Shown piece after piece: positions 1 through 64,000 of a stretch of 64,000 bases of DNA. The translations under genes and the position numbers were made by a program. The notes beneath the pieces are model-generated. The model was given only the letters and a program-made list of their open reading frames with translations. It ran no database searches and was not told where the DNA came from. The stretch is from contig NZ_CP048000.1 of the NCBI RefSeq assembly GCF_009931695.1, forward strand, positions 1,515,001 to 1,579,000, given 5' to 3'. The number at the start of each line of letters is the position of its first letter. Within the stretch, counting starts at the first letter, position 1. The DNA comes from Anaerocolumna sedimenticola. GTDB lineage: Bacteria > Bacillota > Clostridia > Lachnospirales > Lachnospiraceae.

Positions 1-384
1 TTTGCTATTATGTGCGCTCCTACAACCAGCCAGTATGCAGCTATAGAAGCTTTAAGAAACGGAGATTCCGATGTCGAAACAATGCGGGATGCTTATGACC
101 AGAGAAGAAGATATCTAATTCATGCTTTTCGTGAAATGGGACTGGAATGTTTTGAACCTTATGGAGCCTTTTATGTTTTTCCCTGTATTAAGAGTTTAGG
201 TATGACTTCAGATGAATTTGCAACTACTCTTTTAAAAGAAGAAAAGGTAGCTGTGGTACCGGGTACAGCCTTCGGCGAATGCGGAGAAGGTTTTTTAAGA
301 ATATCTTATGCCTATTCCATAGAAAACCTGAAAATAGCAATTGAACGAATGGAGCGATTTGTTGCAAGGCACAAGTGTAAGTAG
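1..384 (+). CDS. Class I/II aminotransferase, C-terminal part (5' end outside window)
   Basis: The reading frame is open from base 1 and ends at TAG 382-384, so only the last ~127 residues are present. The segment has the C-terminal small domain of fold-type I PLP aminotransferases: GAFYVFP, VAVVPGTAFG, then GEGFLRISYAYS, whose Arg normally binds the substrate alpha-carboxylate. The Schiff-base Lys lies upstream of the window, so substrate cannot be judged; AspC/PatA-type enzymes fit best. A hairpin at 497-532 may end the transcript. Confidence 0.9.
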   Translation, partial: FAIMCAPTTSQYAAIEALRNGDSDVETMRDAYDQRRRYLIHAFREMGLECFEPYGAFYVFPCIKSLGMTSDEFATTLLKEEKVAVVPGTAFGECGEGFLRISYAYSIENLKIAIERMERFVARHKCK

Positions 385-496
385 TATTACAGTTCAGCCT
401 ATGGTACCGCGAGGTGTTATATGTGAGTGGGGTGAAGCGAAAAATTCGCCACATATACACGCGAGATTATGCAGAATCCATAATTTTTGTACATCA

Positions 497-532
497 TTAG
501 TACAATTCAGCTCCAAGGATGAACTGTACTAA
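497..532 (+). terminator. Hairpin after the aminotransferase gene
   Basis: Arms TTAGTACAATTC and GAACTGTACTAA can form a 12-pair stem with one G-U and a 12-base loop, followed by a moderately T-rich stretch. It is a plausible but not classical terminator. A second weaker hairpin with arms around TATATGTG and CACATATA lies at about 418-458. Confidence 0.45.
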
Positions 533-559
533 TTTAGTTTGTTAAATAAATATTTTATA

Positions 560-783
560 TTGTAATCTGTATTACATTTGTGATAAAATCGAATTATGAT
601 TAATTTTGTCTTATGGGTAATGTATCCTATAAGATAAAACGCTCCGCGGGAAACGTATAAACAGACAAAAGAGAAAAATCCTTTGGGAAATTGTCACTAA
701 AGCGACAGCGCGTCAGCGCGGGAGTTGGTTTATAGGCTCTTGTGATCACTAAACGAAAGACGAGTTACTTAGGAGGATAAATT
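560..783 (+). promoter_or_regulatory. Possible promoter and long leader of cheX
   Basis: This is most of the 400-base gap between the aminotransferase and cheX. TTGTAA (560-565) and TAAAAT (584-589) have 18-base spacing, and the dyad TGTAATctgtATTACA (561-576) overlaps the -35. About 190 bases of leader follow, with potential stems (CTTAT/ATAAG near 609-633; GTCACTAAAGCGAC near 690-705), ending in the AGGAGG site near 771. I compared it by eye with c-di-GMP-I and -II riboswitch signatures and found no convincing match. Confidence 0.35.
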
Positions 784-1251
784 ATGGCAGGATTGAATGC
801 AGAGCACATTAATCCATTTTTAATTGCGGCTACAAAAATACTAAAGGATATGTGCTTTGTAGATGTTAAAATCGGGAAACCATATGTAAAAAGTACTGAT
901 TTTACAGATGACACATTAGTTATTATGATTGGTATAACAGGAGAAATACGTGGCCAAGCTATGATAGCATTTCCTAATTCAGTGGCATGTGATATTGCAT
1001 CTAAAATGATTATGATGCCGGTTGCCCAGTTAGATGAGTTATCTACCAGTGCAGTATGTGAATTAGGTAATATGATTATGGGTAATACTGCTACCATATT
1101 TTCAACAAAAGGTATTGGTATTGATATTACCCCGCCAACTCTTTGCACGGGTAATGTAACCTTTTCTAATAATTATTCTCAGAATATCTGTATACCATTG
1201 ATTTATGATGAGAGTAGAGCAATTGAAATTAATGTAGCATTAAAAGATTAA
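784..1251 (+). CDS. CheX family chemotaxis protein (CheY-P phosphatase type)
   Basis: 155 residues, the usual size of CheX. The helix SAVCELGNMIMGNTATIF (residues ~83-100) carries the ExxN signature that CheC/CheX/FliY phosphatases use to dephosphorylate CheY-P. The start has an AGGAGG site eight bases upstream. It stands alone: no other chemotaxis or flagellar gene is in view, so its partner CheY must be elsewhere. The family assignment is secure; the role in motility is inferred. Confidence 0.85.
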   Translation: MAGLNAEHINPFLIAATKILKDMCFVDVKIGKPYVKSTDFTDDTLVIMIGITGEIRGQAMIAFPNSVACDIASKMIMMPVAQLDELSTSAVCELGNMIMGNTATIFSTKGIGIDITPPTLCTGNVTFSNNYSQNICIPLIYDESRAIEINVALKD

Positions 1252-1370
1252 GAAATAATTCCTCCAATTTAAATAGAAAGTTCTTTCTACATAAAGGGAG
1301 TGGAGTATAAGGGGATTGTTTTAAGTTATACAATAATCGAAAATGATTCGATTAGAAAATAGGAGTAAAG

Positions 1371-1871
1371 ATGAATGTAGTATTATTTGAGCCGGAGATA
1401 CCGGCAAATACCGGAAATATAGGACGAACCTGTGTGGCAACCGGAACCAGATTACATTTAATAGAACCTTTAGGTTTTAAATTAAATGAAAAAGAAATTA
1501 AACGGGCGGGACTTGATTATTGGAAAGACTTAGATGTAACGATTTATGATAATTATGAAGACTTTCTGAAGAGAAACCCCAATGCAAAAATATATATGGC
1601 GACAACCAAAGCGGTTCACACATATACGGAAGTAGACTATGATCCGGATTGCTTTCTTATGTTTGGAAAAGAAAGTGCCGGAATTCCGGAAGAAATTCTT
1701 CTACAAAATAAAGATACCGCAGTACGTATACCCATGATAGGAGAAATTCGTTCTCTGAATTTAGCTAATTCGGTTGCAATCGTACTTTATGAAGCATTAC
1801 GCCAGAATAACTTTTCGGGCATGAAAAGAACCGGACAGTTACATCGCCACACATGGGATGAAAGTTTATAG
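1371..1871 (+). CDS. trmL: tRNA (cytidine/uridine-34 2'-O-)methyltransferase TrmL
   Basis: 166 residues, full length for the short SPOUT (TrmH-like) methyltransferases that modify the wobble base of tRNA-Leu. It starts MNVVLFEPEIPANTGNIGRTC. The trefoil-knot SAM site is visible as MFGKESAGIPEEIL, VRIPMIGEIRSLNLANSVAIVLYEALRQ. The N-x-G-N-x-x-R motif near residue 15 and the SLNLANS motif near residue 126 are family hallmarks. A terminator at 1895-1940 follows, so it is probably monocistronic. Confidence 0.93.
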   Translation: MNVVLFEPEIPANTGNIGRTCVATGTRLHLIEPLGFKLNEKEIKRAGLDYWKDLDVTIYDNYEDFLKRNPNAKIYMATTKAVHTYTEVDYDPDCFLMFGKESAGIPEEILLQNKDTAVRIPMIGEIRSLNLANSVAIVLYEALRQNNFSGMKRTGQLHRHTWDESL

Positions 1872-1894
1872 TTAATTCTATCAATAATGAAGAG

Positions 1895-1940
1895 AAGTAC
1901 AACTGGATGGACAAAAGTCTAATCCTGATGTACTTTTTTA
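1895..1940 (+). terminator. Rho-independent terminator after trmL
   Basis: Arms AAGTACA and TGTACTT enclose a smaller GGAT/ATCC stem and are followed by a run of T residues. Confidence 0.7.
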
Positions 1941-2035
1941 TTTCAGCGAAAGCAAAGTGAGAATTAGCAAGCTTGCCTGCAATCATTTGAACGCCCCCGC
2001 GAACCGAAGATACTCGCAAAGCGTGTTTCTTCCGG

Positions 2036-2085
2036 TTTCATAGAAAAGTTCTTAGAACTTCCCTATGAAATAAAACCCTACGGGA
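2036..2085. repeat. Dispersed palindromic repeat, copy 1
   Basis: The palindrome TTTCATAG-AAAGTTC...GAACTTCCCTATGAAA (2036-2070), followed by TAAAACCCTACGGGAG, has a near-identical second copy at 16799-16850. Both lie between genes, and the similarity continues beyond the palindrome into the CCCTAC-GGG stretch. This makes it a dispersed repeat rather than a chance hairpin. Confidence 0.6.
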
Positions 2086-2189
2086 GTTTATGAGTAGGTA
2101 ACAAGGCTTGGAATAAGCAGGCCTTACCTCAATTAATACAAAAGTAAAAGATAGATTTGTATATTCAAAAAAATTTGGAGGTATCTTTC

Positions 2190-2372
2190 ATGAAAGAAAA
2201 AACAAACTGCGAATATTGTAGTAATTATATTTATGATGAAGAATATAACTGTTATGGTTGTGACATTTATCTGGATGAAGATGAGATGGGCAAATTTTTA
2301 AGGAATACGTACGATAATTGTCCGCATTTTAAATTTAATGATGAATATAAGATTGTAAGGAAACAAATGTAA
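2190..2372 (+). CDS. Small Cys-rich DUF6472-like protein
   Basis: 60 residues. The ATG at 2190 is preferred over an in-frame upstream start because GGAGG lies directly before it (2177-2181). The protein has CEYC and CYGC pairs plus one later Cys (NCPHF), many acidic residues, and ends DEYKIVRKQM. From memory this resembles a small clostridial family annotated DUF6472. The paired cysteines suggest a zinc or iron-sulfur knot. Function is unknown. Confidence 0.75.
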   Translation: MKEKTNCEYCSNYIYDEEYNCYGCDIYLDEDEMGKFLRNTYDNCPHFKFNDEYKIVRKQM

Positions 2373-2383
2373 AAGATGTCTCC

Positions 2384-3805
2384 TTACAAAAGAAATCCTT
2401 CCGTTCTTGGCAGTGTAAAGATGAATTCTGTCCCCACACCCTCCGTGCTGATTACATTAATATTTTCATTATGGGCAGCTATAATTTCCTTGGTTATGGA
2501 AAGGCCGAGACCGGTACCTTTTTTATCTTTTCCTCTGGAAGCATCCGTCTTATAAAAACGCTCCCATATCTTTTTAATACTGTCTTTTGGAATTCCAATT
2601 CCATTATCTTTCACAGAGATGAATACTTTATCCCCTTTTTCTACCGTTGAAATTTTAATCGTAGAATTGTGGTGGCTGAACTTAATGGCATTATCCAAGA
2701 GATTATAAAGCACTTGCTGAATTTTACCCATATCGGCATCCACTAAGGTTTCTTTGGATGCAAAGATTAGATTTAAAGTAATCTTTTTCTGGGTGCAGGC
2801 ACCCTCAAAACTTTCTGCTGTCTTCTTAATAATATGATTTATATCAAATGATACAATTTCTAATAAAGTACCGTGATTTTCAAAGCTATTTAAGGCTAAA
2901 AGGCTTGTTGTCAGTTTATTCAGGCGTTCTGTTTCAAAAAGTATAATACCCAGGTATTTGTCTTTCATTTCATAAGGAATCGTACCATCCTGCAAGGCCT
3001 CCGCATATCCTTTTATGGATGTTAGTGGAGACCGGAAGTCATGGGAAATATTCGCTACAAATTTCTTTTGATAATCGTCCAGGTTATTGATTTCACCGGC
3101 CATATAAGAAATAGAGTTAGCGAGACTTCCGTACTCGTCCTGCCGTTTCATTTTTAAGATGTAAGAGTAATTCCCCTTGGTGTATTCGGAGGCAGCTTTA
3201 TTTAATTTACCTAAAGGTATGATTGTCAAATAATAAATATAAGAGAATATAAGGAATAAAAATCCCAAAAAAAGGATAAAACAAATATTAATAATATCAA
3301 CTACATGGGTACATTCTTTTTGTATGCTGCTAATAGAGGAGTGCATAACAATATAACCCTGTACCTGATATTTATAAATCACCTTATATACTACACTTAG
3401 CATTGGTTCCGACAGGACACCTTTCATGACAGTATGGTTGTGAAAGGTTGAATCCAGAAAGTCCGGATTCATGTCCAGAACATTAATCGGACTATCACTT
3501 TCCGCATCCGGTTTCGTATCTGAAATAACAAAGCCGGAATTATTCACAATCCATATACGGGCATTCAGAATAGCTCCGATGGTCTTAATCTGTGTTGTCA
3601 GGTTAGGAAGGGATAATTCTTCATTGTAAAAGCTGGTCATATATTCATCGGAAATAGACGCTGCCTCGTTATATAATAAAGACTTTTTATCTTCGATTAA
3701 TTTATCTTCATAGCGGTTTGCAGCATATGTATTAAGCAGTATAAACATAAATACTGCAGAGAAAATATAACAAATCAGAAGTTTAATCCATAAATATTGT
3801 TTCAT
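2384..3805 (-). CDS. Membrane sensor histidine kinase
   Basis: 473 residues from the ATG at 3805, which has GGGAG upstream; a longer in-frame start at 3829 lacks a site. One membrane helix (~5-27), an extracellular sensor region, a second helix (~170-195) and HAMP come first. HisKA follows with the phospho-acceptor His in FVANISHDFRSPLTS, then HATPase_c with the N box (QVLYNLLDNAIKFS), DNGIGIP and GTGLGLSI. It lies 185 bases after the response regulator on the same strand, its likely partner. The signal is unknown. Confidence 0.92.
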   Translation of the reverse strand: MKQYLWIKLLICYIFSAVFMFILLNTYAANRYEDKLIEDKKSLLYNEAASISDEYMTSFYNEELSLPNLTTQIKTIGAILNARIWIVNNSGFVISDTKPDAESDSPINVLDMNPDFLDSTFHNHTVMKGVLSEPMLSVVYKVIYKYQVQGYIVMHSSISSIQKECTHVVDIINICFILFLGFLFLIFSYIYYLTIIPLGKLNKAASEYTKGNYSYILKMKRQDEYGSLANSISYMAGEINNLDDYQKKFVANISHDFRSPLTSIKGYAEALQDGTIPYEMKDKYLGIILFETERLNKLTTSLLALNSFENHGTLLEIVSFDINHIIKKTAESFEGACTQKKITLNLIFASKETLVDADMGKIQQVLYNLLDNAIKFSHHNSTIKISTVEKGDKVFISVKDNGIGIPKDSIKKIWERFYKTDASRGKDKKGTGLGLSITKEIIAAHNENINVISTEGVGTEFIFTLPRTEGFLL

Positions 3806-3819
3806 ACTAGCTCCCATTG

Positions 3820-3900
3820 CATAACACATCTGCTGGCAGATGTGTTACTGCCTCTAATCAGGGTGTGAATTATTCATTTCAATAAATTCACACTACACCC
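3820..3900. repeat. Two intercistronic palindromes between regulator and kinase
   Basis: ACACATCTGCTGGCAGATGTGT (about 3822-3843) and the GTGAATTa...tAAATTCAC hairpin (about 3863-3896) lie in the 185-base gap. The first resembles the last hairpin of the cluster at 19413-19438 (ACATCTgtgagcAGATGTG). Neither has a T-run on the minus strand, so they look more like intergenic palindromic repeats or mRNA-processing hairpins than terminators. Confidence 0.5.
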
Positions 3901-3990
3901 CGTGCATTCTGCTGGTTTATTTGCGAAACTGCCCAATATATCCGTCTGCTGCGGTTACAGCTTTAGTTACATTATTTTCAGATATTACCG

Positions 3991-4707
3991 TTACTTTTTA
4001 ACTTCAAATTTATAACCGATACCCCAAACAGTAGACAAGCTCCAAGAGGTATGATCCTTTATTTTTTCTCTTAAACGTTTTATATGCACATCAACGGTTC
4101 TGGTATCACCAATGTATTCGTACCCCCAGATATGATCCAAAAGCTGCTCCCTGGTAAATACCTGGTTTGGATGAGAAGCCAGGAAATAAAATAGTTCCAG
4201 CTCTTTTGGAGGCATTTCAATTGTGTTACCATAATATAGTACCGAATAATTTGATTGATTAATTACCAGGTCCGGATAGGAAACATAATCCCCGGTTTGT
4301 TCGGAAACAGTAGTTTCAGGAACCTGTGCAGCCGTTGGATGAAAACGCCTTAAGACCGCTTTTACGCGGGCAACTAGTTCCTTGGAATCAAAAGGTTTTA
4401 TGATATAATCATCTGCCCCCAGTTCCAGGCCTAATACTTTATCGAAGATTTCACCCTTAGCGGATAACATAATAATAGGTACGGAAGAGGTTTTACGGAT
4501 TTCTCTGCAGACCTCATAACCGTCAATTCCCGGAAGCATTAAATCCAACAGAATAAGATTCGGCTGATAAGTTGCAAAATTAAGAATTGCTTCCTCCCCA
4601 TCATGTACCATAAGAGTATCAAAACATTCCTTGGTAAGATAGAGGGAGATTAATTCCGCTATATTTACATCATCATCCACAATTAATATTTTTTGTTTCG
4701 TTGCCAT
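3991..4707 (-). CDS. OmpR/PhoB-family response regulator
   Basis: 238 residues: receiver domain (~5-118) with the acid pair DDD near residue 11, phospho-acceptor Asp in LILLDLMLPG and Lys in DDYIIKPF, followed by a winged-helix DNA-binding domain (~140-236; HIWGYEYIGDTRTVDVHIKRLREKI). An AGGAGG precedes the ATG. It is the upstream gene of a pair with the histidine kinase at 2384-3805. Confidence 0.94.
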   Translation of the reverse strand: MATKQKILIVDDDVNIAELISLYLTKECFDTLMVHDGEEAILNFATYQPNLILLDLMLPGIDGYEVCREIRKTSSVPIIMLSAKGEIFDKVLGLELGADDYIIKPFDSKELVARVKAVLRRFHPTAAQVPETTVSEQTGDYVSYPDLVINQSNYSVLYYGNTIEMPPKELELFYFLASHPNQVFTREQLLDHIWGYEYIGDTRTVDVHIKRLREKIKDHTSWSLSTVWGIGYKFEVKK

Positions 4708-4844
4708 AGAACCTCCTACTCAATATGTGTATCAGGTTTAAAATTCATATACAGTAAATTATCGGCAGTCCCAGAATAACTGAATTGCCCGTAATAGAAT
4801 TTCAAACCCAAACAGTTATTTATATTATTAAATCCTATATTCCA

Positions 4845-7220
4845 TTATTGTGCAAATTCGACAATGGTTACACCCTGGCCGCCTTCCCCAAAAGCACCTT
4901 CCCGGTAGGATTTTATATATTTTGTCCTCTTTAAATGGGAGTGTACGGCATTTCTGAGGGCTCCGGTACCCCGCCCATGGATAACGGTAACCTGAGGCAG
5001 ATGGGAAAGGTATGCGTCATCTAAATACTTATCCAGGAGGGGGAGGGCTTCATCAACCGTTTTACCGATCAGATTTATCTCCGTACTAATGGAAGAGGTT
5101 TTAGACATCTTAATTTTTCCGCTGCCGGTGCGGTTTATATTAGGTCCGGTGATAACCGGTTCATCAATTAATTCTAAATCGCTTATATTAACAAGGGATC
5201 TTAAAATACCCATCTGAACATATAAATCGCCTTTGGCATTTGGAAGACTGCTTACCGTACCTTTTAATCCTAAGCTTAACACGTTTACAGAATCGCCCAA
5301 TTTAAAATCTTTCGCTTTCGGCGTTTTCCTAGACTTTTTACTGTTTTTTATGGCAAGACCGGATTCTGCCTGTGATAATTTTTCCCGAAGGGCAGTACGT
5401 TCATTTTCCATATCTCTGCTGATACCGCCCTCGGCACTCCACTTATTGAAGTTCTTAATGGTTCGGTCGGCAACATCCTTGGCATCCTGCAGAATTTTTC
5501 TTGCTTCTTCTTTTGCCTCGGACATAAGTTTATCTTTAGCATTGTCAATCTTTTCATTTTTTTGTTCCAGCCTGCGGCGTAACTCATCAATTTCCTTTTT
5601 GGTTTTACTGATCTCCAGGCGTTCATTTTCCATTGCGATTCGGTTTTTCTCCAGATCGCTGATGAGGTCTTCAAAGCTTTTATCCTGTACACCGATCAGA
5701 TTTTTGGCATCATTTATGATAGAATCCGGAAGCCCTAACTTTGAGGAGATAGCAAATGCATTGCTTTTACCGGGAATCCCGATTAACAACCGGTAAGTGG
5801 GACGCAGGGTTTCTACGTCAAATTCACAGCAGGCATTACTAACCCCTTCCGTTGAAAGAGCATATACCTTTAATTCGCTGTAATGGGTAGTTGCCATAGT
5901 ACAGACTTTACGTTTATGAAGGTTTGATAAGATAGCCATAGCCAGTGCGGCACCCTCCGTAGGATCGGTTCCGGCGCCTAATTCATCAAAAAGAACCAGG
6001 GATTTATAATTTGCTTTCTCTAATATGGATACGGTATTGGTCATATGGGAGGAGAAAGTACTCAGGCTTTGCTCAATACTCTGCTCATCACCAATATCTG
6101 CGTATACCTCTTCAAATACGGCTAACTCGGATCCGTCAAATGCAGGAATGTGTAAACCAGCCTGACCTAAAAGAGTAAATAGTCCGACAGTTTTCAGGGA
6201 AACGGTTTTACCGCCTGTATTTGGGCCTGTAATAACCAAAAGATTAAAATCATTTCCCAAAGCAATATCGATAGGAACAACCTTTTTAGGATCGATTAGA
6301 GGATGCCTTCCTTTTTTTATGTTAATGATACCTTTATCATTAAAGGCAGGCTCCGTACCTTTCATCTGCTTTGACAGGGCTGCTCTGGCAAATATAAAAT
6401 CCAGCTGTGCGATAACCCGGACATTGTTATCCAGTTTTTCCGTTTCAAAGCCTGCCTGGTTACTTAAATCCGCAAGTATCTTCTCAATTTCTTCCTGCTC
6501 TTTAATCTCCAGTTCCTTTAAATCATTATTCAGTTTTACTACCGCCATCGGTTCGACAAATAAGGTGGAACCGGAAGAGGACTGGTCGTGAATCATACCG
6601 GGAAACTGGCCTCTGTATTCCTGCTTAACAGGAAGACAGTATCTGCCGTTACGCATGGTAATGATATTCTCCTGAAGCATGGTCCTGGAGGAGTTTACTA
6701 AAGAATTTAACTGCTCATGTATCTTATCATTGGTTACTTTCATGGAGCGGCGGATGCTTTTTAAAGCCGGACTTGCATCATCTGCAATTTCTTCTTCACT
6801 TACGATACAGCGTTTTATTTCATTATTAAGAGGAGTTAAGGGTTCTATGGAAGAAAACATTTCATCCAGGGAGTCACCTGCATTTTCCTCGTTGTCCCTG
6901 ACGCCATAAGCTTTAATACGCAGTGCCGCATCCAATACGGAACTGATATGAAGAAGTTCTCCCGCACCAAGTGTGGATCCGATCTCCAACCTCTTTAAAG
7001 AACCCCGGATATCATGTAACCCATAAAAACCTAAACTTCCCTTACGGTAAATCCGGGATAAGGCATCCGAAGTTTCTCTCTGCCTTGATTGAATCTCATT
7101 AATATTGTCACTGGGCTGCAAGGCAGCGCATAATTCTTTGCCCAGCCCTGAACCGGCTAAAGAAATTAATTTATCTATAATTTTATTATATTCTAATTTA
7201 AATAAAGCTTTTTCATTCAT
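4845..7220 (-). CDS. mutS2: MutS2 endonuclease (full-length, with Smr domain)
   Basis: 791 residues from the ATG at 7220 (GGAGG upstream). Core and clamp regions are followed by an ATPase with Walker A VITGPNTGGKTVSLKT, Walker B LVLFDELGAGTDPTEG and the TTHYSELK His loop, a long coiled coil (~500-610), a KOW-like segment, and a C-terminal Smr nuclease domain with HGRGTGALR. The Smr LDLR motif is altered to INLIG, so nuclease activity may be reduced. MutS2 splits collided ribosomes and/or suppresses recombination. A paralogue without Smr lies at 48150-50090. Confidence 0.95.
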   Translation of the reverse strand: MNEKALFKLEYNKIIDKLISLAGSGLGKELCAALQPSDNINEIQSRQRETSDALSRIYRKGSLGFYGLHDIRGSLKRLEIGSTLGAGELLHISSVLDAALRIKAYGVRDNEENAGDSLDEMFSSIEPLTPLNNEIKRCIVSEEEIADDASPALKSIRRSMKVTNDKIHEQLNSLVNSSRTMLQENIITMRNGRYCLPVKQEYRGQFPGMIHDQSSSGSTLFVEPMAVVKLNNDLKELEIKEQEEIEKILADLSNQAGFETEKLDNNVRVIAQLDFIFARAALSKQMKGTEPAFNDKGIINIKKGRHPLIDPKKVVPIDIALGNDFNLLVITGPNTGGKTVSLKTVGLFTLLGQAGLHIPAFDGSELAVFEEVYADIGDEQSIEQSLSTFSSHMTNTVSILEKANYKSLVLFDELGAGTDPTEGAALAMAILSNLHKRKVCTMATTHYSELKVYALSTEGVSNACCEFDVETLRPTYRLLIGIPGKSNAFAISSKLGLPDSIINDAKNLIGVQDKSFEDLISDLEKNRIAMENERLEISKTKKEIDELRRRLEQKNEKIDNAKDKLMSEAKEEARKILQDAKDVADRTIKNFNKWSAEGGISRDMENERTALREKLSQAESGLAIKNSKKSRKTPKAKDFKLGDSVNVLSLGLKGTVSSLPNAKGDLYVQMGILRSLVNISDLELIDEPVITGPNINRTGSGKIKMSKTSSISTEINLIGKTVDEALPLLDKYLDDAYLSHLPQVTVIHGRGTGALRNAVHSHLKRTKYIKSYREGAFGEGGQGVTIVEFAQ

Positions 7221-7521
7221 ATGCTTCCTCCATATTAAACTATTGCCTATTTCCAATTATCGTTTATAATAATACTTATCGGTAATTGTTTTCCAATTTG
7301 CCAATAAAGGCGGTGTCTTAACCGCCCTACATCCGACGATAGGAATACAAAAGACGGAATGCAGTTACTTTCTAATTCTTTATTTTACCTTATTTTCGTT
7401 AAAAATAAAACTATAATTTAAAAATACCTAATGAAATACCCTTTTGTTTACAAATCATTCATATAATGTTCATATGTAAATGTTAAAATAAACATACGGA
7501 TTGTCCTAAAGGAGAAAAGAA

Positions 7522-8892
7522 ATGTCTAATGATAACAATAATAAGGATGAGAAAGAGTACTCTTTTATTCAGGAACAGATAGCGTCCAAAAAGAAATTTA
7601 AGTTTAGAAGAATGTTTTACTCCGTAACCTGGACGATAGTATTAGCATGTATTTTTGGTATTGTAGCAGGTGTTTCATTTTGCATTTCCCAGCCTGCAAT
7701 TAATAAAATTTTAGGAAAATATCAGGACAAAAAAACAGTTGAATTTCCAACGACCACACCGGAAAGTTCAACAGATCCGGATCAAAACAAAACACACACG
7801 GGTGGCTCGGAGAATACAAATACACTGGAAACGGATAAACCAATTAGCAGTGAGGGCGAAAAAGAAACGAAAGAAGATACGAAACCCGATACGGTAGTAA
7901 TAGAGAAATATATTCAGGCAGACATACAGGATTTAAATAACATCTATATGGATTTAAGAAATGTTGCCAGCGAAGTAGATAAATCCATTCTTAATGTTAC
8001 CAGCATTAAGAATGGTGTAGATGTATTGTTTAATAATGAATTCGAGGCTTCAGAAGTATCCTCAGGATTGGTTGTAGCCAATAATGGAGCTGATTTACTC
8101 ATTTTGGTAAGTTACGACAGAATTCAGGATGCTAAAAATATTCGGGTGACTTTAACAGATTCTTTAGATGTCAAAGCAAAACTTCAGGATTATGACAGTG
8201 ATCTTAATCTTGCAGTTATAGCCGTAAGCCTTGATGATATACCGGATACAGTATTAAGTAATATTAAGGTAATAAATTTGGGTGAATCTTATCCATTGAT
8301 AATCGGTACGCCAATAATTGCCATGGGAAGTCCCAACGGATATGTAGATTCTATGGAGTATGGAATTATAACCAGTAAGGATACCAGTACTTATATTACA
8401 GACAATAAGATAGACTTATTCACTACCGATATTCATGATAATGAAAACAGCGATGGAATAATCGTCAATCTCCGTGGAGAAGTAATTGGTATTATTACTC
8501 AGAAGTTAAAAGATGAATATAATCAGAATGTTAATACGGTAATTGGTATAACTAAAATAAAAGAAGTCATTGAAAGCCTGGTAAATAACAGGGAAAGAAG
8601 TTATTTTGGGATTAAAGGAGCAGACATGACGGACGCTGCATTAAAGCAAGCCGGTATTACCAATGGTATTTATATTACCGAAGTTGAGGCAAACTCTCCG
8701 GCTTTGGAAGCAGGATTGCAGAGTGGTGATATTATTCTTTCTGTTAATGGAGCAGAGATTTTATCCGTGAATAATTTTAACAGTCTGATAACGGCGAGTG
8801 AACCTAAATCTACTCTGAATGTTACCATCAGGCGTAATACTAAGAACTCATCAAAAGAAATGGATTTAGAAGTTGTGCTTGGGAAGAAATAA
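7522..8892 (+). CDS. HtrA/DegP-like membrane protein with PDZ domain, protease triad degraded
   Basis: 456 residues. Cytoplasmic N-terminus, one membrane helix (~35-57), a Ser/Thr/Pro/Glu linker (~72-125), a trypsin-like domain (~140-330) and a C-terminal PDZ domain (~355-450; YFGIKGADMT, AGLQSGDIILSVNG). The His site of HtrA (NNHV) reads VSYD. The Asp region DSDLNLAVI is kept. The GNSGG active-site loop reads ENSDG. The catalytic His and oxyanion glycines are therefore missing, which suggests a non-proteolytic scaffold or sensor. It is flanked by a terminator at 8911-8945. Confidence 0.88.
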   Translation: MSNDNNNKDEKEYSFIQEQIASKKKFKFRRMFYSVTWTIVLACIFGIVAGVSFCISQPAINKILGKYQDKKTVEFPTTTPESSTDPDQNKTHTGGSENTNTLETDKPISSEGEKETKEDTKPDTVVIEKYIQADIQDLNNIYMDLRNVASEVDKSILNVTSIKNGVDVLFNNEFEASEVSSGLVVANNGADLLILVSYDRIQDAKNIRVTLTDSLDVKAKLQDYDSDLNLAVIAVSLDDIPDTVLSNIKVINLGESYPLIIGTPIIAMGSPNGYVDSMEYGIITSKDTSTYITDNKIDLFTTDIHDNENSDGIIVNLRGEVIGIITQKLKDEYNQNVNTVIGITKIKEVIESLVNNRERSYFGIKGADMTDAALKQAGITNGIYITEVEANSPALEAGLQSGDIILSVNGAEILSVNNFNSLITASEPKSTLNVTIRRNTKNSSKEMDLEVVLGKK

Positions 8893-8910
8893 TAAAAAAG
8901 ACAGATAATG

Positions 8911-8945
8911 AAAGGCTCTTAAATTTATGGTTTAAGAGCCTTTTT
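8911..8945 (+). terminator. Rho-independent terminator after the HtrA-like gene
   Basis: AAAGGCTCTTAAA and TTTAAGAGCCTTT arms with a short loop, followed by T residues. It can serve both strands (the ROK gene converges from the right). Confidence 0.85.
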
Positions 8946-8994
8946 GATATGTAATTTGTTTCATTACTAAATTAATTAAATATATAAAACCCTA

Positions 8995-10200
8995 TTATCC
9001 TATAAAAAATGAATTAGACAAGTCTTTCGTAAATGCGTAATGAACATCAAAAAAGTATTTCATAGCACCATTTAAAAAAGCATTGGAATCTAATTTTGAA
9101 TACTGTACTTCCACGTTATCAACCATTCTTCTAAAACCTGTAGATTTTAAATTTTTATTAATCTCCTCTAAAAATAAATCACCAAGAAGAATACTTTTAC
9201 CACCAAGTATTATAAGATGGGGATTTACAATGGAGATTAAGTTAGCCAGACCATAGGATAGAACATGAGCAATCTCTTTTATTACTTTTTTTGATACGGC
9301 ATCTCCGTATAGAGCAGCATTACCCAGTGTTGCAAAAGTAATTGCCGGCAGGCGGTCTAAAGCCGGGCTGCCACCCTCAGACTTAACCATTTTAGCTAGA
9401 GCACTTTCGCCCATCATAGCTTCAAGACAGCCTCGGTTACCACAGGCACACAGAACACCATCCGGATCTGCGGTATAATGTCCGAACTGCGTAGATGCTC
9501 CATTTGCTTTACCAACCATTTTATTTCGAATAAAAAGAGTTGCTCCTATACCACGACTAAAATTTATGAATGCAAAGTCGGGTTCGGTCACACGAGCGTA
9601 TACTTTCTCAGCATATGCAGAACAGGCGGTATCCTCCAGTATTGCTACGGGAAATTCACGAAATGTTGATTTTAATGATGCAATAAGATTCATACCCTCC
9701 GATTTTGGCAGACTGAGGGTTGTTGAGTAAATTTCTTCATTAACAGCATCTATCATTGCAGATACAACTACACAGACACCAAGGATTTGTTCTCTATTTA
9801 CTTGAGTCAGGATATTTTCATCCATACATTTACGGGATAATGAGACATAAGTATCATCCCCTTCCAATTTAAGATGAAGTTCAAAGGTTGTGGCGCCTGT
9901 TATATCCATTAAATATAAATTAACAAAATTCTCTATCCAACTAAAAACGACAACATAATAGCTGGATGGTTTTACATGCAGACTGTTTGGCTTACGGCCA
10001 ACATTATTTGAATCCGTTACTCCGGAATCATAAACAAAACCGCGGTTAATTAATTCATCTATAAGAGTAGAGACCGTTGTTTTACTCAAATTAGATAATT
10101 TAGCTAATTGTGCTCTGGAGATGCCACTATTATTATATATTGCATTATATAACAGTTTCATATTAGAATCTTTAATTAGGTGTTGATTTACTAGTTTCAA
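8995..10200 (-). CDS. ROK-family transcriptional repressor (NagC/XylR type)
   Basis: 401 residues. N-terminal winged helix (GISRAQLAKLSNLSKTTVSTLIDELINRGF, ~29-58) and a ROK sugar-kinase-like domain with the zinc-binding motif CACGNRGCLEAMMG (~252-265) and glycine-rich sugar-site residues. It is divergent from the sugar operon at 10549-15623 and separated from it by 348 bases, so it most likely represses that operon in response to its sugar. Confidence 0.92.
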   Translation of the reverse strand: MKLVNQHLIKDSNMKLLYNAIYNNSGISRAQLAKLSNLSKTTVSTLIDELINRGFVYDSGVTDSNNVGRKPNSLHVKPSSYYVVVFSWIENFVNLYLMDITGATTFELHLKLEGDDTYVSLSRKCMDENILTQVNREQILGVCVVVSAMIDAVNEEIYSTTLSLPKSEGMNLIASLKSTFREFPVAILEDTACSAYAEKVYARVTEPDFAFINFSRGIGATLFIRNKMVGKANGASTQFGHYTADPDGVLCACGNRGCLEAMMGESALAKMVKSEGGSPALDRLPAITFATLGNAALYGDAVSKKVIKEIAHVLSYGLANLISIVNPHLIILGGKSILLGDLFLEEINKNLKSTGFRRMVDNVEVQYSKLDSNAFLNGAMKYFFDVHYAFTKDLSNSFFIG

Positions 10201-10366
10201 GTTAATACCTCCTGGTATATTATATCTTAGAAAAATTGAAACATATTGAGGGATTTTGAGGGGTATGTCAATTAATTAATCCAATTAACTTACTAATATA
10301 TAAATATTACCATAATCACATTATTTTAGCAATAATTTTATTTTTAGTGATTTAATAAAAAAGGAA

Positions 10367-10395
10367 TTGACATTAAAGATTGCCAGTGTTATCAT
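10367..10395 (+). promoter_or_regulatory. Promoter of the sugar operon
   Basis: TTGACA (10367-10372), 17 bases, TATCAT (10390-10395), about 150 bases before the first gene. The whole divergent region 10201-10548 is AT-rich and otherwise holds no ORF I can support; a repressor site is expected here, but I could not pick one with confidence. Confidence 0.65.
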
Positions 10396-10548
10396 GAGAA
10401 TAGATTAAAAGTTCCAAAAATTACCCTAAATAACAAATTTTATGACATGACAACTGTGCGCTAGGATAATGGGGACTTTTTTTTAAAGACAATTAATAAG
10501 GTGGGTGGACAAACTAATAACTTTATCTTTTAGAAAAGAGGTGTCATT

Positions 10549-11559
10549 ATGAAAGTAGGACTTATTGGTTGCGGAGGAATGGGAACCGTACATAATCTGT
10601 CCTTAAAAGAATTATCTAAGCAATATGATATCCAGGTAACCGCAGTTGCAGATTGCAGAGAAGAATTTTTGGAAAAGGCGGCCGGACAGTGGTCAAATGT
10701 TCAAAAATTTAAATACGGTAAGGACTTAATTGAAAATGCAGATGTTGATATCGTACATATTTGTGTTCCCAGTTACTTACATGCTGATTTAGCAATTCAG
10801 GCCATGGAAAAGGGAAAAAACGTCTTTGTGGAAAAGCCGGTATGTCTTAGTAAGGAAGATTGTCAGAGATTATTAGATACGGAAAAGAAAACCGGCGTAA
10901 CGGTTATGGTAGGTCAGGTAGTAAGATGTTTTGATGAATATAGGTTTTTAAAAGATGCCTATGATAATAAAACTTATGGAAAGCTTCAATCTATTATGAT
11001 GCATAGATTGAGTGGAGATACTACCTGGGGGTGGGAAGACTGGTTCCATGATATAAACAAAAGCGGATCAGTTATATTAGACCTCCATATACATGATACG
11101 GATTTTCTTAGATATATGATAGGCGAACCGGATAGTTATAAAGTATACGCAACAAAATTTGAAAGCGGAATGCCGAATCAGGTAGTTACCACATATGAGT
11201 TCGGAGATACTTTTGCAGTAGTAGAAGGAACATGGGATATTTCATCAAAAATGCCTTTTGAAGCATATTACAGAGCTGCTTTCGAGGAAGCAACCATAGT
11301 TTTTTCCGGCTTACATGAACCGCATGTGAGCATTTATCATAAGGACGGAACAGTTACAATTCCGGAAATAAAACCGGAATATGATGTACAGGATGATACT
11401 GCGGGCATAAATATTTCCAGTTTAGGTGCATATTATACGGAGATTAAATACTTCATAGAGTGTTTAGTGAATAATAAACCTATTAAAATTGCTCCGCTGT
11501 CAGAAGGTGTTAAGTCAGTTTTACTTACTTTAAACGAATTATCAGAGGCAATGAAATAA
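10549..11559 (+). CDS. Gfo/Idh/MocA-family NAD(P)-dependent sugar oxidoreductase
   Basis: 336 residues. Rossmann motif GLIGCGGMGTVHN at the N-terminus; the EKPVCLSKEDC motif (~96-106) holds the family catalytic Lys; the C-terminal alpha/beta domain has DLHIHDTDFLRYM with the usual D/H pair. It is the first gene of an operon with a sugar-binding protein, two permeases and a sugar isomerase, so it probably oxidises or epimerises the imported sugar. The substrate cannot be read from sequence; inositol-like sugars are one possibility. Confidence 0.92.
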   Translation: MKVGLIGCGGMGTVHNLSLKELSKQYDIQVTAVADCREEFLEKAAGQWSNVQKFKYGKDLIENADVDIVHICVPSYLHADLAIQAMEKGKNVFVEKPVCLSKEDCQRLLDTEKKTGVTVMVGQVVRCFDEYRFLKDAYDNKTYGKLQSIMMHRLSGDTTWGWEDWFHDINKSGSVILDLHIHDTDFLRYMIGEPDSYKVYATKFESGMPNQVVTTYEFGDTFAVVEGTWDISSKMPFEAYYRAAFEEATIVFSGLHEPHVSIYHKDGTVTIPEIKPEYDVQDDTAGINISSLGAYYTEIKYFIECLVNNKPIKIAPLSEGVKSVLLTLNELSEAMK

Positions 11560-11618
11560 GAATATTTTATTATCTCTATAGTTAAATTTACTATTAAGCA
11601 AATCAAGGAGGAAATTTT

Positions 11619-12950
11619 ATGTTAAAGAAATCTCTAGCATTAATGTTAAGTTTGACAATGGTAGTATTTACGTTAGCAGGGTGCAGAGGGGGTGCATCAA
11701 CAGAAACAAATAATGATGCCGGTTCAGCGTCTACCGTATCAAGTGAAGCAGGAAGTACGGATACTGGTGCAGATACAAGTGCTGCTTCAGGTGAGAATGT
11801 GACTTTGACGGTATTTGACGCCCAGGCATATGGTCTTGAAAGATATGATGAATTAGTTAAGAGCTTTGAAGAGAGTCATCCAGGGGTAAAAGTTGAAGTA
11901 CAGCATGCTGCCAATGATACGGATACCATATTAAAGGCAAGGGTTAACTCTGATGATGTTCCGGATGTATTTGCCGTACAGACTGGAACACAAGCTAAGT
12001 CTTATTATGATTTCGCTTATGATTGGACCAATGATTCGGATACTTTGGTAAAGTTTAATGAAGCGGCAATCGATACAGGCAAAGATGCAGATGGTAATAT
12101 AAAATCGTTACCATGGACATATGAAAATATGGGGCTTATTTATAATAAGGATCTATTTCAAAAGGCCGGTATCACCGAAGTTCCTACAACTGTATCACAA
12201 TTAGAGGATGCTTGTAAGAAGTTAGATGCAGCCGGTATCACCGCATTTGCACTTGCAGCAAAAGAAACTTGGGTATTAGGACAGTTCGCTACACATTTCT
12301 TAATGGACAAGTCTAAAGATGCAGCTGGTACGGTTGCAGCTATGAACGATGGTTCTTTAACTTTTGATACTGCTCCGAATTTTAAGAATTTATTTAAAGT
12401 ATTGGATTTAGCAGTTAAATATGGTCCTGATAAACCATTGGAAATTGATTGGGAAACTTCAGAAAATATGTTAGCAAATGGAGAAGCAGCTATTATCCAT
12501 ATGGGTGATTGGTGTCAGGCTACTCTGGATAAATTTAATCCTGACGCAAACCTTGGTTTCTTACCGTTTCCTGTAAGTGAAAATCCGGATGATACAACAC
12601 TTTTATCATCTGTTTCCTGGACATATATAGTAAACAAAGATTCTAAAAACCTGGATTTAGCAAAAGAATACTTAGAATACATATTAACTTCCGATGAAGG
12701 TTTAGATTGGATGTGTAATACAATCGGTTCTGTTCCGTCAGCAGCCGGAGAACATCAGGTTGCAGGTAAACTGGCAAATGATGCAGCAACTTATATTTCA
12801 GCAGGTAAAACCAATGGGTGGATTCATACATTATATCCGGACGGATATAACGATAGTACCATGGGACCTACACTTCAGGCTTATATGTTAGGTGATCTCC
12901 CAGTAGACGATGCAATCGCTGCTCTTCAGGCAGGTTGGGTTACGCAATAG
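11619..12950 (+). CDS. Sugar ABC transporter substrate-binding lipoprotein
   Basis: 443 residues. Lipoprotein signal peptide ending LAGC (Cys ~22), a Ser/Thr/Gly/Ala-rich tether, then a family-1 extracellular sugar-binding protein fold (DVFAVQTGTQAKSYYDF; TYENMGLIYNKDLFQKAG; AAIIHMGDW). AGGAGG lies before the ATG. The two permease genes follow; no ATPase is encoded in the operon, as is common for MsmX-type shared ATPases. Confidence 0.94.
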   Translation: MLKKSLALMLSLTMVVFTLAGCRGGASTETNNDAGSASTVSSEAGSTDTGADTSAASGENVTLTVFDAQAYGLERYDELVKSFEESHPGVKVEVQHAANDTDTILKARVNSDDVPDVFAVQTGTQAKSYYDFAYDWTNDSDTLVKFNEAAIDTGKDADGNIKSLPWTYENMGLIYNKDLFQKAGITEVPTTVSQLEDACKKLDAAGITAFALAAKETWVLGQFATHFLMDKSKDAAGTVAAMNDGSLTFDTAPNFKNLFKVLDLAVKYGPDKPLEIDWETSENMLANGEAAIIHMGDWCQATLDKFNPDANLGFLPFPVSENPDDTTLLSSVSWTYIVNKDSKNLDLAKEYLEYILTSDEGLDWMCNTIGSVPSAAGEHQVAGKLANDAATYISAGKTNGWIHTLYPDGYNDSTMGPTLQAYMLGDLPVDDAIAALQAGWVTQ

Positions 12951-12983
12951 TAAATAACTATATGATTTTATAGTAAATTTTAA

Positions 12984-13031
12984 AGGCGCTGTTGCAAATT
13001 CGAAAGAATATATTATTTTTGCAGCAGCCCT
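12984..13031 (+). repeat. CTGTTGCA-type inverted repeat, copy 1
   Basis: A GGCGCTGTTGCAAA arm and a TTTGCAGCAGCCC arm around an AT-rich loop, between the binding-protein gene and the first permease. It is related at its ends to hairpins at 18300, 23036 and 31390. It probably lowers read-through from the binding-protein gene to the permease genes. Confidence 0.6.
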
Positions 13032-13057
13032 TTGCTTTATAACAGGGAGGCGAAAAG

Positions 13058-13948
13058 ATGCGTGTCAAAACAAAAAGAAAAATATCAGATTGAATATGTT
13101 TTGCCATTTTCACCATACCGGCTTTAGTGTTTGTACTATTTGCGTCGGATATTCCTTTTGTGATGAATCTATACTATTCTGTATTTAAATGGAATGGCAT
13201 CAGTAAAGATATGACTTTTGTGGGTTTTGATAATTTCAAAAAGATATTTACGAATGATCCTTTATTTATAAAATCGGCTATGTTTACTTTAAAATATTCT
13301 GTTTTTTATGTAATAATTGTTAATATCATATCTTTAGCAGTCGCTTTAAAACTTGCAAAACAAAAGAAAAAGAACAGCCTGGGCCGGGCATTTTATTATG
13401 TTCCATATCTTATCAGCCTCACAGCCATCAGTTTAATCTGGAAATTTATTTTTGGACCAGGATTTGAGGCACTGTTTGATATGACCGGCTGGCAGTTTTT
13501 TAACTGGAGCTGGGTTGGTACACCCAAATTAGCTTTCTATGTTGTTGTAATTATGACTGTATGGCAAAACATAGGATTCTACATGGTTACCTATATAGCC
13601 GGAATCATAGGGGTTCCGGTAGATGTACTGGAAGCAGCCAGAATTGACGGTGCATCCAAAGGGATGGTTACAAAGAAAATTACTCTGCCGCTAATTATGC
13701 CATCTATCTCCATATGTTTATTTACATCTCTTACCTTTGCATTTAAATTATTTGATGTCATTATGGTATTTACAAAGGGCGGGCCGGCAAATTCCACTAT
13801 ATCAGTAGCTTACAATATCTATAAAGAAGCTTTTACCAATAGTAGTTATGGACTTGCAACAGCTAAATCACTGGTATTCTTTATTGCTGTATTAGTAGTT
13901 ACGGTTATCCAGATGAGAGTTACTAAGTCCAAGGAGGTTGAGGCATAA
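13058..13948 (+). pseudogene. Sugar ABC transporter permease (MalF type) with in-frame TGA at codon 12
   Basis: The natural start is ATG 13058, with GGGAGG upstream. It reads MRVKTKRKISD, then TGA (13091-13093), then ICFAIFTIPALVFVLFASDIP in the same frame. Relatives have Trp at this place (SDW-hydrophobic), so one TGG-to-TGA change explains the stop. The rest (273 residues from GTG 13127) is intact, with six membrane helices and the EAARIDGASKGMVTKKITLPLI loop that contacts the ATPase. Restart at GTG 13127 would cut into helix 1 and has no ribosome site. It may be a true null, a sequence error, or read through. Confidence 0.8.
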
Positions 13949-14778
13949 TGAGAAGAAAACATAAGGATATTGACATAGTATCATGGGTCATATTAGCTTG
14001 TTCCATATTTTGGCTTATGCCTCTTTTACTGATTTTTATCAATTCGTTTAAACCCTATAACGATATGATCCAGCATTTTTTGTCCTTACCATCCAGTATT
14101 AATTTTAATATGTATGAGGAGACCTGGACAACTTTTAAATTCTCACAACTTACGTTAACTACCCTTTTATATACCGTTTGTACGGTATTAGGAGTTGTAA
14201 TTTGCGCACCTATGGCAGCATATAAATTAGCAAGGACTAAGACAAAATATAGTACTGTTATATTCGGACTTATTATATTACCTATGATGGTTCCTTTTCA
14301 GGCTTATATGATTACCTTAACTAAATTAGTATCTAAAGTAGGTTTGAATGGGACTAAGATTGGTTATATCATGGTATCTGTGGGTCTTTGCATGCCTTTG
14401 GCGGTATTTATGATTCACGGATTTATTAAAGGAATTCCATTAGAATTAGAGGAGAGTGCGTTAATAGACGGGGCTTCTAGATACCGAACTTATTTTTCAG
14501 TGGTACTTCCGCTATTAAAACCGATCCTTACAACGGTAATCGTATTGGATGCGCTGGCAACCTGGAATGATGTTATTACCAATCAGTTAATTGTAGGAGG
14601 GAAACAAAACGCTTTAAATATACAAAATGCTTTATATATGCAATTTTCCGCCCAGACCGCAGATTGGGAACATGCTTTACCCGGGATAGTCATGTCAACG
14701 ATACCAAGCCTAATCTTTTTCGTATTTATGCAAAAACATATTGTCGGCGGAATAACTGCAGGAGCAGTAAAAGGTTAA
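13948..14778 (+). CDS. Sugar ABC transporter permease (MalG type)
   Basis: 276 residues, six predicted membrane helices, with the EAA loop LEESALIDGASRYRTYFSVVLPLLKP (~168-193). The ATG sits at the stop of the preceding permease (ATAATG junction), showing translational coupling. With the damaged partner upstream, the heterodimeric channel may be non-functional. Confidence 0.93.
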   Translation: MRRKHKDIDIVSWVILACSIFWLMPLLLIFINSFKPYNDMIQHFLSLPSSINFNMYEETWTTFKFSQLTLTTLLYTVCTVLGVVICAPMAAYKLARTKTKYSTVIFGLIILPMMVPFQAYMITLTKLVSKVGLNGTKIGYIMVSVGLCMPLAVFMIHGFIKGIPLELEESALIDGASRYRTYFSVVLPLLKPILTTVIVLDALATWNDVITNQLIVGGKQNALNIQNALYMQFSAQTADWEHALPGIVMSTIPSLIFFVFMQKHIVGGITAGAVKG

Positions 14779-14804
14779 ACATAACAGGTAAAGGAGAATT
14801 CGGA

Positions 14805-15623
14805 ATGAATGTTGGTGTTTTAATAGAACTTAACAATAATATAAATGAGAAGTTTGAAGAATTACGGGCCATGGGTATGAACAGCTGTCAGCTGGTATGC
14901 TGGGATGAAAATAAATTTACAGATGATATGGCTGAGTTAGTTAATCAAGCCGTTAAAAAATATGACGTAAATATTACAGCGTTTTGGTGTGGCTGGTCCG
15001 GTCCTGTAACCTGGGATTTTTATGACGGACAGCTTACTCTTGGATTAATACCACCTGCTTATCGTTTTCAGCGTTTGCAGACATTAATGCTTGGTTCTGA
15101 TTTTGCTAAGAAAATGAATATCAGAGACTTTGTAACCCATGTAGGTTATATACCGGAAAATCCTTATGATGAAAATTATACTGGTACCTTGGTTGCACTA
15201 AAGAAATTAATTGGCAAGTGTAAAGAAAATGGGCAGAATTTCTTATTTGAAACCGGTCAGGAGACACCGGTTACTTTAAGAAGGGCGATTGAAGATATTG
15301 GATATGATAATGTAGGGGTTAATCTTGATCCGGCTAATCTATTAATGTATGGTAAAGCAAATCCTATTGATGCACTTGATATATTAGATAAATATGTACT
15401 TGGCATTCACGGAAAAGACGGAATGTATCCTGCTGACGGCAAAAATCTGGGAGAAGAAAAACCCTTAGGAGAAGGAAGAGTAGATTATCCGAAATTTATA
15501 GCAAAACTTAAGGAAATCGGCTATCAGGGGGATATAACCATAGAAAGGGAAATATCCGGAGAAGAACAGAAAAAAGATATTATTATGGCAAAAAAAATAT
15601 TGGATGAATTGATTCAGGTTTAA
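14805..15623 (+). CDS. Sugar phosphate isomerase/epimerase (TIM barrel)
   Basis: 272 residues from ATG 14805 (AAGGAGAA upstream). Xylose-isomerase-like/AP-endonuclease-2 fold. Metal-site residues are visible in FVTHVGYIPE, FLFETGQET, VGVNLDPANLLMYG, VLGIHGKDG and ITIEREISG. It is the last gene of the sugar operon, followed by a terminator. With the Gfo/Idh enzyme it likely forms a two-step conversion of the imported sugar. Confidence 0.9.
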   Translation: MNVGVLIELNNNINEKFEELRAMGMNSCQLVCWDENKFTDDMAELVNQAVKKYDVNITAFWCGWSGPVTWDFYDGQLTLGLIPPAYRFQRLQTLMLGSDFAKKMNIRDFVTHVGYIPENPYDENYTGTLVALKKLIGKCKENGQNFLFETGQETPVTLRRAIEDIGYDNVGVNLDPANLLMYGKANPIDALDILDKYVLGIHGKDGMYPADGKNLGEEKPLGEGRVDYPKFIAKLKEIGYQGDITIEREISGEEQKKDIIMAKKILDELIQV

Positions 15624-15635
15624 TAGAGAAAGGTG

Positions 15636-15680
15636 TCAGAGGAGTAAGGTGGAAATTACTTCTCTGGCTATTTTTATTTT
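15636..15680 (+). terminator. Terminator of the sugar operon
   Basis: CAGAGGAGTAA pairs with TTACTTCTCTG, followed by a T-rich tail. Confidence 0.75.
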
Positions 15681-15690
15681 TATAACAAGG

Positions 15691-15719
15691 TTGAAAACCA
15701 AAGTCTGCTAAGGTATAAT
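15691..15719 (+). promoter_or_regulatory. Promoter of yhaM
   Basis: TTGAAA (15691-15696), 17 bases, TATAAT (15714-15719), about 95 bases before the yhaM start. Confidence 0.65.
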
Positions 15720-15814
15720 GTATGGGACGACGGAAAATCCGGTGTAAGAAATAATAGAATTAAGGTAATCTATAAAAATTAGAGTGAAAAGAATTAGAAA
15801 GGCCGGGTATCTGA

Positions 15815-16756
15815 ATGAGATATATTGGAGAACTTAGGGATGGAGAAATGGTTTCGGAAACCTATCTCTGTAAAACAAAACAATCATTAAAAACAAAAGC
15901 AGGAAAGAATTATTATTCTCTGCTACTACAAGATAAATCAGGAACATTAGATGCAAAGATATGGGAGTTGTCCGGCGGAATCGACCATTTTGAAGCAATG
16001 GAATATATCCGTGTAGACGGGCAGGTAATCTGTTTTCAGGGAGCATTACAGCTTAATATTAAACGGGTAAGAAGAAGCCAGGAGGGAGAATATGATCCTG
16101 CTGATTTTGTACCTACAACCACAAAAAATATCGATGAGATGTATAATGAATTATTGAAGTTTATCAGCTCTGTCGAACAACCACATATGAGAAAACTGGC
16201 GGAAAGTTTTTTCGTGCAGGATAAAACTTTTATAGCCGGTTTTAAATCGCATTCCGCAGCAAAAAGTGTACATCATGGTTTCGTCGGAGGTTTATTGGAA
16301 CATACTTTAAGTGTAGTGAAACTGTGTGATTATTATGCTCAAAATTATCCTGCGATAAATAGGGATCTTCTAATTACAGCCGCCATTTTCCATGATATCG
16401 GAAAGCTTTATGAGTTATCTGCTTTCCCCGAAAATGATTATACGGATGACGGACAGTTATTAGGTCATATTTATATTGGAACAGAAATTATAGGAACCAG
16501 AATTAAAACAATACCAAACTTCCCGGTTCAGCTGGCTTCCCAGTTAAAACACTGTATATTAGCCCACCACGGGGAACTGGAGTATGGTTCACCTAAGAAA
16601 CCAGCGATTATTGAAGCTCTTGCTTTAAATTTTGCGGATAATACGGATGCAAAACTACAGACTATGACCGAAATTTTAAACAGTGGGGATGAAAAATCAA
16701 CCTGGCTTGGATTAAGCCGTTTATTTGATTCCAATATACGGCGTACTACGATCTAG
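15815..16756 (+). CDS. yhaM: 3'-5' exoribonuclease YhaM family protein (OB fold + HD domain)
   Basis: 313 residues, full length. An N-terminal OB-type nucleic-acid-binding domain (~5-95) precedes an HD phosphohydrolase domain (~155-285) with HHGFVGGLLEHTLSV, the metal-binding HD in AAIFHDIGK, and LKHCILAHHGELEYGSPKKP. YhaM is a manganese-dependent RNA 3' exonuclease in Firmicutes. A hairpin with a weak tail follows at 16758-16795. Confidence 0.92.
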   Translation: MRYIGELRDGEMVSETYLCKTKQSLKTKAGKNYYSLLLQDKSGTLDAKIWELSGGIDHFEAMEYIRVDGQVICFQGALQLNIKRVRRSQEGEYDPADFVPTTTKNIDEMYNELLKFISSVEQPHMRKLAESFFVQDKTFIAGFKSHSAAKSVHHGFVGGLLEHTLSVVKLCDYYAQNYPAINRDLLITAAIFHDIGKLYELSAFPENDYTDDGQLLGHIYIGTEIIGTRIKTIPNFPVQLASQLKHCILAHHGELEYGSPKKPAIIEALALNFADNTDAKLQTMTEILNSGDEKSTWLGLSRLFDSNIRRTTI

Positions 16757-16757
16757 G

Positions 16758-16795
16758 ATATCAGGCAGCACATTTTCATAGTGTTGCCTGTATAT
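16758..16795 (+). terminator. Hairpin after yhaM
   Basis: ATATCAGGCAgCAC and gTGTTGCCTGTATAT arms form a stem of about 14 pairs with small defects; the tail is AT-rich. Confidence 0.6.
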
Positions 16796-16798
16796 TTA

Positions 16799-16850
16799 TT
16801 TCATAGGAAAGTTCTCCGAACTTCCCTATGAAATAAAAAGCCCTACCGGG
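16799..16850. repeat. Dispersed palindromic repeat, copy 2
   Basis: TTTCATAGGAAAGTTC-tcc-GAACTTCCCTATGAAA followed by TAAAAAGCCCTACCGGGC; see copy 1 at 2036. This copy has a perfect 16-bp stem around a three-base loop. Confidence 0.65.
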
Positions 16851-16915
16851 CAGGATGCGCACCTCGCGGAATAGAATTTCCGCTTTTACTCTAAAGAAAT
16901 GAAAGAGAGACAGAA

Positions 16916-18283
16916 ATGTTAATAAACAAAAATGACGAATTAATTATTGAAATAGACGATATTGGTTCAGAAGGAGAGGGTATCGGAAAATACCAGGGAT
17001 ACACCTTATTTGTTAAAAATGCCCTGCCCGGTGACAAAGTAAGGGTTAAAGCCATGAAGTGTAAAAAGAATTACGGTTATGCCAGACTTATGGAAGTAAT
17101 TGAAGCATCTCCTTACCGGACAACTCCACAATGCGGTATAGCGGATAAATGCGGTGGCTGCAGTCTTATGCACTTAAGTTATGAGAGGCAGCTTTTATTT
17201 AAACAGAATAAGGTAAGAAACTGTTTGGAGCGTATAGGCGGTTTTAAGGAGGAATTACCTTTAGGACCGATTATCGGGATGGAGGAACCCTATTATTACC
17301 GGAATAAAGCACAGTTTCCTGTGAGCCGAAACAAAGAGGGAAAAGTTGTAATGGGATTTTATGCAGGTGGGACCCATTCTATTATAGATACAGATCATTG
17401 CTTTATTCAGGCTAAAGAAAATGATAAATTAATTCAAATCATACGGAGTTTTTTAGAAAATTACAATATCAGTATATACGAGGAAGAAAAACACAATGGC
17501 TTAGTGCGCCATATTCTTACCAGAATTGGATATGTAACCGGTGAAATTATGGTATGCATCGTCATTAACGGAAATGAGCTTCCCCATCAGGATAAGCTGG
17601 TACAAAATTTAAGAGAAATACCTGGAATGACCAGTATCAGTTTAAATATTAATAAAGCAAATACCAATGTGATATTAGGTGATAAAGTAATTAACCTTTG
17701 GGGGAAGTCCTATATAACGGATTATATAGGTGATATTAAATATCAGATATCTCCTTTATCCTTTTATCAGGTGAATCCGCAGCAGACAAAGCGATTATAT
17801 GAAATCGCACTTAAGTTTGCAGATTTGCATGGAGATGAAACCGTTTGGGACTTATACTGCGGAATCGGCACGATTTCTTTATTTTTGGCGGGTAAGGCAA
17901 AACAGGTATACGGAGTGGAAATTATACCTCAGGCAATTGAAGATGCCAAGAGAAATGCTGAAATTAACCAGATAATCAATGCAGAATTTTTTGTTGGGGC
18001 AGCAGAAGACATTCTTCCTGAAAAATATAAGGAAAATAACATTTACGCCGATGTTATAGTCGTAGATCCGCCCAGAAAAGGCTGTGAAGAAAGCCTTCTG
18101 GATACTATTATATTGATGGCACCAAAAAAGATAGTCTATGTTTCCTGCGACCCTGCGACCCTTGCCAGAGATCTGCGTTATCTCTGTGACAGAGGATACG
18201 AATTAATAAAGGTTCAGGCAGTGGATCAATTTGCCCATAGTGTTCATGTGGAAACGGTAGCATTGTTAAATTGTAAAAGATAA
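16916..18283 (+). CDS. rlmD: 23S rRNA (uracil-C5)-methyltransferase RlmD/RlmCD
   Basis: 455 residues. N-terminal TRAM domain (~5-63). Iron-sulfur cysteines lie in CGIADKCGGCSLMHL plus a later Cys in DTDHCFIQA. The SAM-binding site is WDLYCGIGTISLFLAG, and the catalytic loop VVDPPRKGCEE is followed by VSCDPATLARDL. The family makes 5-methyluridine in 23S rRNA; Gram-positive members often modify both U747 and U1939. It is probably monocistronic. Confidence 0.94.
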   Translation: MLINKNDELIIEIDDIGSEGEGIGKYQGYTLFVKNALPGDKVRVKAMKCKKNYGYARLMEVIEASPYRTTPQCGIADKCGGCSLMHLSYERQLLFKQNKVRNCLERIGGFKEELPLGPIIGMEEPYYYRNKAQFPVSRNKEGKVVMGFYAGGTHSIIDTDHCFIQAKENDKLIQIIRSFLENYNISIYEEEKHNGLVRHILTRIGYVTGEIMVCIVINGNELPHQDKLVQNLREIPGMTSISLNINKANTNVILGDKVINLWGKSYITDYIGDIKYQISPLSFYQVNPQQTKRLYEIALKFADLHGDETVWDLYCGIGTISLFLAGKAKQVYGVEIIPQAIEDAKRNAEINQIINAEFFVGAAEDILPEKYKENNIYADVIVVDPPRKGCEESLLDTIILMAPKKIVYVSCDPATLARDLRYLCDRGYELIKVQAVDQFAHSVHVETVALLNCKR

Positions 18284-18299
18284 ATAGGTAAACATATCA

Positions 18300-18432
18300 G
18301 GGGACTGTTGCATCGTTCTTAAAATATAAACCGGCTGGTTTAATCAAACAAGAAGCATAGCGGATTGCACATATCTGCTTTGACAGCTGGGTAAATCATT
18401 TTTAAGAATTTGCAGCGGTCTCTTTTTTATTT
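18300..18432 (+). repeat. CTGTTGCA-type inverted repeat, copy 2, acting as terminator
   Basis: GGGGACTGTTGCA...TTCTTAAAA and TTTTTAAGAATTTGCAGCGGTCTC arms are separated by about 75 bases and followed by CTTTTTTATTT. It sits just after rlmD and can terminate its transcript. Confidence 0.6.
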
Positions 18433-18439
18433 ATAGACA

Positions 18440-18489
18440 TTGACCTAACAGGTAAATGGTGTTATAATATATTTGTTGACCTGTTAGGT
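18440..18489 (+). promoter_or_regulatory. TetR gene promoter with two inverted operators
   Basis: Promoter TTGACC (18440-18445), 17 bases, TATAAT (18463-18468). Two copies of an 11-base palindrome in opposite orientation, ACCTAACAGGT (18443-18453) and ACCTGTTAGGT (18479-18489), have centres 36 bp apart. The first overlaps the -35 and spacer; the second lies about 4-14 bases past the expected start. This is a textbook autorepression layout. Confidence 0.8.
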
Positions 18490-18499
18490 AAATAATTAA

Positions 18500-18555
18500 A
18501 GATTAAGAGATTAAGAGATTAAGAGATGAAAAGATGAAAAGATGAAAAGATAGAA
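18500..18555 (+). repeat. Seven tandem octamers in the TetR leader
   Basis: Seven direct 8-bp units: AGATTAAG three times, AGATGAAA three times, AGATAGAA once. They lie between the operator and the ribosome site of the TetR gene. Such tracts change copy number by slippage, so leader length may vary between strains. Confidence 0.85.
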
Positions 18556-18576
18556 AGGATAAAAGGGGTAAATATT

Positions 18577-19200
18577 ATGTTTTCTAAATTTATGGGTTTA
18601 GAGCCTGAAAGACGGGATGTTGTTCTAAATGCAGCCCTTAAAGAATTTGCCAAAAAAGGTTTTGATGATGCGTCAACCAATGTTATTGCCAAGGAGTCCG
18701 GAATCTCTAAGCCATTGATGTTTCATTATGTCAACAATAAAAAGGATTTTTTCCTTTTCCTTTACGATTATTGCTTGGACGTTTTGGGAAGAGAATATTT
18801 CGACCGGATCGATATAAATGAAAAGGATATTTTTGAGCGTTTGCGGCAGACTTGTCTGTTAAAAATTCAAGTAATGCAAAAATACCCGTGGATTTTTGAT
18901 TTTATAAGAGTTGCTGTTTTTACCGATTCCGAATTAGTGAAGGATGACTTGGTAAAAAGGCGTAAAATGGTGGAAACCAGAAGTTTTGAACGGTTTTATG
19001 GTGATATAGATACATCGCGCTTCCGCAGCGGGTTGGATTTGGAAAAAGCAAAGCAATTGATTTTCTGGGCAGTAGGTGGTTATGCAAATCAAATACTGGA
19101 GCAATTTAAGAGTTCGGATATCCTGGAGTTTGATTTTGAAAAAATTCGTACTGAGTTTGACGGCTATCTTAACGAGCTGCGAAAAACCTATTATAAATGA
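18577..19200 (+). CDS. TetR-family transcriptional regulator
   Basis: 207 residues. N-terminal helix-turn-helix (VVLNAALKEFAKKGFDDASTNVIAKESGISKPLMFHYVNNKKDFF, ~13-57) and a helical ligand domain. An AGGGG site precedes the ATG. It is followed by an ABC exporter pair, so it probably controls drug or antibiotic efflux and represses itself through the two palindromes at 18443-18489. Confidence 0.9.
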   Translation: MFSKFMGLEPERRDVVLNAALKEFAKKGFDDASTNVIAKESGISKPLMFHYVNNKKDFFLFLYDYCLDVLGREYFDRIDINEKDIFERLRQTCLLKIQVMQKYPWIFDFIRVAVFTDSELVKDDLVKRRKMVETRSFERFYGDIDTSRFRSGLDLEKAKQLIFWAVGGYANQILEQFKSSDILEFDFEKIRTEFDGYLNELRKTYYK

Positions 19201-19245
19201 TCGGAGGGTAGTGTGAATAGTCTCACAAAAAAATGCGAGCCATTA

Positions 19246-19438
19246 GAAGAATAGCAAAAGCAGCTATTCTTCAGGATTTATGCCAGGAAAGCATGGGTGT
19301 TAGTGTGAAAGAAAATATAATAAAGAAAGGAATGCCGCATAGTGATTCTTTCACACTTTATATTTTTGATAATAGAATGCACGTATTATCCGCATTCTAT
19401 TGTATGTGGCTGTAATACATCTGTGAGCAGATGTGTTA
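19246..19438. repeat. Cluster of four consecutive hairpins between TetR and ABC genes
   Basis: Four perfect or near-perfect palindromes lie head to tail: GAAGAATAGC/GCTATTCTTC (19246-19272), GTGTGAAAGAA/TTCTTTCACAC (19303-19356), AATAGAATGC/GCATTCTATT (19371-19401) and TAATACATCT/AGATGTGTTA (19413-19438). The second contains GAAAGGAATGCCGCATAGTGATTC, shared in part with 38372-38390. This 250-base gap has no credible ORF. It may be a nest of intergenic palindromes or a structured leader. Confidence 0.65.
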
Positions 19439-19454
19439 TGCTAGGGGTATAATT

Positions 19455-20357
19455 ATGAAGAATGTTATTGAAACAAGAAAACTTACTAAGTCCTATGGCA
19501 AGCAGGAGGCTTTACGCGGAGTTGATTTGACTGTAAAACAAGGCGAGGTGTATGGATTTATCGGCCCCAATGGAGCAGGAAAATCTACAACCATCCGAAT
19601 TCTTTTAGGGATGCTGCACAAAAGCAGCGGAGAGGCAAAACTGTTTGGCGGCGACCCGTGGCAGGATGCTGTGACTCTTCATCAGCGTCTTGTCTATGTG
19701 CCGGGGGATGTGGCTTTGTGGCCCAACTTAACCGGCGGTGAGGTAATTGATTTCCTGGGCCGCTTACACGGCAAAATTAATCCCTCCCGCCGCAAGGAAT
19801 TACTGGACAGGTTTCAGCTGGATCCAAAGAAAAAATGCCGCAGCTATTCCAAAGGAAACCGCCAGAAGGTAGCGCTGGTCTCTGCTTTTGCTTCCGACGC
19901 GGATCTGATGATTTTAGATGAGCCTACCAGCGGCCTTGATCCGTTAATGGAGCAGGTTTTTCAGGATTGTATCTTTGAAGTAAAGAAGCAGGGAAAAACT
20001 GTTTTTCTATCCAGCCATATTCTTGCGGAGGTAGAAGCACTTTGCGACCAGGTTGGGATTATCCGGCAGGGAAAAATTGTCGAGTCCGGCACCCTTACCG
20101 AACTGCGGCATTTGACACGTACAACCGTGACCGTGGAACTAACCAAACCTGCAAACCTGAATCAGCTGCAAGGGGTTCACGACGTATCACGAATGGATGA
20201 AAAGTGGAGCTTTTCGGTGGATGCCGATTCCATAGATGCAGTTATGAATGCGCTTGCACCAATGGGTATTAAATCGCTTATAGCGGAACCTCCTACTCTT
20301 GAAGAACTGTTCAAACGCCACTATGGAGATAAGCCCCAGAGAAAGGAGTTGAACTGA
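19455..20357 (+). CDS. ABC exporter ATP-binding protein
   Basis: 300 residues from ATG 19455; an in-frame start at 19431 lies inside the fourth hairpin and lacks a site. Walker A GPNGAGKSTTIR, signature YSKGNRQKVALV, Walker B DLMILDEPTSGLDP, H-loop SSHIL. C-terminal extension as in drug/polyketide exporters. Base composition is clearly more GC-rich than TetR and the neighbours, which suggests transfer together with the permease gene that starts two bases later. Confidence 0.92.
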   Translation: MKNVIETRKLTKSYGKQEALRGVDLTVKQGEVYGFIGPNGAGKSTTIRILLGMLHKSSGEAKLFGGDPWQDAVTLHQRLVYVPGDVALWPNLTGGEVIDFLGRLHGKINPSRRKELLDRFQLDPKKKCRSYSKGNRQKVALVSAFASDADLMILDEPTSGLDPLMEQVFQDCIFEVKKQGKTVFLSSHILAEVEALCDQVGIIRQGKIVESGTLTELRHLTRTTVTVELTKPANLNQLQGVHDVSRMDEKWSFSVDADSIDAVMNALAPMGIKSLIAEPPTLEELFKRHYGDKPQRKELN

Positions 20358-20358
20358 C

Positions 20359-21957
20359 ATGAAAGGAAATCATTTTGCCGGTACAGGCAAGCTGCTTAAG
20401 TTTTATCTGCGAAGAGACCGAATAGTACTTCCTACATGGATCTTGCTTCCCATAATTCTTATTATGGGTCAGATGTCTTTCGTGAAAGCGCTGCCGGATT
20501 GGCAGGTGCTTATCACTGAACTGTCCGCAAGCCCCCTTACCGCTTCTATGCTCGGGCCTATTGTTCCGTTAAGCATAGAGGGCGCTATCCTGTGGCGGGG
20601 CCTGCTGCAAGCCTCCATAGCAGTTATGTTCGGAGCGGCGCTTACAATGATTCGGCATACCCGCACAGAGGAAGAATCCGGAAGAAATGAATGGATTCTT
20701 GGAAGACCGGTAGGAAGATACGCCAATCTGTCTGCAGCATTGATTCTTTCTTGCGGGGGAAGCCTGCTGGCGGGCTTATTGACTGCCGCAGTCCTGTTGG
20801 GCAACGGCCTCGCAGGAAACGGTTCTCTGCTGGCAGGATTGACGCTTACCGCTTCCGGATGTATCTTTGCTGGGATAGGCTGTTTATGTGCTCAGATTTT
20901 TGAGCACAGCGGAAGTGCAAGAGGGGGCGTATTTAGTGTATACGGATTAAGTATGATTGCCATGGTTCTTAATAATATGGGTGGCGGCAGCACCGGTTGG
21001 GCTCTACTTGCCCCCGAAGCATGGTTTCGTATCACCGTTCCCTTTGGGGAAAATCATGCCTGGAAATTGTTGGTTTTTATCCTGCTTTCAGCCCTGCCGA
21101 TGATACTTTCCTATATGATGCTTGTACGCCGTAACATGGGTGCCGGCCTTATCCCACAGAAAGAAGGTTCAGCTGACGCATCCCCCCGTTTCAACTCTTC
21201 GTTGTCTTTAGCCTGGCGGCAGTACAAAGGCAGTATTCTTATCTGGGCAATCGGCATGGCTTACCTTGGAGGGATTATGGGTGCAGGTACGCCCAATATA
21301 TCCGGAGCCATAAGTTCCACGTTCGCCCGGATGAACACCTCCTGGGCACCAGCTATGGCAAAGCTGGGCAATCAGGAAGGTTTCATTGCCATTTTAATCT
21401 ATATCCTGGGACTGATGGCCGGTTTATCAGTCTTTGCCATCACGGCGGTACAACGTCTGGGGAAAGAAGAAAAGGAGCATTATGCCGAGATGGTACTGTC
21501 GAGACCCGTAAACCGGGTCAAATGGATGGGAAGCTATCTAATGGTTGCCTTCATAGGCAGCGCATTAATACTTCTTGTCCTCGGTTTGACTTCCGGATTA
21601 GGATGGAGTATCGCCGCGGGAGAGTTTAGTTATTTTCCCCGCGTGTTAGGTATGAGCCTTTCAAAAATCCCTTCCGTCTGGACAATTATCGGCATTGCCG
21701 CAATGCTGTACGGCTGGCTGCCCCGTATCGCGTCTGTTCTCAATTGGTTTATATTGGGCGTGTTTATCTTCATCGAGATGCTTTGGGAAGTCGGAATCGC
21801 CGGATGGTCCGCAATGCAATGGACGCCTTTCGCCTATGCCCATTACAGTATTCCAATCAATGAGCTTAGGGTTATGCCGCTGATTGTGTTAACAGTTATT
21901 GCAGCAGCACTTACATGGTTAGGGTTCATTGGATTCAGGTCTCGAAGTATTGGGTAA
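20359..21957 (+). CDS. ABC exporter permease (ABC-2, polyether/tetronasin-resistance-like)
   Basis: 532 residues with about twelve membrane segments in two halves, as in the large fused permeases known from antibiotic producers (TnrB-like) and many Gram-positive bacteria. LRRDRIVLPTWILLP at the start and TEEESGRNEWILGRPVGR after helix 3 are typical. GC-rich like the ATPase gene. The likely function is export of an antibiotic or other hydrophobic compound; the substrate is unknown. Confidence 0.88.
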   Translation: MKGNHFAGTGKLLKFYLRRDRIVLPTWILLPIILIMGQMSFVKALPDWQVLITELSASPLTASMLGPIVPLSIEGAILWRGLLQASIAVMFGAALTMIRHTRTEEESGRNEWILGRPVGRYANLSAALILSCGGSLLAGLLTAAVLLGNGLAGNGSLLAGLTLTASGCIFAGIGCLCAQIFEHSGSARGGVFSVYGLSMIAMVLNNMGGGSTGWALLAPEAWFRITVPFGENHAWKLLVFILLSALPMILSYMMLVRRNMGAGLIPQKEGSADASPRFNSSLSLAWRQYKGSILIWAIGMAYLGGIMGAGTPNISGAISSTFARMNTSWAPAMAKLGNQEGFIAILIYILGLMAGLSVFAITAVQRLGKEEKEHYAEMVLSRPVNRVKWMGSYLMVAFIGSALILLVLGLTSGLGWSIAAGEFSYFPRVLGMSLSKIPSVWTIIGIAAMLYGWLPRIASVLNWFILGVFIFIEMLWEVGIAGWSAMQWTPFAYAHYSIPINELRVMPLIVLTVIAAALTWLGFIGFRSRSIG

Positions 21958-22086
21958 AATAAAAGTAGAAACAAGTAAAACCAGATTTAATAGGTATATC
22001 CGTTCCTCTTACAGTTTTTGGGTTATGAAGAGAGGATATTAGTAAAACAATTAAAAAGGACAATTTATTAGTGGAATGACTGGGAA

Positions 22087-22125
22087 CTCCATCAAATATA
22101 TTATAATAATAAATATTTGATGGAG
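22087..22125 (+). promoter_or_regulatory. Perfect hairpin covering the ribosome site of the deacetylase gene
   Basis: CTCCATCAAATAT (22087-22099) and ATATTTGATGGAG (22113-22125) form a 13-bp perfect stem. The right arm contains the GGAG that serves ATG 22132. If transcribed, the stem would hide the ribosome site. As DNA it could be an operator. Confidence 0.55.
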
Positions 22126-22131
22126 TTTTTC

Positions 22132-22950
22132 ATGAAATGGATAAAACAGATAAAATATAAAAATGTGATTCTGACCATTTTTGTATTTGTCATTGCGTAC
22201 TTACTTGGCGGCGGAGCTGCTGTATTAGCTGATGTATATGGAAAAGATATTTTAAAGCCAAGTGAAGAAAACTGGGGACTTGGGTTCTCCAAGGAGGGAA
22301 GTCCTCCTACGGGCAATGCTACGCCGGATGAAATGAAAAAATATGATGCCTACTATATCGGAGACGTTAATAAAAAGGTTATCTATTTAACTTTTGATGC
22401 AGGGTATGAAAACGGATATACGCCTGCTATCCTGGATGCCCTGAAAAAGCATAATGTCAAGGCAACCTTTTTTATAGTGGGTAATTATATTAATACAAGT
22501 CCGGATTTGGTTAAACGAATGCTAAACGAAGGACATAATGTAGGGAATCATACATATCACCATCCCAATATGTCAAGTATGGCGTCCTTGGAATCTTTCC
22601 GTAAAGAATTGGAAGATCTGGATACGGCATATGAGGCTTGTACCGGACAGAAGATGATAAAATATTATAGGCCGCCTCAGGGAAAATACAGTGAATCAAA
22701 TTTGAAAATGGCTCAGGAATTAGGATATAAGACATTTTTCTGGAGTCTGGCTTATGTTGATTGGTATCAGGATAAACAGCCTACGAAAGAGGAAGCCTTT
22801 AAAAAGTTATGCGGAAGGATCCATCCGGGTGCTATCGTACTTCTTCATAGTACATCTAAGACAAATTCTGAAATCTTGGATGAGTTACTTACCAAATGGG
22901 AAGAGATGGGTTATACATTCGGGAATTTAAATGATTTGGTCCAACAATGA
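22132..22950 (+). CDS. PdaA-like polysaccharide (peptidoglycan) deacetylase
   Basis: 272 residues from ATG 22132. One N-terminal membrane helix or signal (~11-32), then a NodB domain: LTFDAGYENG (motif 1 Asp), HNVGNHTYHHPNMS (motif 2 His pair), YYRPPQGKYSESNL (motif 3) and the late HPGAIVLLHS motif. The order and the early DAG rather than DDG fit PdaA/delta-lactam-type deacetylases, which make muramic-delta-lactam in spore cortex. The exact substrate is inferred. Confidence 0.9.
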   Translation: MKWIKQIKYKNVILTIFVFVIAYLLGGGAAVLADVYGKDILKPSEENWGLGFSKEGSPPTGNATPDEMKKYDAYYIGDVNKKVIYLTFDAGYENGYTPAILDALKKHNVKATFFIVGNYINTSPDLVKRMLNEGHNVGNHTYHHPNMSSMASLESFRKELEDLDTAYEACTGQKMIKYYRPPQGKYSESNLKMAQELGYKTFFWSLAYVDWYQDKQPTKEEAFKKLCGRIHPGAIVLLHSTSKTNSEILDELLTKWEEMGYTFGNLNDLVQQ

Positions 22951-23035
22951 ATTAAGTCCAAGTCAGACAATAAATTCGGTCTGAGTTGAACAATAAAATT
23001 AGCCTAATCGAAAGGAAAAATAAACGGATAGAAAT

Positions 23036-23110
23036 AGTGCTGCTGCAATCCGATTCTGCTGAATTATGACATTTTGTGTCTTGGCAGAATGAAGATTGCA
23101 ACAGCACTTT
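23036..23110. terminator. CTGTTGCA-type hairpin, copy 3; shared terminator of convergent genes
   Basis: AGTGCTGCTGCAATC (23036-23050) pairs with GATTGCAACAGCACT (23094-23108) with one mismatch; an inner ATTCTGC/GCAGAAT stem extends it. It lies between the convergent deacetylase and oadB genes. Confidence 0.65.
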
Positions 23111-23179
23111 ATTCATTAGGTATATTTAGATTCAATTTAATTAAGATTTATTTGATAAAGTATACAGTTAAAATAACAA

Positions 23180-24316
23180 TTATTTAAATAAAGATAAAAG
23201 AATACCGGCTGCAACAGCGGAACCGATAACTCCGGCTACGTTTGGGCCCATAGCATGCATAAGCAGATAATTGCCGGGACTTGCTTTCTGTCCTTCTACC
23301 TGAGATACGCGGGCAGCCATAGGTACGGCAGATACTCCGGCTGAGCCGATAAGAGGATTTATCTTACCCTTAGTTACCCAGCACATGAATTTACCGATTA
23401 AAAGACCCCCAATGGTACTGAACATAAAAGCAGTAAGTCCCAGAATAATAATTCCTATTGTCTGAGGTCTTAAAAATTCTGAACCAACCGCGGTGGCGCC
23501 GACGGTAACCCCTAAGAAAATGGTTACTATATTAATCAATGCATTCTGTACAGTATCAGACAATCTCTCAACCACTCCGGATTCCCTGAAAAGATTGCCC
23601 AACATAAGCATACCGATTAACGGAGCAACGGATGGGAGGAGCAAGATGCATATTACTGATACGGCAATAGGAAAACAAATCTTTTCTAACTTGGATACGC
23701 TTCTTAATTGTTCCATTTTCACTTTACGTTCTTTATCCGTTGTAAGTAATTTCATTAACGGTGGCTGAATCAACGGAATCAATGCCATATAGGAATAAGC
23801 GGCTACTGCTATGGATGCCAGAAGATGGGGAGCCAACCTTGTTGTCAGATAAATAGCTGTGGGACCATCCGCACCGCCGATGATACCAATGGAGGCAGCC
23901 TCCTGGGGTGTGAACCCCATAACAGATGCTATGATGAAAGCTACTGCAATACCAAACTGAGCACCGGCTCCTATGAGTAAACTGCTTGGACGGGCAATAA
24001 GTGGACCGAAATCAGTCATCGCACCAATTCCTAAAAATATCAAGGATGGATAAATTCCCTTTTTAACTCCCATATACAGATAATACAAAAGTCCGCCTGC
24101 TTCTTTTGAACTTGCGGGTTCAGCCATAAGGCCTGTTAATGGCAGATTCGCTAAGAGCATACCAAAAGCGATTGGTAACAGCAGAAGCGGTTCAAATTTT
24201 TTACCAATAGCCAGATAGATAAGAACACATGAAATAAAAATCATTACGAGAGATTGCCAGGTTAAAGCAACAAAACCGGAATCTTCCCACAATTTTACCA
24301 GTGAATCAATAAACAC
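23180..24316 (-). CDS. Sodium-translocating decarboxylase beta subunit (OadB/GcdB/MmdB)
   Basis: 378 residues, GTG start with AGGAGG upstream. Nine or more membrane helices. Signature segments are GIIGGADGPTAIYL with the Asp of the sodium site, GSEFLRPQTIGIIILGL and SAVPMAARVSQVEGQKASPGNYLLMHAMGPNVAGVIGSA. The subunit couples decarboxylation of a biotin-bound carboxyl group to sodium export. Only a gamma-like protein is adjacent; the carboxyltransferase and biotin subunits are not in view. Confidence 0.93.
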   Translation of the reverse strand: MFIDSLVKLWEDSGFVALTWQSLVMIFISCVLIYLAIGKKFEPLLLLPIAFGMLLANLPLTGLMAEPASSKEAGGLLYYLYMGVKKGIYPSLIFLGIGAMTDFGPLIARPSSLLIGAGAQFGIAVAFIIASVMGFTPQEAASIGIIGGADGPTAIYLTTRLAPHLLASIAVAAYSYMALIPLIQPPLMKLLTTDKERKVKMEQLRSVSKLEKICFPIAVSVICILLLPSVAPLIGMLMLGNLFRESGVVERLSDTVQNALINIVTIFLGVTVGATAVGSEFLRPQTIGIIILGLTAFMFSTIGGLLIGKFMCWVTKGKINPLIGSAGVSAVPMAARVSQVEGQKASPGNYLLMHAMGPNVAGVIGSAVAAGILLSLFK

Positions 24317-24366
24317 AATGAAGTCCTCCTTTAATTTGTCACAAATAGTATTTGATGTGAATTCTT

Positions 24367-24519
24367 TTAATAAGCATCCGTTGAACTTTTTTCATTTCTT
24401 TTCTCAATGCTTACAATAATCAGAGAAAATATCCGAATAATAGCCCAGAGCATGCCTAAGACGGCAAATACCACTGACATGCAGAATAATGCAATAAGAA
24501 TACTCTCATACAAAGCCAC
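24367..24519 (-). CDS. Small OadG-like membrane subunit
   Basis: 50 residues from GTG 24519 (GGGGTG six bases upstream); a start three codons earlier at GTG 24528 is possible. One hydrophobic helix (SILIALFCMSVVFAVLGMLWAII) and a charged tail IEKRNEKSSTD. Size, topology and its place 50 bases before oadB point to a gamma-type subunit. It is too divergent for me to be sure. Confidence 0.65.
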   Translation of the reverse strand: MALYESILIALFCMSVVFAVLGMLWAIIRIFSLIIVSIEKRNEKSSTDAY

Positions 24520-24659
24520 TTCATTCACCCCATTTCATTCGTTAAGTCAGGTCTTAATTTATTTTAAACCGGAGATAAGTGTGAAATATTTTTCTCCGAT
24601 TCGCCTATGTGTGTATATTTCATATATTAGTTGACATGCAATTAGATATGGTTTTTTAC

Positions 24660-24792
24660 AAAAAAAAGGAGAACTTCAATAAAGAAGCTCTCCACCCTAT
24701 AAGCCTAAACTTGAAACAGTTTTAATAAACTGCCAACCGGAAAAAATCGAAATATTTTTTTACATTATACCATAAATAGTACCGACTGTCAA
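24660..24792 (-). ncRNA. Promoter and ~98-nt terminated transcript upstream of oadG (sRNA or attenuator)
   Basis: On the minus strand TTGACA (24787-24792), 17 bases, TATAAT (24764-24769) form an ideal promoter. A start near 24757 would yield about 98 nt with a CAGTTTattaAAACTG hairpin, ending at a hairpin (24668-24693, one mismatch) followed by eight U. No ORF lies inside. It is either a small RNA or a leader with attenuator/riboswitch for oadG-oadB, whose coding start is about 140 bases further on. I recognise no known class. Confidence 0.6.
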
Positions 24793-25163
24793 TATGTGTT
24801 AATTGTAAGCTCCATGCGCGTTTATTGACATTCATTGACATATGTCGACAAAGTTTAATGCCTGAGTTCTAATATAAATACCATTAGAATAGAGACCAAT
24901 CAAAACTTCAGCGTGAAATTTACAGCAGATTACTGAAATATTATGAAAAAAGAATACTTGGACTAAATATCTGTGTAATACAGGATTGCAGTTCTAAAAC
25001 ATAAATACTGTTTATATATTTTGTATAGGAAGCAATTAAAATTCGCGGTATATATAGCAGAATTAACAAAAATATGTAAAAGAGCCGGAATTGCGTTTAA
25101 GAAACCGGAGGAGTGTCCGGAAGGCGGAAGGAACACCGAAGGTAACAGGTAACATTAAAATTT

Positions 25164-25256
25164 AAAATCACCTTTAGGCCGAAAAAATTAAATTATCGGC
25201 TCTGCCGCAAATCTCAGAGGATTTGCCGGCAGATTTCCGTAAATGCAGGTGATTTT
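25164..25256 (+). promoter_or_regulatory. Three-way-junction leader RNA before the ABC operon
   Basis: Closing stem AAAATCACCT (25164-25173) with AGGTGATTTT (25247-25256). Inside it are hairpin GCCGA...TCGGC (25178-25200) and a strong hairpin CTGCCGCAAATC...GATTTGCCGGCAG (25202-25232, one bulged C). It is 70 bases before the binding-protein start, in a 660-base region (24670-25326) without coding sequence. The fold resembles a riboswitch-like junction, but no class is recognised and no terminator follows it. Confidence 0.5.
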
Positions 25257-25326
25257 TAAATAAAGGAATGGAAAGTCTTAGAAATTAAGAACTGGAAATT
25301 CGAAATAAATTAAAGGAGGTATTTCT

Positions 25327-27347
25327 ATGAAAAAGGTAATGCACCGGTTACTGGCTTACGCTGTAGTTTTCGTTCTTATGGTTACCATGCTTACAGGCTG
25401 CAAGGGTCCTAAGAACACGACAACCGGGACGGAGACTGCTCAAACGACGGAAAAAGCAGAGGCTGTAACGGATACTGAAACGGGGGCTGAAACTGAAACG
25501 AAGGCTGAGGCAGAACCTGCGCCATCGGGAGAGACGACGGAGGTTGGTACTCCAAGAAATGAAACACTTATCGTTGAGTGTCAGTCGCCTACTGACACAC
25601 CAGGACAGTTTAATTCCTATATGCAGGGAACTACCATGGGATTTGGTATTCATCAGCTTATGTCTGCGATGATGTGGGAAATCGATACTGTCAAAGGTGA
25701 ACAGTTCGGCGAAGTTGCAGATGGTATGCCGGAATCAAATGCTGATTTTACAGAGCATACGGTTAAGATTCGTCAAGGTATTAAATGGTCTGACGGTGAG
25801 GATTTAACTGCCGGCGATGTTGTATTTACAGTTAACATGATAATGACCAACCCTGGGATCACTCAGAATGCTTATTACAATCAGGTATTTAAATCTGTTG
25901 AGAAAGTAGACGATTATACCGTTAAGTTTGTTACGAAGGAGTCTTTCCCTCGTTTGGCACAGCGATTTGGCGTTACTATCTGGGGTAATGATTTAAGAAT
26001 CGTTCCGGAACACATCTACTCAAAACAGGCTGATGTTACTCAGTTTAAGGATTCAGCTCCTGTTGTTGCCGGTCCATATACCGTAAAGGCTTATGACGAG
26101 TTAGGAAAATGGGTTCTGTATGAACGCCGTGAAGACTGGAAGAACAGTACAATAGGTGTGGTAACAGGAAAAGAGCCTAAGGCTAAATACGTATGGTTCA
26201 GAAATCTTGGCGATGATACTACCCGCCAGATGAGCCTTATTAATAACGAAGTTGATATCCTTTGCGAAGTTACACCGGAAATGTTAGAGGTTATGACTGC
26301 ACAGAACCCGAATATCGCATGCTGGTATAAGGGCTTCCCATATGCTACCAGTGATGACCCCTGCTCAAAAGGTTTGGCTTTCTCCATGGGTAAAGGCGCT
26401 CCTTTTGATAATAAAGATTTCCGTTGGGGTATTGCACTTGCTATGAATTTTGATGAGATCTCACAGAACATATTTAACGGTGTCGGCCGTGCGTCACCGT
26501 TCCCGATGCTTACAAACACAAGTGCATGTCAGGAATTGTATGTAAAACCTCTGCTTCCATGGCTGAAAGATTTCTCACTTGATTTAGGTGATGGGACTAC
26601 AGTGAAACCTTTCGATGATGGTTATGCAGAAAGAATCGCCGGTGTTCTCAGGGATAAAGGTTATGATATCCCAACGGATCATGATGCTCTTATCGATATG
26701 TTTGGTGTAGGCTGCTGGAAATACGATCCTGCTGCAGCTGAGAAACTGTTTATTAAAGCAGGTCTTGAGAAAAAGATGACGGCTGGTATTTTAATGGTAA
26801 ACCTTTCACATTCAACATGACATATTTAGCAGATACGGAAGCTCAGACAGGACGTGGTGTTCAGGCGGCTTTCGACCAGCTTACAAAATTTGGTTTCAAA
26901 ATCAATCTTGTTAGTGAATCCAGTGCAACATGGGATACCAATGGTCAAACAGGACAGTATGATATTGCCGGATACTGGCCTACCGGTTTCATAACCAAAG
27001 ATATCTATTCACAAATCAATGGCTGGGATGCTGATCTTATCGTTCCGATGGGAGAGAAAGGTTCAGGTCAGGGAACTCGCTGGAAGAATGACAAAGCTAC
27101 AAAAATTATTCATGAACTAGCGAAACTTTCGCCTGATGATCCGAAAGCATATGATTTAGGTATGGAATTTTTCAAGAATTCCATAGAAGAACTTCCGTTT
27201 ATTGGCTTCCATTCAGGTGTTAAGTTCGTTCCGACCAACAGCACATACTGGAATAACTATCCAAATTCAGAAAATCCTTATAATGGTCCGTGGTGGTGGT
27301 GGAGCTGCTTTAAATATATACTGACAGAGATTTCACCGGTTCAGTAA
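25327..27347 (+). pseudogene. Family-5 ABC substrate-binding lipoprotein, split by a one-base frameshift
   Basis: The N-terminal frame 25327-26820 encodes a lipoprotein signal (MLTGC), a Glu/Thr-rich tether and most of a family-5 binding protein (AEAEPAPSGETTEVG..., WSDGEDLTAGDVVFTVNMI). The C-terminal frame 26817-27347 completes it (FNMTYLADTEAQTGRG to ILTEISPVQ). Between them the correct reading KDDGWYFNGKPFTFNMTYL appears only after a -1 shift at GAG AAAAAG (26767-26775). One missing A in an A6 run explains it. The Trp-rich end (WWWWS) suits an oligosaccharide-binding rather than peptide-binding protein. Confidence 0.85.
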
Positions 27348-27380
27348 AATAAAAGGTTCGGTTACTGTAATATAGTATTT

Positions 27381-27412
27381 GTTACTGCCTGGTGGCTTCA
27401 CCGGGCAGTAAT
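27381..27412 (+). other. Intercistronic hairpin between binding protein and permease
   Basis: GTTACTGCC...GGGCAGTAAT with an inner GGTG/CACC stem and no T-run. It probably protects the upstream mRNA or dampens downstream expression, as is common after binding-protein genes. Confidence 0.6.
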
Positions 27413-27460
27413 AACATTAAGGAAAAATCATCACGAATTTACAAAAAAGGAGTGAAGCAG

Positions 27461-28459
27461 TTGAAGTTTCGTAAATATTTCGGTCTAAGATTTTTAACTT
27501 ATTTATTAACTGTTTGGATTGGTATTACCTTTATATTTTTTATACCTAGAATGTTTCCTTCCGATCCGGTTGAGAACATGATTGGTCAGATTCAGTCCCG
27601 TTCCGGTCAGATGGATCCTGCACAAATGGATGCGCTTCGGTCACAGCTCAGGGTTCAGTTTGGTCTTGAGGGTTCTTTACTTACACAATATGGTACTTTC
27701 CTGTGGAACGGGTTATTACATTTTAATTTTGGCCCTTCCCTGATGAGTTATCCTACTCCCGTAGGCCAGATTATCGGTATGTATCTGCCTTATACGCTTT
27801 TTCTCTCACTGACAACGACCGTCATTGCCTGGATCATAGGTAATATCATCGGACTTCTTGCCGGTTTTAGAAAAAATAAAATTTCATCCAAGATTCTGGA
27901 GGGAGTAGCCATATGTATTTACCCTGTTCCCTATTTTATTATAGCCCTGGTACTGCAGATTGTATTTGCATTCGTTTTGGGATGGTTTCCGATTCAGGCT
28001 ACGATAAACACGCAGGGTAATTTTGCAGTTTTGTTCGCATCTCTCCTTAAAGCATCGATTCTTCCGGCTTTTGCCATGCTGTTAGTAGGGACTGGCTGGT
28101 GGATCATATCCATGAAATCCCTAGCAGGTACAACCTCAGAAGAAGATTTTGTTCTCTTCGCCCGTTACAGAGGACTTCCAGAGGGAACCATCGGCACCGC
28201 TTACGTATTCAGAAATTCCATTCTGACTCAGGTTACCGCTTTGGCAATGAGTCTTGGCGGCGTATTCGGCGGTTCTATTATGACAGAAATTGTATTCGGT
28301 TATCCGGGTGTTGGTTCCCTGGTACAAAAGGCTATCCTGATGTCAGACTATAACATGATACTTGGATGTATCACAATTTCTATTGTAGCAATATCTACAG
28401 CAACATTGATTGTGGACCTGATATACCCATTTATCGATCCACGTATCAGGTACAGCTAA
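27461..28459 (+). CDS. Oligopeptide/oligosaccharide ABC permease (DppB/OppB type)
   Basis: 332 residues from TTG 27461, chosen because GGAGTG lies eight bases upstream (in-frame codons before it have no site). Six membrane helices; N-terminal RFLTYLLTVWIGITFIFFIPRMFPSDPVE is typical of DppB-type permeases, and the conserved loop EEDFVLFARYRGLPEGTIGTAYVFRNSIL contacts the ATPase. Second gene of the operon 25327-31362. Confidence 0.92.
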   Translation: MKFRKYFGLRFLTYLLTVWIGITFIFFIPRMFPSDPVENMIGQIQSRSGQMDPAQMDALRSQLRVQFGLEGSLLTQYGTFLWNGLLHFNFGPSLMSYPTPVGQIIGMYLPYTLFLSLTTTVIAWIIGNIIGLLAGFRKNKISSKILEGVAICIYPVPYFIIALVLQIVFAFVLGWFPIQATINTQGNFAVLFASLLKASILPAFAMLLVGTGWWIISMKSLAGTTSEEDFVLFARYRGLPEGTIGTAYVFRNSILTQVTALAMSLGGVFGGSIMTEIVFGYPGVGSLVQKAILMSDYNMILGCITISIVAISTATLIVDLIYPFIDPRIRYS

Positions 28460-28480
28460 GAGAAAGAGGTGGAATAATCT

Positions 28481-29329
28481 GTGAAAAGAATTTTGAAAAA
28501 ATTTTGGAAAAATTCAAGTATCAGCTTAAAAATAGGTCTGCTAATGACGGTATTTTTTGTTGTTATTGGTTTCATTATATACTTTTTACCGCATATCAAT
28601 CCGTTTACCTTTAATTCTTATCCCAGTAAGTTAGAACCTACCTCCGAACATTGGCTTGGGACTACGAGTATGGGGCAGGATGTTTTATGGCTGCTCATTG
28701 AGGCGATACATAATTCACTCCTTATCGGGCTGATCGTGGCTACCATTGGTACGGTTGCGGGTGTCTTTATAGGGCTTCTGGCCGGATTTTCAGGCGGATG
28801 GCTGGATCGGGTACTTACTGTTGTAACCGATACATTTATTGTAATACCATCCCTTCCGATCCTCATATTGATGACCTCATTTATGAAAGGAACTTCTACG
28901 GTTTTTATAATGGCACTGGTACTGGCTATGTTCGCCTGGGCCTGGCCGAGCCGTCAGATCCGTTCCATGGCTCTTTCCATGCGTGAGAGGGATTTTATCC
29001 ATACGGCATGGTTTTCAGGTGAGGGTACCGTTCAGGTCGTCGTAACAGAAATACTTCCGTATGCTCTTACATGGTCACTCTCCAACTTCATGAATGCTAC
29101 TCTGGCTGCCATAGCTTCCGAATCAAGCCTTGCTGTGCTGGGACTGTCACCCGGAAATCTGATCTCCTTAGGAAATATGATTCAATGGGCAAGAGACCGT
29201 AACGCTATCTTTACGAAGCAGTGGTTCTGGATAGGCTCTCCCATCGTAGCTACGGCCGTAATGTTTATCGGATTGTTTCTCCTCATAACAGGCTATAATG
29301 ATTATTTATCAAGGAAGAGAGGAAGGTAG
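28481..29329 (+). CDS. Oligopeptide/oligosaccharide ABC permease (DppC/OppC type)
   Basis: 282 residues, GTG start with AGGTGG upstream. One N-terminal helix, then HWLGTTSMGQDVLWLLIEAIHNSLLIGL, which is the DppC signature (LGTD-x-G-D), and a core of five helices with the EAA loop RERDFIHTAWFSGEGTVQVVVTEILP. It pairs with the DppB-type subunit just upstream. Confidence 0.92.
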   Translation: MKRILKKFWKNSSISLKIGLLMTVFFVVIGFIIYFLPHINPFTFNSYPSKLEPTSEHWLGTTSMGQDVLWLLIEAIHNSLLIGLIVATIGTVAGVFIGLLAGFSGGWLDRVLTVVTDTFIVIPSLPILILMTSFMKGTSTVFIMALVLAMFAWAWPSRQIRSMALSMRERDFIHTAWFSGEGTVQVVVTEILPYALTWSLSNFMNATLAAIASESSLAVLGLSPGNLISLGNMIQWARDRNAIFTKQWFWIGSPIVATAVMFIGLFLLITGYNDYLSRKRGR

Positions 29330-29407
29330 CATGAATAGTCTTGTAAAAAGCAACGGATTAATGAATATCCAATAATATTAAATTGGAAATTCAGGAAAGA
29401 GGTTAAG

Positions 29408-30403
29408 ATGATAAAAATAGACCATTTATCCACCTCGTATACAACGATAGACGGACCCGTTCATGTAATTAACGATGTGGATTTTGAAATATATGATAAT
29501 GAAATTTTCGGAATAGCCGGTGAATCAGGCTGCGGTAAGACGACACTTTTAAAAGCACTGTATGATATACTGGATTTTCCTTTGGTTGTAGATTCGGGTA
29601 AACTTATCCTTAGCGGTGAGAAAAACGGGCAGGCATTTTCATTTGAAACAGGCCAGATCAGAAATACCTGGTGGAATCATATTTCTTATGTGCCCCAGGC
29701 AGCACAGAGTGTATTAAATCCAATCGTTCCGGTAAAGAAACAGTTTCTGGATTCCATTCCGAAAGCCAATATTACGAAAGAACCAAAAGCAATAACAATG
29801 AAGCGGATTTCGAACTATCTGGAAGAGCTCAGTCTTTCTCCGGATTTGCTGAATGCATATCCTTTCCAACTCTCAGGAGGTATGAGGCAGCGTGTTATTA
29901 TCGCATTGGCTACCTTTATGTCACCTAATGTAGTTCTGGCAGATGAACCGACTACTGCTCTTGACGTAGTCGTGCAGCGAGGAATACTTATGATGCTCAT
30001 GTCTCTTCAAAAGCAGTTAAAGAACACCATGGTAATCGTAAGCCATGATATGGGTGTTCATTATCAAATCACAGACCGTATGGGTATTATGTACTCAGGA
30101 AGTATGGTTGAGCTGGGTAAAACAGAAGATATTTTTGAAAAACCGATACATCCGTATACAAGGATGCTGGTAGGTGCGCTGCCGCGAGTAGGTGACAAGA
30201 GTCAGAAAACAGGTATACCGGGAAGGCCGCCTGCACTTACCAATCCGCCTCCGGGTTGCAGGTTTGCGCCCCGTTGTCCAAAAACAGCCGAAGAATGCAA
30301 AAAATCGGTACCAAAGTTTCGTGAAGTAGAGAAAGGGCGTTTCGCAGCCTGTCATTTACTAAACAGAGGGGAGTGTAGATGTCAGAAAAATTACTCGAAA
30401 TAA
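29408..30403 (+). CDS. ABC transporter ATP-binding protein (DppD type)
   Basis: 331 residues. Walker [15 protein letters not shown], signature [12 protein letters not shown], Walker [16 protein letters not shown]-loop SHDMG. The C-terminal oligopeptide-transporter extension has the Cys motif [17 protein letters not shown], which can hold an iron-sulfur cluster in DppD-like ATPases. It overlaps the next gene by 25 bases. Confidence 0.93.
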
Positions 30404-31362
30404 AAAAGGCCAGTAAATTCTTCCGGATTGGTGGAATGCTCAGCAAAAAGAAACTTACTGCGGTGGATGATGTCAGTTTTGATATCGATGCCGGTAAGCC
30501 GGTTATCCTTTCCATAGTAGGTGAGTCCGGCTGTGGCAAGTCCACTTTATGTAAGATGATTCTGCGCCTGCATGACCCCGATCAGGGTGATATCGTGCTT
30601 AACGGCAGATCGTATAAAGATCATAAAGGGTACGATCCTTTTAGGTTCAGGCTGGACGTACAACCGATATTTCAGAATCCCTATGAAGCTTTTTCCATGC
30701 GCAAAACAGTGGATACTTATCTGTTTAATACCGCACTTCGATTGAAAATTGCTAAAAGTTACAAAGAAGCTGAAAAATTAGTTGATGAAACACTAAAAAG
30801 TGTAGGGATGTCATTTGAAGTAATAAAGGGCAAATACCCAGCCCAGTTTTCAGGCGGCGAGCTGCAAAGGGTATCCATAGCCAGAGCACTTATTACCAGA
30901 CCTAAGTTAATTATAGCCGATGAACCGGTTGCTGCTATTGATGCATCTATGAAAATGAATATTGTAAATCTGTTTAAAGAGTTGAAAGATAAGTACAATG
31001 TTTCTTTTATCTATGTTACCCATGATCTTTCAACTGCTTATTATGTATCGGATTATATAGCAACTTTATACAGAGGCTGCCTGATAGAATACGGCCAGGC
31101 AAAAGAAATCATGGACGACCCGTCACATCCGTATACGGAGCTTTTGATGAATGCAGTGCCAAGAGTAGGAGAAAAATGGAATCAGGAATTAGTAATGCCG
31201 GATACAGAAGATAAAGAGTATGCGATTACCTATTGCAAATTTGCTCCCCGTTGCCCTTATGCTACGGAGGAATGCAGGAAATCCAGGCCGGAGATGAAAG
31301 TGGCGGTAAACGGGCGGAAAGTACTGTGCTTCCACCCGTTAAATGAAAAGGAAGGTTCATAA
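30379..31362 (+). CDS. ABC transporter ATP-binding protein (DppF type)
   Basis: 327 residues. Walker [15 protein letters not shown], signature FSGGELQRVSIA, Walker B KLIIADEPVAAIDA, H-loop THDLS, and C-terminal CKFAPRCPYATEECRKS. The second ATPase of the heterodimer and last gene of the operon; a very long inverted repeat follows. Confidence 0.93.
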   Translation: MSEKLLEIKKASKFFRIGGMLSKKKLTAVDDVSFDIDAGKPVILSIVGESGCGKSTLCKMILRLHDPDQGDIVLNGRSYKDHKGYDPFRFRLDVQPIFQNPYEAFSMRKTVDTYLFNTALRLKIAKSYKEAEKLVDETLKSVGMSFEVIKGKYPAQFSGGELQRVSIARALITRPKLIIADEPVAAIDASMKMNIVNLFKELKDKYNVSFIYVTHDLSTAYYVSDYIATLYRGCLIEYGQAKEIMDDPSHPYTELLMNAVPRVGEKWNQELVMPDTEDKEYAITYCKFAPRCPYATEECRKSRPEMKVAVNGRKVLCFHPLNEKEGS

Positions 31363-31380
31363 TTTGTTCTGCCTATGTGA

Positions 31381-31600
31381 AATAACAATGGGGCTGTTGC
31401 AAAATAGTCAATTTACTAAACTTGTGTCTAGAATATGCTTTATATTTCCCCCATTTTGCTTCAAGTCGCGCGAATAAACGGCTCCATTCTCTTTCTTGGA
31501 GCCATTCGCACATACTTTCAACAAAATATCTGCGAAATATAAAGCATATTCTCCCACAAGGAAGTTATATTTTGAATTTTGCAACAGCCCCTTGTTATTT
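31381..31600. repeat. ~200-bp imperfect palindrome with CTGTTGCA ends, copy 4
   Basis: Outer arms AATAACA..GGGGCTGTTGCAAAA (31381-31404) and TTTTGCAACAGCCCC..TGTTATT (31577-31599). Inner perfect 19-bp arms lie at 31430-31448 and 31534-31552, and a GGCTCC/GGAGCC hairpin is near the centre. The 450-base gap 31363-31815 contains this element and the following promoter. Small ORFs inside are by-products of the palindrome. It resembles a MITE or large terminator-like fold-back repeat. Confidence 0.75.
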
Positions 31601-31735
31601 TTAAAGTATAAAACAAATTTACCACGGTCAGGTATTTTGTTGTTTTTACCGGCTGCCATGAGGTATCGCAACTATACTGTTCTATGGAAACGAAATCTTA
31701 TTGTGATAATGTTTTATTTATATCGAATATTATAA

Positions 31736-31764
31736 TTGACATCACTCGAAGTAGATGTTAAAAT
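31736..31764 (+). promoter_or_regulatory. Promoter of the MFS gene
   Basis: TTGACA (31736-31741), 17 bases, TAAAAT (31759-31764), about 50 bases before the ATG. Confidence 0.7.
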
Positions 31765-31815
31765 ATGGTAAATAATACGCTTTATAAATATTAAATCAGG
31801 GGGATTATATCGTAT

Positions 31816-33081
31816 ATGAGTGATGAAAATTGTACAAAAAATGGTATGACTATTGGCTACAGAGATGTATTTCGGCAAAAAGAATATATGAAACTTATTT
31901 TTGCAAATGTGATTAACCGGTTTGGAGATTCTATTGATTATATAGCTTTTACCTGGTTGGTCTATTCCTTAACAGGAAGTGCTGCCTGGTCTGCAATTAT
32001 ATTTGGTATTAACCGGGTACCCACAATTTTTCTGCAGCCATTTGCCGGAGCAATGGTAGAGAACTGGAATAAAAAGACCGTTATGGTTTTAACTGATATA
32101 ATAAGGGGAGTAAGTGTAAGTCTGGTAGCAGTATTATTTTTGCTGCAACTATTAAATCCCTGGATACTCCTTTCCTTTACCTTAGTAATATCAAGTGCGG
32201 AGGCTTTCAGAGGGCCGGCAGGTACGGCTGTCTTACCCAAGATACTGGAGAAAGAATGTTATGATTTCGGTTTATCACTAAATTCTACTTTAACCAATGC
32301 CATAGAATTGGCAGGCCTCGCATTAGCCGGAGGTATTATTGCCCTTTTTGGGATCCATACGGCAATCTTAATTGACGCATTTACATTTTGGGGATCAGCG
32401 CTTATAATATTATTCATTAATACGGGTGAAGATAAAAATACGAAGCAAAAGATAAATTTTAAAGAATATCTTGATACTTTAAAAGGCGGAATTATTTATT
32501 TAAAAAGGAATTCTGTTATTTTCAATTTTGTATTACTGGCCATGGTTGCAAATGCAATCTTAGTTCCTCTTAATTCCTTACAGGCGCCGTTGATTAAAGA
32601 TATATTAATGCAGGGAGAATTAATGCTTTCGGTTCTCTCTTTTTGTTTGACGGCAGGATTAGGGATCGGTTCAGCTCTTTATCCTTATGCAGCCAAAAAA
32701 TTAAATACCAGAACCATTATTTTTGTTGGGGGTGTATTACTAAGCTTATATTATATAATTCTTGTCTTATGCGGTTATTTAAGTTCCTATAGGTTAATAG
32801 TGTATGGTTTATGCGGTACTACATCCCTGATTACGGGGTGTGCTTTATCATTGCTGATTTCCGCCCTGAATGTACAATTTATGAAGCAGGTAGATACTGA
32901 ATATTTAGCAAGAGTGGGAGCTATTATGAGCTCCGGCTGTGTGGGTGCAATACCAATTGTTTCCTTTTTGATAAGTATTCTCACCAAAATTATAACATTA
33001 TCAGTTATCTTTTATGCCATCGGCGGACTGGGTATGGTATTTTTTATCTTTCTTTATTTAAAAAAAGTAAGGTTTGAGTAG
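31816..33081 (+). CDS. MFS efflux transporter (macrolide-efflux-like)
   Basis: 421 residues with about twelve membrane helices. NRFGDSIDYIAFTWLVYSLTGSAAWSAIIFGINRVPTIF at the start and AGAMVENWNKKTVMVLTDIIRG (motif A region) place it with the MefA/Enterobactin-exporter-like MFS group. The next gene, 18 bases on, is a winged-helix regulator, so a regulated drug or metabolite pump is likely. The substrate is unknown. Confidence 0.88.
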   Translation: MSDENCTKNGMTIGYRDVFRQKEYMKLIFANVINRFGDSIDYIAFTWLVYSLTGSAAWSAIIFGINRVPTIFLQPFAGAMVENWNKKTVMVLTDIIRGVSVSLVAVLFLLQLLNPWILLSFTLVISSAEAFRGPAGTAVLPKILEKECYDFGLSLNSTLTNAIELAGLALAGGIIALFGIHTAILIDAFTFWGSALIILFINTGEDKNTKQKINFKEYLDTLKGGIIYLKRNSVIFNFVLLAMVANAILVPLNSLQAPLIKDILMQGELMLSVLSFCLTAGLGIGSALYPYAAKKLNTRTIIFVGGVLLSLYYIILVLCGYLSSYRLIVYGLCGTTSLITGCALSLLISALNVQFMKQVDTEYLARVGAIMSSGCVGAIPIVSFLISILTKIITLSVIFYAIGGLGMVFFIFLYLKKVRFE

Positions 33082-33099
33082 AAGAAAGGAAGTGTTAAT

Positions 33100-34197
33100 T
33101 TGCAGGTTACTATTAATAAAGAAATAAACTATGTGGAAGAAGCAAATAATTTATTATTTCATTATGCCAATTCTATTTCCTATGAAGAGATGAAACAGAA
33201 CGGTTTCGGCAAATTCGATTATAGTGAAGAAGTTTATAATGAAAGATATGAGCTTATACTTAAGATTTATCATTATGTAACAGAAAATATAAGGTTTGAT
33301 AAAGGCAAACTTGACTTTTATTTTAAAGAACTTGGTGATTCAAAAATGAGTATATCGAATTATCTTTTACCGATATATACCTCCGTACAATACACTACCT
33401 TAAAGGAATATGAAGAAGATGCCAAAGGTAAAAGCGGTTCTCAGATTATTAAGGAATTTGATGATATATTGTCCCAATACTGCAGTATAGGAGAATCAGG
33501 AGAAGAAAGAAAAGCGGAATCTTTTGAAGATTTAATGCGGAGCATGGATACAGCAGATTTAGCCGCTGAAGATAAATGGAAGATAGTTCAGGTATATCTG
33601 GAACGTGATAAACATATTGAAGAAGTCTGTATTATACTTCAGAAGATAATCCAATTACTTCAGGAATGCCGGAACGAAGTAAAGGTACTGGAGAAGGAAT
33701 TCTATGAATATTGGACTAATTATATTTCCGGAGCCGACCTGTTAAAAGAACTGCAGGATTATACGAACATAAGATGGAAATACAATGAAGCGGGCACTTA
33801 CATCTTACCGACCATATTTTTACCACAGTCAATTTCATTCAGTATTAAGGATGAGGAAGAGAATAAGCCGGATGTTATCAGGCTAGGAGTCATATTAGAT
33901 TCCAATTTATATTATAAACCAGCAGAAGTTAACAGTGAAAAATTAAATAATGCACTGAAACTTCTAAGTGATAAAAGTAAATTTGAAATACTAAAATATA
34001 TAAAAGACAAACCGGCTTATGGATTTGAAATTGCAAATGCCCTTAATCTATCCACCTCAACAATATCTTATCATATGAACAGCCTGATAACAGCTAATTT
34101 GTTAAAACTTGAGAAAGATGCTAATAAAATATATTACAGTATAAATAAAGATACCCTTAATAAATTACTGGAGGATATCCGTTTGATGCTTCTTTAA
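33100..34197 (+). CDS. Winged-helix (ArsR-type) regulator with long N-terminal domain
   Basis: 365 residues, TTG start with AGGAAG upstream. The first ~275 residues are an unrecognised, highly charged helical domain. The C-terminal ~85 residues form an ArsR-like winged helix (LKLLSDKSKFEILKYIKDKPAYGFEIANALNLSTSTISYHMNSLITANLL). Similar layouts (DUF5937-type regulators) sit beside MFS pumps in Gram-positive bacteria. No metal-binding cysteines are present. It probably controls the MFS gene. Confidence 0.82.
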   Translation: MQVTINKEINYVEEANNLLFHYANSISYEEMKQNGFGKFDYSEEVYNERYELILKIYHYVTENIRFDKGKLDFYFKELGDSKMSISNYLLPIYTSVQYTTLKEYEEDAKGKSGSQIIKEFDDILSQYCSIGESGEERKAESFEDLMRSMDTADLAAEDKWKIVQVYLERDKHIEEVCIILQKIIQLLQECRNEVKVLEKEFYEYWTNYISGADLLKELQDYTNIRWKYNEAGTYILPTIFLPQSISFSIKDEEENKPDVIRLGVILDSNLYYKPAEVNSEKLNNALKLLSDKSKFEILKYIKDKPAYGFEIANALNLSTSTISYHMNSLITANLLKLEKDANKIYYSINKDTLNKLLEDIRLMLL

Positions 34198-34210
34198 TAC
34201 AGCTTAAAAA

Positions 34211-35236
34211 TTACCACCGGTTTACCACTCTCTCCGCAAATCCCATAAAGTTTTTCAAGTAAACGGTACGGCCATCATCCAGAACAGCCGTACCGCTGAA
34301 TCTTCCGAATACCTGATGCTGGCTGGTTGACAAAAAGACGGCATTTAAGGTAAAATTCCGGTCGAATATCGGCTCAAAAGTCATAGTAATCCGATTATCC
34401 GAAGAAGTGAAATTCCAGGGTTCCATATAGTCATATTTATTTTTGAATTTTTTTGGAATCCCAAAGTTTACACGATCAAGTTTATTTGCAATCCCATTAA
34501 AAAATAACATATTTTCCGTAGCATTATCCGTATCTCCAAAACCGTAACCCAGATTAAAACCAAAGGTATTGTCTAAAATAAAACCGAAAGCTGAACTCCA
34601 ATACCAGGTGGTTTTATAAGGCCAGACCCCTCTGCCCCAATCTAAAAGACCGAAAGAATTACCGGAATCAAAATTATAGATTGTATCTTTAACATTGATA
34701 GAACCTAGTGCCGACATTCCGATAATCTTTTGATTATAATAAAAACATTTCTTATTTTCTTTAAATGGTGTGGCAATTACCATGGAATCTTTCGATTCCT
34801 TAGACAGCAGAAAGGAAGCCGTCAGAGCCGAATCAGGTAAAAAATCATCCAGATACAGAAAGATTTCCCGATCCGCACCCTTATGGATGATTTTTAAATC
34901 TGTTCGTATATCTTTATAAATAATATCACCAATTTGTGAAGATTCCGGCAAGTTCCAATTACGTACATGCTTTATAACACTTTTCGATTGTTCCGTTCGC
35001 TTGATAAGATCTATAATAGATATGCTAATCAGTATATAACCCATGGTGTATCCTACCGTCAATGCAAAAGCATATGATTCGTTATTTATCAGGTAGTAAT
35101 CCCATTCTTTCAGACGCCTCTTTTGTACTGCCGCTTTTCTGTTATATTTTAAAAGTGGTGTTGTGGCATATCCTGTTTGGATTAATTCTCCGTGTTCATT
35201 TAACAAATCAGACGGTTCAGTAATTTTCTGCTGCAT
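34211..35236 (-). CDS. DUF2804 domain-containing protein
   Basis: 341 residues covering the whole DUF2804 length. Recognised from LLNEHGELIQTGYATTPLLKYNR and KRRLKEWDYYLI near the N-terminus, and DWGRGVWPYKTTWYWSSAFG and the GFGDTDNATENMLF region later. The family is related to a beta-barrel lipocalin-like/tocopherol-cyclase-like fold and has no established function. There is no signal peptide. Convergent with the upstream regulator gene. Confidence 0.85.
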   Translation of the reverse strand: MQQKITEPSDLLNEHGELIQTGYATTPLLKYNRKAAVQKRRLKEWDYYLINNESYAFALTVGYTMGYILISISIIDLIKRTEQSKSVIKHVRNWNLPESSQIGDIIYKDIRTDLKIIHKGADREIFLYLDDFLPDSALTASFLLSKESKDSMVIATPFKENKKCFYYNQKIIGMSALGSINVKDTIYNFDSGNSFGLLDWGRGVWPYKTTWYWSSAFGFILDNTFGFNLGYGFGDTDNATENMLFFNGIANKLDRVNFGIPKKFKNKYDYMEPWNFTSSDNRITMTFEPIFDRNFTLNAVFLSTSQHQVFGRFSGTAVLDDGRTVYLKNFMGFAERVVNRW

Positions 35237-35346
35237 TCTAAAACCCCGAATTCTAAATTCTATACTATATGTTATTAAGTTAGAAAAAAATACAGAACAG
35301 GGTATCTACTGTAATCTTAAAATTTATGACATTGGAAAAACATTCA

Positions 35347-38015
35347 TTACTCTTGTTTATTTCTTTCAGTAGTTCTTGCAAATAGTTTAATTATTTCATT
35401 AACTACAAGGGGCACTAATGCAAATAATATAACAATCCCCCAATCTCTTAAGCTTAAATTGTGCACTTTAAAAGCCAAAGCCAGGAACGGTATGGAGATT
35501 ACCCCTAATTGAAGAATGATACCAACGATTATGGAACCGATCAGATATCTGTTGGAGAATAAGCCTACCTGGAATATGGACTTTGTAGCATTCCGAATTG
35601 TTAAAGAGTAAAATAATTGTGACGCTGCAAGTACAACAAAAGCCATAGTTCTGGCATAAATCAATACTTCCTCCGGTATATTTTCCGCTCCCAGGCTGTA
35701 TCCATGTTCTGCAAGACCGAAATAGAATGCTGCTAAAGTTAAGATACCAATTAAAAGGCCGCCAACAACAGCACGAAGTCCGGCGCCGCCCGCAAAAAAG
35801 CTTTCCCTCGGATCTCTTGGCTTTTTCTTCATAACATCTTTATCTCCCGGATCTATACCAAGTGCAATTGCCGGTAAGGAGTCGGTAATCAGATTAATCC
35901 AAAGAATCTGAGTGGGCATCAATGGAACCGGCCAGAAAAATAGAATGGAAGCTAAGATAGTAACCACTTCTCCTAAATTACAGGAAAGCAGGAAAATAAC
36001 GGCTTTCTTAATATTATTATAAATATTTCTTCCTTCTTCAATGGCATTAACAATGGTGGTGAAGTTGTCATCGGTTAAAATCATATCACTGGCACCCTTG
36101 GCGACATCCGTACCGGTAATACCCATAGCAACGCCGATATCCGCATATTTTAGGGAGGGGGCATCATTTACACCGTCACCGGTCATGGATACAATATTCC
36201 CATGTGATTTAAAAGCCCTGACAATTTTAACTTTATGCTCGGGAGAAACCCTGGCAAATACCCGGTAATCATTAATTTTATTAGAAAACTCTTCATCCGA
36301 AAAACCATCAATTTCAGCACCTGTAATACTTTGGCCTATGGACTGGGCTATTCCCAGCTCTTTCGCTATGGCAACTGCAGTATTTTTGTGATCCCCGGTA
36401 ATCATAATCGGTGTAATTCCGGCAGATTTGGCTTCATTAATGGAATCCTTTACTTCAAGCCGGGGAGGGTCAATCATACCGACTAAGCCGATGATGGTTA
36501 AGTCTTTTTCCATGGCCGCTGGGTCAATGACCTGGTCTGTATCTTTAAAGGCAACGCCAAGTACCCGCAGAGCCGAATCAGACATCTCTTCCGTGATTTT
36601 TAAATAATCTGCTTTTAATTCTTCTGTCAGGGGAATTATCTTACCGTCTGCCAGAGCGGAAGCAGATATACTTAATAAATTATCGATAGCACCTTTTGTA
36701 TGAACACGGTAACCATTTCCCTCCTGATTTAAGGTTGACATTAATTTTCGGTCGGAATCAAAAGGTTTCTCCGATATTCTTTTATGTTCTGCATTTAATC
36801 CGGCTTTAGAAAGACCAAAACGATCACCTAAAATAATAAGGGCTACTTCCGTAGGGTCTCCCGTTCCCTGACCATTCTCATAAGTTGCATCAGAGCATAA
36901 AACAAGAGATTTCACTAATTCAGCCTCATCCCCTGAGGCTTGTATGGTATTGAAATCGTCTAAGGGAATATCTTTTAAATTATGAAGAGTATATTGCTTT
37001 ACCACAGTCATTTTATTCTGGGTAAGGGTTCCTGTTTTATCTGAGCAGATGATATTTACAGAGCCAAGAGTCTCAACTGCCGGTAATTTCTTAACAATTG
37101 CATTGATTTTAGACATTCTGGTTACACCCAGAGCCAGCACGATGGCAACAATAGCAGCCAGACCCTCGGGAATAGCAGCAACGGCTAAACTGATGGCAGT
37201 TAAAAACATTTCAAATAAATCTCTTCTTTGGATCATAGCTATGATAAAGATAACCGCACAAATGCCGATGGCAATAAACCCCAGAATTCTTCCAAGTTCA
37301 TCCAGTCTTTTCTGAAGTGGTGTCATTTCATTATTATCTTCTTCTAGAATTTTAGCTATTTTACCGATTTCCGTATCCATAGCGGTAGCAACGACAATAC
37401 CCTCACCTCTGCCGTAGGTAGCCAGAGTGGATGCAAATGCCATATTTACCTTATCACCAATGGGTGTCTTGGGATCTTCCAAAATTTTTAAGGCATCCTT
37501 GGCAGACGGTACGGATTCACCCGTCAGGGCAGATTCTTCTATTTGAAGATTAGCGCTTTCCACCAAACGTAAATCAGCAGGCACGAAACGTCCCGCATCC
37601 AATATAATAATATCCCGGGGACTACCTCTTCTGAATTGATCTCCTTTACTTCAGCGTCACGTCGTACTAAGGATCTTGGTGTAGTCATCTGTTTTAGGGC
37701 TTCCACGGCTTTTTCTGCTTTTGCTTCCTGGACTACACCAATCACTGCGTTTAAAATAACAACCAAAATAATAATTACGGCATCAACATATTCACCGATA
37801 AACAGTGTAATTACAGCAGCACCCAGAAGTACATAGATCAGCATATCTTTCAGCTGTGCCAGAAATAAGAAAATCAGACTCTTCGTAGGTTTTCCCTCCA
37901 GCTTATTCATACCGTACTTATCAAGCCGCATTCTGGCTTCTTCACTGGTAAGGCCGGTTAATGGGTTAACATTTAACTCTTTACAAATTTCATCCGTGGG
38001 TTTTGAAAACCACAT
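35347..38015 (-). pseudogene. Ca2+-type P-type ATPase (PMCA/SERCA-like), frameshifted
   Basis: Two overlapping frames make one P2-type ATPase of ~890 residues. The N-part (38015 down to 37539; ATG 38015 has GAGGTG upstream) gives the cation N-domain and first two helices, ending EINSEEVVPG in frame. The C-part (to 35347) continues DAGRFVPADLRLVESANLQ and has ALTGES, AAIPEGLAAIVA (P2A Ca site), CSDKTGTLTQNKM and GDGVNDAPSLK. The frames join at the CCCCGGG run (37614-37620) if one base is added. It could be a pseudogene or a homopolymer error. Confidence 0.85.
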
Positions 38016-38221
38016 TTTATACACCTCTTTCATTAAATTGATATGGACTGCCTCATACTATGTTTTCTAAAATTTACAATTTTATACTTTGGGATTTCAT
38101 TGTACTATATATTCTCTGATGAGTAAAATTAAAATTTGATTAATTTTGGGAATTAAGCCATGGTTTTCCTGTAAAGTATATTTTTATTACCGATTATATT
38201 TATAATTTAACTAAATTCCAG

Positions 38222-38284
38222 TTGACAAAAGAAGAAATTGGTAATAAAATAATAATACAACATATGAACAATTGCTCATATGTT
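38222..38284 (+). promoter_or_regulatory. Promoter and ArsR/CadC-type operator of the metal island
   Basis: TTGACA (38222-38227), 17 bases, TAAAAT (38245-38250). The palindrome AACATATGAACA-AT-TGCTCATATGTT (38259-38284) covers the expected start and matches the ATATGAACA...TTCATAT layout of ArsR/SmtB-family operators. The rest of the 400-base gap (38034-38434) is a ~150-base leader with a GCATGCC/GGCATG hairpin and the GAAAGGAATGCCG element shared with 19324-19336. Confidence 0.8.
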
Positions 38285-38434
38285 CAATAAAGAAAATGTG
38301 TGGCAATAAGTTGGAGGCATGCCGCAATGGCATGTCAGAAAAGTTGGAAGAAAATAATCAGTGAAAGGAATGCCGGATACGATTCTTTCAATAAATTAAT
38401 TTAAGGCAGTACCGCAGGCAGACTGGGGTAACAG

Positions 38435-38812
38435 ATGGGTATAAAAATGGATAACAATACAGATTTTGAACGATGTAATTGTAATGTGATACACGAGGAT
38501 ATTGTAAGCAAAGTTAGAGAGCAGATGCCTCCGGAAGAAAACTTATATGATTTGGCAGAATTGTTTAAAGTATTTGGTGATACTACAAGAATTAAGATTT
38601 TATGTGCCTTATTTGAATCTGAAATGTGTGTATGTGATATAGCAGCGCTGTTAAATATGACACAGTCGGCCATCTCCCATCAGCTTCGGGCTCTAAAACA
38701 GGCCAGACTTGTTAAATTCAGAAAAGATGGAAAAGTAGTCTTTTATTCCCTTGATGATAATCATGTACAGAGTATTTTCAGTCTTGGATTAGTACATGTG
38801 AATGAGAAATAA
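38435..38812 (+). CDS. CadC-like ArsR-family metal-sensing repressor
   Basis: 121-125 residues (start at 38435 or 38447; both have weak sites). Winged helix LAELFKVFGDTTRIKILCALFESEMCVCDIAALLNMTQSAISHQLRALKQARLV. Cysteines in EMCVCDIA plus an N-terminal RCNCN pair match the four-Cys Cd/Pb/Zn site of CadC. The downstream gene, 23 bases on, is a Zn/Cd ATPase, and a matching operator is at 38259-38284. Metal derepression of both is likely. Confidence 0.92.
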   Translation: MGIKMDNNTDFERCNCNVIHEDIVSKVREQMPPEENLYDLAELFKVFGDTTRIKILCALFESEMCVCDIAALLNMTQSAISHQLRALKQARLVKFRKDGKVVFYSLDDNHVQSIFSLGLVHVNEK

Positions 38813-38835
38813 ATTTGGAAGGCGGGGGCTTTTAT

Positions 38836-41055
38836 ATGAATGCAAATAATAGTTTAGAACTGGTGCTGGACGGCTTATGCTGCAGCAACTGTGCAATGAA
38901 AATTGAAAAAAGGGTAAGTGAACTAGAAACCGTTAAAAATGCAAGCCTTAACTTTGCTACTAAGGTAATGATAGTGGAAGCAGAAAAAGGAGATACCAGA
39001 GAAGTTATTTTAGAAGATATTAAACGGATTGTTAAAGCAGTTGAACCGGATGTTGTCGTTAAAGAGAAGAAAACAAAACATAATACAGGGTCTTCGAAAC
39101 ACAGTGGATATGATAATGAACATAAACATGAGAAAAATCAGGGTAACATAAAAGAAGAATGCACGGATGGATGCGATTGCTGCAGTGAAAATTCCCACGA
39201 AGGAGGCGATTCTTTCGTTAAAAATAAATTGATACAGTTCGGGATAGCTGTAGTATTGTTAGTGGCTGCTTTAACAATAGATTTTCCCAATTGGCTGAAA
39301 ATTACCTTGTTCTTCGGAAGTTACCTTATAGCAGGTGGCGAAGTACTTCTATTAGCTGTTAAAAATATATTCAGAGGTGACATTTTTGATGAAAACTTCC
39401 TGATGTGTATTGCAACGGTAGGTGCATTTGCTATTGGGGAATTCCCGGAAGGCGTAGCGGTTATGTTATTTTATCAGATTGGCGAAATGTTTCAGGGAAT
39501 TGCAGTTAACCGTTCCAGAAAATCAATTGCCGATTTAATGGATATCAGGCCGGATTATGCTAATTTAAAAGTAGGCAGTGACATTAAAACCGTAGCTCCG
39601 GAGGAAGTAAGAATCGGTGAATTAATCGTAGTTAAACCGGGCGAGAAAGTACCTTTGGACGGTAAAGTAGTGGAAGGCTTTTCTATGGTTGACACTTCAG
39701 CGTTAACCGGTGAATCGGTTCCCAGAGAGGTTACTATAAATGACAGTGTTTTAGGCGGTTTTATTAATAAAAACGGTCTTTTAACCATAGAAGTAATTCG
39801 GGAATTTGAAGAATCCACCGTAGCAAAGATACTGGATATGGTTCAGAATGCAAGCAGCAGAAAAGCTCCGACGGAGACTTTTATTACAAAGTTTGCAAGA
39901 AAATATACTCCTGCTGTTACCATAGCTGCATTTTTACTTGCAGTCGTTCCTCCGCTTATTATACCGGGTGCCGTTTTTTCTGATTGGTTGTACCGGGCGT
40001 TAATATTCCTGGTTATTTCCTGCCCTTGTGCATTGGTGGTGTCCATTCCTTTAAGTTTCTTTGGTGGGATAGGAGGGGCATCAAAACAAGGAGTATTAGT
40101 GAAAGGCAGTAATTATCTGGAAGCACTAAATTATGTTGATACCATCGTTTTTGATAAAACCGGCACTTTAACCAAAGGTGTGTTTAAAGTAACTAAGATT
40201 AGTTCTGCAGGGAAAACAACCAAAGAAGAATTACTGCGCTATGCAGCATATGCTGAAAGTTTTTCCAATCATCCAATTGCAGTATCCATATTAAAGGCTT
40301 ATGATAGCGCGATTGATAAAAATAAAATAGATAATTTTGAAGAATTACCAGGTTTGGGTATTCGAATCAGTTTAACGGGGGATACTGTTCTGGCTGGTAA
40401 TAATAAGCTGATGAACCAATACGGTATTCCTTATGAACAGGCGGATTCCATTGGTTCCGTAGTCCATGTTTCAGTTAATAATAAATACATCGGTAATATC
40501 GTCATTTCTGATGAATTAAAAGAAGATTCGGAAAGAGCGCTTAAGACTTTAAAAAGTATGGGAATTAAGAAACTGGTTATGCTAACCGGTGATAGTAAAG
40601 CAGTCGGTGAAAAAATCGGGGAGAAGCTGGGTATGGATGAAATACATGCAGAGCTGTTACCCGATGAGAAAGTTCATAATCTGGAAATGCTGGATAAACA
40701 AAAAGGAACAAAAGGTAAACTAGTTTTTGTAGGTGACGGTATCAATGATGCACCGGTACTTGCCCGTGCGGATATTGGGGTAGCCATGGGAGGACTGGGA
40801 TCCGATGCTGCCATTGAAGCTGCCGATGTGGTTTTGATGACAGACGAACCTGCTAAATTGGTCACTGCGATAAAAATAGCAAAGAAAACTCATATTATCG
40901 TTTGGCAGAATATAATATTTGCATTGGGAATTAAAATAGTTGTTTTAGTATTAGGTGCCGGCGGACTGGCAACCATGTGGGAAGCAGTATTTGCTGACGT
41001 AGGTGTGGCACTCATTGCCGTCTTAAATGCTATGCGCGCCATGAAAATTGAATAA
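38836..41055 (+). CDS. Zn2+/Cd2+/Pb2+-translocating P1B-ATPase (ZntA/CadA)
   Basis: 739 residues from ATG 38836 (GCGGGGG upstream). N-terminal HMA domain with LCCSNCAMKI; a His/Cys-rich linker (~80-125; HKHEK, DCCSENSH); TGES; SCPCALVVS in helix 6; [27 protein letters not shown]. The Lys in ALGIKIVVLVLG and Asp in VFADVGVAL in the last helices identify the divalent (P1B-2) subgroup. It exports Zn, Cd and Pb across the membrane. Confidence 0.94.
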   Translation: MNANNSLELVLDGLCCSNCAMKIEKRVSELETVKNASLNFATKVMIVEAEKGDTREVILEDIKRIVKAVEPDVVVKEKKTKHNTGSSKHSGYDNEHKHEKNQGNIKEECTDGCDCCSENSHEGGDSFVKNKLIQFGIAVVLLVAALTIDFPNWLKITLFFGSYLIAGGEVLLLAVKNIFRGDIFDENFLMCIATVGAFAIGEFPEGVAVMLFYQIGEMFQGIAVNRSRKSIADLMDIRPDYANLKVGSDIKTVAPEEVRIGELIVVKPGEKVPLDGKVVEGFSMVDTSALTGESVPREVTINDSVLGGFINKNGLLTIEVIREFEESTVAKILDMVQNASSRKAPTETFITKFARKYTPAVTIAAFLLAVVPPLIIPGAVFSDWLYRALIFLVISCPCALVVSIPLSFFGGIGGASKQGVLVKGSNYLEALNYVDTIVFDKTGTLTKGVFKVTKISSAGKTTKEELLRYAAYAESFSNHPIAVSILKAYDSAIDKNKIDNFEELPGLGIRISLTGDTVLAGNNKLMNQYGIPYEQADSIGSVVHVSVNNKYIGNIVISDELKEDSERALKTLKSMGIKKLVMLTGDSKAVGEKIGEKLGMDEIHAELLPDEKVHNLEMLDKQKGTKGKLVFVGDGINDAPVLARADIGVAMGGLGSDAAIEAADVVLMTDEPAKLVTAIKIAKKTHIIVWQNIIFALGIKIVVLVLGAGGLATMWEAVFADVGVALIAVLNAMRAMKIE

Positions 41056-41136
41056 TCAGGTGATTTAGGAAAGGATATACTATAACGAGGGATTAGCTAA
41101 ATAATATCTTATGTAAATTAAAAACATTACATTCAG

Positions 41137-41190
41137 GGTCTGATTGAAATTAATACTGTTATGGGTATTATTAAGTCGGACCCTTTTAAT
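41137..41190 (+). terminator. Terminator after the Zn/Cd ATPase
   Basis: AGGGTC...GACCCTTTT with an inner TTAATAC/GGTATTATT stem, followed by T residues. The gap 41056-41393 otherwise holds only AT-rich sequence. Confidence 0.75.
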
Positions 41191-41393
41191 AACTGAAATA
41201 TACTACTGTTAATTATAAAAATTATCAATAAATAGTAATGTTTAAGAAAAATATATATGATATAATAAATTTTTGATGAAATAAGTTTGATACAACAAGT
41301 TTTTAATAAAAATTTCTTATCCATAAAAAATCCATAATCCTCTGATATGATGAATTTACAAACTAGTAATCCAGTAGGATAGGAGGAAATTAA

Positions 41394-41675
41394 ATGTTAT
41401 TTCAGAAAAAATCTAAGGATACTGCTGATAGCAATAGGAATAGCCATAACCCCTTAAAACTCATCGGTATGATGGGTATGTGCTGTTTGCTTCCTATATT
41501 AATTATAGCAATACTGCCCTTTTTAAATATTAACAATCCTGGAGCAAATGTGGTCATATCCGGCTTATCTTCTTTCATTTGCCCGATCATGATGGGGCTT
41601 ATGATGATAGGTATGCTGCGCGGAGGGAAACATAAGGGATGCTGTAAGGAAGAGAACAGTGAATCAATAAGATAA
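41394..41675 (+). CDS. Small two-helix membrane protein of the metal island
   Basis: 93 residues, AGGAGG before the ATG. Basic cytoplasmic start, two hydrophobic helices (LIGMMGMCCLLPILIIAILPFL; SFICPIMMGLMMIGML), and a tail with KHKGCCKEEN. The Met-rich helices and Cys/His tail, set between a zinc and a copper ATPase, suggest metal handling (DUF2933-like context). I do not recognise the family with confidence. Confidence 0.7.
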   Translation: MLFQKKSKDTADSNRNSHNPLKLIGMMGMCCLLPILIIAILPFLNINNPGANVVISGLSSFICPIMMGLMMIGMLRGGKHKGCCKEENSESIR

Positions 41676-41857
41676 TAGGTAAAGGCAGGTTAAGTAAAGA
41701 AAATTAAATAGAAAGGATGCCACTTATTGTTACTATCAACCTGTGGAACTAGTGTTTCACGTTTTATTTGTGGCAGTGGTGTGATTGCAAAATTCATAAA
41801 TATATTCAGGTTAATAACTGTAAGAATTTGCAATAGTACCACGAGGTGGGTGCAAAG

Positions 41858-44323
41858 ATGAAAACAGAACAATTTAAAATAACAGGTATGACTTGTGCAG
41901 CCTGTGCCAAAGCCGTTGAAAAGGCGGTAAGTAAATTAGATGGTATCTCAAAGGCCAGTGTTAATTTTGCTACGGAAAAATTGCATCTGGAATATGAGGA
42001 ATCTTTAGTTTCTGCTGATATGATTAAATCTGCAGTAGATAAGGCCGGTTATCATGTTGTGGAAGAAACCGATGCTAAGGAAATTACAATATCAGTAGCA
42101 GGAATGACCTGCGCAGCTTGTGCCAGAACCATAGAAAAAGCAGTTGGAAAATTAGATGGTGTGGAAAGAAGCACTGTAAATTTTGCAACTGAGAAAGCAA
42201 CCGTTCATTACGATCCTCAGAAAATAAGGTTATCTGAGATTAAAGATGCCATTACCAAAGCAGGATATAAACCACTGGATACGCAGGCCGGCAGTAAGAC
42301 CGATGAGGATAGGATTAGAAAACAAAAGGAAATCAAAACCCTTTGGACCAAATTTATTGTATCAGCTATATTCTCCATACCTTTATTGTATATAGCCATG
42401 GTTCCTATGATAACCTGGTTCAGACTTCCTTTCCCCGGAGGTCTTAATCCAATGCAATATCCATTAATTTATGCTTTGGTGGAATTACTCCTGGTTATTC
42501 CGGTACTGATTGCAGGAAATAAGTTTTATACCATTGGTTTTCGTGCAATAATCAGAAGAAGTCCCAACATGGATTCTTTGATAGCTATGGGAACTTCGGC
42601 TGCTGTTTTATACAGTATCTATTCCATTTACCGAATCTATAACGGTGAATTCGGACATGTGGAAGATTTATATTTTGAATCGGCCGGTGTCATAATAACA
42701 CTGATACTTTTAGGAAAGTCTCTGGAAGCCGTATCCAAAGGAAAAACTTCGGAAGCGATTAAGAAACTTATGGGCCTTGCTCCGAAAACGGCAATTGTAA
42801 TTCAGGATGGAAAAGAAATTGAAATGCCCATCGATGAAGTTGAAGTCGGTGATATTATTTTAGTAAAACCCGGCGAAAAAATTCCGGTGGATGGGGAAGT
42901 CTTAGAGGGTAACTCCTCCGTGGATGAGTCCATGCTAACCGGAGAGAGTATTCCGGTAGAAAAGAAAGTCGGAGATAAAGTAATCGGTGCAAGTATTAAT
43001 AAAAACGGCTTACTTAAGTTTAAAACAACGAAAGTAGGAAGTGATACAGCTCTGGCTCAAATTGTTAAGTTGGTTGAGGATGCGCAGGGGTCCAAAGCTC
43101 CTATCGCGCAAATGGCGGATATTGTATCCGGGTATTTTGTTCCTATTGTATTTGCCATAGCAATTATTTCGTCCCTTGCCTGGTATATAAGCGGACAGGG
43201 CGAAGTATTTGCACTTACGATATTTATTTCTGTACTTGTTATAGCCTGCCCTTGTGCCCTTGGACTTGCGACTCCGACCGCCATTATGGTAGGAACGGGT
43301 AAAGGTGCGGAATACGGGGTTCTGATTAAAGGCGGAGAAGCACTGGAAAGTACCCATAAAATTAAAACGATTGTTTTTGATAAAACCGGAACCATAACGG
43401 AGGGTAGACCGGAAGTTACGGATATAGTAACAACAAATATTATTGATAAAGAAAAACTCCTGCAAATAGCCGCATCTGCTGAAAAGGGTTCCGAACATCC
43501 TTTAGGGGAAGCGATTGTAAGAGGTGCTGAAAAAGAAAATCTTAAGACGATTAAAATCGATCAATTTACCAATATACCGGGACATGGTATTGAAGTAGAA
43601 CTGGACGGTAAACTGGTATATCTGGGCAACCGGAAGTTAATGTTAAATAAGAATGTAAACCTTGGTGAACTTGAGAAAGAATCAGACCGCCTTGCCTCAG
43701 AAGGAAAAACACCCATGTATATTTCTTTTGGCAGCCAGCTGGCAGGAATTATTGCCGTAGCTGATATTGTAAAGGAAAGCAGTGGGAATGCGATTAAGAA
43801 ATTACATGAAATGGGAATTGAGGTTGCCATGATTACCGGTGACAATAGAAGAACGGCTGAAGCGATTGCAAAACAGGTTGGAATAGACAGGATTTTAGCA
43901 GAGGTATTGCCGGAGGATAAAGCAAGTGAGGTAAAAAAACTTCAGGCAGAAGGTAAAAAAGTTGCCATGGTTGGAGATGGTATTAATGATGCGCCTGCCC
44001 TTGCTCAGGCAGATATCGGTATTGCAATCGGTTCCGGTACGGACGTAGCCATGGAATCCGCAGATATCGTATTAATGCGCAGCGACTTAATGGATGTGCC
44101 TACGGCTATCCAATTAAGCAAGAGTACCATACGAAATATAAGACAGAACCTGTTCTGGGCATTTGCTTATAACATAGCAGGTATTCCGGTTGCAGCCGGT
44201 ATCCTTTATGCGTTCGGCGGACCGAAGTTAAACCCTATTTTAGCGGCGGCAGCGATGTCTTTAAGTTCTGTTTCCGTATTAACCAACGCATTAAGATTAA
44301 AGAGATTTAAACCTTACAAATAA
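41858..44323 (+). CDS. copA: Cu+-translocating P1B-ATPase CopA
   Basis: 821 residues from ATG 41858 (GAGGTG upstream). Two HMA domains, each [12 protein letters not shown] in [71 protein letters not shown] and [16 protein letters not shown] in the last helices are the Cu+-specific motifs. It pumps cytoplasmic copper(I) outward. Upstream, an ATTGCAAA...TTTGCAAT inverted repeat (~41784-41835) may be regulatory. Confidence 0.96.
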
Positions 44324-44458
44324 ATTTATTATGCATAATGGAGAAACTATATCGTTGTATGATGATTATGTTTTTGTATTACGCTACGGATTGACGAACC
44401 ATAATTTGAAATGGGATTTTGTCACTCCAATCCCAAAATTATAACAGGAGGAAATATT

Positions 44459-45142
44459 GTGTTAAGAAAAAAAATTGCAAAACTAACAGCTGTTTTAACC
44501 CTGGCAGCAGTTTTAACAGCTTGCAAACAGGCGGATGTCATCGGAAAAACAGCAGTTACATCTTTTGATAAATTGATGAATACCTTGGGGGATCAGGTGA
44601 CTTTTGACGACAGTAAAAATTCCTGGGTTTTAGTTTCCCCAACCGGAGAATATTTTGAATGGAGCAAGGATTTTAGCAGTGATGTTCCTGATGCAACGGT
44701 AGAGTTTGATGCGGCACCTTTTTTGAGCGCAGGATTAGATGTTAATAAGCTTCCGGGAGAGCAATATGTTTATGATGAAGCTTCCGGCAGAATTCGTATG
44801 CCATATGAATTAGGTCAGGATGCATTTACCTATTCCGGTGATGTTACAGCCAAAGATACATTCCAGAATATAGTTGATAAAAACCGTAAGCTCATAGGTT
44901 ATCATGCACAGCTAGACCACTACGGTATAGCACTTGGTAACGGTAATATGTTTGAATGGGCGAAAGATATGGCTAAAAATGATAAAGATATGGTATTTGT
45001 TCTGAATCCGCAGCCTTTTATTGATGCAGGTGTAGATCCTGCCAAAGTGGAAGGATGGGTATTCGGTAAAGTAAAAGTTGACAATGGCAAGGGTAAAATG
45101 GTAGAAGTTGATAAGCTTTTAAAACCATTTGATTTAAACTAA
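44459..45142 (+). CDS. Lipoprotein with an internally duplicated module, copper-island context
   Basis: 227 residues from GTG 44459 (AGGAGG upstream). Lipoprotein signal ending LTAC. Two related segments: YFEWSKDFSSD...FDAAPFLSAGLDVNKLPG (~61-101) and MFEWAKDMAKND...LNPQPFIDAGVDPAKVEG (~163-201). This shows an ancient internal duplication. No Cys after the lipid anchor and few Met or His, so direct copper binding is not obvious. Function unknown. Confidence 0.75.
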   Translation: MLRKKIAKLTAVLTLAAVLTACKQADVIGKTAVTSFDKLMNTLGDQVTFDDSKNSWVLVSPTGEYFEWSKDFSSDVPDATVEFDAAPFLSAGLDVNKLPGEQYVYDEASGRIRMPYELGQDAFTYSGDVTAKDTFQNIVDKNRKLIGYHAQLDHYGIALGNGNMFEWAKDMAKNDKDMVFVLNPQPFIDAGVDPAKVEGWVFGKVKVDNGKGKMVEVDKLLKPFDLN

Positions 45143-45149
45143 CAAAAAT

Positions 45150-45232
45150 ACACCCGTTGTGAAGAATGGTTTTTCATAGTATACTTTCCTGAAAGCTAGT
45201 ATACAATACTATTCTTCACAGGGTGTTTTTGA
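45150..45232 (+). terminator. Terminator after the lipoprotein gene
   Basis: ACACCC.TTGTGAAGAAT and ATTCTTCACA.GGGTGTTTTT arms with a nested AGTATAC/GTATACT stem and a T-run. Confidence 0.85.
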
Positions 45233-45275
45233 CTTTTTGCATCCATGTCGATAGAATATGTAAGGGAGGAATAGG

Positions 45276-45398
45276 ATGTTTAAAAAAATAAAAAAAGCGA
45301 TTCATAATTTCCTTCTTCAAATGGCGAAAGAAAATGAAGAATTGTACGGTAAAGAGCGAATGGACTGCTGCAAACTAAACAGTCCGAAAAAGAGGTGA
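45276..45398 (+). CDS. LDCC-motif small putative metal-binding protein
   Basis: 40 residues: basic amphipathic start MFKKIKKAIHNF, then LLQMAKENEELYGKERMDCCKLN. The size and the [LM]DCC motif near the end match the clostridial LDCC-motif putative metal-binding family. A GGAGGA site precedes the ATG. The stop overlaps the ribosome site of the response-regulator gene four bases on, so the three genes are probably one transcript. Confidence 0.75.
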   Translation: MFKKIKKAIHNFLLQMAKENEELYGKERMDCCKLNSPKKR

Positions 45399-45402
45399 TT
45401 TT

Positions 45403-46125
45403 GTGGGGAACGATTCAAAAAGAATTCTTGTAGTGGAAGACGAAATAAAAATTGTGGAGTTTATAGAATCCTATCTGCTAAACAGCGGGTATGAAGTGTT
45501 AAAAGCAGCAAACGGCAGAGAAGCATTGCGATTATTTGGTCAAAAGGAAATTGACCTGATATTATTGGATTTAATGTTACCGGACATCTCCGGAGAAGAA
45601 ATCTGCAAGGAAATCAGAAAAACTTCCAAGGTACCGATTATTATGCTGACGGCAAAAAGCAGTGACGAATCAATTATTAACGGCCTGGATATTGGTGCGG
45701 ATGATTATATGACGAAACCTTTCAGTCCAAGACAAATGATTGCCAGGGTAAATGCTCTATTACGCAGGAGTACTGCAGAAGAGGCAAGTGTAGAAATCTT
45801 ATCTTTCCATCAAGGTGATCTGGTCATTAATTCAACGGATTATACTGTAAAAAAAGCAGGAAAAGTTACCTATCTTACCCCAAGCGAATATAAAATATTA
45901 ATCACACTTGCGAAACGACCGAATAAGGTATTTACCAGAGAAGAGCTCATTAATGCAGCTTTTGACGGGGATTATTTCGGTTATGACAGAACCATTGATT
46001 CCCATATAAAAAATCTCCGTGCCAAAATTGAGGACAATCCCAAAGAATGTACTTATATTTTGACCATACGGGGTATTGGTTACCGTTTTGGAGGTGATTT
46101 AGCTGAAATACACCTTAAGAAGTAA
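45403..46125 (+). CDS. OmpR/PhoB-family response regulator of the metal island
   Basis: 240 residues, GTG start with AGAGGTG upstream. Receiver domain with VEDE near residue 12, phospho-acceptor Asp in LILLDLMLPD and Lys in DDYMTKPF; winged-helix output domain (YFGYDRTIDSHIKNLRAKIEDNP). It overlaps the histidine-kinase gene. Likely to sense metal or envelope stress and to act on the copper genes nearby. Confidence 0.93.
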   Translation: MGNDSKRILVVEDEIKIVEFIESYLLNSGYEVLKAANGREALRLFGQKEIDLILLDLMLPDISGEEICKEIRKTSKVPIIMLTAKSSDESIINGLDIGADDYMTKPFSPRQMIARVNALLRRSTAEEASVEILSFHQGDLVINSTDYTVKKAGKVTYLTPSEYKILITLAKRPNKVFTREELINAAFDGDYFGYDRTIDSHIKNLRAKIEDNPKECTYILTIRGIGYRFGGDLAEIHLKK

Positions 46126-47512
46126 ATTAACCCTATCCTATATCTTTATTGTTGTGATTGTGGTTGGGCTTACGAGTCTGGTGACTAATTTCGGATTAAA
46201 GGCTCAATTTGAAAATTATGTAATTCACAGGCAGGAAAAACAAACCAGGGAAATAATTGACCTGATTAAAATGAAATATGAAGAGGAAAAAGCCTGGAAT
46301 ACCGGTTATTTAGAAATAATCGGTATGAATGCTTTACAAAACGGCATGATTCTTGAAGTAGAGGATAATAAGAAGCAGAGTGTGTGGTCCGCATACAAGC
46401 ATAATAATGGATTATGCCAGGCTATGATTATGGATATGAGGGCGAATATGTACAGCTATTCGGATAAATGGAATGGGGAATACCAGGAAAAAGCCTATCC
46501 CATTACCATTGATGATGTGCAGGTTGGAACTTTAACTACCGGTTATGTCGGGCCTTATTATTTTAATGATGAGGAATTAATCTTTATTAAAGCACTTAAT
46601 TCTCTGTTTCTGATTACCGGAATCTGTTCCCTGATTATAGCCTTTGCTTTAGGTGTTTTTATGTCGTTAAGATTAAGCAATCCTTTAAATAAAGTTGCAA
46701 AAAAAGCGTTATCCCTTTCGGAAGGAAATTATAAGGAAAGATTAACAGACGGTTCCCATACGAAAGAAATAGAAATATTGATTGAAACGATCAACGAACT
46801 ATCCGACGCATTGGAACATAAAGATAAACTGCAAAAGCAGCTGACACAGGATGTAGCTCATGAACTGAGAACTCCTCTCACATCCGTCCAGGGTCATATG
46901 GAAGCCATGTTAGATGGAATCTGGGCTATGGATAAAGAAAGACTTACCAGCTGTTACGAAGAAATAATAAGAATAAAAAAATTAATCGGAAGTATCGAAG
47001 ATTTATCCGGGGTTGAAAACGAAAATATACTGCTTCATAAACAGGAGTTTAATTTAGCTAAATTATTCATAAGACTTCTGAACAATTATGAAAAAAACTT
47101 TCAAATGAAAAACATACGGGTGAATTACCGCCCGGAATCAATTATGATCTATGCCGATGAGGATAAAATGAGCCAGGTATTTAACAACCTCTTATCAAAT
47201 GCTCTGAAATACTCAGAAGACGAAGGTGAAATCACGATTCAAACTACAGTAGAAAAAGATTCCGTTATAGTAAGCTTAAAAGATACGGGTATGGGGATAT
47301 CGGAAGAAGACCTGCCTCATATATTTGAAAGGTTTTACCGTGCGGATAAATCCCGTAACCGAAAGACAGGTGGTGTCGGGGTGGGGCTTACCATAAGTAA
47401 AGCTATTATTGAAGCCCATGAGGGGAAAATAACAGTTAATAGTAAATATGGGGAAGGAACGGAGTTTGTTATAAAATTACCCCAATCCGAAGATATTATT
47501 AATAAACTTTAA
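46103..47512 (+). CDS. Sensor histidine kinase, probable CTG start
   Basis: 469 residues if it starts at CTG 46103, which has GGAGGTG six bases upstream and gives LKYTLRSKLTLSYIFIVVIVVGL, a normal basic start plus first helix. The next usable in-frame start, GTG 46154, is inside that helix and has no site. Sensor region, second helix (~165-185 from 46154), HAMP, HisKA with QDVAHELRTPLTS, HATPase_c (NNLLSNALKYS, DTGMGIS, GVGVGLTI). Partner of the regulator it overlaps by 23 bases. Confidence 0.9.
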   Translation: MKYTLRSKLTLSYIFIVVIVVGLTSLVTNFGLKAQFENYVIHRQEKQTREIIDLIKMKYEEEKAWNTGYLEIIGMNALQNGMILEVEDNKKQSVWSAYKHNNGLCQAMIMDMRANMYSYSDKWNGEYQEKAYPITIDDVQVGTLTTGYVGPYYFNDEELIFIKALNSLFLITGICSLIIAFALGVFMSLRLSNPLNKVAKKALSLSEGNYKERLTDGSHTKEIEILIETINELSDALEHKDKLQKQLTQDVAHELRTPLTSVQGHMEAMLDGIWAMDKERLTSCYEEIIRIKKLIGSIEDLSGVENENILLHKQEFNLAKLFIRLLNNYEKNFQMKNIRVNYRPESIMIYADEDKMSQVFNNLLSNALKYSEDEGEITIQTTVEKDSVIVSLKDTGMGISEEDLPHIFERFYRADKSRNRKTGGVGVGLTISKAIIEAHEGKITVNSKYGEGTEFVIKLPQSEDIINKL

Positions 47513-47542
47513 GTATATATTTATGTCTTTGTTTTAAATAAT

Positions 47543-47597
47543 AAAAATGGAACCTTATTAAGCGGACTATAAAATCCGCTCTGAAGGTTCCATTTTG
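47543..47597. terminator. Bidirectional terminator between kinase and copper-binding gene
   Basis: AAAAATGGAACCTT...GAAGGTTCCATTTT with an inner AGCGGA/TCCGCT stem; A-run on one side and T-run on the other serve both convergent genes. Confidence 0.85.
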
Positions 47598-47608
47598 TTT
47601 AATAGCTT

Positions 47609-48019
47609 TTATTCCTGTTCCATCGCTCTTTGTCTTCTTCTCGGGGGCATACCCATAGCAGCAAATGCTCTGCAATGTCTGGCACAATTTAAACATACCA
47701 TAGCACAATGCTGTGACATTTCATCGGGATAACTTAAGCATTCCGTTCCGCATGTATGACAGATATCCGCACATAAAGCGGCAGCATTTCTGGAATATAT
47801 GGCATCACGTGCTGCAAATTTAGCGGTTAAACCGCAAATATCTGCGCATTCACGCAGTAACATGGCCTGTGCTACTCTGTCTGCCATCTGCATTCTTATT
47901 AAATGATGGGTCATATGTTCACAGACTGCTTCACAATCCTGAACTGTCATAACAAAGTCCTCATTCATATAATGTATAAAATCAGGTTCAAAATCCATAT
48001 TATTATTATTATTATCCAC
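47609..48019 (-). CDS. Four-helix-bundle copper-binding protein (DUF326/Csp-like)
   Basis: 136 residues. A Cys- and His-rich helical protein: QDCEAVCEHMTHHLI, RECADICGLTAKFA, ALCADICHTCGTECLSYPDEMSQHCAMVCLNCARHCRAFAAMG. The CxxxC spacing along helices is that of copper-storage proteins Csp1/Csp3 and the DUF326 family. There is no signal peptide, so it is a cytosolic (Csp3-like) store. Asn-rich start (NNNNN) and basic tail are disordered. It fits the adjacent copA and two-component genes. Confidence 0.9.
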   Translation of the reverse strand: MDNNNNNMDFEPDFIHYMNEDFVMTVQDCEAVCEHMTHHLIRMQMADRVAQAMLLRECADICGLTAKFAARDAIYSRNAAALCADICHTCGTECLSYPDEMSQHCAMVCLNCARHCRAFAAMGMPPRRRQRAMEQE

Positions 48020-48149
48020 TTTGTACTCCTTACATAGTGATTACAATTTATTATATTCAAATTACGGAATAATGTACCAATTGAATAAGTGTTCGTAAAC
48101 AAACATTAATGATAAAAGTTAGGATTTTAGCTTGGGTGTCAGGGTAAAT

Positions 48150-50090
48150 TTACATATCCTCTTTCTCATAGGTAATCTTTAAGTCAGGTTGATATCCTTT
48201 TTCCATTTTATGCCTTGCCTTACGGTTTTCCACCGTATCAAAAATAATGGAAAAATCATAATCTACCGGATATAATTCGGTGGCAGGTGCTTTTAACTGA
48301 AGCCTTTTATGATTAACCAGCTGTTTTGTTTTTTGTATCTGTACACCAATTTCTCCTTTTTCATTGGCAGTTTTATATACAATACCTATCTTCTTCTGTG
48401 GGTATACCATAACACTGTCTCCGATATGAAAGCGTAAGCTCCTTACATTAACCGGCTTTTCTGATTTTTCTTTTTGTATATGGTTTTGCATAACATAATT
48501 GGTTTCCTCTGAGGCATCCATTATGAAAGCGGAGTCAGGAATAGTTCCATTTTTTACCTCATTACTTCTGCCATAGGCTTCTTCGTAAGCTCTTGTAAGC
48601 ATTCTTTTTGGAAGACCTAAACGTTTTGCAATATACAATGCACAGCTTTCCCCTGCCATCCCGATTTCCAAACGGTAAAGCGGTTTTAAGCTATCCCGGT
48701 CAAATGCCATTTTCGCATTGATTAATCCTGCCGTATTATCTGCATAATCCTTTACCTCCGGGTAATGGGTAGTGGCGATAAAGAGGCAGCCTTTTTCCTT
48801 TAATTCCTCCAGAATAGAGATTGCGATTCCCATTCCTTCCGCAGGGTCAGTGCCCGATCCTAATTCATCCAGTAATACAAGGCTTTCTCTATCGGTTTGA
48901 CTTAGTATTTCAATAATATTAGTTATATGGGCAGAAAAAGTAGAAAGATTCTCCGTGATGCTCTGACCATCTCCGATATCACATAATATTATATTGTTCA
49001 TACATAGTTCTGCTGATTCACAGGGAATATGCAGTCCGGATTGTGCCATAAGCTGTAAAAGGCCTACTGTCTTTAGGGCAACGGTTTTACCGCCTGTATT
49101 GGGACCGGTGATGACTACACCCCGTATTTCATTACCTATAGTGAAATTCAAAGGAACACAGTCAGAAGGTTTTATAAAAGGATGCCTTCCATTGATAATA
49201 TGGATATACCGCTTATTGTTCATAACGGCCGGTACGCCGTTCATATCCATGCTTAATTTTCCTTTGGCAAATATAAAATCCAAGGTTTCCAGTGCTTCCA
49301 TATTTAAGTGAATGGAAGGTGAATTGTCCTGTACCAGATTAGTCAGGGTATACAGGATTTTTCGCTCTTCATTCTCCTCCCTGATGCGCAGCAGGGATAA
49401 TTCGTCTTCCAGATTTAAAACGGTATTCGGTACAATAAAATAGGTGGCGCCGGTAGAAGAGATATCAAGGGTAGACCCATTTACCTGATTTTTGTATTCT
49501 TTTTTTACCGGAAGAACAAAATGTCCGTTTCTGTTAGAAACAAAACTCTCCGTAAACCAGTCCTTTTTACTGCGTAATAAATTCTCCAGTTTAGAACGGA
49601 TTTCGGAATTTACACTTTCCATCTTTCGGCGGATGTCCTTTAAATCTTTTGATGCGGCATCATCAACCCGGTTACCCCTTATGCATACATTTATTTCATT
49701 TAGCAGACCGCTTAAATCCACCAGGGAGTTGCCGTAATATGCCATGTCGACACCTAGGGATTCCGCTTTTTTTAAATAATTTTTCATCCGGTTATTTGCC
49801 GCAATAAACTGGCCCACAAGACTTAGCTGCTCCGGAAGAAGCATGGAACCTTTTTCAGTCATATCCAGAATTTTCTCCATGTCTTTCATAGCAGGTAAAG
49901 GCGGTGTTCCCATACTCTCCAGTATTTTTCTTGCTTCCGTCGTTTCCTTAATCCTTAAATTAACCTCACTGATAGATAAAAAAGGCCTCAAAGTTAATAA
50001 TTTTTGTTTCGTCTTATCAGATATTGCTATATCACACAACTTATTTATTATTTTATCAAATTCCAATACGCTTATTGTTTTATCGAGCAT
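48150..50090 (-). CDS. MutS2-like ATPase without Smr domain
   Basis: 646 residues from ATG 50090 (AAGGAG upstream). Starts MLDKTISVLEFDKIINKL like MutS2. Walker A VVITGPNTGGKTVALKT, Walker B LVLLDELGSGTDPAEG, and ATTHYPEVKDYA. A KOW-like segment (FHIGDSVMVYPQKKIGIVYK) ends the protein; the Smr nuclease domain and the long coiled coil of MutS2 are missing. A paralogue of mutS2 at 4845-7220. It may act on ribosomes or nucleic acids without cutting. Confidence 0.9.
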   Translation of the reverse strand: MLDKTISVLEFDKIINKLCDIAISDKTKQKLLTLRPFLSISEVNLRIKETTEARKILESMGTPPLPAMKDMEKILDMTEKGSMLLPEQLSLVGQFIAANNRMKNYLKKAESLGVDMAYYGNSLVDLSGLLNEINVCIRGNRVDDAASKDLKDIRRKMESVNSEIRSKLENLLRSKKDWFTESFVSNRNGHFVLPVKKEYKNQVNGSTLDISSTGATYFIVPNTVLNLEDELSLLRIREENEERKILYTLTNLVQDNSPSIHLNMEALETLDFIFAKGKLSMDMNGVPAVMNNKRYIHIINGRHPFIKPSDCVPLNFTIGNEIRGVVITGPNTGGKTVALKTVGLLQLMAQSGLHIPCESAELCMNNIILCDIGDGQSITENLSTFSAHITNIIEILSQTDRESLVLLDELGSGTDPAEGMGIAISILEELKEKGCLFIATTHYPEVKDYADNTAGLINAKMAFDRDSLKPLYRLEIGMAGESCALYIAKRLGLPKRMLTRAYEEAYGRSNEVKNGTIPDSAFIMDASEETNYVMQNHIQKEKSEKPVNVRSLRFHIGDSVMVYPQKKIGIVYKTANEKGEIGVQIQKTKQLVNHKRLQLKAPATELYPVDYDFSIIFDTVENRKARHKMEKGYQPDLKITYEKEDM

Positions 50091-50174
50091 TACTATCGAC
50101 TCCTTATAAATTAAAATTTTAACCATATTAAACCGCTAATACTCCCGGATATCATTCTTTGGTATCACGGAATT

Positions 50175-50345
50175 AAAAACCCACAGGGTAATTCCACCTT
50201 TACAAAAAGCAGAGTTTCCCTGTGGGTATAGAATCAGAATATTAGAGAGTATAGCAAAAATCAAAATCATCTACTTCGTTTGAATCTATAATTACGATTC
50301 ACCCAAGTTAAACATTAAGAATTTTGCTATAGTTCCATAACCTGA
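50175..50345 (-). promoter_or_regulatory. Structured minus-strand leader ending in a terminator, upstream of the MutS2-like gene
   Basis: On the minus strand a TATAGCAAAA.../...TTTTTGCTATA pairing (about 50329 with 50260) is followed by CCCACAGGG...CCCTGTGGG (50180-50226) and a U-run (50175-50179). The terminator is 85 bases before the MutS2-like start. It may be an attenuator for that gene or the end of a second small RNA. Confidence 0.45.
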
Positions 50346-50366
50346 TAACTTTATAAGTCGTAAACG

Positions 50367-50639
50367 AAAAAAGGCATAACAGGATATACCTATTATGCCG
50401 AATCTATCGCCAGGACGTCCGCATATGAGTATTTTCTGTAAAGGTAGTTAAGTAAAGGCACAACAAAATAAGGCATCTGATACTGCCATGACCTTTACTT
50501 ATTCATTCTGTTAAGTGCTAGTTAGCACAAACCTCTTTTACAGATAATACCGACATCAAAACCATCCTTTCAAACATGTTAATTTTAATTATATATGATA
50601 TAGCATATGCATTGTATCATACTTGGAATGAATTGTCAA
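50367..50639 (-). ncRNA. Strong promoter and ~238-nt structured noncoding RNA candidate
   Basis: TTGACA (50634-50639), 17 bases, TACAAT (50611-50616) on the minus strand. The transcript would run from ~50604 to a terminator, GGCATAATAGG...CCTGTTATGCC plus six U (50367-50399). Inside, GTATT..CTGTAAA..GG pairs with CCTTTACAG..AATAC, enclosing hairpin GTGCTAACTAGCAC and arm AAGTAAAGG/CCTTTACTT, itself capped by a GGCA/TGCC hairpin. No ORF with a ribosome site. The long rod with side hairpin recalls 6S RNA, but I cannot confirm a family. Confidence 0.65.
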
Positions 50640-50818
50640 AGCTATATTTCGAAAAGAAGCCTTAAATTATTTTTTAAGTTATTGTAAAACAGAAGCCTGA
50701 AAGATTTATTTTGCAGCTCAAAAAGAATTGTTTTAAAAATCATGGGAATAAAAAGCCGGTACAGTCCTGCACAATTTTAGAAGTATTTCGCGTGCATGTT
50801 TATTCTTTTAAAAGTTGT

Positions 50819-50945
50819 ATAGACATAAGTGTCCATATACATATGAACAGGATATTGGTAAAATATAAATGTAAATAATTTACTGGAAAGGCCCCCCTTA
50901 TCTAGTAAATACCGCTTAGCTAAAAGTATTAAGCTAAGCGGTAAT
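50819..50945 (+). promoter_or_regulatory. PlcR-box-like palindrome, -10, and short two-hairpin transcript (site 1)
   Basis: The palindrome ATAGACATA-AGTGTCCAT (50819-50836) has its centre 31.5 bases before TAAAAT (50859-50864) on the plus strand, with no -35 consensus. Downstream are hairpins ATTTACT/AGTAAAT (50878-50910) and ACCGCTTAGCT/AGCTAAGCGGT (50911-50942), then AT-rich sequence. A transcript of ~75 nt with no credible peptide would end before the 3' end of the RNPP gene on the other strand. Confidence 0.5.
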
Positions 50946-50962
50946 TTATTTATAATCTTTAC

Positions 50963-51913
50963 TTATGCAGGTTGTTCTTTAAATATTTCAGGATAAACTG
51001 TTTTGACCGTGTCTTCGATCTCAGCCAATTTAGTTTTATTATTCGTTATTTTATATAGAGATATCGTGTGGTTATAATATTCTTTGGCTTCCTTATAATT
51101 TTGTTCATGGTATAGGATTTTAAATTTCATAAATAACAGGTTAGGAAGATGTCGTATATTATATTCCTTTAGAGAATATACGATGCCTTTCTCTATGTAA
51201 CTCCGTGCTTTGATTATTTCATCATGCTCGAATAAATGAACGCCCATATTATATAATACTAACTGATATATCTTTTGTGAAAATTGTGAGGTCTGAAACA
51301 TCGGATAAGGTGAATTTATTACAAAGGTCTCTAATACCGCGAGAAGCTCAGTAAGTACTTTCATACCATTATTATACTGTTCCATTGCAAAATAATTCTG
51401 GGCTATGCAATTTAAAATTGCTATGCCAATATTTGAATACATGGTTTTGGAAATGTTATCCATGTTAAATTCAGGATATTCGATTCGTACACCCTTAAAA
51501 CAGTAATCTAAGGAAGTATTATAATCATTGTCTAATATAGCGGAATAAAGTGCTTTACCATAGTATATATGCTGAAGATTTTCCCCTTTTTTAAAGTCTT
51601 CCAGCTTTTCATATTTATCAATCGTGGATTTTATTAATTGTATGTCTTCCTTTTCAATTGCAGCGTTAATAGATTTAATTCCTTCCAAACCTGCTATGGT
51701 ATTACTGGTAAAATGCATCTTGTAATACTCATTTAAATCCAGATTAAATTTAATGGATAACTGATGCAAAAGGTAGATGGAGGGCTCAGAATCTCCTCGT
51801 TCGATCCGGTATATCTGCTTTGGAGTACATATATTTTGAGCCAGCTTTTCCCTGGACATATGATATTTTATTCTTAATTCCTGAAGTAAATTACCAAAAT
51901 GTTCGTAATTCAT
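50963..51913 (-). CDS. RNPP/PlcR-like peptide-responsive regulator, paralogue A
   Basis: 316 residues from ATG 51913 (AGAGGTG upstream). Helix-turn-helix (~6-60: LLQELRIKYHMSREKLAQNICTPKQIYRIERGDSEPS) followed by TPR-like helical repeats to the end, the layout of PlcR/Rgg-type regulators that bind exported and re-imported peptides. It starts 24 bases after gene B, so both are one transcript. Its first ~80 residues are identical to gene B, but the rest matches gene C better, so it is a mosaic. Confidence 0.85.
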   Translation of the reverse strand: MNYEHFGNLLQELRIKYHMSREKLAQNICTPKQIYRIERGDSEPSIYLLHQLSIKFNLDLNEYYKMHFTSNTIAGLEGIKSINAAIEKEDIQLIKSTIDKYEKLEDFKKGENLQHIYYGKALYSAILDNDYNTSLDYCFKGVRIEYPEFNMDNISKTMYSNIGIAILNCIAQNYFAMEQYNNGMKVLTELLAVLETFVINSPYPMFQTSQFSQKIYQLVLYNMGVHLFEHDEIIKARSYIEKGIVYSLKEYNIRHLPNLLFMKFKILYHEQNYKEAKEYYNHTISLYKITNNKTKLAEIEDTVKTVYPEIFKEQPA

Positions 51914-51937
51914 TTTAACACCTCTTGGCATAAACAA

Positions 51938-52879
51938 TTATTCCGTAAATATTTCTGGGTATTCCGCCTTGGACGATTTTTCCAATTCGGATATTTTATT
52001 TTCTTTATTGATTATTTTATATAGATAAATAGTACGGTTATAATATTCCTTGGCAACCTCATAATTTTTTTTATAATAGAAGATTTTAAACTTCATTAGC
52101 AATAAATCAGGTAAAAATCGTAGATTGTTCTCTTTTATTGAAAATTGAATTCCTTTTTCTACATAATCGAGCGCATTTTCAATTTCACCATTATCTAATA
52201 AAGAAGCGCTGATATTACATAATACTGCCTGATATATTTTCTTAGAAAATTGAGATGCCTGGAACATGGGATATGGAGATGTTAGAACATAGGTTTCTAA
52301 TACATTAAGCAGTTCAAAAAGAACTTTCATTCCGTTATTATATTGATTCATTGCAAAATAATTTTGGCTTATGCAATTTAAGAGTGCGATACCAACGTTA
52401 GAATATGTATTTTTATCTATTTTACTTATATTAAATTCTGGGTACTCTACTTGGATACCTTTAAAACAATAATCTAAGGAAGTCTTGTAATCCTTATCTA
52501 ATAAGGCGGAACAAAGTGCTTTACCATAATATATATGCTGAAGATTGCTACCTTTTTTAAATTCTTCTTGTTTTTCATATTTATAAACTAAAGAGTTTAA
52601 TAAAGTCATATCTCCGCTTTCTAAAGCTGCATTTATGGTTTTAATTCCCTCCAAACCTGCTATGGTATTACTGGTAAAATGCATCTTATAATACTCATTT
52701 AAATCCAGATTAAATTTAATGGATAATTGATGCAAAAGGTAGATGGAGGGCTCAGAATCTCCTCGTTCTATCCGGTATATTTGTTTGGGAGTACATATAT
52801 TTTGAGCCAGTTTTTCCCTGGACATATGATATTTTATTCTTAATTCCTGAAGTAAATTACCAAAATGTTCGTAATTCAT
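51938..52879 (-). CDS. RNPP/PlcR-like peptide-responsive regulator, paralogue B
   Basis: 313 residues from ATG 52879 (GAGGTGG upstream). Same helix-turn-helix plus TPR layout as A. The DNA-binding domain is identical to A, while the TPR half is the most divergent of the three (ESGDMTLLNSLVYKYEKQEEFKKGSNLQ). This suggests the same DNA target but a different peptide ligand. A palindrome of the shared type lies ~85 bases upstream. Confidence 0.85.
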   Translation of the reverse strand: MNYEHFGNLLQELRIKYHMSREKLAQNICTPKQIYRIERGDSEPSIYLLHQLSIKFNLDLNEYYKMHFTSNTIAGLEGIKTINAALESGDMTLLNSLVYKYEKQEEFKKGSNLQHIYYGKALCSALLDKDYKTSLDYCFKGIQVEYPEFNISKIDKNTYSNVGIALLNCISQNYFAMNQYNNGMKVLFELLNVLETYVLTSPYPMFQASQFSKKIYQAVLCNISASLLDNGEIENALDYVEKGIQFSIKENNLRFLPDLLLMKFKIFYYKKNYEVAKEYYNRTIYLYKIINKENKISELEKSSKAEYPEIFTE

Positions 52880-52963
52880 TTTTAAATCCACCTCACCTTT
52901 TTGAAAGTTATTTCAAAAAGTATTAACTATTTTTAGTTTATAACATTTAATGTCTTTTTAAAG

Positions 52964-53009
52964 ATAGACACAAATGTCTATTTATTTTACAAGAATAACA
53001 TAATATAAT
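52964..53009 (+). promoter_or_regulatory. PlcR-box-like palindrome with -10 (site 2)
   Basis: ATAGACACA-AATGTCTAT (52964-52981); centre 31.5 bases before TATAAT (53004-53009) on the plus strand and no -35. It faces the 3' end of gene C; no peptide ORF with a ribosome site follows within the ~70 available bases. It is also in position to act on gene B, which starts 85 bases away in the other direction. Confidence 0.55.
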
Positions 53010-53081
53010 AATGGATATAAATACTGAGCTTCGATAACTTTTATTTTTCCTGGTATTACCGTTAGCATATAATTAATTTAT

Positions 53082-54032
53082 TTATGTATACTTTTCCTTA
53101 AATATTTCAGGATACTCTGTTTTAGCTGTATCTTCCAATTCACCTAAAAGAGCTTCCTTATTTGTTATTTTATAAAGATTAACAGCTCGGTTATAGTATT
53201 CCCTGGCCTCTTCATATTTTTGCTCACAGTAAAGGATTTTAAATTTCATAAATATCAGGTTAGGAAGATGGCGTATATTATATACCTTTAAGGAGAAAGC
53301 GATACCTTTTTCCACGTAAGTTAGAGCTTCTTTTATATCACCGTGATCAAATAGATGAACGCTGACATTATATAATACCCCCTGATATATCTTTTGTGAA
53401 AATTGAGAGGCCTGAAACAACGGATAAGGTGAATTTATTACAAAAGCCTCTAATACTGCGAGAAGTTCAGTAAGTACTTTCATGCCCTTATCATGCTGTT
53501 CCATTGCAAAATAATTCTGGGCTATGCAATTTAAAATTGATATACCAATATTAGAATACATGGTTTTGGAAATATTATTCATATTAAATTCAGGATATTC
53601 TATCCGTATACCCTTAAAACAGTAGTCTAAGGAAGTATTGAAATCATTATCTATTATCGCGGAGCAAAGTGCTTTACCATAGTATATATGCTGAAGATTT
53701 TCACCTTTTTTAAAGTCTTCCATCTTTTCATACTTATCAATCGTGGATTTTATTACTTGTATGTCTTCTCTTTCTATAGCAGCATTAATGGAGTTTATTC
53801 CTTCTAATCCTGCTATGGTATTACTGGTAAAATACATTTTAAAATACTCATTTAAATCCATATTAAACTTGATAGATAATTGATTTATCAGATATAACGA
53901 AGGCTCATAAACCCCTTTTTCAATTCTGTAGATTTGCTTTGGAGTACAGATATCCTGAGCCAGCTGCTCTCTGGTCATATTCCGTGACAATCTTAATTCT
54001 CGTAAAAACACGCCAAAATGTTCATAATTCAT
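53082..54032 (-). CDS. RNPP/PlcR-like peptide-responsive regulator, paralogue C
   Basis: 316 residues, ATG 54032 with AGGTG upstream. Helix-turn-helix (FLRELRLSRNMTREQLAQDICTPKQIYRIEKGVYEPS) diverged from A and B at several recognition-helix-flanking residues; TPR domain close to A. It is divergent from a small secreted-peptide gene at 54132, with the palindrome TGGACGCAAGCGTCCA between them. This regulator-peptide head-to-head layout is typical of quorum-sensing pairs. Confidence 0.87.
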   Translation of the reverse strand: MNYEHFGVFLRELRLSRNMTREQLAQDICTPKQIYRIEKGVYEPSLYLINQLSIKFNMDLNEYFKMYFTSNTIAGLEGINSINAAIEREDIQVIKSTIDKYEKMEDFKKGENLQHIYYGKALCSAIIDNDFNTSLDYCFKGIRIEYPEFNMNNISKTMYSNIGISILNCIAQNYFAMEQHDKGMKVLTELLAVLEAFVINSPYPLFQASQFSQKIYQGVLYNVSVHLFDHGDIKEALTYVEKGIAFSLKVYNIRHLPNLIFMKFKILYCEQKYEEAREYYNRAVNLYKITNKEALLGELEDTAKTEYPEIFKEKYT

Positions 54033-54053
54033 TGGTAATCACCTAACTTTTAC

Positions 54054-54098
54054 TGGACGCAAGCGTCCATTTATTCATTAAAAAAATAATGTTATAAT
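54054..54098 (+). promoter_or_regulatory. PlcR-box-like palindrome with -10 (site 3), promoter of the peptide gene
   Basis: The perfect palindrome TGGACGCA-AGCGTCCA-type (54054-54069; arms TGGACGC/GCGTCCA) has its centre 31.5 bases before TATAAT (54093-54098). It lacks a -35, as expected of an activator-dependent promoter. The peptide ORF begins 34 bases after the -10. On the other side gene C starts 22 bases away, so its expression can be affected too. Confidence 0.65.
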
Positions 54099-54131
54099 TT
54101 AGTTACAAATATGAAAGATGAGGATAAGAAA

Positions 54132-54287
54132 ATGAGAAAACTTATTTCCAAGCTTCGTTATTTTCTGGCTTTAGCTATTATTGCTTTAACAATTTCAAAT
54201 GTAACTTTATTATCTAACCAGTTTAAACCATCTGAGGGGATAACTGCTTCAAGTAATAGTGGTAACTGGTACTTTGAATCTAGATAA
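54132..54287 (+). CDS. Small secreted peptide precursor, candidate pheromone
   Basis: 51 residues. Basic start MRKLISKLRY, hydrophobic core FLALAIIALTISNVTLL, then a short polar tail (SNQFKPSEGITASSNSGNWYFESR). GAGGAT lies eight bases before the ATG. This is the build of Phr/PapR-type precursors, which are exported by Sec, cleaved, and re-imported to bind an RNPP regulator. It sits head to head with regulator C behind the palindromic promoter. The mature peptide, perhaps in the GNWYFESR end, is a guess. Confidence 0.7.
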   Translation: MRKLISKLRYFLALAIIALTISNVTLLSNQFKPSEGITASSNSGNWYFESR

Positions 54288-54510
54288 TACAAATTATAAC
54301 ATATTAGGGGAAATTTATCAAATATGTTGTAATAAAACCTTACAGAATCTGCTAATTTTTCTAGGTTTTCTTTTAGCACTAATAAAAACTATTCAGAGAA
54401 AGGAGAGAATAAAGAAAAATTTTAAAAAACATATCAATATTGCTCACTTAGAAAGTTTAAAATCTAAGGACAAGTACATATTTAAAAACGCTCTTAAGCT
54501 TTTTATTTAA
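54259..54510 (+). CDS. Possible small membrane protein after the peptide gene
   Basis: An ORF of up to 83 residues starting with GTG inside the end of the peptide gene. It has one hydrophobic stretch (LLIFLGFLLALI) and a Lys-rich tail. No ribosome site is visible before the GTG and no better start exists, so it may be non-coding. Included because of its place beside the peptide gene. Confidence 0.2.
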   Translation: MVTGTLNLDNTNYNILGEIYQICCNKTLQNLLIFLGFLLALIKTIQRKERIKKNFKKHINIAHLESLKSKDKYIFKNALKLFI

Positions 54511-54584
54511 GGTAAATTTAAATAAAAATTTTATTAAAACTTTGAGGGGAGTTCATATAAAATTTTTACCATAAGTATTTAGAA

Positions 54585-54672
54585 TAATGCTAGCAAACCT
54601 GCCTAAAGGCAGCGGCGCAAAACTAAAGGGCCTAAACTAACAGGTATGGCAGCCAGTTGCAATATGGTCAAT
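54585..54672 (+). promoter_or_regulatory. Cyclic di-GMP-I (GEMM) riboswitch
   Basis: The sequence 54592-54661 follows the class-I aptamer: GCAAACC, a CTGCC/GGCAG hairpin with an AAA loop, GGCGCAAAACTA, AGGGCCT, a second hairpin, then GGTATGGCAGCCAGTTGC closing on GCAA. It sits 70 bases before a c-di-GMP phosphodiesterase gene, so the enzyme that destroys the ligand is controlled by it. The preceding stretch 54511-54584 is AT-rich, with nothing else seen. Confidence 0.88.
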
Positions 54673-54742
54673 GTATGTTGATTAAAATTATAACTTAAGC
54701 TTAAGTTTTTTCTGCTTTGGTTTATGCGAGGTGAGGTATTTT

Positions 54743-56455
54743 ATGGACGAAAGAAGAAGCAGTTCGGAATTAAAAGTGAGTGATAATGAGACGTTTAATA
54801 AAATACAAGACCGCTACAGCGTAATAATTGAGCAGACTAACTTGTTTATTTATGATTTAAATCTTATAAACCACGAAGTTTATGTATCGGATAACTTTAT
54901 TGAACTAACAGGAATACCATTCAAAAAGCAGGCTATCTTAAAACAGATGGTATGTAGTAAGAATGTACATCCGGATGATTTGGACAATTTTAAAAATTTT
55001 ATAAAACATGGTAAGGACGGAAGTCATTCCCATTCCATTACCTACCGGCGAAAAAATCCGGATGGCAGGTATGCTTGGATAAGAAGCAGTAAAAAAAGTA
55101 TTTTTAATGAATGCGGTAAACTCATTCGGGTCTTAGGGACGGCTCAGGATGTAAGTGCAGAGATGGAAGCATTCGAAAAAATAAAAAACCGCGCAGAGAA
55201 AGATGCACTGACCGATATTCCCAATCTTCTGAAGTTTACTGTTGATGCGGAAGAATTAATCCGAAATAACCGGGATAAGTCATATGCGGTAGTTGTTTTC
55301 GATATTGATAAATTTCGAATTATTAATGATTTATATGGGTCAAAAGAAGGGGACGGAGTATTAAAATATATTGGTTATATTTTGAAAACCAAAATCAGTC
55401 AATTTTTACACTGCCGCATGTACGCCGACAATTTCGCAATTTTAATGCAATATAATAAAGACTCCGATTTTAATAATATGGCAGATTTATTGAGAGAAGA
55501 GATGAAACAATACCCCTTAAATTTAGGGGTAATGCTTTCATTTGGCGTATGTAAGGCGGAAGATGAAACGAATATCATTACTTTATGTGATCGTGCCAGT
55601 CTTGCTAAAAAGACGATTAAAGGAAATGTATTAAAGTTAGTAGCCTATTATGATGAAACATTACGGCAGCGGGGAATTGAAGACAAAGATATCGAGAATG
55701 AAATGAACTTAGCGCTGGATAATGGGGAGTTTGAAATGTACCTCCAGCCGAAAGTATTAATTGCGACTACGGAAGTTGTAGGTGCTGAGGCTTTGGTCAG
55801 ATGGGTTCATCCATCAAAAGGAATCATTTCACCGGAGCGGTTCATTCCATTGTTTGAAAAGAACGGTTTTATTATCAAGTTAGATTATCTAATTTGGGAG
55901 ATGGCGTTTGCGACTTTAAGAAAGTGGTTGGATGAAGGTTTTATTCCCATCCCGATTTCAGTTAACGTTTCCCGTCTTCACTTACACAATTCCGATATTG
56001 TTCAGAAATTCATTCTGTTAGCGGAAAAATATCAGGTTCCGCGGAATCTTATTGAGTTGGAACTAACAGAAACAGCTTTTCTTAACAATCTGGATGAGTT
56101 ATCCTATTTGGCGCAGTGCTTAAAAAAAGAAGGTTTTATCCTTTCCATGGATGATTTTGGGACAGGTTATTCATCGCTTAATATGCTGAAAGATGTACCT
56201 GTAGATGTAATTAAGATTGACCGGGGTTTTTTAAATGAAGTAGTAGCTACAGAAAGAGGTAAAACGGTTATTCAATATACCATAGCAATGGCGAAAAAGT
56301 TAAATATTGAAGTCATAGCTGAGGGGGTTGAGAACTTTGTGCAGGCGGAATTTCTATATGAAGCCGGCTGCGAAACAGCCCAAGGCTATTTTTATTCAAA
56401 ACCGATACCCATTCCTAAGTTTGAACAGTATACATTTGGTTATATTAATAATTAA
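54743..56455 (+). CDS. PAS - degenerate GGDEF - EAL protein, c-di-GMP phosphodiesterase
   Basis: 570 residues from ATG 54743 (GAGGTGAGG upstream). A PAS domain (~20-145; HPDDLDNFKNF, RAYWIR-type end) precedes a GGDEF-like domain (~150-305) whose active site reads YADNF instead of GGDEF. The EAL domain (~315-565) is intact: EALVRW, ELTETAF, DDFGTGYSS, KIDRGF, AEGVE, QGYFYSKPI. It should therefore hydrolyse c-di-GMP and not make it. Soluble, with no membrane helix. A c-di-GMP riboswitch precedes it and a terminator follows. Confidence 0.93.
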   Translation: MDERRSSSELKVSDNETFNKIQDRYSVIIEQTNLFIYDLNLINHEVYVSDNFIELTGIPFKKQAILKQMVCSKNVHPDDLDNFKNFIKHGKDGSHSHSITYRRKNPDGRYAWIRSSKKSIFNECGKLIRVLGTAQDVSAEMEAFEKIKNRAEKDALTDIPNLLKFTVDAEELIRNNRDKSYAVVVFDIDKFRIINDLYGSKEGDGVLKYIGYILKTKISQFLHCRMYADNFAILMQYNKDSDFNNMADLLREEMKQYPLNLGVMLSFGVCKAEDETNIITLCDRASLAKKTIKGNVLKLVAYYDETLRQRGIEDKDIENEMNLALDNGEFEMYLQPKVLIATTEVVGAEALVRWVHPSKGIISPERFIPLFEKNGFIIKLDYLIWEMAFATLRKWLDEGFIPIPISVNVSRLHLHNSDIVQKFILLAEKYQVPRNLIELELTETAFLNNLDELSYLAQCLKKEGFILSMDDFGTGYSSLNMLKDVPVDVIKIDRGFLNEVVATERGKTVIQYTIAMAKKLNIEVIAEGVENFVQAEFLYEAGCETAQGYFYSKPIPIPKFEQYTFGYINN

Positions 56456-56461
56456 TTATTC

Positions 56462-56509
56462 AGACACATATCCTATGCACTAAAAGGCAGGATTATGTGT
56501 CTTTTTTTT
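56462..56509 (+). terminator. Terminator after the EAL gene
   Basis: AGACACATATCCT and AGGATTATGTGTCT arms followed by eight T. Confidence 0.9.
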
Positions 56510-56575
56510 GTTTGTAGTAACTTTATATAAAATAAATCATAAAATATTGTATAATCAAAAAAGGAGATTTATTAA

Positions 56576-56881
56576 ATGGATAACTACAGACGTCCAATGA
56601 ATACCCGTTATAACAGAAACATGGGTTCCTATCAAAATCCTCAATGTGACTGCGGCGTTACCCCGGTTATGGAAGCCGGTGATCGTTGTGGCAAAGATGA
56701 TTACGATAAATGTCTTGAAAAATTTCCGCTGGCAATGGCATATGTACCTTTCCAAAAATGGAGAAAGGTTATGGATGCACGCGAAGGTTTAGCAGTAGGG
56801 ACAATATTCCAGGAACTAAACTTACCATGGTATGGCGATAGAAATATGTGTGGAATGAGAGGTGATAGGCATGACAAATAG
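56576..56881 (+). CDS. cotJA: Spore coat-associated protein CotJA
   Basis: 101 residues, AAGGAG before the ATG. After an Asn/Arg/Tyr-rich start comes the CotJA core EKFPLAMAYVPFQKWRKVMDAREGLAVGTIFQELNLPWYG. It is the first gene of the cotJABC operon, whose products form an inner-coat complex made in the mother cell. The end overlaps cotJB by 11 bases. Confidence 0.95.
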   Translation: MDNYRRPMNTRYNRNMGSYQNPQCDCGVTPVMEAGDRCGKDDYDKCLEKFPLAMAYVPFQKWRKVMDAREGLAVGTIFQELNLPWYGDRNMCGMRGDRHDK

Positions 56882-57128
56882 AAGCCGTGAGCAGTTAATG
56901 TGTATTATCACCGAATCCAGTTTTGCATTAGATGACGTCAAGTTATTTTTAGACACTCATCCTTATGACAGGGAAGCTTTGGATTATTATCAGAATTACA
57001 GGCAGATTCGTAAAGAAGCTATGAAAGAATACAGAGATTGTTATGGACCTATCTCGGCTTATGATGTAGCAGATGCTAATTATTGGACTTGGATAGACGA
57101 ACCATGGCCATGGGAAGGAGCGTGCTAA
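56871..57128 (+). CDS. cotJB: Spore coat protein CotJB
   Basis: 85 residues from ATG 56871 (AGAGGTG upstream). The family core SFALDDVKLFLDTHPYDREALDYYQNYRQIRKEAMKEYRDCYGPISAYDV and the ending WTWIDEPWPWEGAC are complete. It overlaps cotJA and is followed three bases later by the cotJC start, as in other spore formers. Confidence 0.95.
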   Translation: MTNRSREQLMCIITESSFALDDVKLFLDTHPYDREALDYYQNYRQIRKEAMKEYRDCYGPISAYDVADANYWTWIDEPWPWEGAC

Positions 57129-57131
57129 TTT

Positions 57132-57335
57132 ATGTGGAATTATGAAAAAAGATTGCAACATCCTGTAAACATCAAAAACCCTAATGCGAAAGCAGCAAAA
57201 TTTATAATTACCCAGTTTGGCGGGCCAGACGGCGAATTAGCAGCTTCCATGCGTTATTTATCTCAAAGATATACCATGCCTTATAAAGAAGTTACTGCGG
57301 TATTAACCGATATAGGTATATCGGGTTCAAAATGA
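57132..57335 (+). CDS. cotJC: CotJC (manganese-catalase-like coat protein), N-terminal part, interrupted
   Basis: MWNYEKRLQHPVNIKNPNAKAAKFIITQFGGPDGELAASMRYLSQRYTMPYKEVTAVLTDIG is CotJC residues 1-62. After 57318 the sequence leaves the family and ends ISGSK-stop. The continuation TEELAHMEIVSTIV is found at 63834 in the correct phase. Joining 57318 to 63834 rebuilds the codon for Thr and the conserved LTDIGTEELAHME block, which holds Glu/His metal ligands. In the present arrangement no functional CotJC can be made. Confidence 0.93.
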   Translation: MWNYEKRLQHPVNIKNPNAKAAKFIITQFGGPDGELAASMRYLSQRYTMPYKEVTAVLTDIGISGSK

Positions 57336-57340
57336 CACTA
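57295..57340 (+). other. attL: left junction of the cotJC element
   Basis: Core AGGTA at 57314-57318 in the context CCGATAT-AGGTA-TATCGGGTTC. The left side belongs to cotJC; the right side (TCGG 57321-57324, AAATGAC 57330-57336) is the right half of the element's own dyad. Together with attR it defines exchange within AGGTA, with GG (57315-57316) as the central dinucleotide. Confidence 0.8.
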
Positions 57341-57426
57341 AATATGCTTGACTTTTTCATAGCTTGCAATCATACTATGGAATAGAAAATAATAGAATAC
57401 CTGCCGAAGAACTAAGGAGGACTTAA

Positions 57427-58290
57427 GTGGATAAACATAATACATTATGGGCAAAAATAAAAGAATATATATATATAACCCTTGGGGTTGAGTTAGTAGT
57501 TATAGGTGTCTACTTTTTTAAATTCCCTAATCATTTTTCAATTGGCGGTGTAACCGGGTTAGCCATCCTGTTAAGTAATATATTAGGACCTGCAATCAGC
57601 TCGGGAACCCTTGTTTTAATTATTAATTTTATATTACTAATAGTGGGATATGCTGTATTAGGGAAAAGTTTTGGGAACCGTACGGCCTACGGAAGCATAT
57701 TAATGTCCTTATCTCTAAAACTTCTGGAATTATTGGTGCCAATGAATGGTCCGATAACCAACGAACCTATGCTGGAACTTGCATTTGCTGTTATCCTGCC
57801 GGCTGTGGGAGCAGCCATGTTATTTAATATAGGCGCCTCAACCGGAGGAACCGATGTAACAGCAATGTTGCTGAAAAAATATACAAATGCTGATATAGGA
57901 AAATCATTATTATATTCCGATTTCGTTTTAACACTTTTTGCATTTGTTGTTTTCGACGTTAAAACAGGATTGTTATCTTTATTAGGGTTATTCTTAAAAT
58001 CAACATTAGTGGATACCGTAATTGAAAGTATGAACTTAAATAAGTATTTTACAATTATATGTAAAGAGCCTAAACCAATCTGTGATTATATTTTAAATCA
58101 CCTACACCGTAGTGCTACGATTTGTGACGCGAAAGGTGCTTTCTCAGAAAAAGAAAAAAAACTTATCTTAACGGTTATGAACCGCAGCCAGGCAGTACAA
58201 TTAAGAAGATTTATCAAGCAGACGGAACCGGATGCGTTTATACTTATAACAAATACAAGCGAAATTGTGGGACGAGGTTTCCGAGCTTAA
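57427..58290 (+). CDS. YitT-family membrane protein
   Basis: 287 residues, GTG start with AAGGAGG upstream. Five to six membrane helices (YitT_membrane: FFKFPNHFSIGGVTGLAILLSN; NIGASTGGTDVTAMLLKKYTNADIGKSL) and a C-terminal DUF2179 domain (~205-287; CDAKGAFSEKEKKLILTVMNRSQAVQLRRFIKQTEPDAFILITNTSEIVGRGF). Function is not established. First cargo gene of the cotJC element, 90 bases after attL. Confidence 0.92.
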   Translation: MDKHNTLWAKIKEYIYITLGVELVVIGVYFFKFPNHFSIGGVTGLAILLSNILGPAISSGTLVLIINFILLIVGYAVLGKSFGNRTAYGSILMSLSLKLLELLVPMNGPITNEPMLELAFAVILPAVGAAMLFNIGASTGGTDVTAMLLKKYTNADIGKSLLYSDFVLTLFAFVVFDVKTGLLSLLGLFLKSTLVDTVIESMNLNKYFTIICKEPKPICDYILNHLHRSATICDAKGAFSEKEKKLILTVMNRSQAVQLRRFIKQTEPDAFILITNTSEIVGRGFRA

Positions 58291-58372
58291 AGGACACGCC
58301 AGCGTTATAACTGTTTTTTTGCTAATTCCCATACTTACAATGCATAGATATTCTGCGACAGATTTTCTCTCC

Positions 58373-59131
58373 TCATCCGGATATGATTTTGATAAATAAA
58401 AGACATATTACAGTTAAAATAATAGGACGTATGATTTTATAACCATTTTTTAAGACAAGTCCCGAACCGATATAATTACCGGCAATACTAAAAAGAGCTG
58501 CAGTTAAACCTAGTAAGAAAATTATTTTTCCATTAAGGATAAAGGTTATCAAGGCTGCTATATTAGAAGATAAGTTTACCAGTTTGGTATTACCGGATGC
58601 GATTCTAATATCCATCCGGGCCAGACCGGTATAGATAAGAATCAAAAAAGTTCCGGTTCCCGGACCGTAAAATCCATCATAAGCTCCTATTACAAAAGCT
58701 GCACCAAAAGCAATGAGACATACTTTCTTTCTTGGAAGGGGGTTCTCTTTAGCTTTATCTGCAAAGGAATTGTTTTTAATAACATAAAAGCCCACTACCG
58801 GTAGAATCATTAAAAGGATATATTTTAAGAACTTTTCATTAACTAAAAGTGCCAGATTAGCTCCGAGAGTGGAACCTGACAAAGCCAGTAATATGGATGG
58901 TATTCCAATCCCCCAATCAACCAGTTTATTTTTACAGTAGCGGAATGTGGCAATAGCAGTACCCACGCTTGATGACAGCTTATTGGTAGCTATTGCATAG
59001 TGAGGGGGAAGACCGGCAATAAAATAAGCAGGGAGAGAAATTAGTCCGCCGCCGCCGGCAATCGAATCAATGAGTCCGGCAAGAAATACCAAAGGGCAGA
59101 CAATCAAAAAAGTATGTAAGGTAATTTCCAT
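58373..59131 (-). CDS. TSUP-family (TauE/SafE) sulfite/sulfonate-type permease
   Basis: 252 residues, about eight membrane helices. LAGLIDSIAGGGGLISLPAYFIAGLPPHYAIATNKLSSSVGT and GAYDGFYGPGTGTFLILIY are the two TSUP signature halves. These proteins are linked to export of sulfite, sulfoacetate or other small anions. It is the only minus-strand gene in the cotJC element. Could handle sulfur species with the Rieske/FAD enzyme next to it, but that is a guess. Confidence 0.92.
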   Translation of the reverse strand: MEITLHTFLIVCPLVFLAGLIDSIAGGGGLISLPAYFIAGLPPHYAIATNKLSSSVGTAIATFRYCKNKLVDWGIGIPSILLALSGSTLGANLALLVNEKFLKYILLMILPVVGFYVIKNNSFADKAKENPLPRKKVCLIAFGAAFVIGAYDGFYGPGTGTFLILIYTGLARMDIRIASGNTKLVNLSSNIAALITFILNGKIIFLLGLTAALFSIAGNYIGSGLVLKNGYKIIRPIILTVICLLFIKIISG

Positions 59132-59542
59132 AATAATCTCCAGTCTATTTATGTTTTATAAGTATTAACGTATGTAAATGGTAACTTCTATCGATTCTCA
59201 TTCAAAGGTTAATTCACCCCAAATCAGCATATCCATTCTATATTAATAAAGTTAAAGAACCCTGAATCAGTATATCTACTCTGCTTCCTTAAGTCAATAA
59301 TATTATAAATTATACTTCATTTAATATTGAGTTATTAGGTAACCTGAATTACATGAGTGTATTTATATTCAAGGATCAAAAGTCCACTTAATGTGATTTT
59401 TTATAATAGGATGTCTATGATTCAATTTAGATTTAAACTAATAAACAGCTGAATCTTTTGGTATTAAATCTAAAGTTATTTGAGTATAATATTTGATTCT
59501 GGTAATTCTATCATTATAAATGGATAGAAAGGAAAATAATTT
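59132..59542. other. 410-base divergent intergenic region in the element
   Basis: Very AT-rich, no credible ORF. A direct repeat AATCAGYATATCYAYTCT occurs twice (about 59222-59239 and 59265-59282), 43 bases apart, possibly a protein-binding site between the divergent TSUP and oxidoreductase genes. Nothing else supported. Confidence 0.35.
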
Positions 59543-61027
59543 ATGAGTTCAGATAATTGTACGTTAACGAATCATAATACGGAATCGATATGGAAAAAAG
59601 AGTGTCAGTTTGAAAAGAGAGAACAATTAAAAAATGATATAAATGCAGATGTTGTTATTATTGGGGCAGGTATGGCCGGATTATTGACGGCTTTTTTACT
59701 AAAAAAGAAAGGTATTGATGCAGTGGTTCTGGAAGGAAACGAAATTGCAAGCGGCCAGACACAAAATACAACGGCAAAAATCACTTCACAGCATACTTTA
59801 ATTTATGACAACCTGCTTCAGAAATTTGGCAGGGAAAAAGCACATTTATACGGTATGGCCAATGAAGCAGCGATACAGATGTATGCAGATTTAATCAATG
59901 AGTATAACATTTCCTGTCATTTTGAAAGAATTCCATCCTATGTATATACGAAAGATGATGTTTCAAAAATTGAAAAAGAAGTTAAAGCAGCAGAGGAATG
60001 CGGCATCAAAGCAGAATTTACTGCAGATACAACTCTTCCTTTTTCTATCAAAGGAGCAGTCAAATTTATAAACCAGGCAATGTTTAATCCCCTGGAATTT
60101 CTGCAGGAAGTTACCAAACCCCTAAAAATTTATGAGCATACCATGGTAAAAGGAATTGAAGATATGGTTGTTTTAACAGATGGGGGGAAAGTGAAAGCAA
60201 AGGAAATTGTTGTTGCAACCCACTATCCGTTTATCAACAGCCCTGGATATTATTTTGTGAGAATGCACCAGGAAAGATCCTATGCCCTTGCAATCAGTAA
60301 TGTACCCATGCTTGATGGTATGTATAAAGACGAAAGTCAATCCGGATATTCCTTCAGAAACTATAAAGACATGATTATATTAGGAGGTGGAAGTCATCGA
60401 ACCGGTGAAAATTCCTCCGGAGGAAAATATGAAAACTTAAGGAAGGCAGCAAGTGAATATTATCCTGAAAGTAAGGAAGTATGTCATTGGTCCGCCCAGG
60501 ATTGCCATTCGGTGGATAAGATACCTTATATCGGGAAATATGCCGCGACCACTCCAAATCTCTATGTGGCAACTGGCTTTAAAAAGTGGGGTATGACCAG
60601 TTCCATGGTATCTGCCAAGATATTAAGTGATAAAATAAGCGGTAATAAGAATCCCTTTGAAGAGGTATTTGATCCCCAAAGATTTGAAGTTACTGCTTCC
60701 ATGTCAGGACTTATGGATGAAACAAAACATACCGTGGAAAATCTAATCTTAAAGAAATTCAAAATACCGGAGACAAAACTGGATGAAGTCCCCAATGGTC
60801 ATGGGGCATTAATAGAAGAAGAGGGGCATAAGATTGGGGTTTATAAGGACATAGAGGGGCAAGTATTTACGGTATTGGCCAAATGCACCCATTTAGGCTG
60901 CCAACTGGAATGGAATCCGGATGAATTATGCTGGGAATGCCCCTGCCATGGTTCCCGTTTTGATTATACCGGTGCTTTAATTAATAATCCTGCCCTTAAG
61001 AGTCTGGAGCGTGAGCAGCATAATTAA
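59543..61027 (+). CDS. FAD-dependent oxidoreductase with C-terminal Rieske domain (YhfW-like)
   Basis: 494 residues. A DAO-type FAD domain begins ADVVIIGAGMAGLLTAFLLKKKGIDAVVLEG (~33-64) and has the C-terminal FAD contact LYVATGFKKWGMTSSMVSAKIL. A Rieske [2Fe-2S] domain (~415-492) has CTHLGC and CPCHGSRF ligands. Architecture as in B. subtilis YhfW. The lack of a final Gly-rich segment after SLEREQHN shortens the Rieske domain slightly. Redox partner and substrate unknown. Cargo of the cotJC element. Confidence 0.92.
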   Translation: MSSDNCTLTNHNTESIWKKECQFEKREQLKNDINADVVIIGAGMAGLLTAFLLKKKGIDAVVLEGNEIASGQTQNTTAKITSQHTLIYDNLLQKFGREKAHLYGMANEAAIQMYADLINEYNISCHFERIPSYVYTKDDVSKIEKEVKAAEECGIKAEFTADTTLPFSIKGAVKFINQAMFNPLEFLQEVTKPLKIYEHTMVKGIEDMVVLTDGGKVKAKEIVVATHYPFINSPGYYFVRMHQERSYALAISNVPMLDGMYKDESQSGYSFRNYKDMIILGGGSHRTGENSSGGKYENLRKAASEYYPESKEVCHWSAQDCHSVDKIPYIGKYAATTPNLYVATGFKKWGMTSSMVSAKILSDKISGNKNPFEEVFDPQRFEVTASMSGLMDETKHTVENLILKKFKIPETKLDEVPNGHGALIEEEGHKIGVYKDIEGQVFTVLAKCTHLGCQLEWNPDELCWECPCHGSRFDYTGALINNPALKSLEREQHN

Positions 61028-61922
61028 AAATATTCACAAAAAATCCTTTTTTGAAGGCTGGTATTTTAAATGTCAAAAGGGAGATCAGATAATTTCATTT
61101 ATCCCAAGTTACAGTACGGATAAAAATGGAATATCCCAGGTATTCATACAGATTATTATGAATGACAATTCTTATATGGTTTCCTATCAGTTGGAGGATT
61201 TTTACCTTAACCGTAAAAATCAATTTATACGGATAGGGAATAACAGCTTTTGCAGAAAAGGAATTAAAATTGACATCGATACGGAGGGTATTTCAATAAA
61301 CGGTATCCTGTATTTCGGTAAAATGGAACCTCTCCGGTATACTATCATGGGTTATTATCATTATTTTCCCGGAATGGAATGCAAGCATGAAATTATCAGT
61401 ATGTATCATAAGATAAAAGGAAGCTTAAAGTGTAACGGAAGAGAATATTCATTTTGTTCGGGTTCCGGTTACCTGGAAAAAGATATGGGGAATTCCTTTC
61501 CCAAGACTTACACCTGGATACAGTGCAATCATTTTCCGGCAGAAAAATGTTCGGTCTTTATTTCCATAGCTGAAATTCCCTACCATGGAATTCATTTTCA
61601 GGGTTGTATCTGTGCCATACATTATAAAGGAAAAGAATACCGGTTTGCCACCTATCTCGGAGTAAAAGTTTTAAAAAGTACCCGTAATGAAATATGCTTA
61701 AAGCAGGGGAAATACTTATTTAAAGTAAAACTTTTTAATAGTAAAAAGGGAATGAATTATTCTCCTGAGTTTTCTCACAAACTGTTTGCTCCGGTATTTG
61801 GAGAGATGTCAAGAACCATCAAAGAGCAACATTTAACCGCCGGTGAATTTCTGCTTTATGAAAAAGGCAACTTAATAATTCCTCTTAGCAGCAGTAAAGT
61901 AAGTTATGAATATGTTGAATAA
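61011..61922 (+). CDS. Tocopherol-cyclase-like protein
   Basis: 303 residues, GTG start overlapping the oxidoreductase end by 17 bases. The HKKSFFEGWYFKCQKGD start, YSFCSGSGYLEKDMGNSFPKTYTWIQCNHF middle and FSHKLFAPVFGEMSRTIKEQ end match the bacterial tocopherol-cyclase-like beta-barrel family. No biochemical role is known for the bacterial members. The ribosome site (GGAGC) is only two bases from the GTG, so translation probably depends on coupling. Confidence 0.82.
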   Translation: MSSIIKNIHKKSFFEGWYFKCQKGDQIISFIPSYSTDKNGISQVFIQIIMNDNSYMVSYQLEDFYLNRKNQFIRIGNNSFCRKGIKIDIDTEGISINGILYFGKMEPLRYTIMGYYHYFPGMECKHEIISMYHKIKGSLKCNGREYSFCSGSGYLEKDMGNSFPKTYTWIQCNHFPAEKCSVFISIAEIPYHGIHFQGCICAIHYKGKEYRFATYLGVKVLKSTRNEICLKQGKYLFKVKLFNSKKGMNYSPEFSHKLFAPVFGEMSRTIKEQHLTAGEFLLYEKGNLIIPLSSSKVSYEYVE

Positions 61923-61923
61923 C

Positions 61924-61956
61924 GGTTACAGTTCAGCCACAAGGCTGAAAATGTAA
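61924..61956 (+). other. Hairpin after the tocopherol-cyclase-like gene
   Basis: GTTACA-g-TTCAGCC and GGCTGAA-aa-TGTAAC form a strong stem with an ACAA loop. There is no T-run. It may separate the cargo genes from the recombinase cassette. Confidence 0.5.
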
Positions 61957-62023
61957 CGAATAACGTACAACCTCCAAATAATAAATTGTATCAACCCTGA
62001 TTTTATTGTTTGGAGGTTTATTA

Positions 62024-62218
62024 TTGAATGGTAATACAAAGCTGATTTTTAAACAGGATAATATGGATATATTTGAATGTAAAAATGCTGAATTCCTCTT
62101 TCATTTACAAGAAGCGCTGCTCCTGGTACTAATGGATAAAGAAATGATTGACCGGTATCAATCAGATGAATATCTTATAGAACAGCGAGAAAATCACAAA
62201 AAGGTGGTGATTCCATGA
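62024..62218 (+). CDS. Small protein coupled to the recombinase gene
   Basis: 64 residues from TTG 62024, which has GGAGG nine bases upstream; in-frame codons before it lack a site. The sequence is charged and helical (NAEFLFHLQEALLLVLMDKEMIDRYQSDEYLIEQRENHKK), loosely SHOCT-like. Its stop overlaps the recombinase ATG (ATGA), so the two are co-translated. Position and size make it a candidate recombination directionality factor or recombinase partner. Confidence 0.65.
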   Translation: MNGNTKLIFKQDNMDIFECKNAEFLFHLQEALLLVLMDKEMIDRYQSDEYLIEQRENHKKVVIP

Positions 62219-63864
62219 AAGTTGCTGCCTATTGCAGGGTCTCTACGGAGACGGATGATCAATTAAATTCCCTGGAAAATCAAAAGATATTTTTCAATGA
62301 TTATATTAACCGGAATCCCGGGTGGGAGCTTTCAAAAATCTATGTGGATGAAGGTATAACCGGAACCAGTATTAAGAAAAGATTTGCTTTTTTACATATG
62401 TTAAGGGATGCGCAAAGCCATGAATTTGAGTTGGTTCTGACGAAAGAAATCAGCCGTTTTGCCCGGAATACCTTGGACAGTATATATTATACCCGGATGT
62501 TAAAGAATTTGGGAATCGGTATTATTTTCCTAAACGATAATATTAATACACTGGATAAGGATGCGGAGCTGCGACTTACCATTTTAGCTTCCATAGCACA
62601 GGAGGAAAGCCGCAAAACTTCTGACCGTGTAAAATGGGGACAAAAGCGCAGTATGGAGCGGGGTGTGGTATTCGGGACTAATATGCTTGGGTATGATTTA
62701 AGAAATGGTAAGTTATATATCAATGAGGGAGAAGCAGAAACGGTACGATTAATTTTTAATAAATTTGTAAAAGAGAAAAAAGGTACCCATGTAATTGCCC
62801 GGGAACTCTCGGAGGCTGGTATTCCAACGGCAAGCGGTAAAAATAAATGGTATGGGGCAGTAATCCTTAAAATCTTAAAAAATGAAAAATACTGCGGAGA
62901 TTTGATTCAAAAGAAAACATACACGCCTGATTATTTAGATCATGAAAAAAAATATAATCACGGAGAAGAGGATTTAATAACAATTTATAATCATCATGAA
63001 CCTATAATTGAAAGAGAGCTGTTTTGTCAGGCGCAAGCAGAATTAAAACAAAGGCTTCTTCTGCCGGGAGAGAAAAAGAAATATACTAACAGATACTGTT
63101 TTTCAGGACTGATAAATTGCGGAATCTGCGGCCATTCTTATGTTTCACGGTCGAAAAAACTTAAAGACCAAGGAGTATACCGATATTGGCGGTGTTATGA
63201 AGCCGTACAGAGAGGAAAACAACATACTGATTCTAACGGAAATATAAAGGGATGTAATAACAGTACCATAACAGAGGAAGATTTAAAGTTTATTCTGAAG
63301 GATTTAATTCAAAAATTAAACATTGATAAAGAAGAGCTGCTTAGTAATGTATATAGGATTTTTAAAAAGACTGTTAATGAGGATTACAAAAGTACGGAGC
63401 CGAAACAGATACAGGAAAAACTTCAGAAAAATATATTAAAAAAGCAATATTTGATTGATTTATATCTTTCAAATGAAATAACAGAAACAGATTATAATGT
63501 ACTAAAACAAAAATATGAAACAACCATTAGTCAGTTAAGAAGGGAGTTAGAGAAACGTATTCAGAAAGATAAGGATACAAATCAGATTACGTCAGAGGTT
63601 AAAAAAAAGAAAGTTTTAGATGATATCAGGCAAATTCTATTTCCGGTTATAAACGGTTTAGAATGGAATGATATCTTTTATCATAATATCCTGGATAAAA
63701 TTAATATTTACCGCATAGAGGATACAGAAAATTCAGATGTCACATATGCTGAAGTATATTTAAAAGGAATACATAATAGCTTTACTTATCAGATAAATAA
63801 AAGTAATTCGTCATTTCAAAGCCGAGGCAGGTACAGAAGAACTGGCACATATGGAAATCGTTAG
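62215..63864 (+). CDS. Large serine recombinase of the cotJC element
   Basis: 549 residues. Resolvase catalytic domain (AAYCRVSTETDDQ with the nucleophile Ser at ~10; EISRFARNTLDS; AQEESRKTSDRVKWG), recombinase domain (~155-270), zinc ribbon (CGICGHSY ... CYEA ... CNN) and a coiled-coil region (~385-465). The coding region runs 31 bases past the attR core, so its last residues and stop lie in cotJC sequence; after excision the end would change to RYIGFKMTLNML... It presumably catalyses both insertion and excision. Confidence 0.95.
   Translation: MKVAAYCRVSTETDDQLNSLENQKIFFNDYINRNPGWELSKIYVDEGITGTSIKKRFAFLHMLRDAQSHEFELVLTKEISRFARNTLDSIYYTRMLKNLGIGIIFLNDNINTLDKDAELRLTILASIAQEESRKTSDRVKWGQKRSMERGVVFGTNMLGYDLRNGKLYINEGEAETVRLIFNKFVKEKKGTHVIARELSEAGIPTASGKNKWYGAVILKILKNEKYCGDLIQKKTYTPDYLDHEKKYNHGEEDLITIYNHHEPIIERELFCQAQAELKQRLLLPGEKKKYTNRYCFSGLINCGICGHSYVSRSKKLKDQGVYRYWRCYEAVQRGKQHTDSNGNIKGCNNSTITEEDLKFILKDLIQKLNIDKEELLSNVYRIFKKTVNEDYKSTEPKQIQEKLQKNILKKQYLIDLYLSNEITETDYNVLKQKYETTISQLRRELEKRIQKDKDTNQITSEVKKKKVLDDIRQILFPVINGLEWNDIFYHNILDKINIYRIEDTENSDVTYAEVYLKGIHNSFTYQINKSNSSFQSRGRYRRTGTYGNR
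63806..63855 (+). other. attR: right junction of the cotJC element
   Basis: Core AGGTA at 63829-63833 in the context CCGAGGC-AGGTA-CAGAAG. The left side (GTCATTT 63810-63816, CCGA 63822-63825) is the left half of the element's dyad; the right side is cotJC. It overlaps the 3' end of the recombinase gene. Confidence 0.8.
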
Positions 63865-64000
63865 TACCATAGTTCATCAATTAACAAGAAATTTAACGAT
63901 TGAAGAAATTAAAGCAGCCGGTTTTGAAACTTATTTTGTAGACCATACGGTAGGTTTATGGCCGCAGGCCGCAAGCGGTATGCCGTTTAGCTCAACTTTC
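63834..64000 (+). CDS. cotJC: CotJC, continuation after the element (runs off the window)
   Basis: Read in phase with the N-terminal part (one base of the Thr codon from 57318 plus CA), it encodes TEELAHMEIVSTIVHQLTRNL, TIEEIKAAGFETYFVDHTVGLW and PQAASGMPFSSTF: the manganese-catalase-like core of CotJC with EE and H ligands. It has no start codon or ribosome site of its own. The gene should continue about 230 bases beyond the window. Confidence 0.92.

Follow-up and report, generated by a model that had tools for sequence, protein, structure and literature searches.

A recombinase element within the spore-coat gene cotJC of Anaerocolumna sedimenticola, its predicted excision, and split cotJC genes across Lachnospiraceae

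The cotJ operon and the element within cotJC

The window, a stretch of 64,000 nucleotides from Anaerocolumna sedimenticola (contig NZ_CP048000.1, positions 1,515,001 to 1,579,000), carries at its right end a cotJ operon whose third gene lies in two parts. The features of this region are the following.

56576..56881, + strand: cotJA, complete, 101 aa (Pfam PF11007 CotJA, E 1.3e-17, whole profile covered)
56862..57128, + strand: cotJB, complete (Pfam PF12652 CotJB, E 3.8e-30, whole profile covered)
57132..57313, + strand: cotJC 5' part, codons 1-60 and most of codon 61 (Mn_catalase profile match)
57314..57318, + strand: attL, left AGGTA core (predicted crossover dinucleotide GG at 57315-57316)
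57427..58290, + strand: cargo, YitT-family membrane protein, 287 aa (PF02588 2.8e-54, PF10035 5.4e-18)
58373..59131, - strand: cargo, TauE/SafE-family permease, 252 aa (PF01925 9.2e-45)
59543..61027, + strand: cargo, FAD-dependent oxidoreductase with Rieske domain, 494 aa (PF01266 9.8e-40, PF00355 6.5e-13)
61011..61922, + strand: cargo, tocopherol-cyclase-like protein, 303 aa (PF14249 3.3e-18)
62006..62218, + strand: 70-aa small ORF that overlaps the start of the LSR gene; candidate directionality factor for recombination, by position
62215..63864, + strand: large serine recombinase (LSR), 549 aa (PF00239, PF07508, PF13408; PHROG integrase 1.3e-116)
63829..63833, + strand: attR, right AGGTA core (virtual join)
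63834..64000, + strand: cotJC 3' part, continuing past the window end to virtual position 64243 (locus L004)

We found that cotJA and cotJB are intact, as an earlier note on this DNA had claimed, with cotJB encoding 88 aa from its first listed start and 85 aa from the ATG at 56871. The Mn_catalase match of the open reading frame at 57132 is confined in the Pfam search to profile positions 1-63 of 284, and in the integrated state the frame of this 5' part runs to a stop at 57333-57335. Since AGGTA stands at 57314 and again at 63829, the element splitting cotJC spans 57314-63828 and is 6,515 bp long. The break falls within codons 61-62, in the coding sequence of a sporulation gene, and the phase-restoring join at AGGTA that the earlier note had described proved exact to the base, the virtual join giving a cotJC ORF of 198 codons that ends beyond the window, its stop being at virtual position 64243.

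The large serine recombinase that the same note had placed at the right edge is recognised by its Resolvase (3.6e-29), Recombinase (6.3e-24) and Zn_ribbon_recom (9e-11) matches, and its final codons come from the cotJC 3' part, read out of frame. Besides the LSR and the small ORF, the element holds four metabolic genes, and none of its six proteins matched a virion structural family in a PHROG scan, in which the LSR matched integrase and invertase families, the YitT and TauE proteins families of unknown function, and the FAD/Rieske protein one metabolism family, weakly (5.7e-05). The precise in-frame junction and a cargo without phage structural genes support the suggestion of a skin-like element unrelated to phage structure. 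The 70-aa ORF has no family match in Pfam or PHROG. When compared by eye, 8 of the 12 elements at the window's site (site B1), the window's included, have a similar small ORF immediately before the LSR gene, and no small ORF common to the LSRs of site A or of site B2 was recognised in front of them. Symmetry of the window's attachment sites is weak (attL 10/22, attR 5/22, attB 6/22 and attP 6/22 positions).

Split cotJC genes in the genus and the family

The same cut is present in four further Anaerocolumna genomes, G402, G404, G399 and, on two contigs, G397; an assembly error is rejected by this shared cut, G402 and G404 being complete chromosomes. Comparison with relatives also finds uninterrupted cotJC in G345, G400 and G024 of the genus. 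The gene order YitT, TauE, FAD/Rieske, tocopherol-cyclase-like, recombinase is conserved at the same site in G402, G404 and G399, and the cargo of same-site elements displays low dN/dS. Between G000 and G402, the silent-site divergence of the element genes (dS 0.60-0.98) lies above that of cotJC (0.40), so joint descent of element and cotJC in these two genomes is likely, short of proof. In a cotJB+cotJC tree of ten genus genomes, G000, G402 and G404 group together (89/94), and G399 is placed weakly.

Next, we surveyed 397 genomes drawn from the same family, 244 of which have a cotJC-like match. The gene is split in at least 87 of these 244 genomes, at four places (five at base resolution), a lower bound since 92 of the 244 were judged from the matches listed. 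Two cuts are present in 14 of the split genomes. In 63 of the 87, whose assemblies vary in completeness, no full-length cotJC was found besides the split one, and all 38 complete sets of pieces join into a full-length ORF. The census rests on 151 distinct genomes (batches of 40, 65 and 46) together with the window genome; from the batch of 46, the 16 with partial matches that might pair were typed, and the two short matches of G370 were omitted. Five genomes (G150, G284, G310, G299 and G149) were assigned by hand, of which G150 was not read to the base, and G037 and G095 were excluded from the split count as frameshift or contig gap. Also uncounted are 18 genomes, these two included, that have pieces with neither a full-length copy nor a one-site pair, together with genomes in which an unpaired piece accompanies a full-length copy (e.g. 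G280, G132, G225, G048). A further 243 genomes of the class stand outside the count. Because cotJC is split at the same few places in 87 of 244 genomes, DNA-level splicing is probably a widespread route to this coat protein.

Upon examining the 51 elements that were read to the base, we observe that 50 carry an LSR, the exception being the 1.6-kb element of G350, and that the core is at least 5 bases long in 43. Element size ranges from 1.6 kb to a full prophage, with some elements holding little besides an LSR. Across the 51 elements, the two sides share in the join interval a longest identical run of 7.6 bases on average, against 2.1 in random stretch pairs, by which a chance repeat at the ends is rejected. 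At the window's site, two bases of codon 62 (GG) are identical on both sides in all 12 elements, and at every site some bases are identical on both sides in all elements, which is what a crossover dinucleotide would need. Some elements may have lost the ability to leave, as suggested by the 3-base core of G402 at the window's site, the G350 element with its missing LSR, and the short LSR frames of G155 (273 aa), G319 (355 aa), G310 (384 aa) and G320 (392 aa).

The LSR clades track the insertion points. Four points have one clade each, and in the LSR tree clades A, B2, C and D each form one side of a 100/100-supported branch; 2 of the 15 outside entries (L041 and L044) were dropped from this tree, the ORF picked not being the LSR. 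The clade of the window's LSR (B1) is not exclusive to cotJC, its entries needing 3 changes on the tree: L151, L153 and L154, whose targets were not found, fall among them, and L155-L157 lie just outside. The latter adjoin dpaA, another sporulation gene and a second target of close relatives of the window's LSR, and where both halves of dpaA share one contig they join in frame.

Excision and the competing readings

A contig pattern bearing on excision is found in the Anaerocolumna draft G405, where three contigs meet exactly at a 6-bp core: one ends ...TTTGGTGAA, another begins GGTGAATCATT, and the 7,352-bp element contig has GGTGAA at both its start and its end. This is the pattern expected if integrated and excised forms coexisted. 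The element also sitting in a second place would be another source of such a pattern. Searching five genomes of the genus by pattern for the site-C left end gave 0/5, and an LSR search afterwards located the G405 element contig.

We consider it probable that the 6,515-bp LSR element interrupts cotJC as a removable insertion, its predicted excision at AGGTA in the sporulating mother cell restoring the 198-codon gene. The LSR at 62215 would cut at GG within the core, and the 70-aa protein encoded just upstream would act as the directionality factor. We infer that the element is excised in the mother cell as the spore forms; because the mother cell is not inherited, the element would stay in the genome of the spore while CotJC is made. 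Selection on the host gene would then maintain both halves, and the element would gain a low-cost harbour.

Alternatively, ordinary integrative elements might land in cotJC and excise rarely, under stress or at random, with no sporulation-specific restoration, which we regard as unlikely. The G405 assembly would fit such spontaneous excision, and the site-A element of G403 is a prophage with terminase, portal, sheath and baseplate genes. Among viral loci with site-A- or site-C-type LSRs, a cotJC piece lies beside the LSR in 8 of 81 and is absent in 73, many loci ending close to the LSR; no relative of the window's LSR was confirmed in viral contigs by the scan. Furthermore, the regions upstream of 50 LSRs show no clear promoter signal of the mother cell: a strict sigE-like pattern was found in 0/50, a loose sigE-like pattern in 4/50, a weak excess (shuffled mean 1.1; 7/200 shuffles as high), and a sigK-like pattern in 2/50, with no excess (18/200 shuffles as high). 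However, mere landing sites would leave unaccounted for the split genomes in which no full-length copy was found and the joinability of every complete set, as well as the purifying selection on halves that keep their conserved elements in place, the elements with little besides an LSR, and the related LSRs beside dpaA.

That the insertion inactivated cotJC and that a complete second cotJC does the work appears highly improbable, even though the window genome has a second, complete cotJABC operon near 1,307,163 (CotJC of 202 residues, 73% identical), so that the split copy need not be essential, and a full-length match accompanies the split copy in 24 of the 87 split genomes, the window's among them. 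Against a dead copy, dN/dS is 0.014-0.10 between split copies of the genus (14 of 21 split-split pairs, those with unsaturated dS) and 0.013-0.093 in codons 64-170, the part lacking a start (the 5 unsaturated split-split pairs listed), and the presumed metal ligands are invariant in 41/41 sequences; judged from these values, both cotJC halves are under strong purifying selection in the genus. The 38 full-length joins and the 63 genomes in which no second copy was found point the same way.

Finally, it is exceedingly improbable that the two halves are made as separate polypeptides assembling into a working protein, despite both being open frames and the LSR frame of G397 continuing in phase into the cotJC 3' part (687-residue ORF), because the first ATG of the 3' part (63851), inspected by eye for the own start that the earlier note had raised, lies beyond the conserved presumed ligands E65 and H68, so that a separately made 3' protein would be without both, and each of the five cut points would need its own working split.

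If the element does leave in the mother cell, four further recombinase clades have apparently arrived at the same solution, each at another point of cotJC, and what their elements carry ranges from almost nothing to a prophage. We lean towards a broader reading, in which cotJC lies in pieces across much of Lachnospiraceae, five clades settled independently at five points beside codons of the metal-binding motifs, the catalase needs one or two somatic splicings of DNA in the mother cell, and the smallest elements, which hold hardly more than a recombinase and its partner, behave as DNA introns that leave the soma and persist in the germ line.

Known developmental elements and implications

Elements of this kind are known in sigK, spsM, spoVFB, gerE and yabG, and in the open-access literature searched we found no earlier report of one in cotJC or dpaA. 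The skin element in sigK of C. difficile and B. subtilis is likewise an LSR element in a sporulation gene; its excision restores the gene, and in C. difficile the directionality factor CD1234 limits excision to the mother cell, according to the accessible part of the report (PMC5025042). In contrast to skin, the target here is a coat enzyme and not a sigma factor, the window's cargo is without a phage structural gene, and five insertion points with different LSR clades lie in one gene. In the window genome sigK is in one open frame at 3,419,624, and the window's element is not skin proper.

The gin element in gerE of B. cereus ATCC10987, as set out in the accessible portion of its description (PMC5595907), is not a prophage and rearranges in sporulation, for which the recombinase GirC and its 42-residue partner GirX are needed. 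It resembles the present element as a non-prophage element with a recombinase and a small partner, here a candidate, but differs in its size (28.6 kb), three recombinase genes and target, and is described in B. cereus-group strains (PMC5595907). SP-beta in spsM, vfbin in spoVFB and yin in yabG are prophages or prophage-like elements in sporulation genes (PMC4191935, PMC10747680), and differ in their target genes and phage-like content; the accessible excerpts of these papers do not mention several points per gene. The C. difficile prophage phi027 has an attR that adjoins a CotJC-like coat gene; this neighbour is a 678-bp ORF downstream of attR, not reported as interrupted in the accessible text (PMC11222575, PMC12122855). 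The available part of a study of C. difficile cotCB and cotD mutants reports that spore yield is kept (PMC9542656).

As far as the accessible sources describe them, developmental excisions are limited to a few genes, every one of them with a single element at a single site. Here, across dozens of genomes, recombinase clades unrelated to each other have divided one coat gene, some 600 bp long, at several points, and with so many splits of one gene a curiosity becomes a population of natural replicates. It opens the questions of what draws elements to mother-cell genes, by what path directionality factors evolve, and whether a recombinase nearly free of cargo can persist as a DNA intron. The matched pairs of LSR and attachment sites can themselves be tested directly. 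If the reading is true, cotJC, and dpaA as well, look broken in many genomes that may make the whole protein.

The interrupted cotJC gene and its element

We found that in the window genome, a single 5.5-Mb contig from Anaerocolumna, a genus of Lachnospiraceae (window at G000:C1:1515001-1579000), cotJA and cotJB are complete, and that the next frame, cotJC, matches Mn_catalase only up to profile position 63 in a Pfam profile search. AGGTA occurs at 57314 and 63829, and the ORF joined there has 198 residues and matches solved proteins (6j42/4r42, 1e-21; the Mn catalase 1jku, 5e-12). The element encodes a YitT-family protein, a TauE/SafE permease, an FAD/Rieske oxidoreductase, a tocopherol-cyclase-like protein, a 70-residue ORF and a large serine recombinase (LSR) of 549 residues. 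Scanned against PHROG, the LSR is the only one of the six proteins to match integration families, and no protein (0/6) matches a structural family. The last LSR residues are encoded past the core (63829-63864), so that excision would alter the recombinase's own C-terminus. A second cotJABC operon, uninterrupted, lies elsewhere in the genome, in which sigK is one frame. Ahead of cotJA, a 574-aa ORF (54731-56455) resembles a GGDEF/EAL signalling protein by eye.

Five insertion points and their recombinases

We read 51 elements to the base, from 40 fetched family loci and seven genus genomes, and observed five insertion points, each adjoining invariant residues.

Insertion points in cotJC at base resolution, with the bases that agree between left and right side in all elements (most frequent letters given)
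A, about codon 31: GG, 15/15
B1, about codon 62 (the window's): GG, 12/12
B2, about codon 65: GA, 7/7
D, codons 134-136: GCAGA, 5/5
C, about codon 174: GGTGA, 12/12

At each site the neighbouring bases are identical on either side, as a crossover dinucleotide requires. Residues G30, G31, E35; E64, E65, H68; A135, E136; and H169, R172, F173, G174, E175 are identical in 41/41 joined or intact sequences, and we take E35, E65, H68, E136 and H169 to be the di-manganese ligands known from the Mn-catalase family, which the alignment to solved proteins supports.

By a motif-and-length rule, an LSR is present in 50 of the 51 elements, within 500 bp of an element end in 43 of the 50; four of the LSRs have short frames of 273-392 aa. 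The smallest element read measures 1,591 bp and the largest 57 kb, and sizes in the family listing reach about 118 kb (genome G255). Small elements hold little beyond the LSR (for example 1,852 bp in G310 and 2,190 bp in G201), the element at site A of G403 is a prophage with a contractile tail (20 proteins scanned), and the one at site C of G402 includes Kdp, two-component and transport functions among 27 proteins scanned. At locus L132 (G350), a 1,591-bp site-B2 element carries no LSR, and is immobile unless a recombinase acts on it in trans.

In a tree of the 50 LSRs and 13 others, those of A (15), B2 (6), C (12) and D (5) each form one side of a 100/100-supported branch, and the 12 of B1 need three changes, since they are interspersed with LSRs for which another target or none was found. 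Close B1 relatives just outside that set, from loci L155-L157 (Ruminiclostridium, Eubacteriales and Eubacterium MAGs), adjoin the C-terminal part of dpaA, a mother-cell gene, with the DpaA_N half present in 2/3 of these genomes. Both dpaA halves lie on one contig at locus L178 (G434), where the DpaA_N half (3e-30) extends to AACGCAATCCC and is followed by a 14,269-bp element (919-15187) whose LSR is a close relative of that in the window; joining the halves gives an open DpaA frame.

By eye, a small ORF with a common pattern lies directly upstream of 8/12 B1 LSRs (G000, G402, G404, G399, G270, G388, G283, G243) and of 7/7 B1-related LSRs examined (L151, L153-L158), another at 10/12 site-C LSRs and a third kind at 4/5 site-D LSRs; none was recognised by eye upstream of site-A and site-B2 LSRs. 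These small ORFs are candidate directionality factors, a putative role comparable to that of CD1234 (PMC5025042) and of the partner protein GirX (PMC5595907).

Recurrence, maintenance and possible signs of excision

A cotJC match was found in 14 of the 15 genus genomes searched.

State of cotJC in relatives of the genus
Same cut as the window, on one stretch: G402 (6,393 bp), G404 (7,451 bp), G399 (7,363 bp)
Same cut, spread over two contigs: G397
Second cut near codon 174: G402 (57 kb), G404 (37 kb)
Cut near codon 174 alone: G406 (17 kb); G405, on separate contigs
Cut near codon 31: G403 (36 kb), G408 (47 kb)
Uninterrupted: G345, G400, G024

Each of the site-B elements that could be read contiguously, four in all (G000, G402, G404, G399), carries the same five larger genes in identical order. 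Between G000 and G402, these genes have a dS of 0.60-0.98 and a dN of 0.03-0.10, and cotJC has 0.40 and 0.04. We read these values as pointing to joint descent of element and cotJC in the genus, both being under purifying selection; given its higher dS, the element may have had a different history. In G397 (locus L039), the LSR frame is in phase with the cotJC 3' part, giving in the integrated state a 687-residue LSR-CotJC fusion ORF (1474-3537). In G024, where cotJC is uninterrupted, sigK is itself divided, its two pieces lying about 9 kb from each other (C62:161476-161793 and 170609-170956; profile 24-129 and 111-225).

We drew 397 genomes of the family; a cotJC match is present in 244, and for 151 distinct genomes among these all match rows were listed. 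We observe split cotJC in at least 87 genomes, the window's included, with the two sides at one of four places.

Splits per place (lower bounds; B combines B1 and B2)
B: at least 36
A: at least 35
D: at least 17
C: at least 13
Total: at least 101

Two cuts are present in 14 of the 87, and in 63 the search turned up no additional full-length copy. Other families of the class also show partial matches that break off at these positions, such as 59-198 (G603, G551, G636) and 1-137 (G521) among the matches listed; they were kept out of the split count. In Blautia sp. An249 (L158), cotJC pieces 1-85 and 61-136 lie on the same strand with a window-type LSR in the locus, the second piece stopping at site D, probably reflecting two cuts. 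In contigs of viral collections, a cotJC piece stands beside a site-A-type LSR in 8/81 loci (L181, L216, L221, L224, L225, L227, L242, L245).

All 38 sets with every piece on one fetched stretch join into a frame of 197-240 codons, the join point being placed, inside the junction interval, where the product best resembled CotJC of the window and stops counted against it, and the printed frame starting after the start codon in three. Within the genus, dN/dS is 0.014-0.10 for split-split pairs (14/21 with unsaturated dS), 0.027-0.067 for split-intact pairs (12/21) and 0.031-0.045 for intact-intact pairs (2/3), reaching 0.23 in short 22-codon parts.

In the draft G405, contig C52 on the left ends in ...CAGAGATTTGGTGAA, contig C11 on the right begins with GGTGAATCATTAAG, and the 7,352-bp contig C74 has GGTGAA at its start and end and encodes an LSR that shares 77% identity with the site-C LSR of G406. 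An assembly graph is expected to break into three contigs that meet in this way at one 6-base core when the DNA contains both integrated and excised (joined, circular) forms; nearly the same pattern would result from a second copy of the element at another place. Contigs of G398, G016 and G172 have one side ending on the invariant dinucleotide or at most 3 bases away, the other side in G172 continuing into the element, and those of G011 and G095 end elsewhere.

Proposed excision in the mother cell and relation to known elements

We demonstrate the split, its core and recombinase, the joinability of the pieces, their recurrence and the selection on them. The LSR and a partner would excise the element from cotJC, with excision presumably timed in the mother cell, where B. 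subtilis cotJ is expressed under sigE, and the element would be inherited through the spore. In C. difficile, CotJC homologues are described in PMC9542656 as putative catalases on the spore surface, and their loss leaves spore yield undiminished, a possible reason for the high tolerance of cotJC to elements in the genomes studied here.

Comparable elements have been described in sigK, spsM, spoVFB, gerE and yabG (PMC5595907, PMC10747680 and PMC5025042), and the window's single element belongs with them. No report of an element in cotJC or dpaA was found in the open-access literature searched; the nearest known is phi027, whose attR adjoins a CotJC-like gene that is not described as interrupted in the relevant excerpts of PMC11222575 and PMC12122855. 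What is new is that five sets of LSRs use five different points of one gene, sometimes two of them in the same gene copy, and that the smallest elements hold little more than a recombinase.
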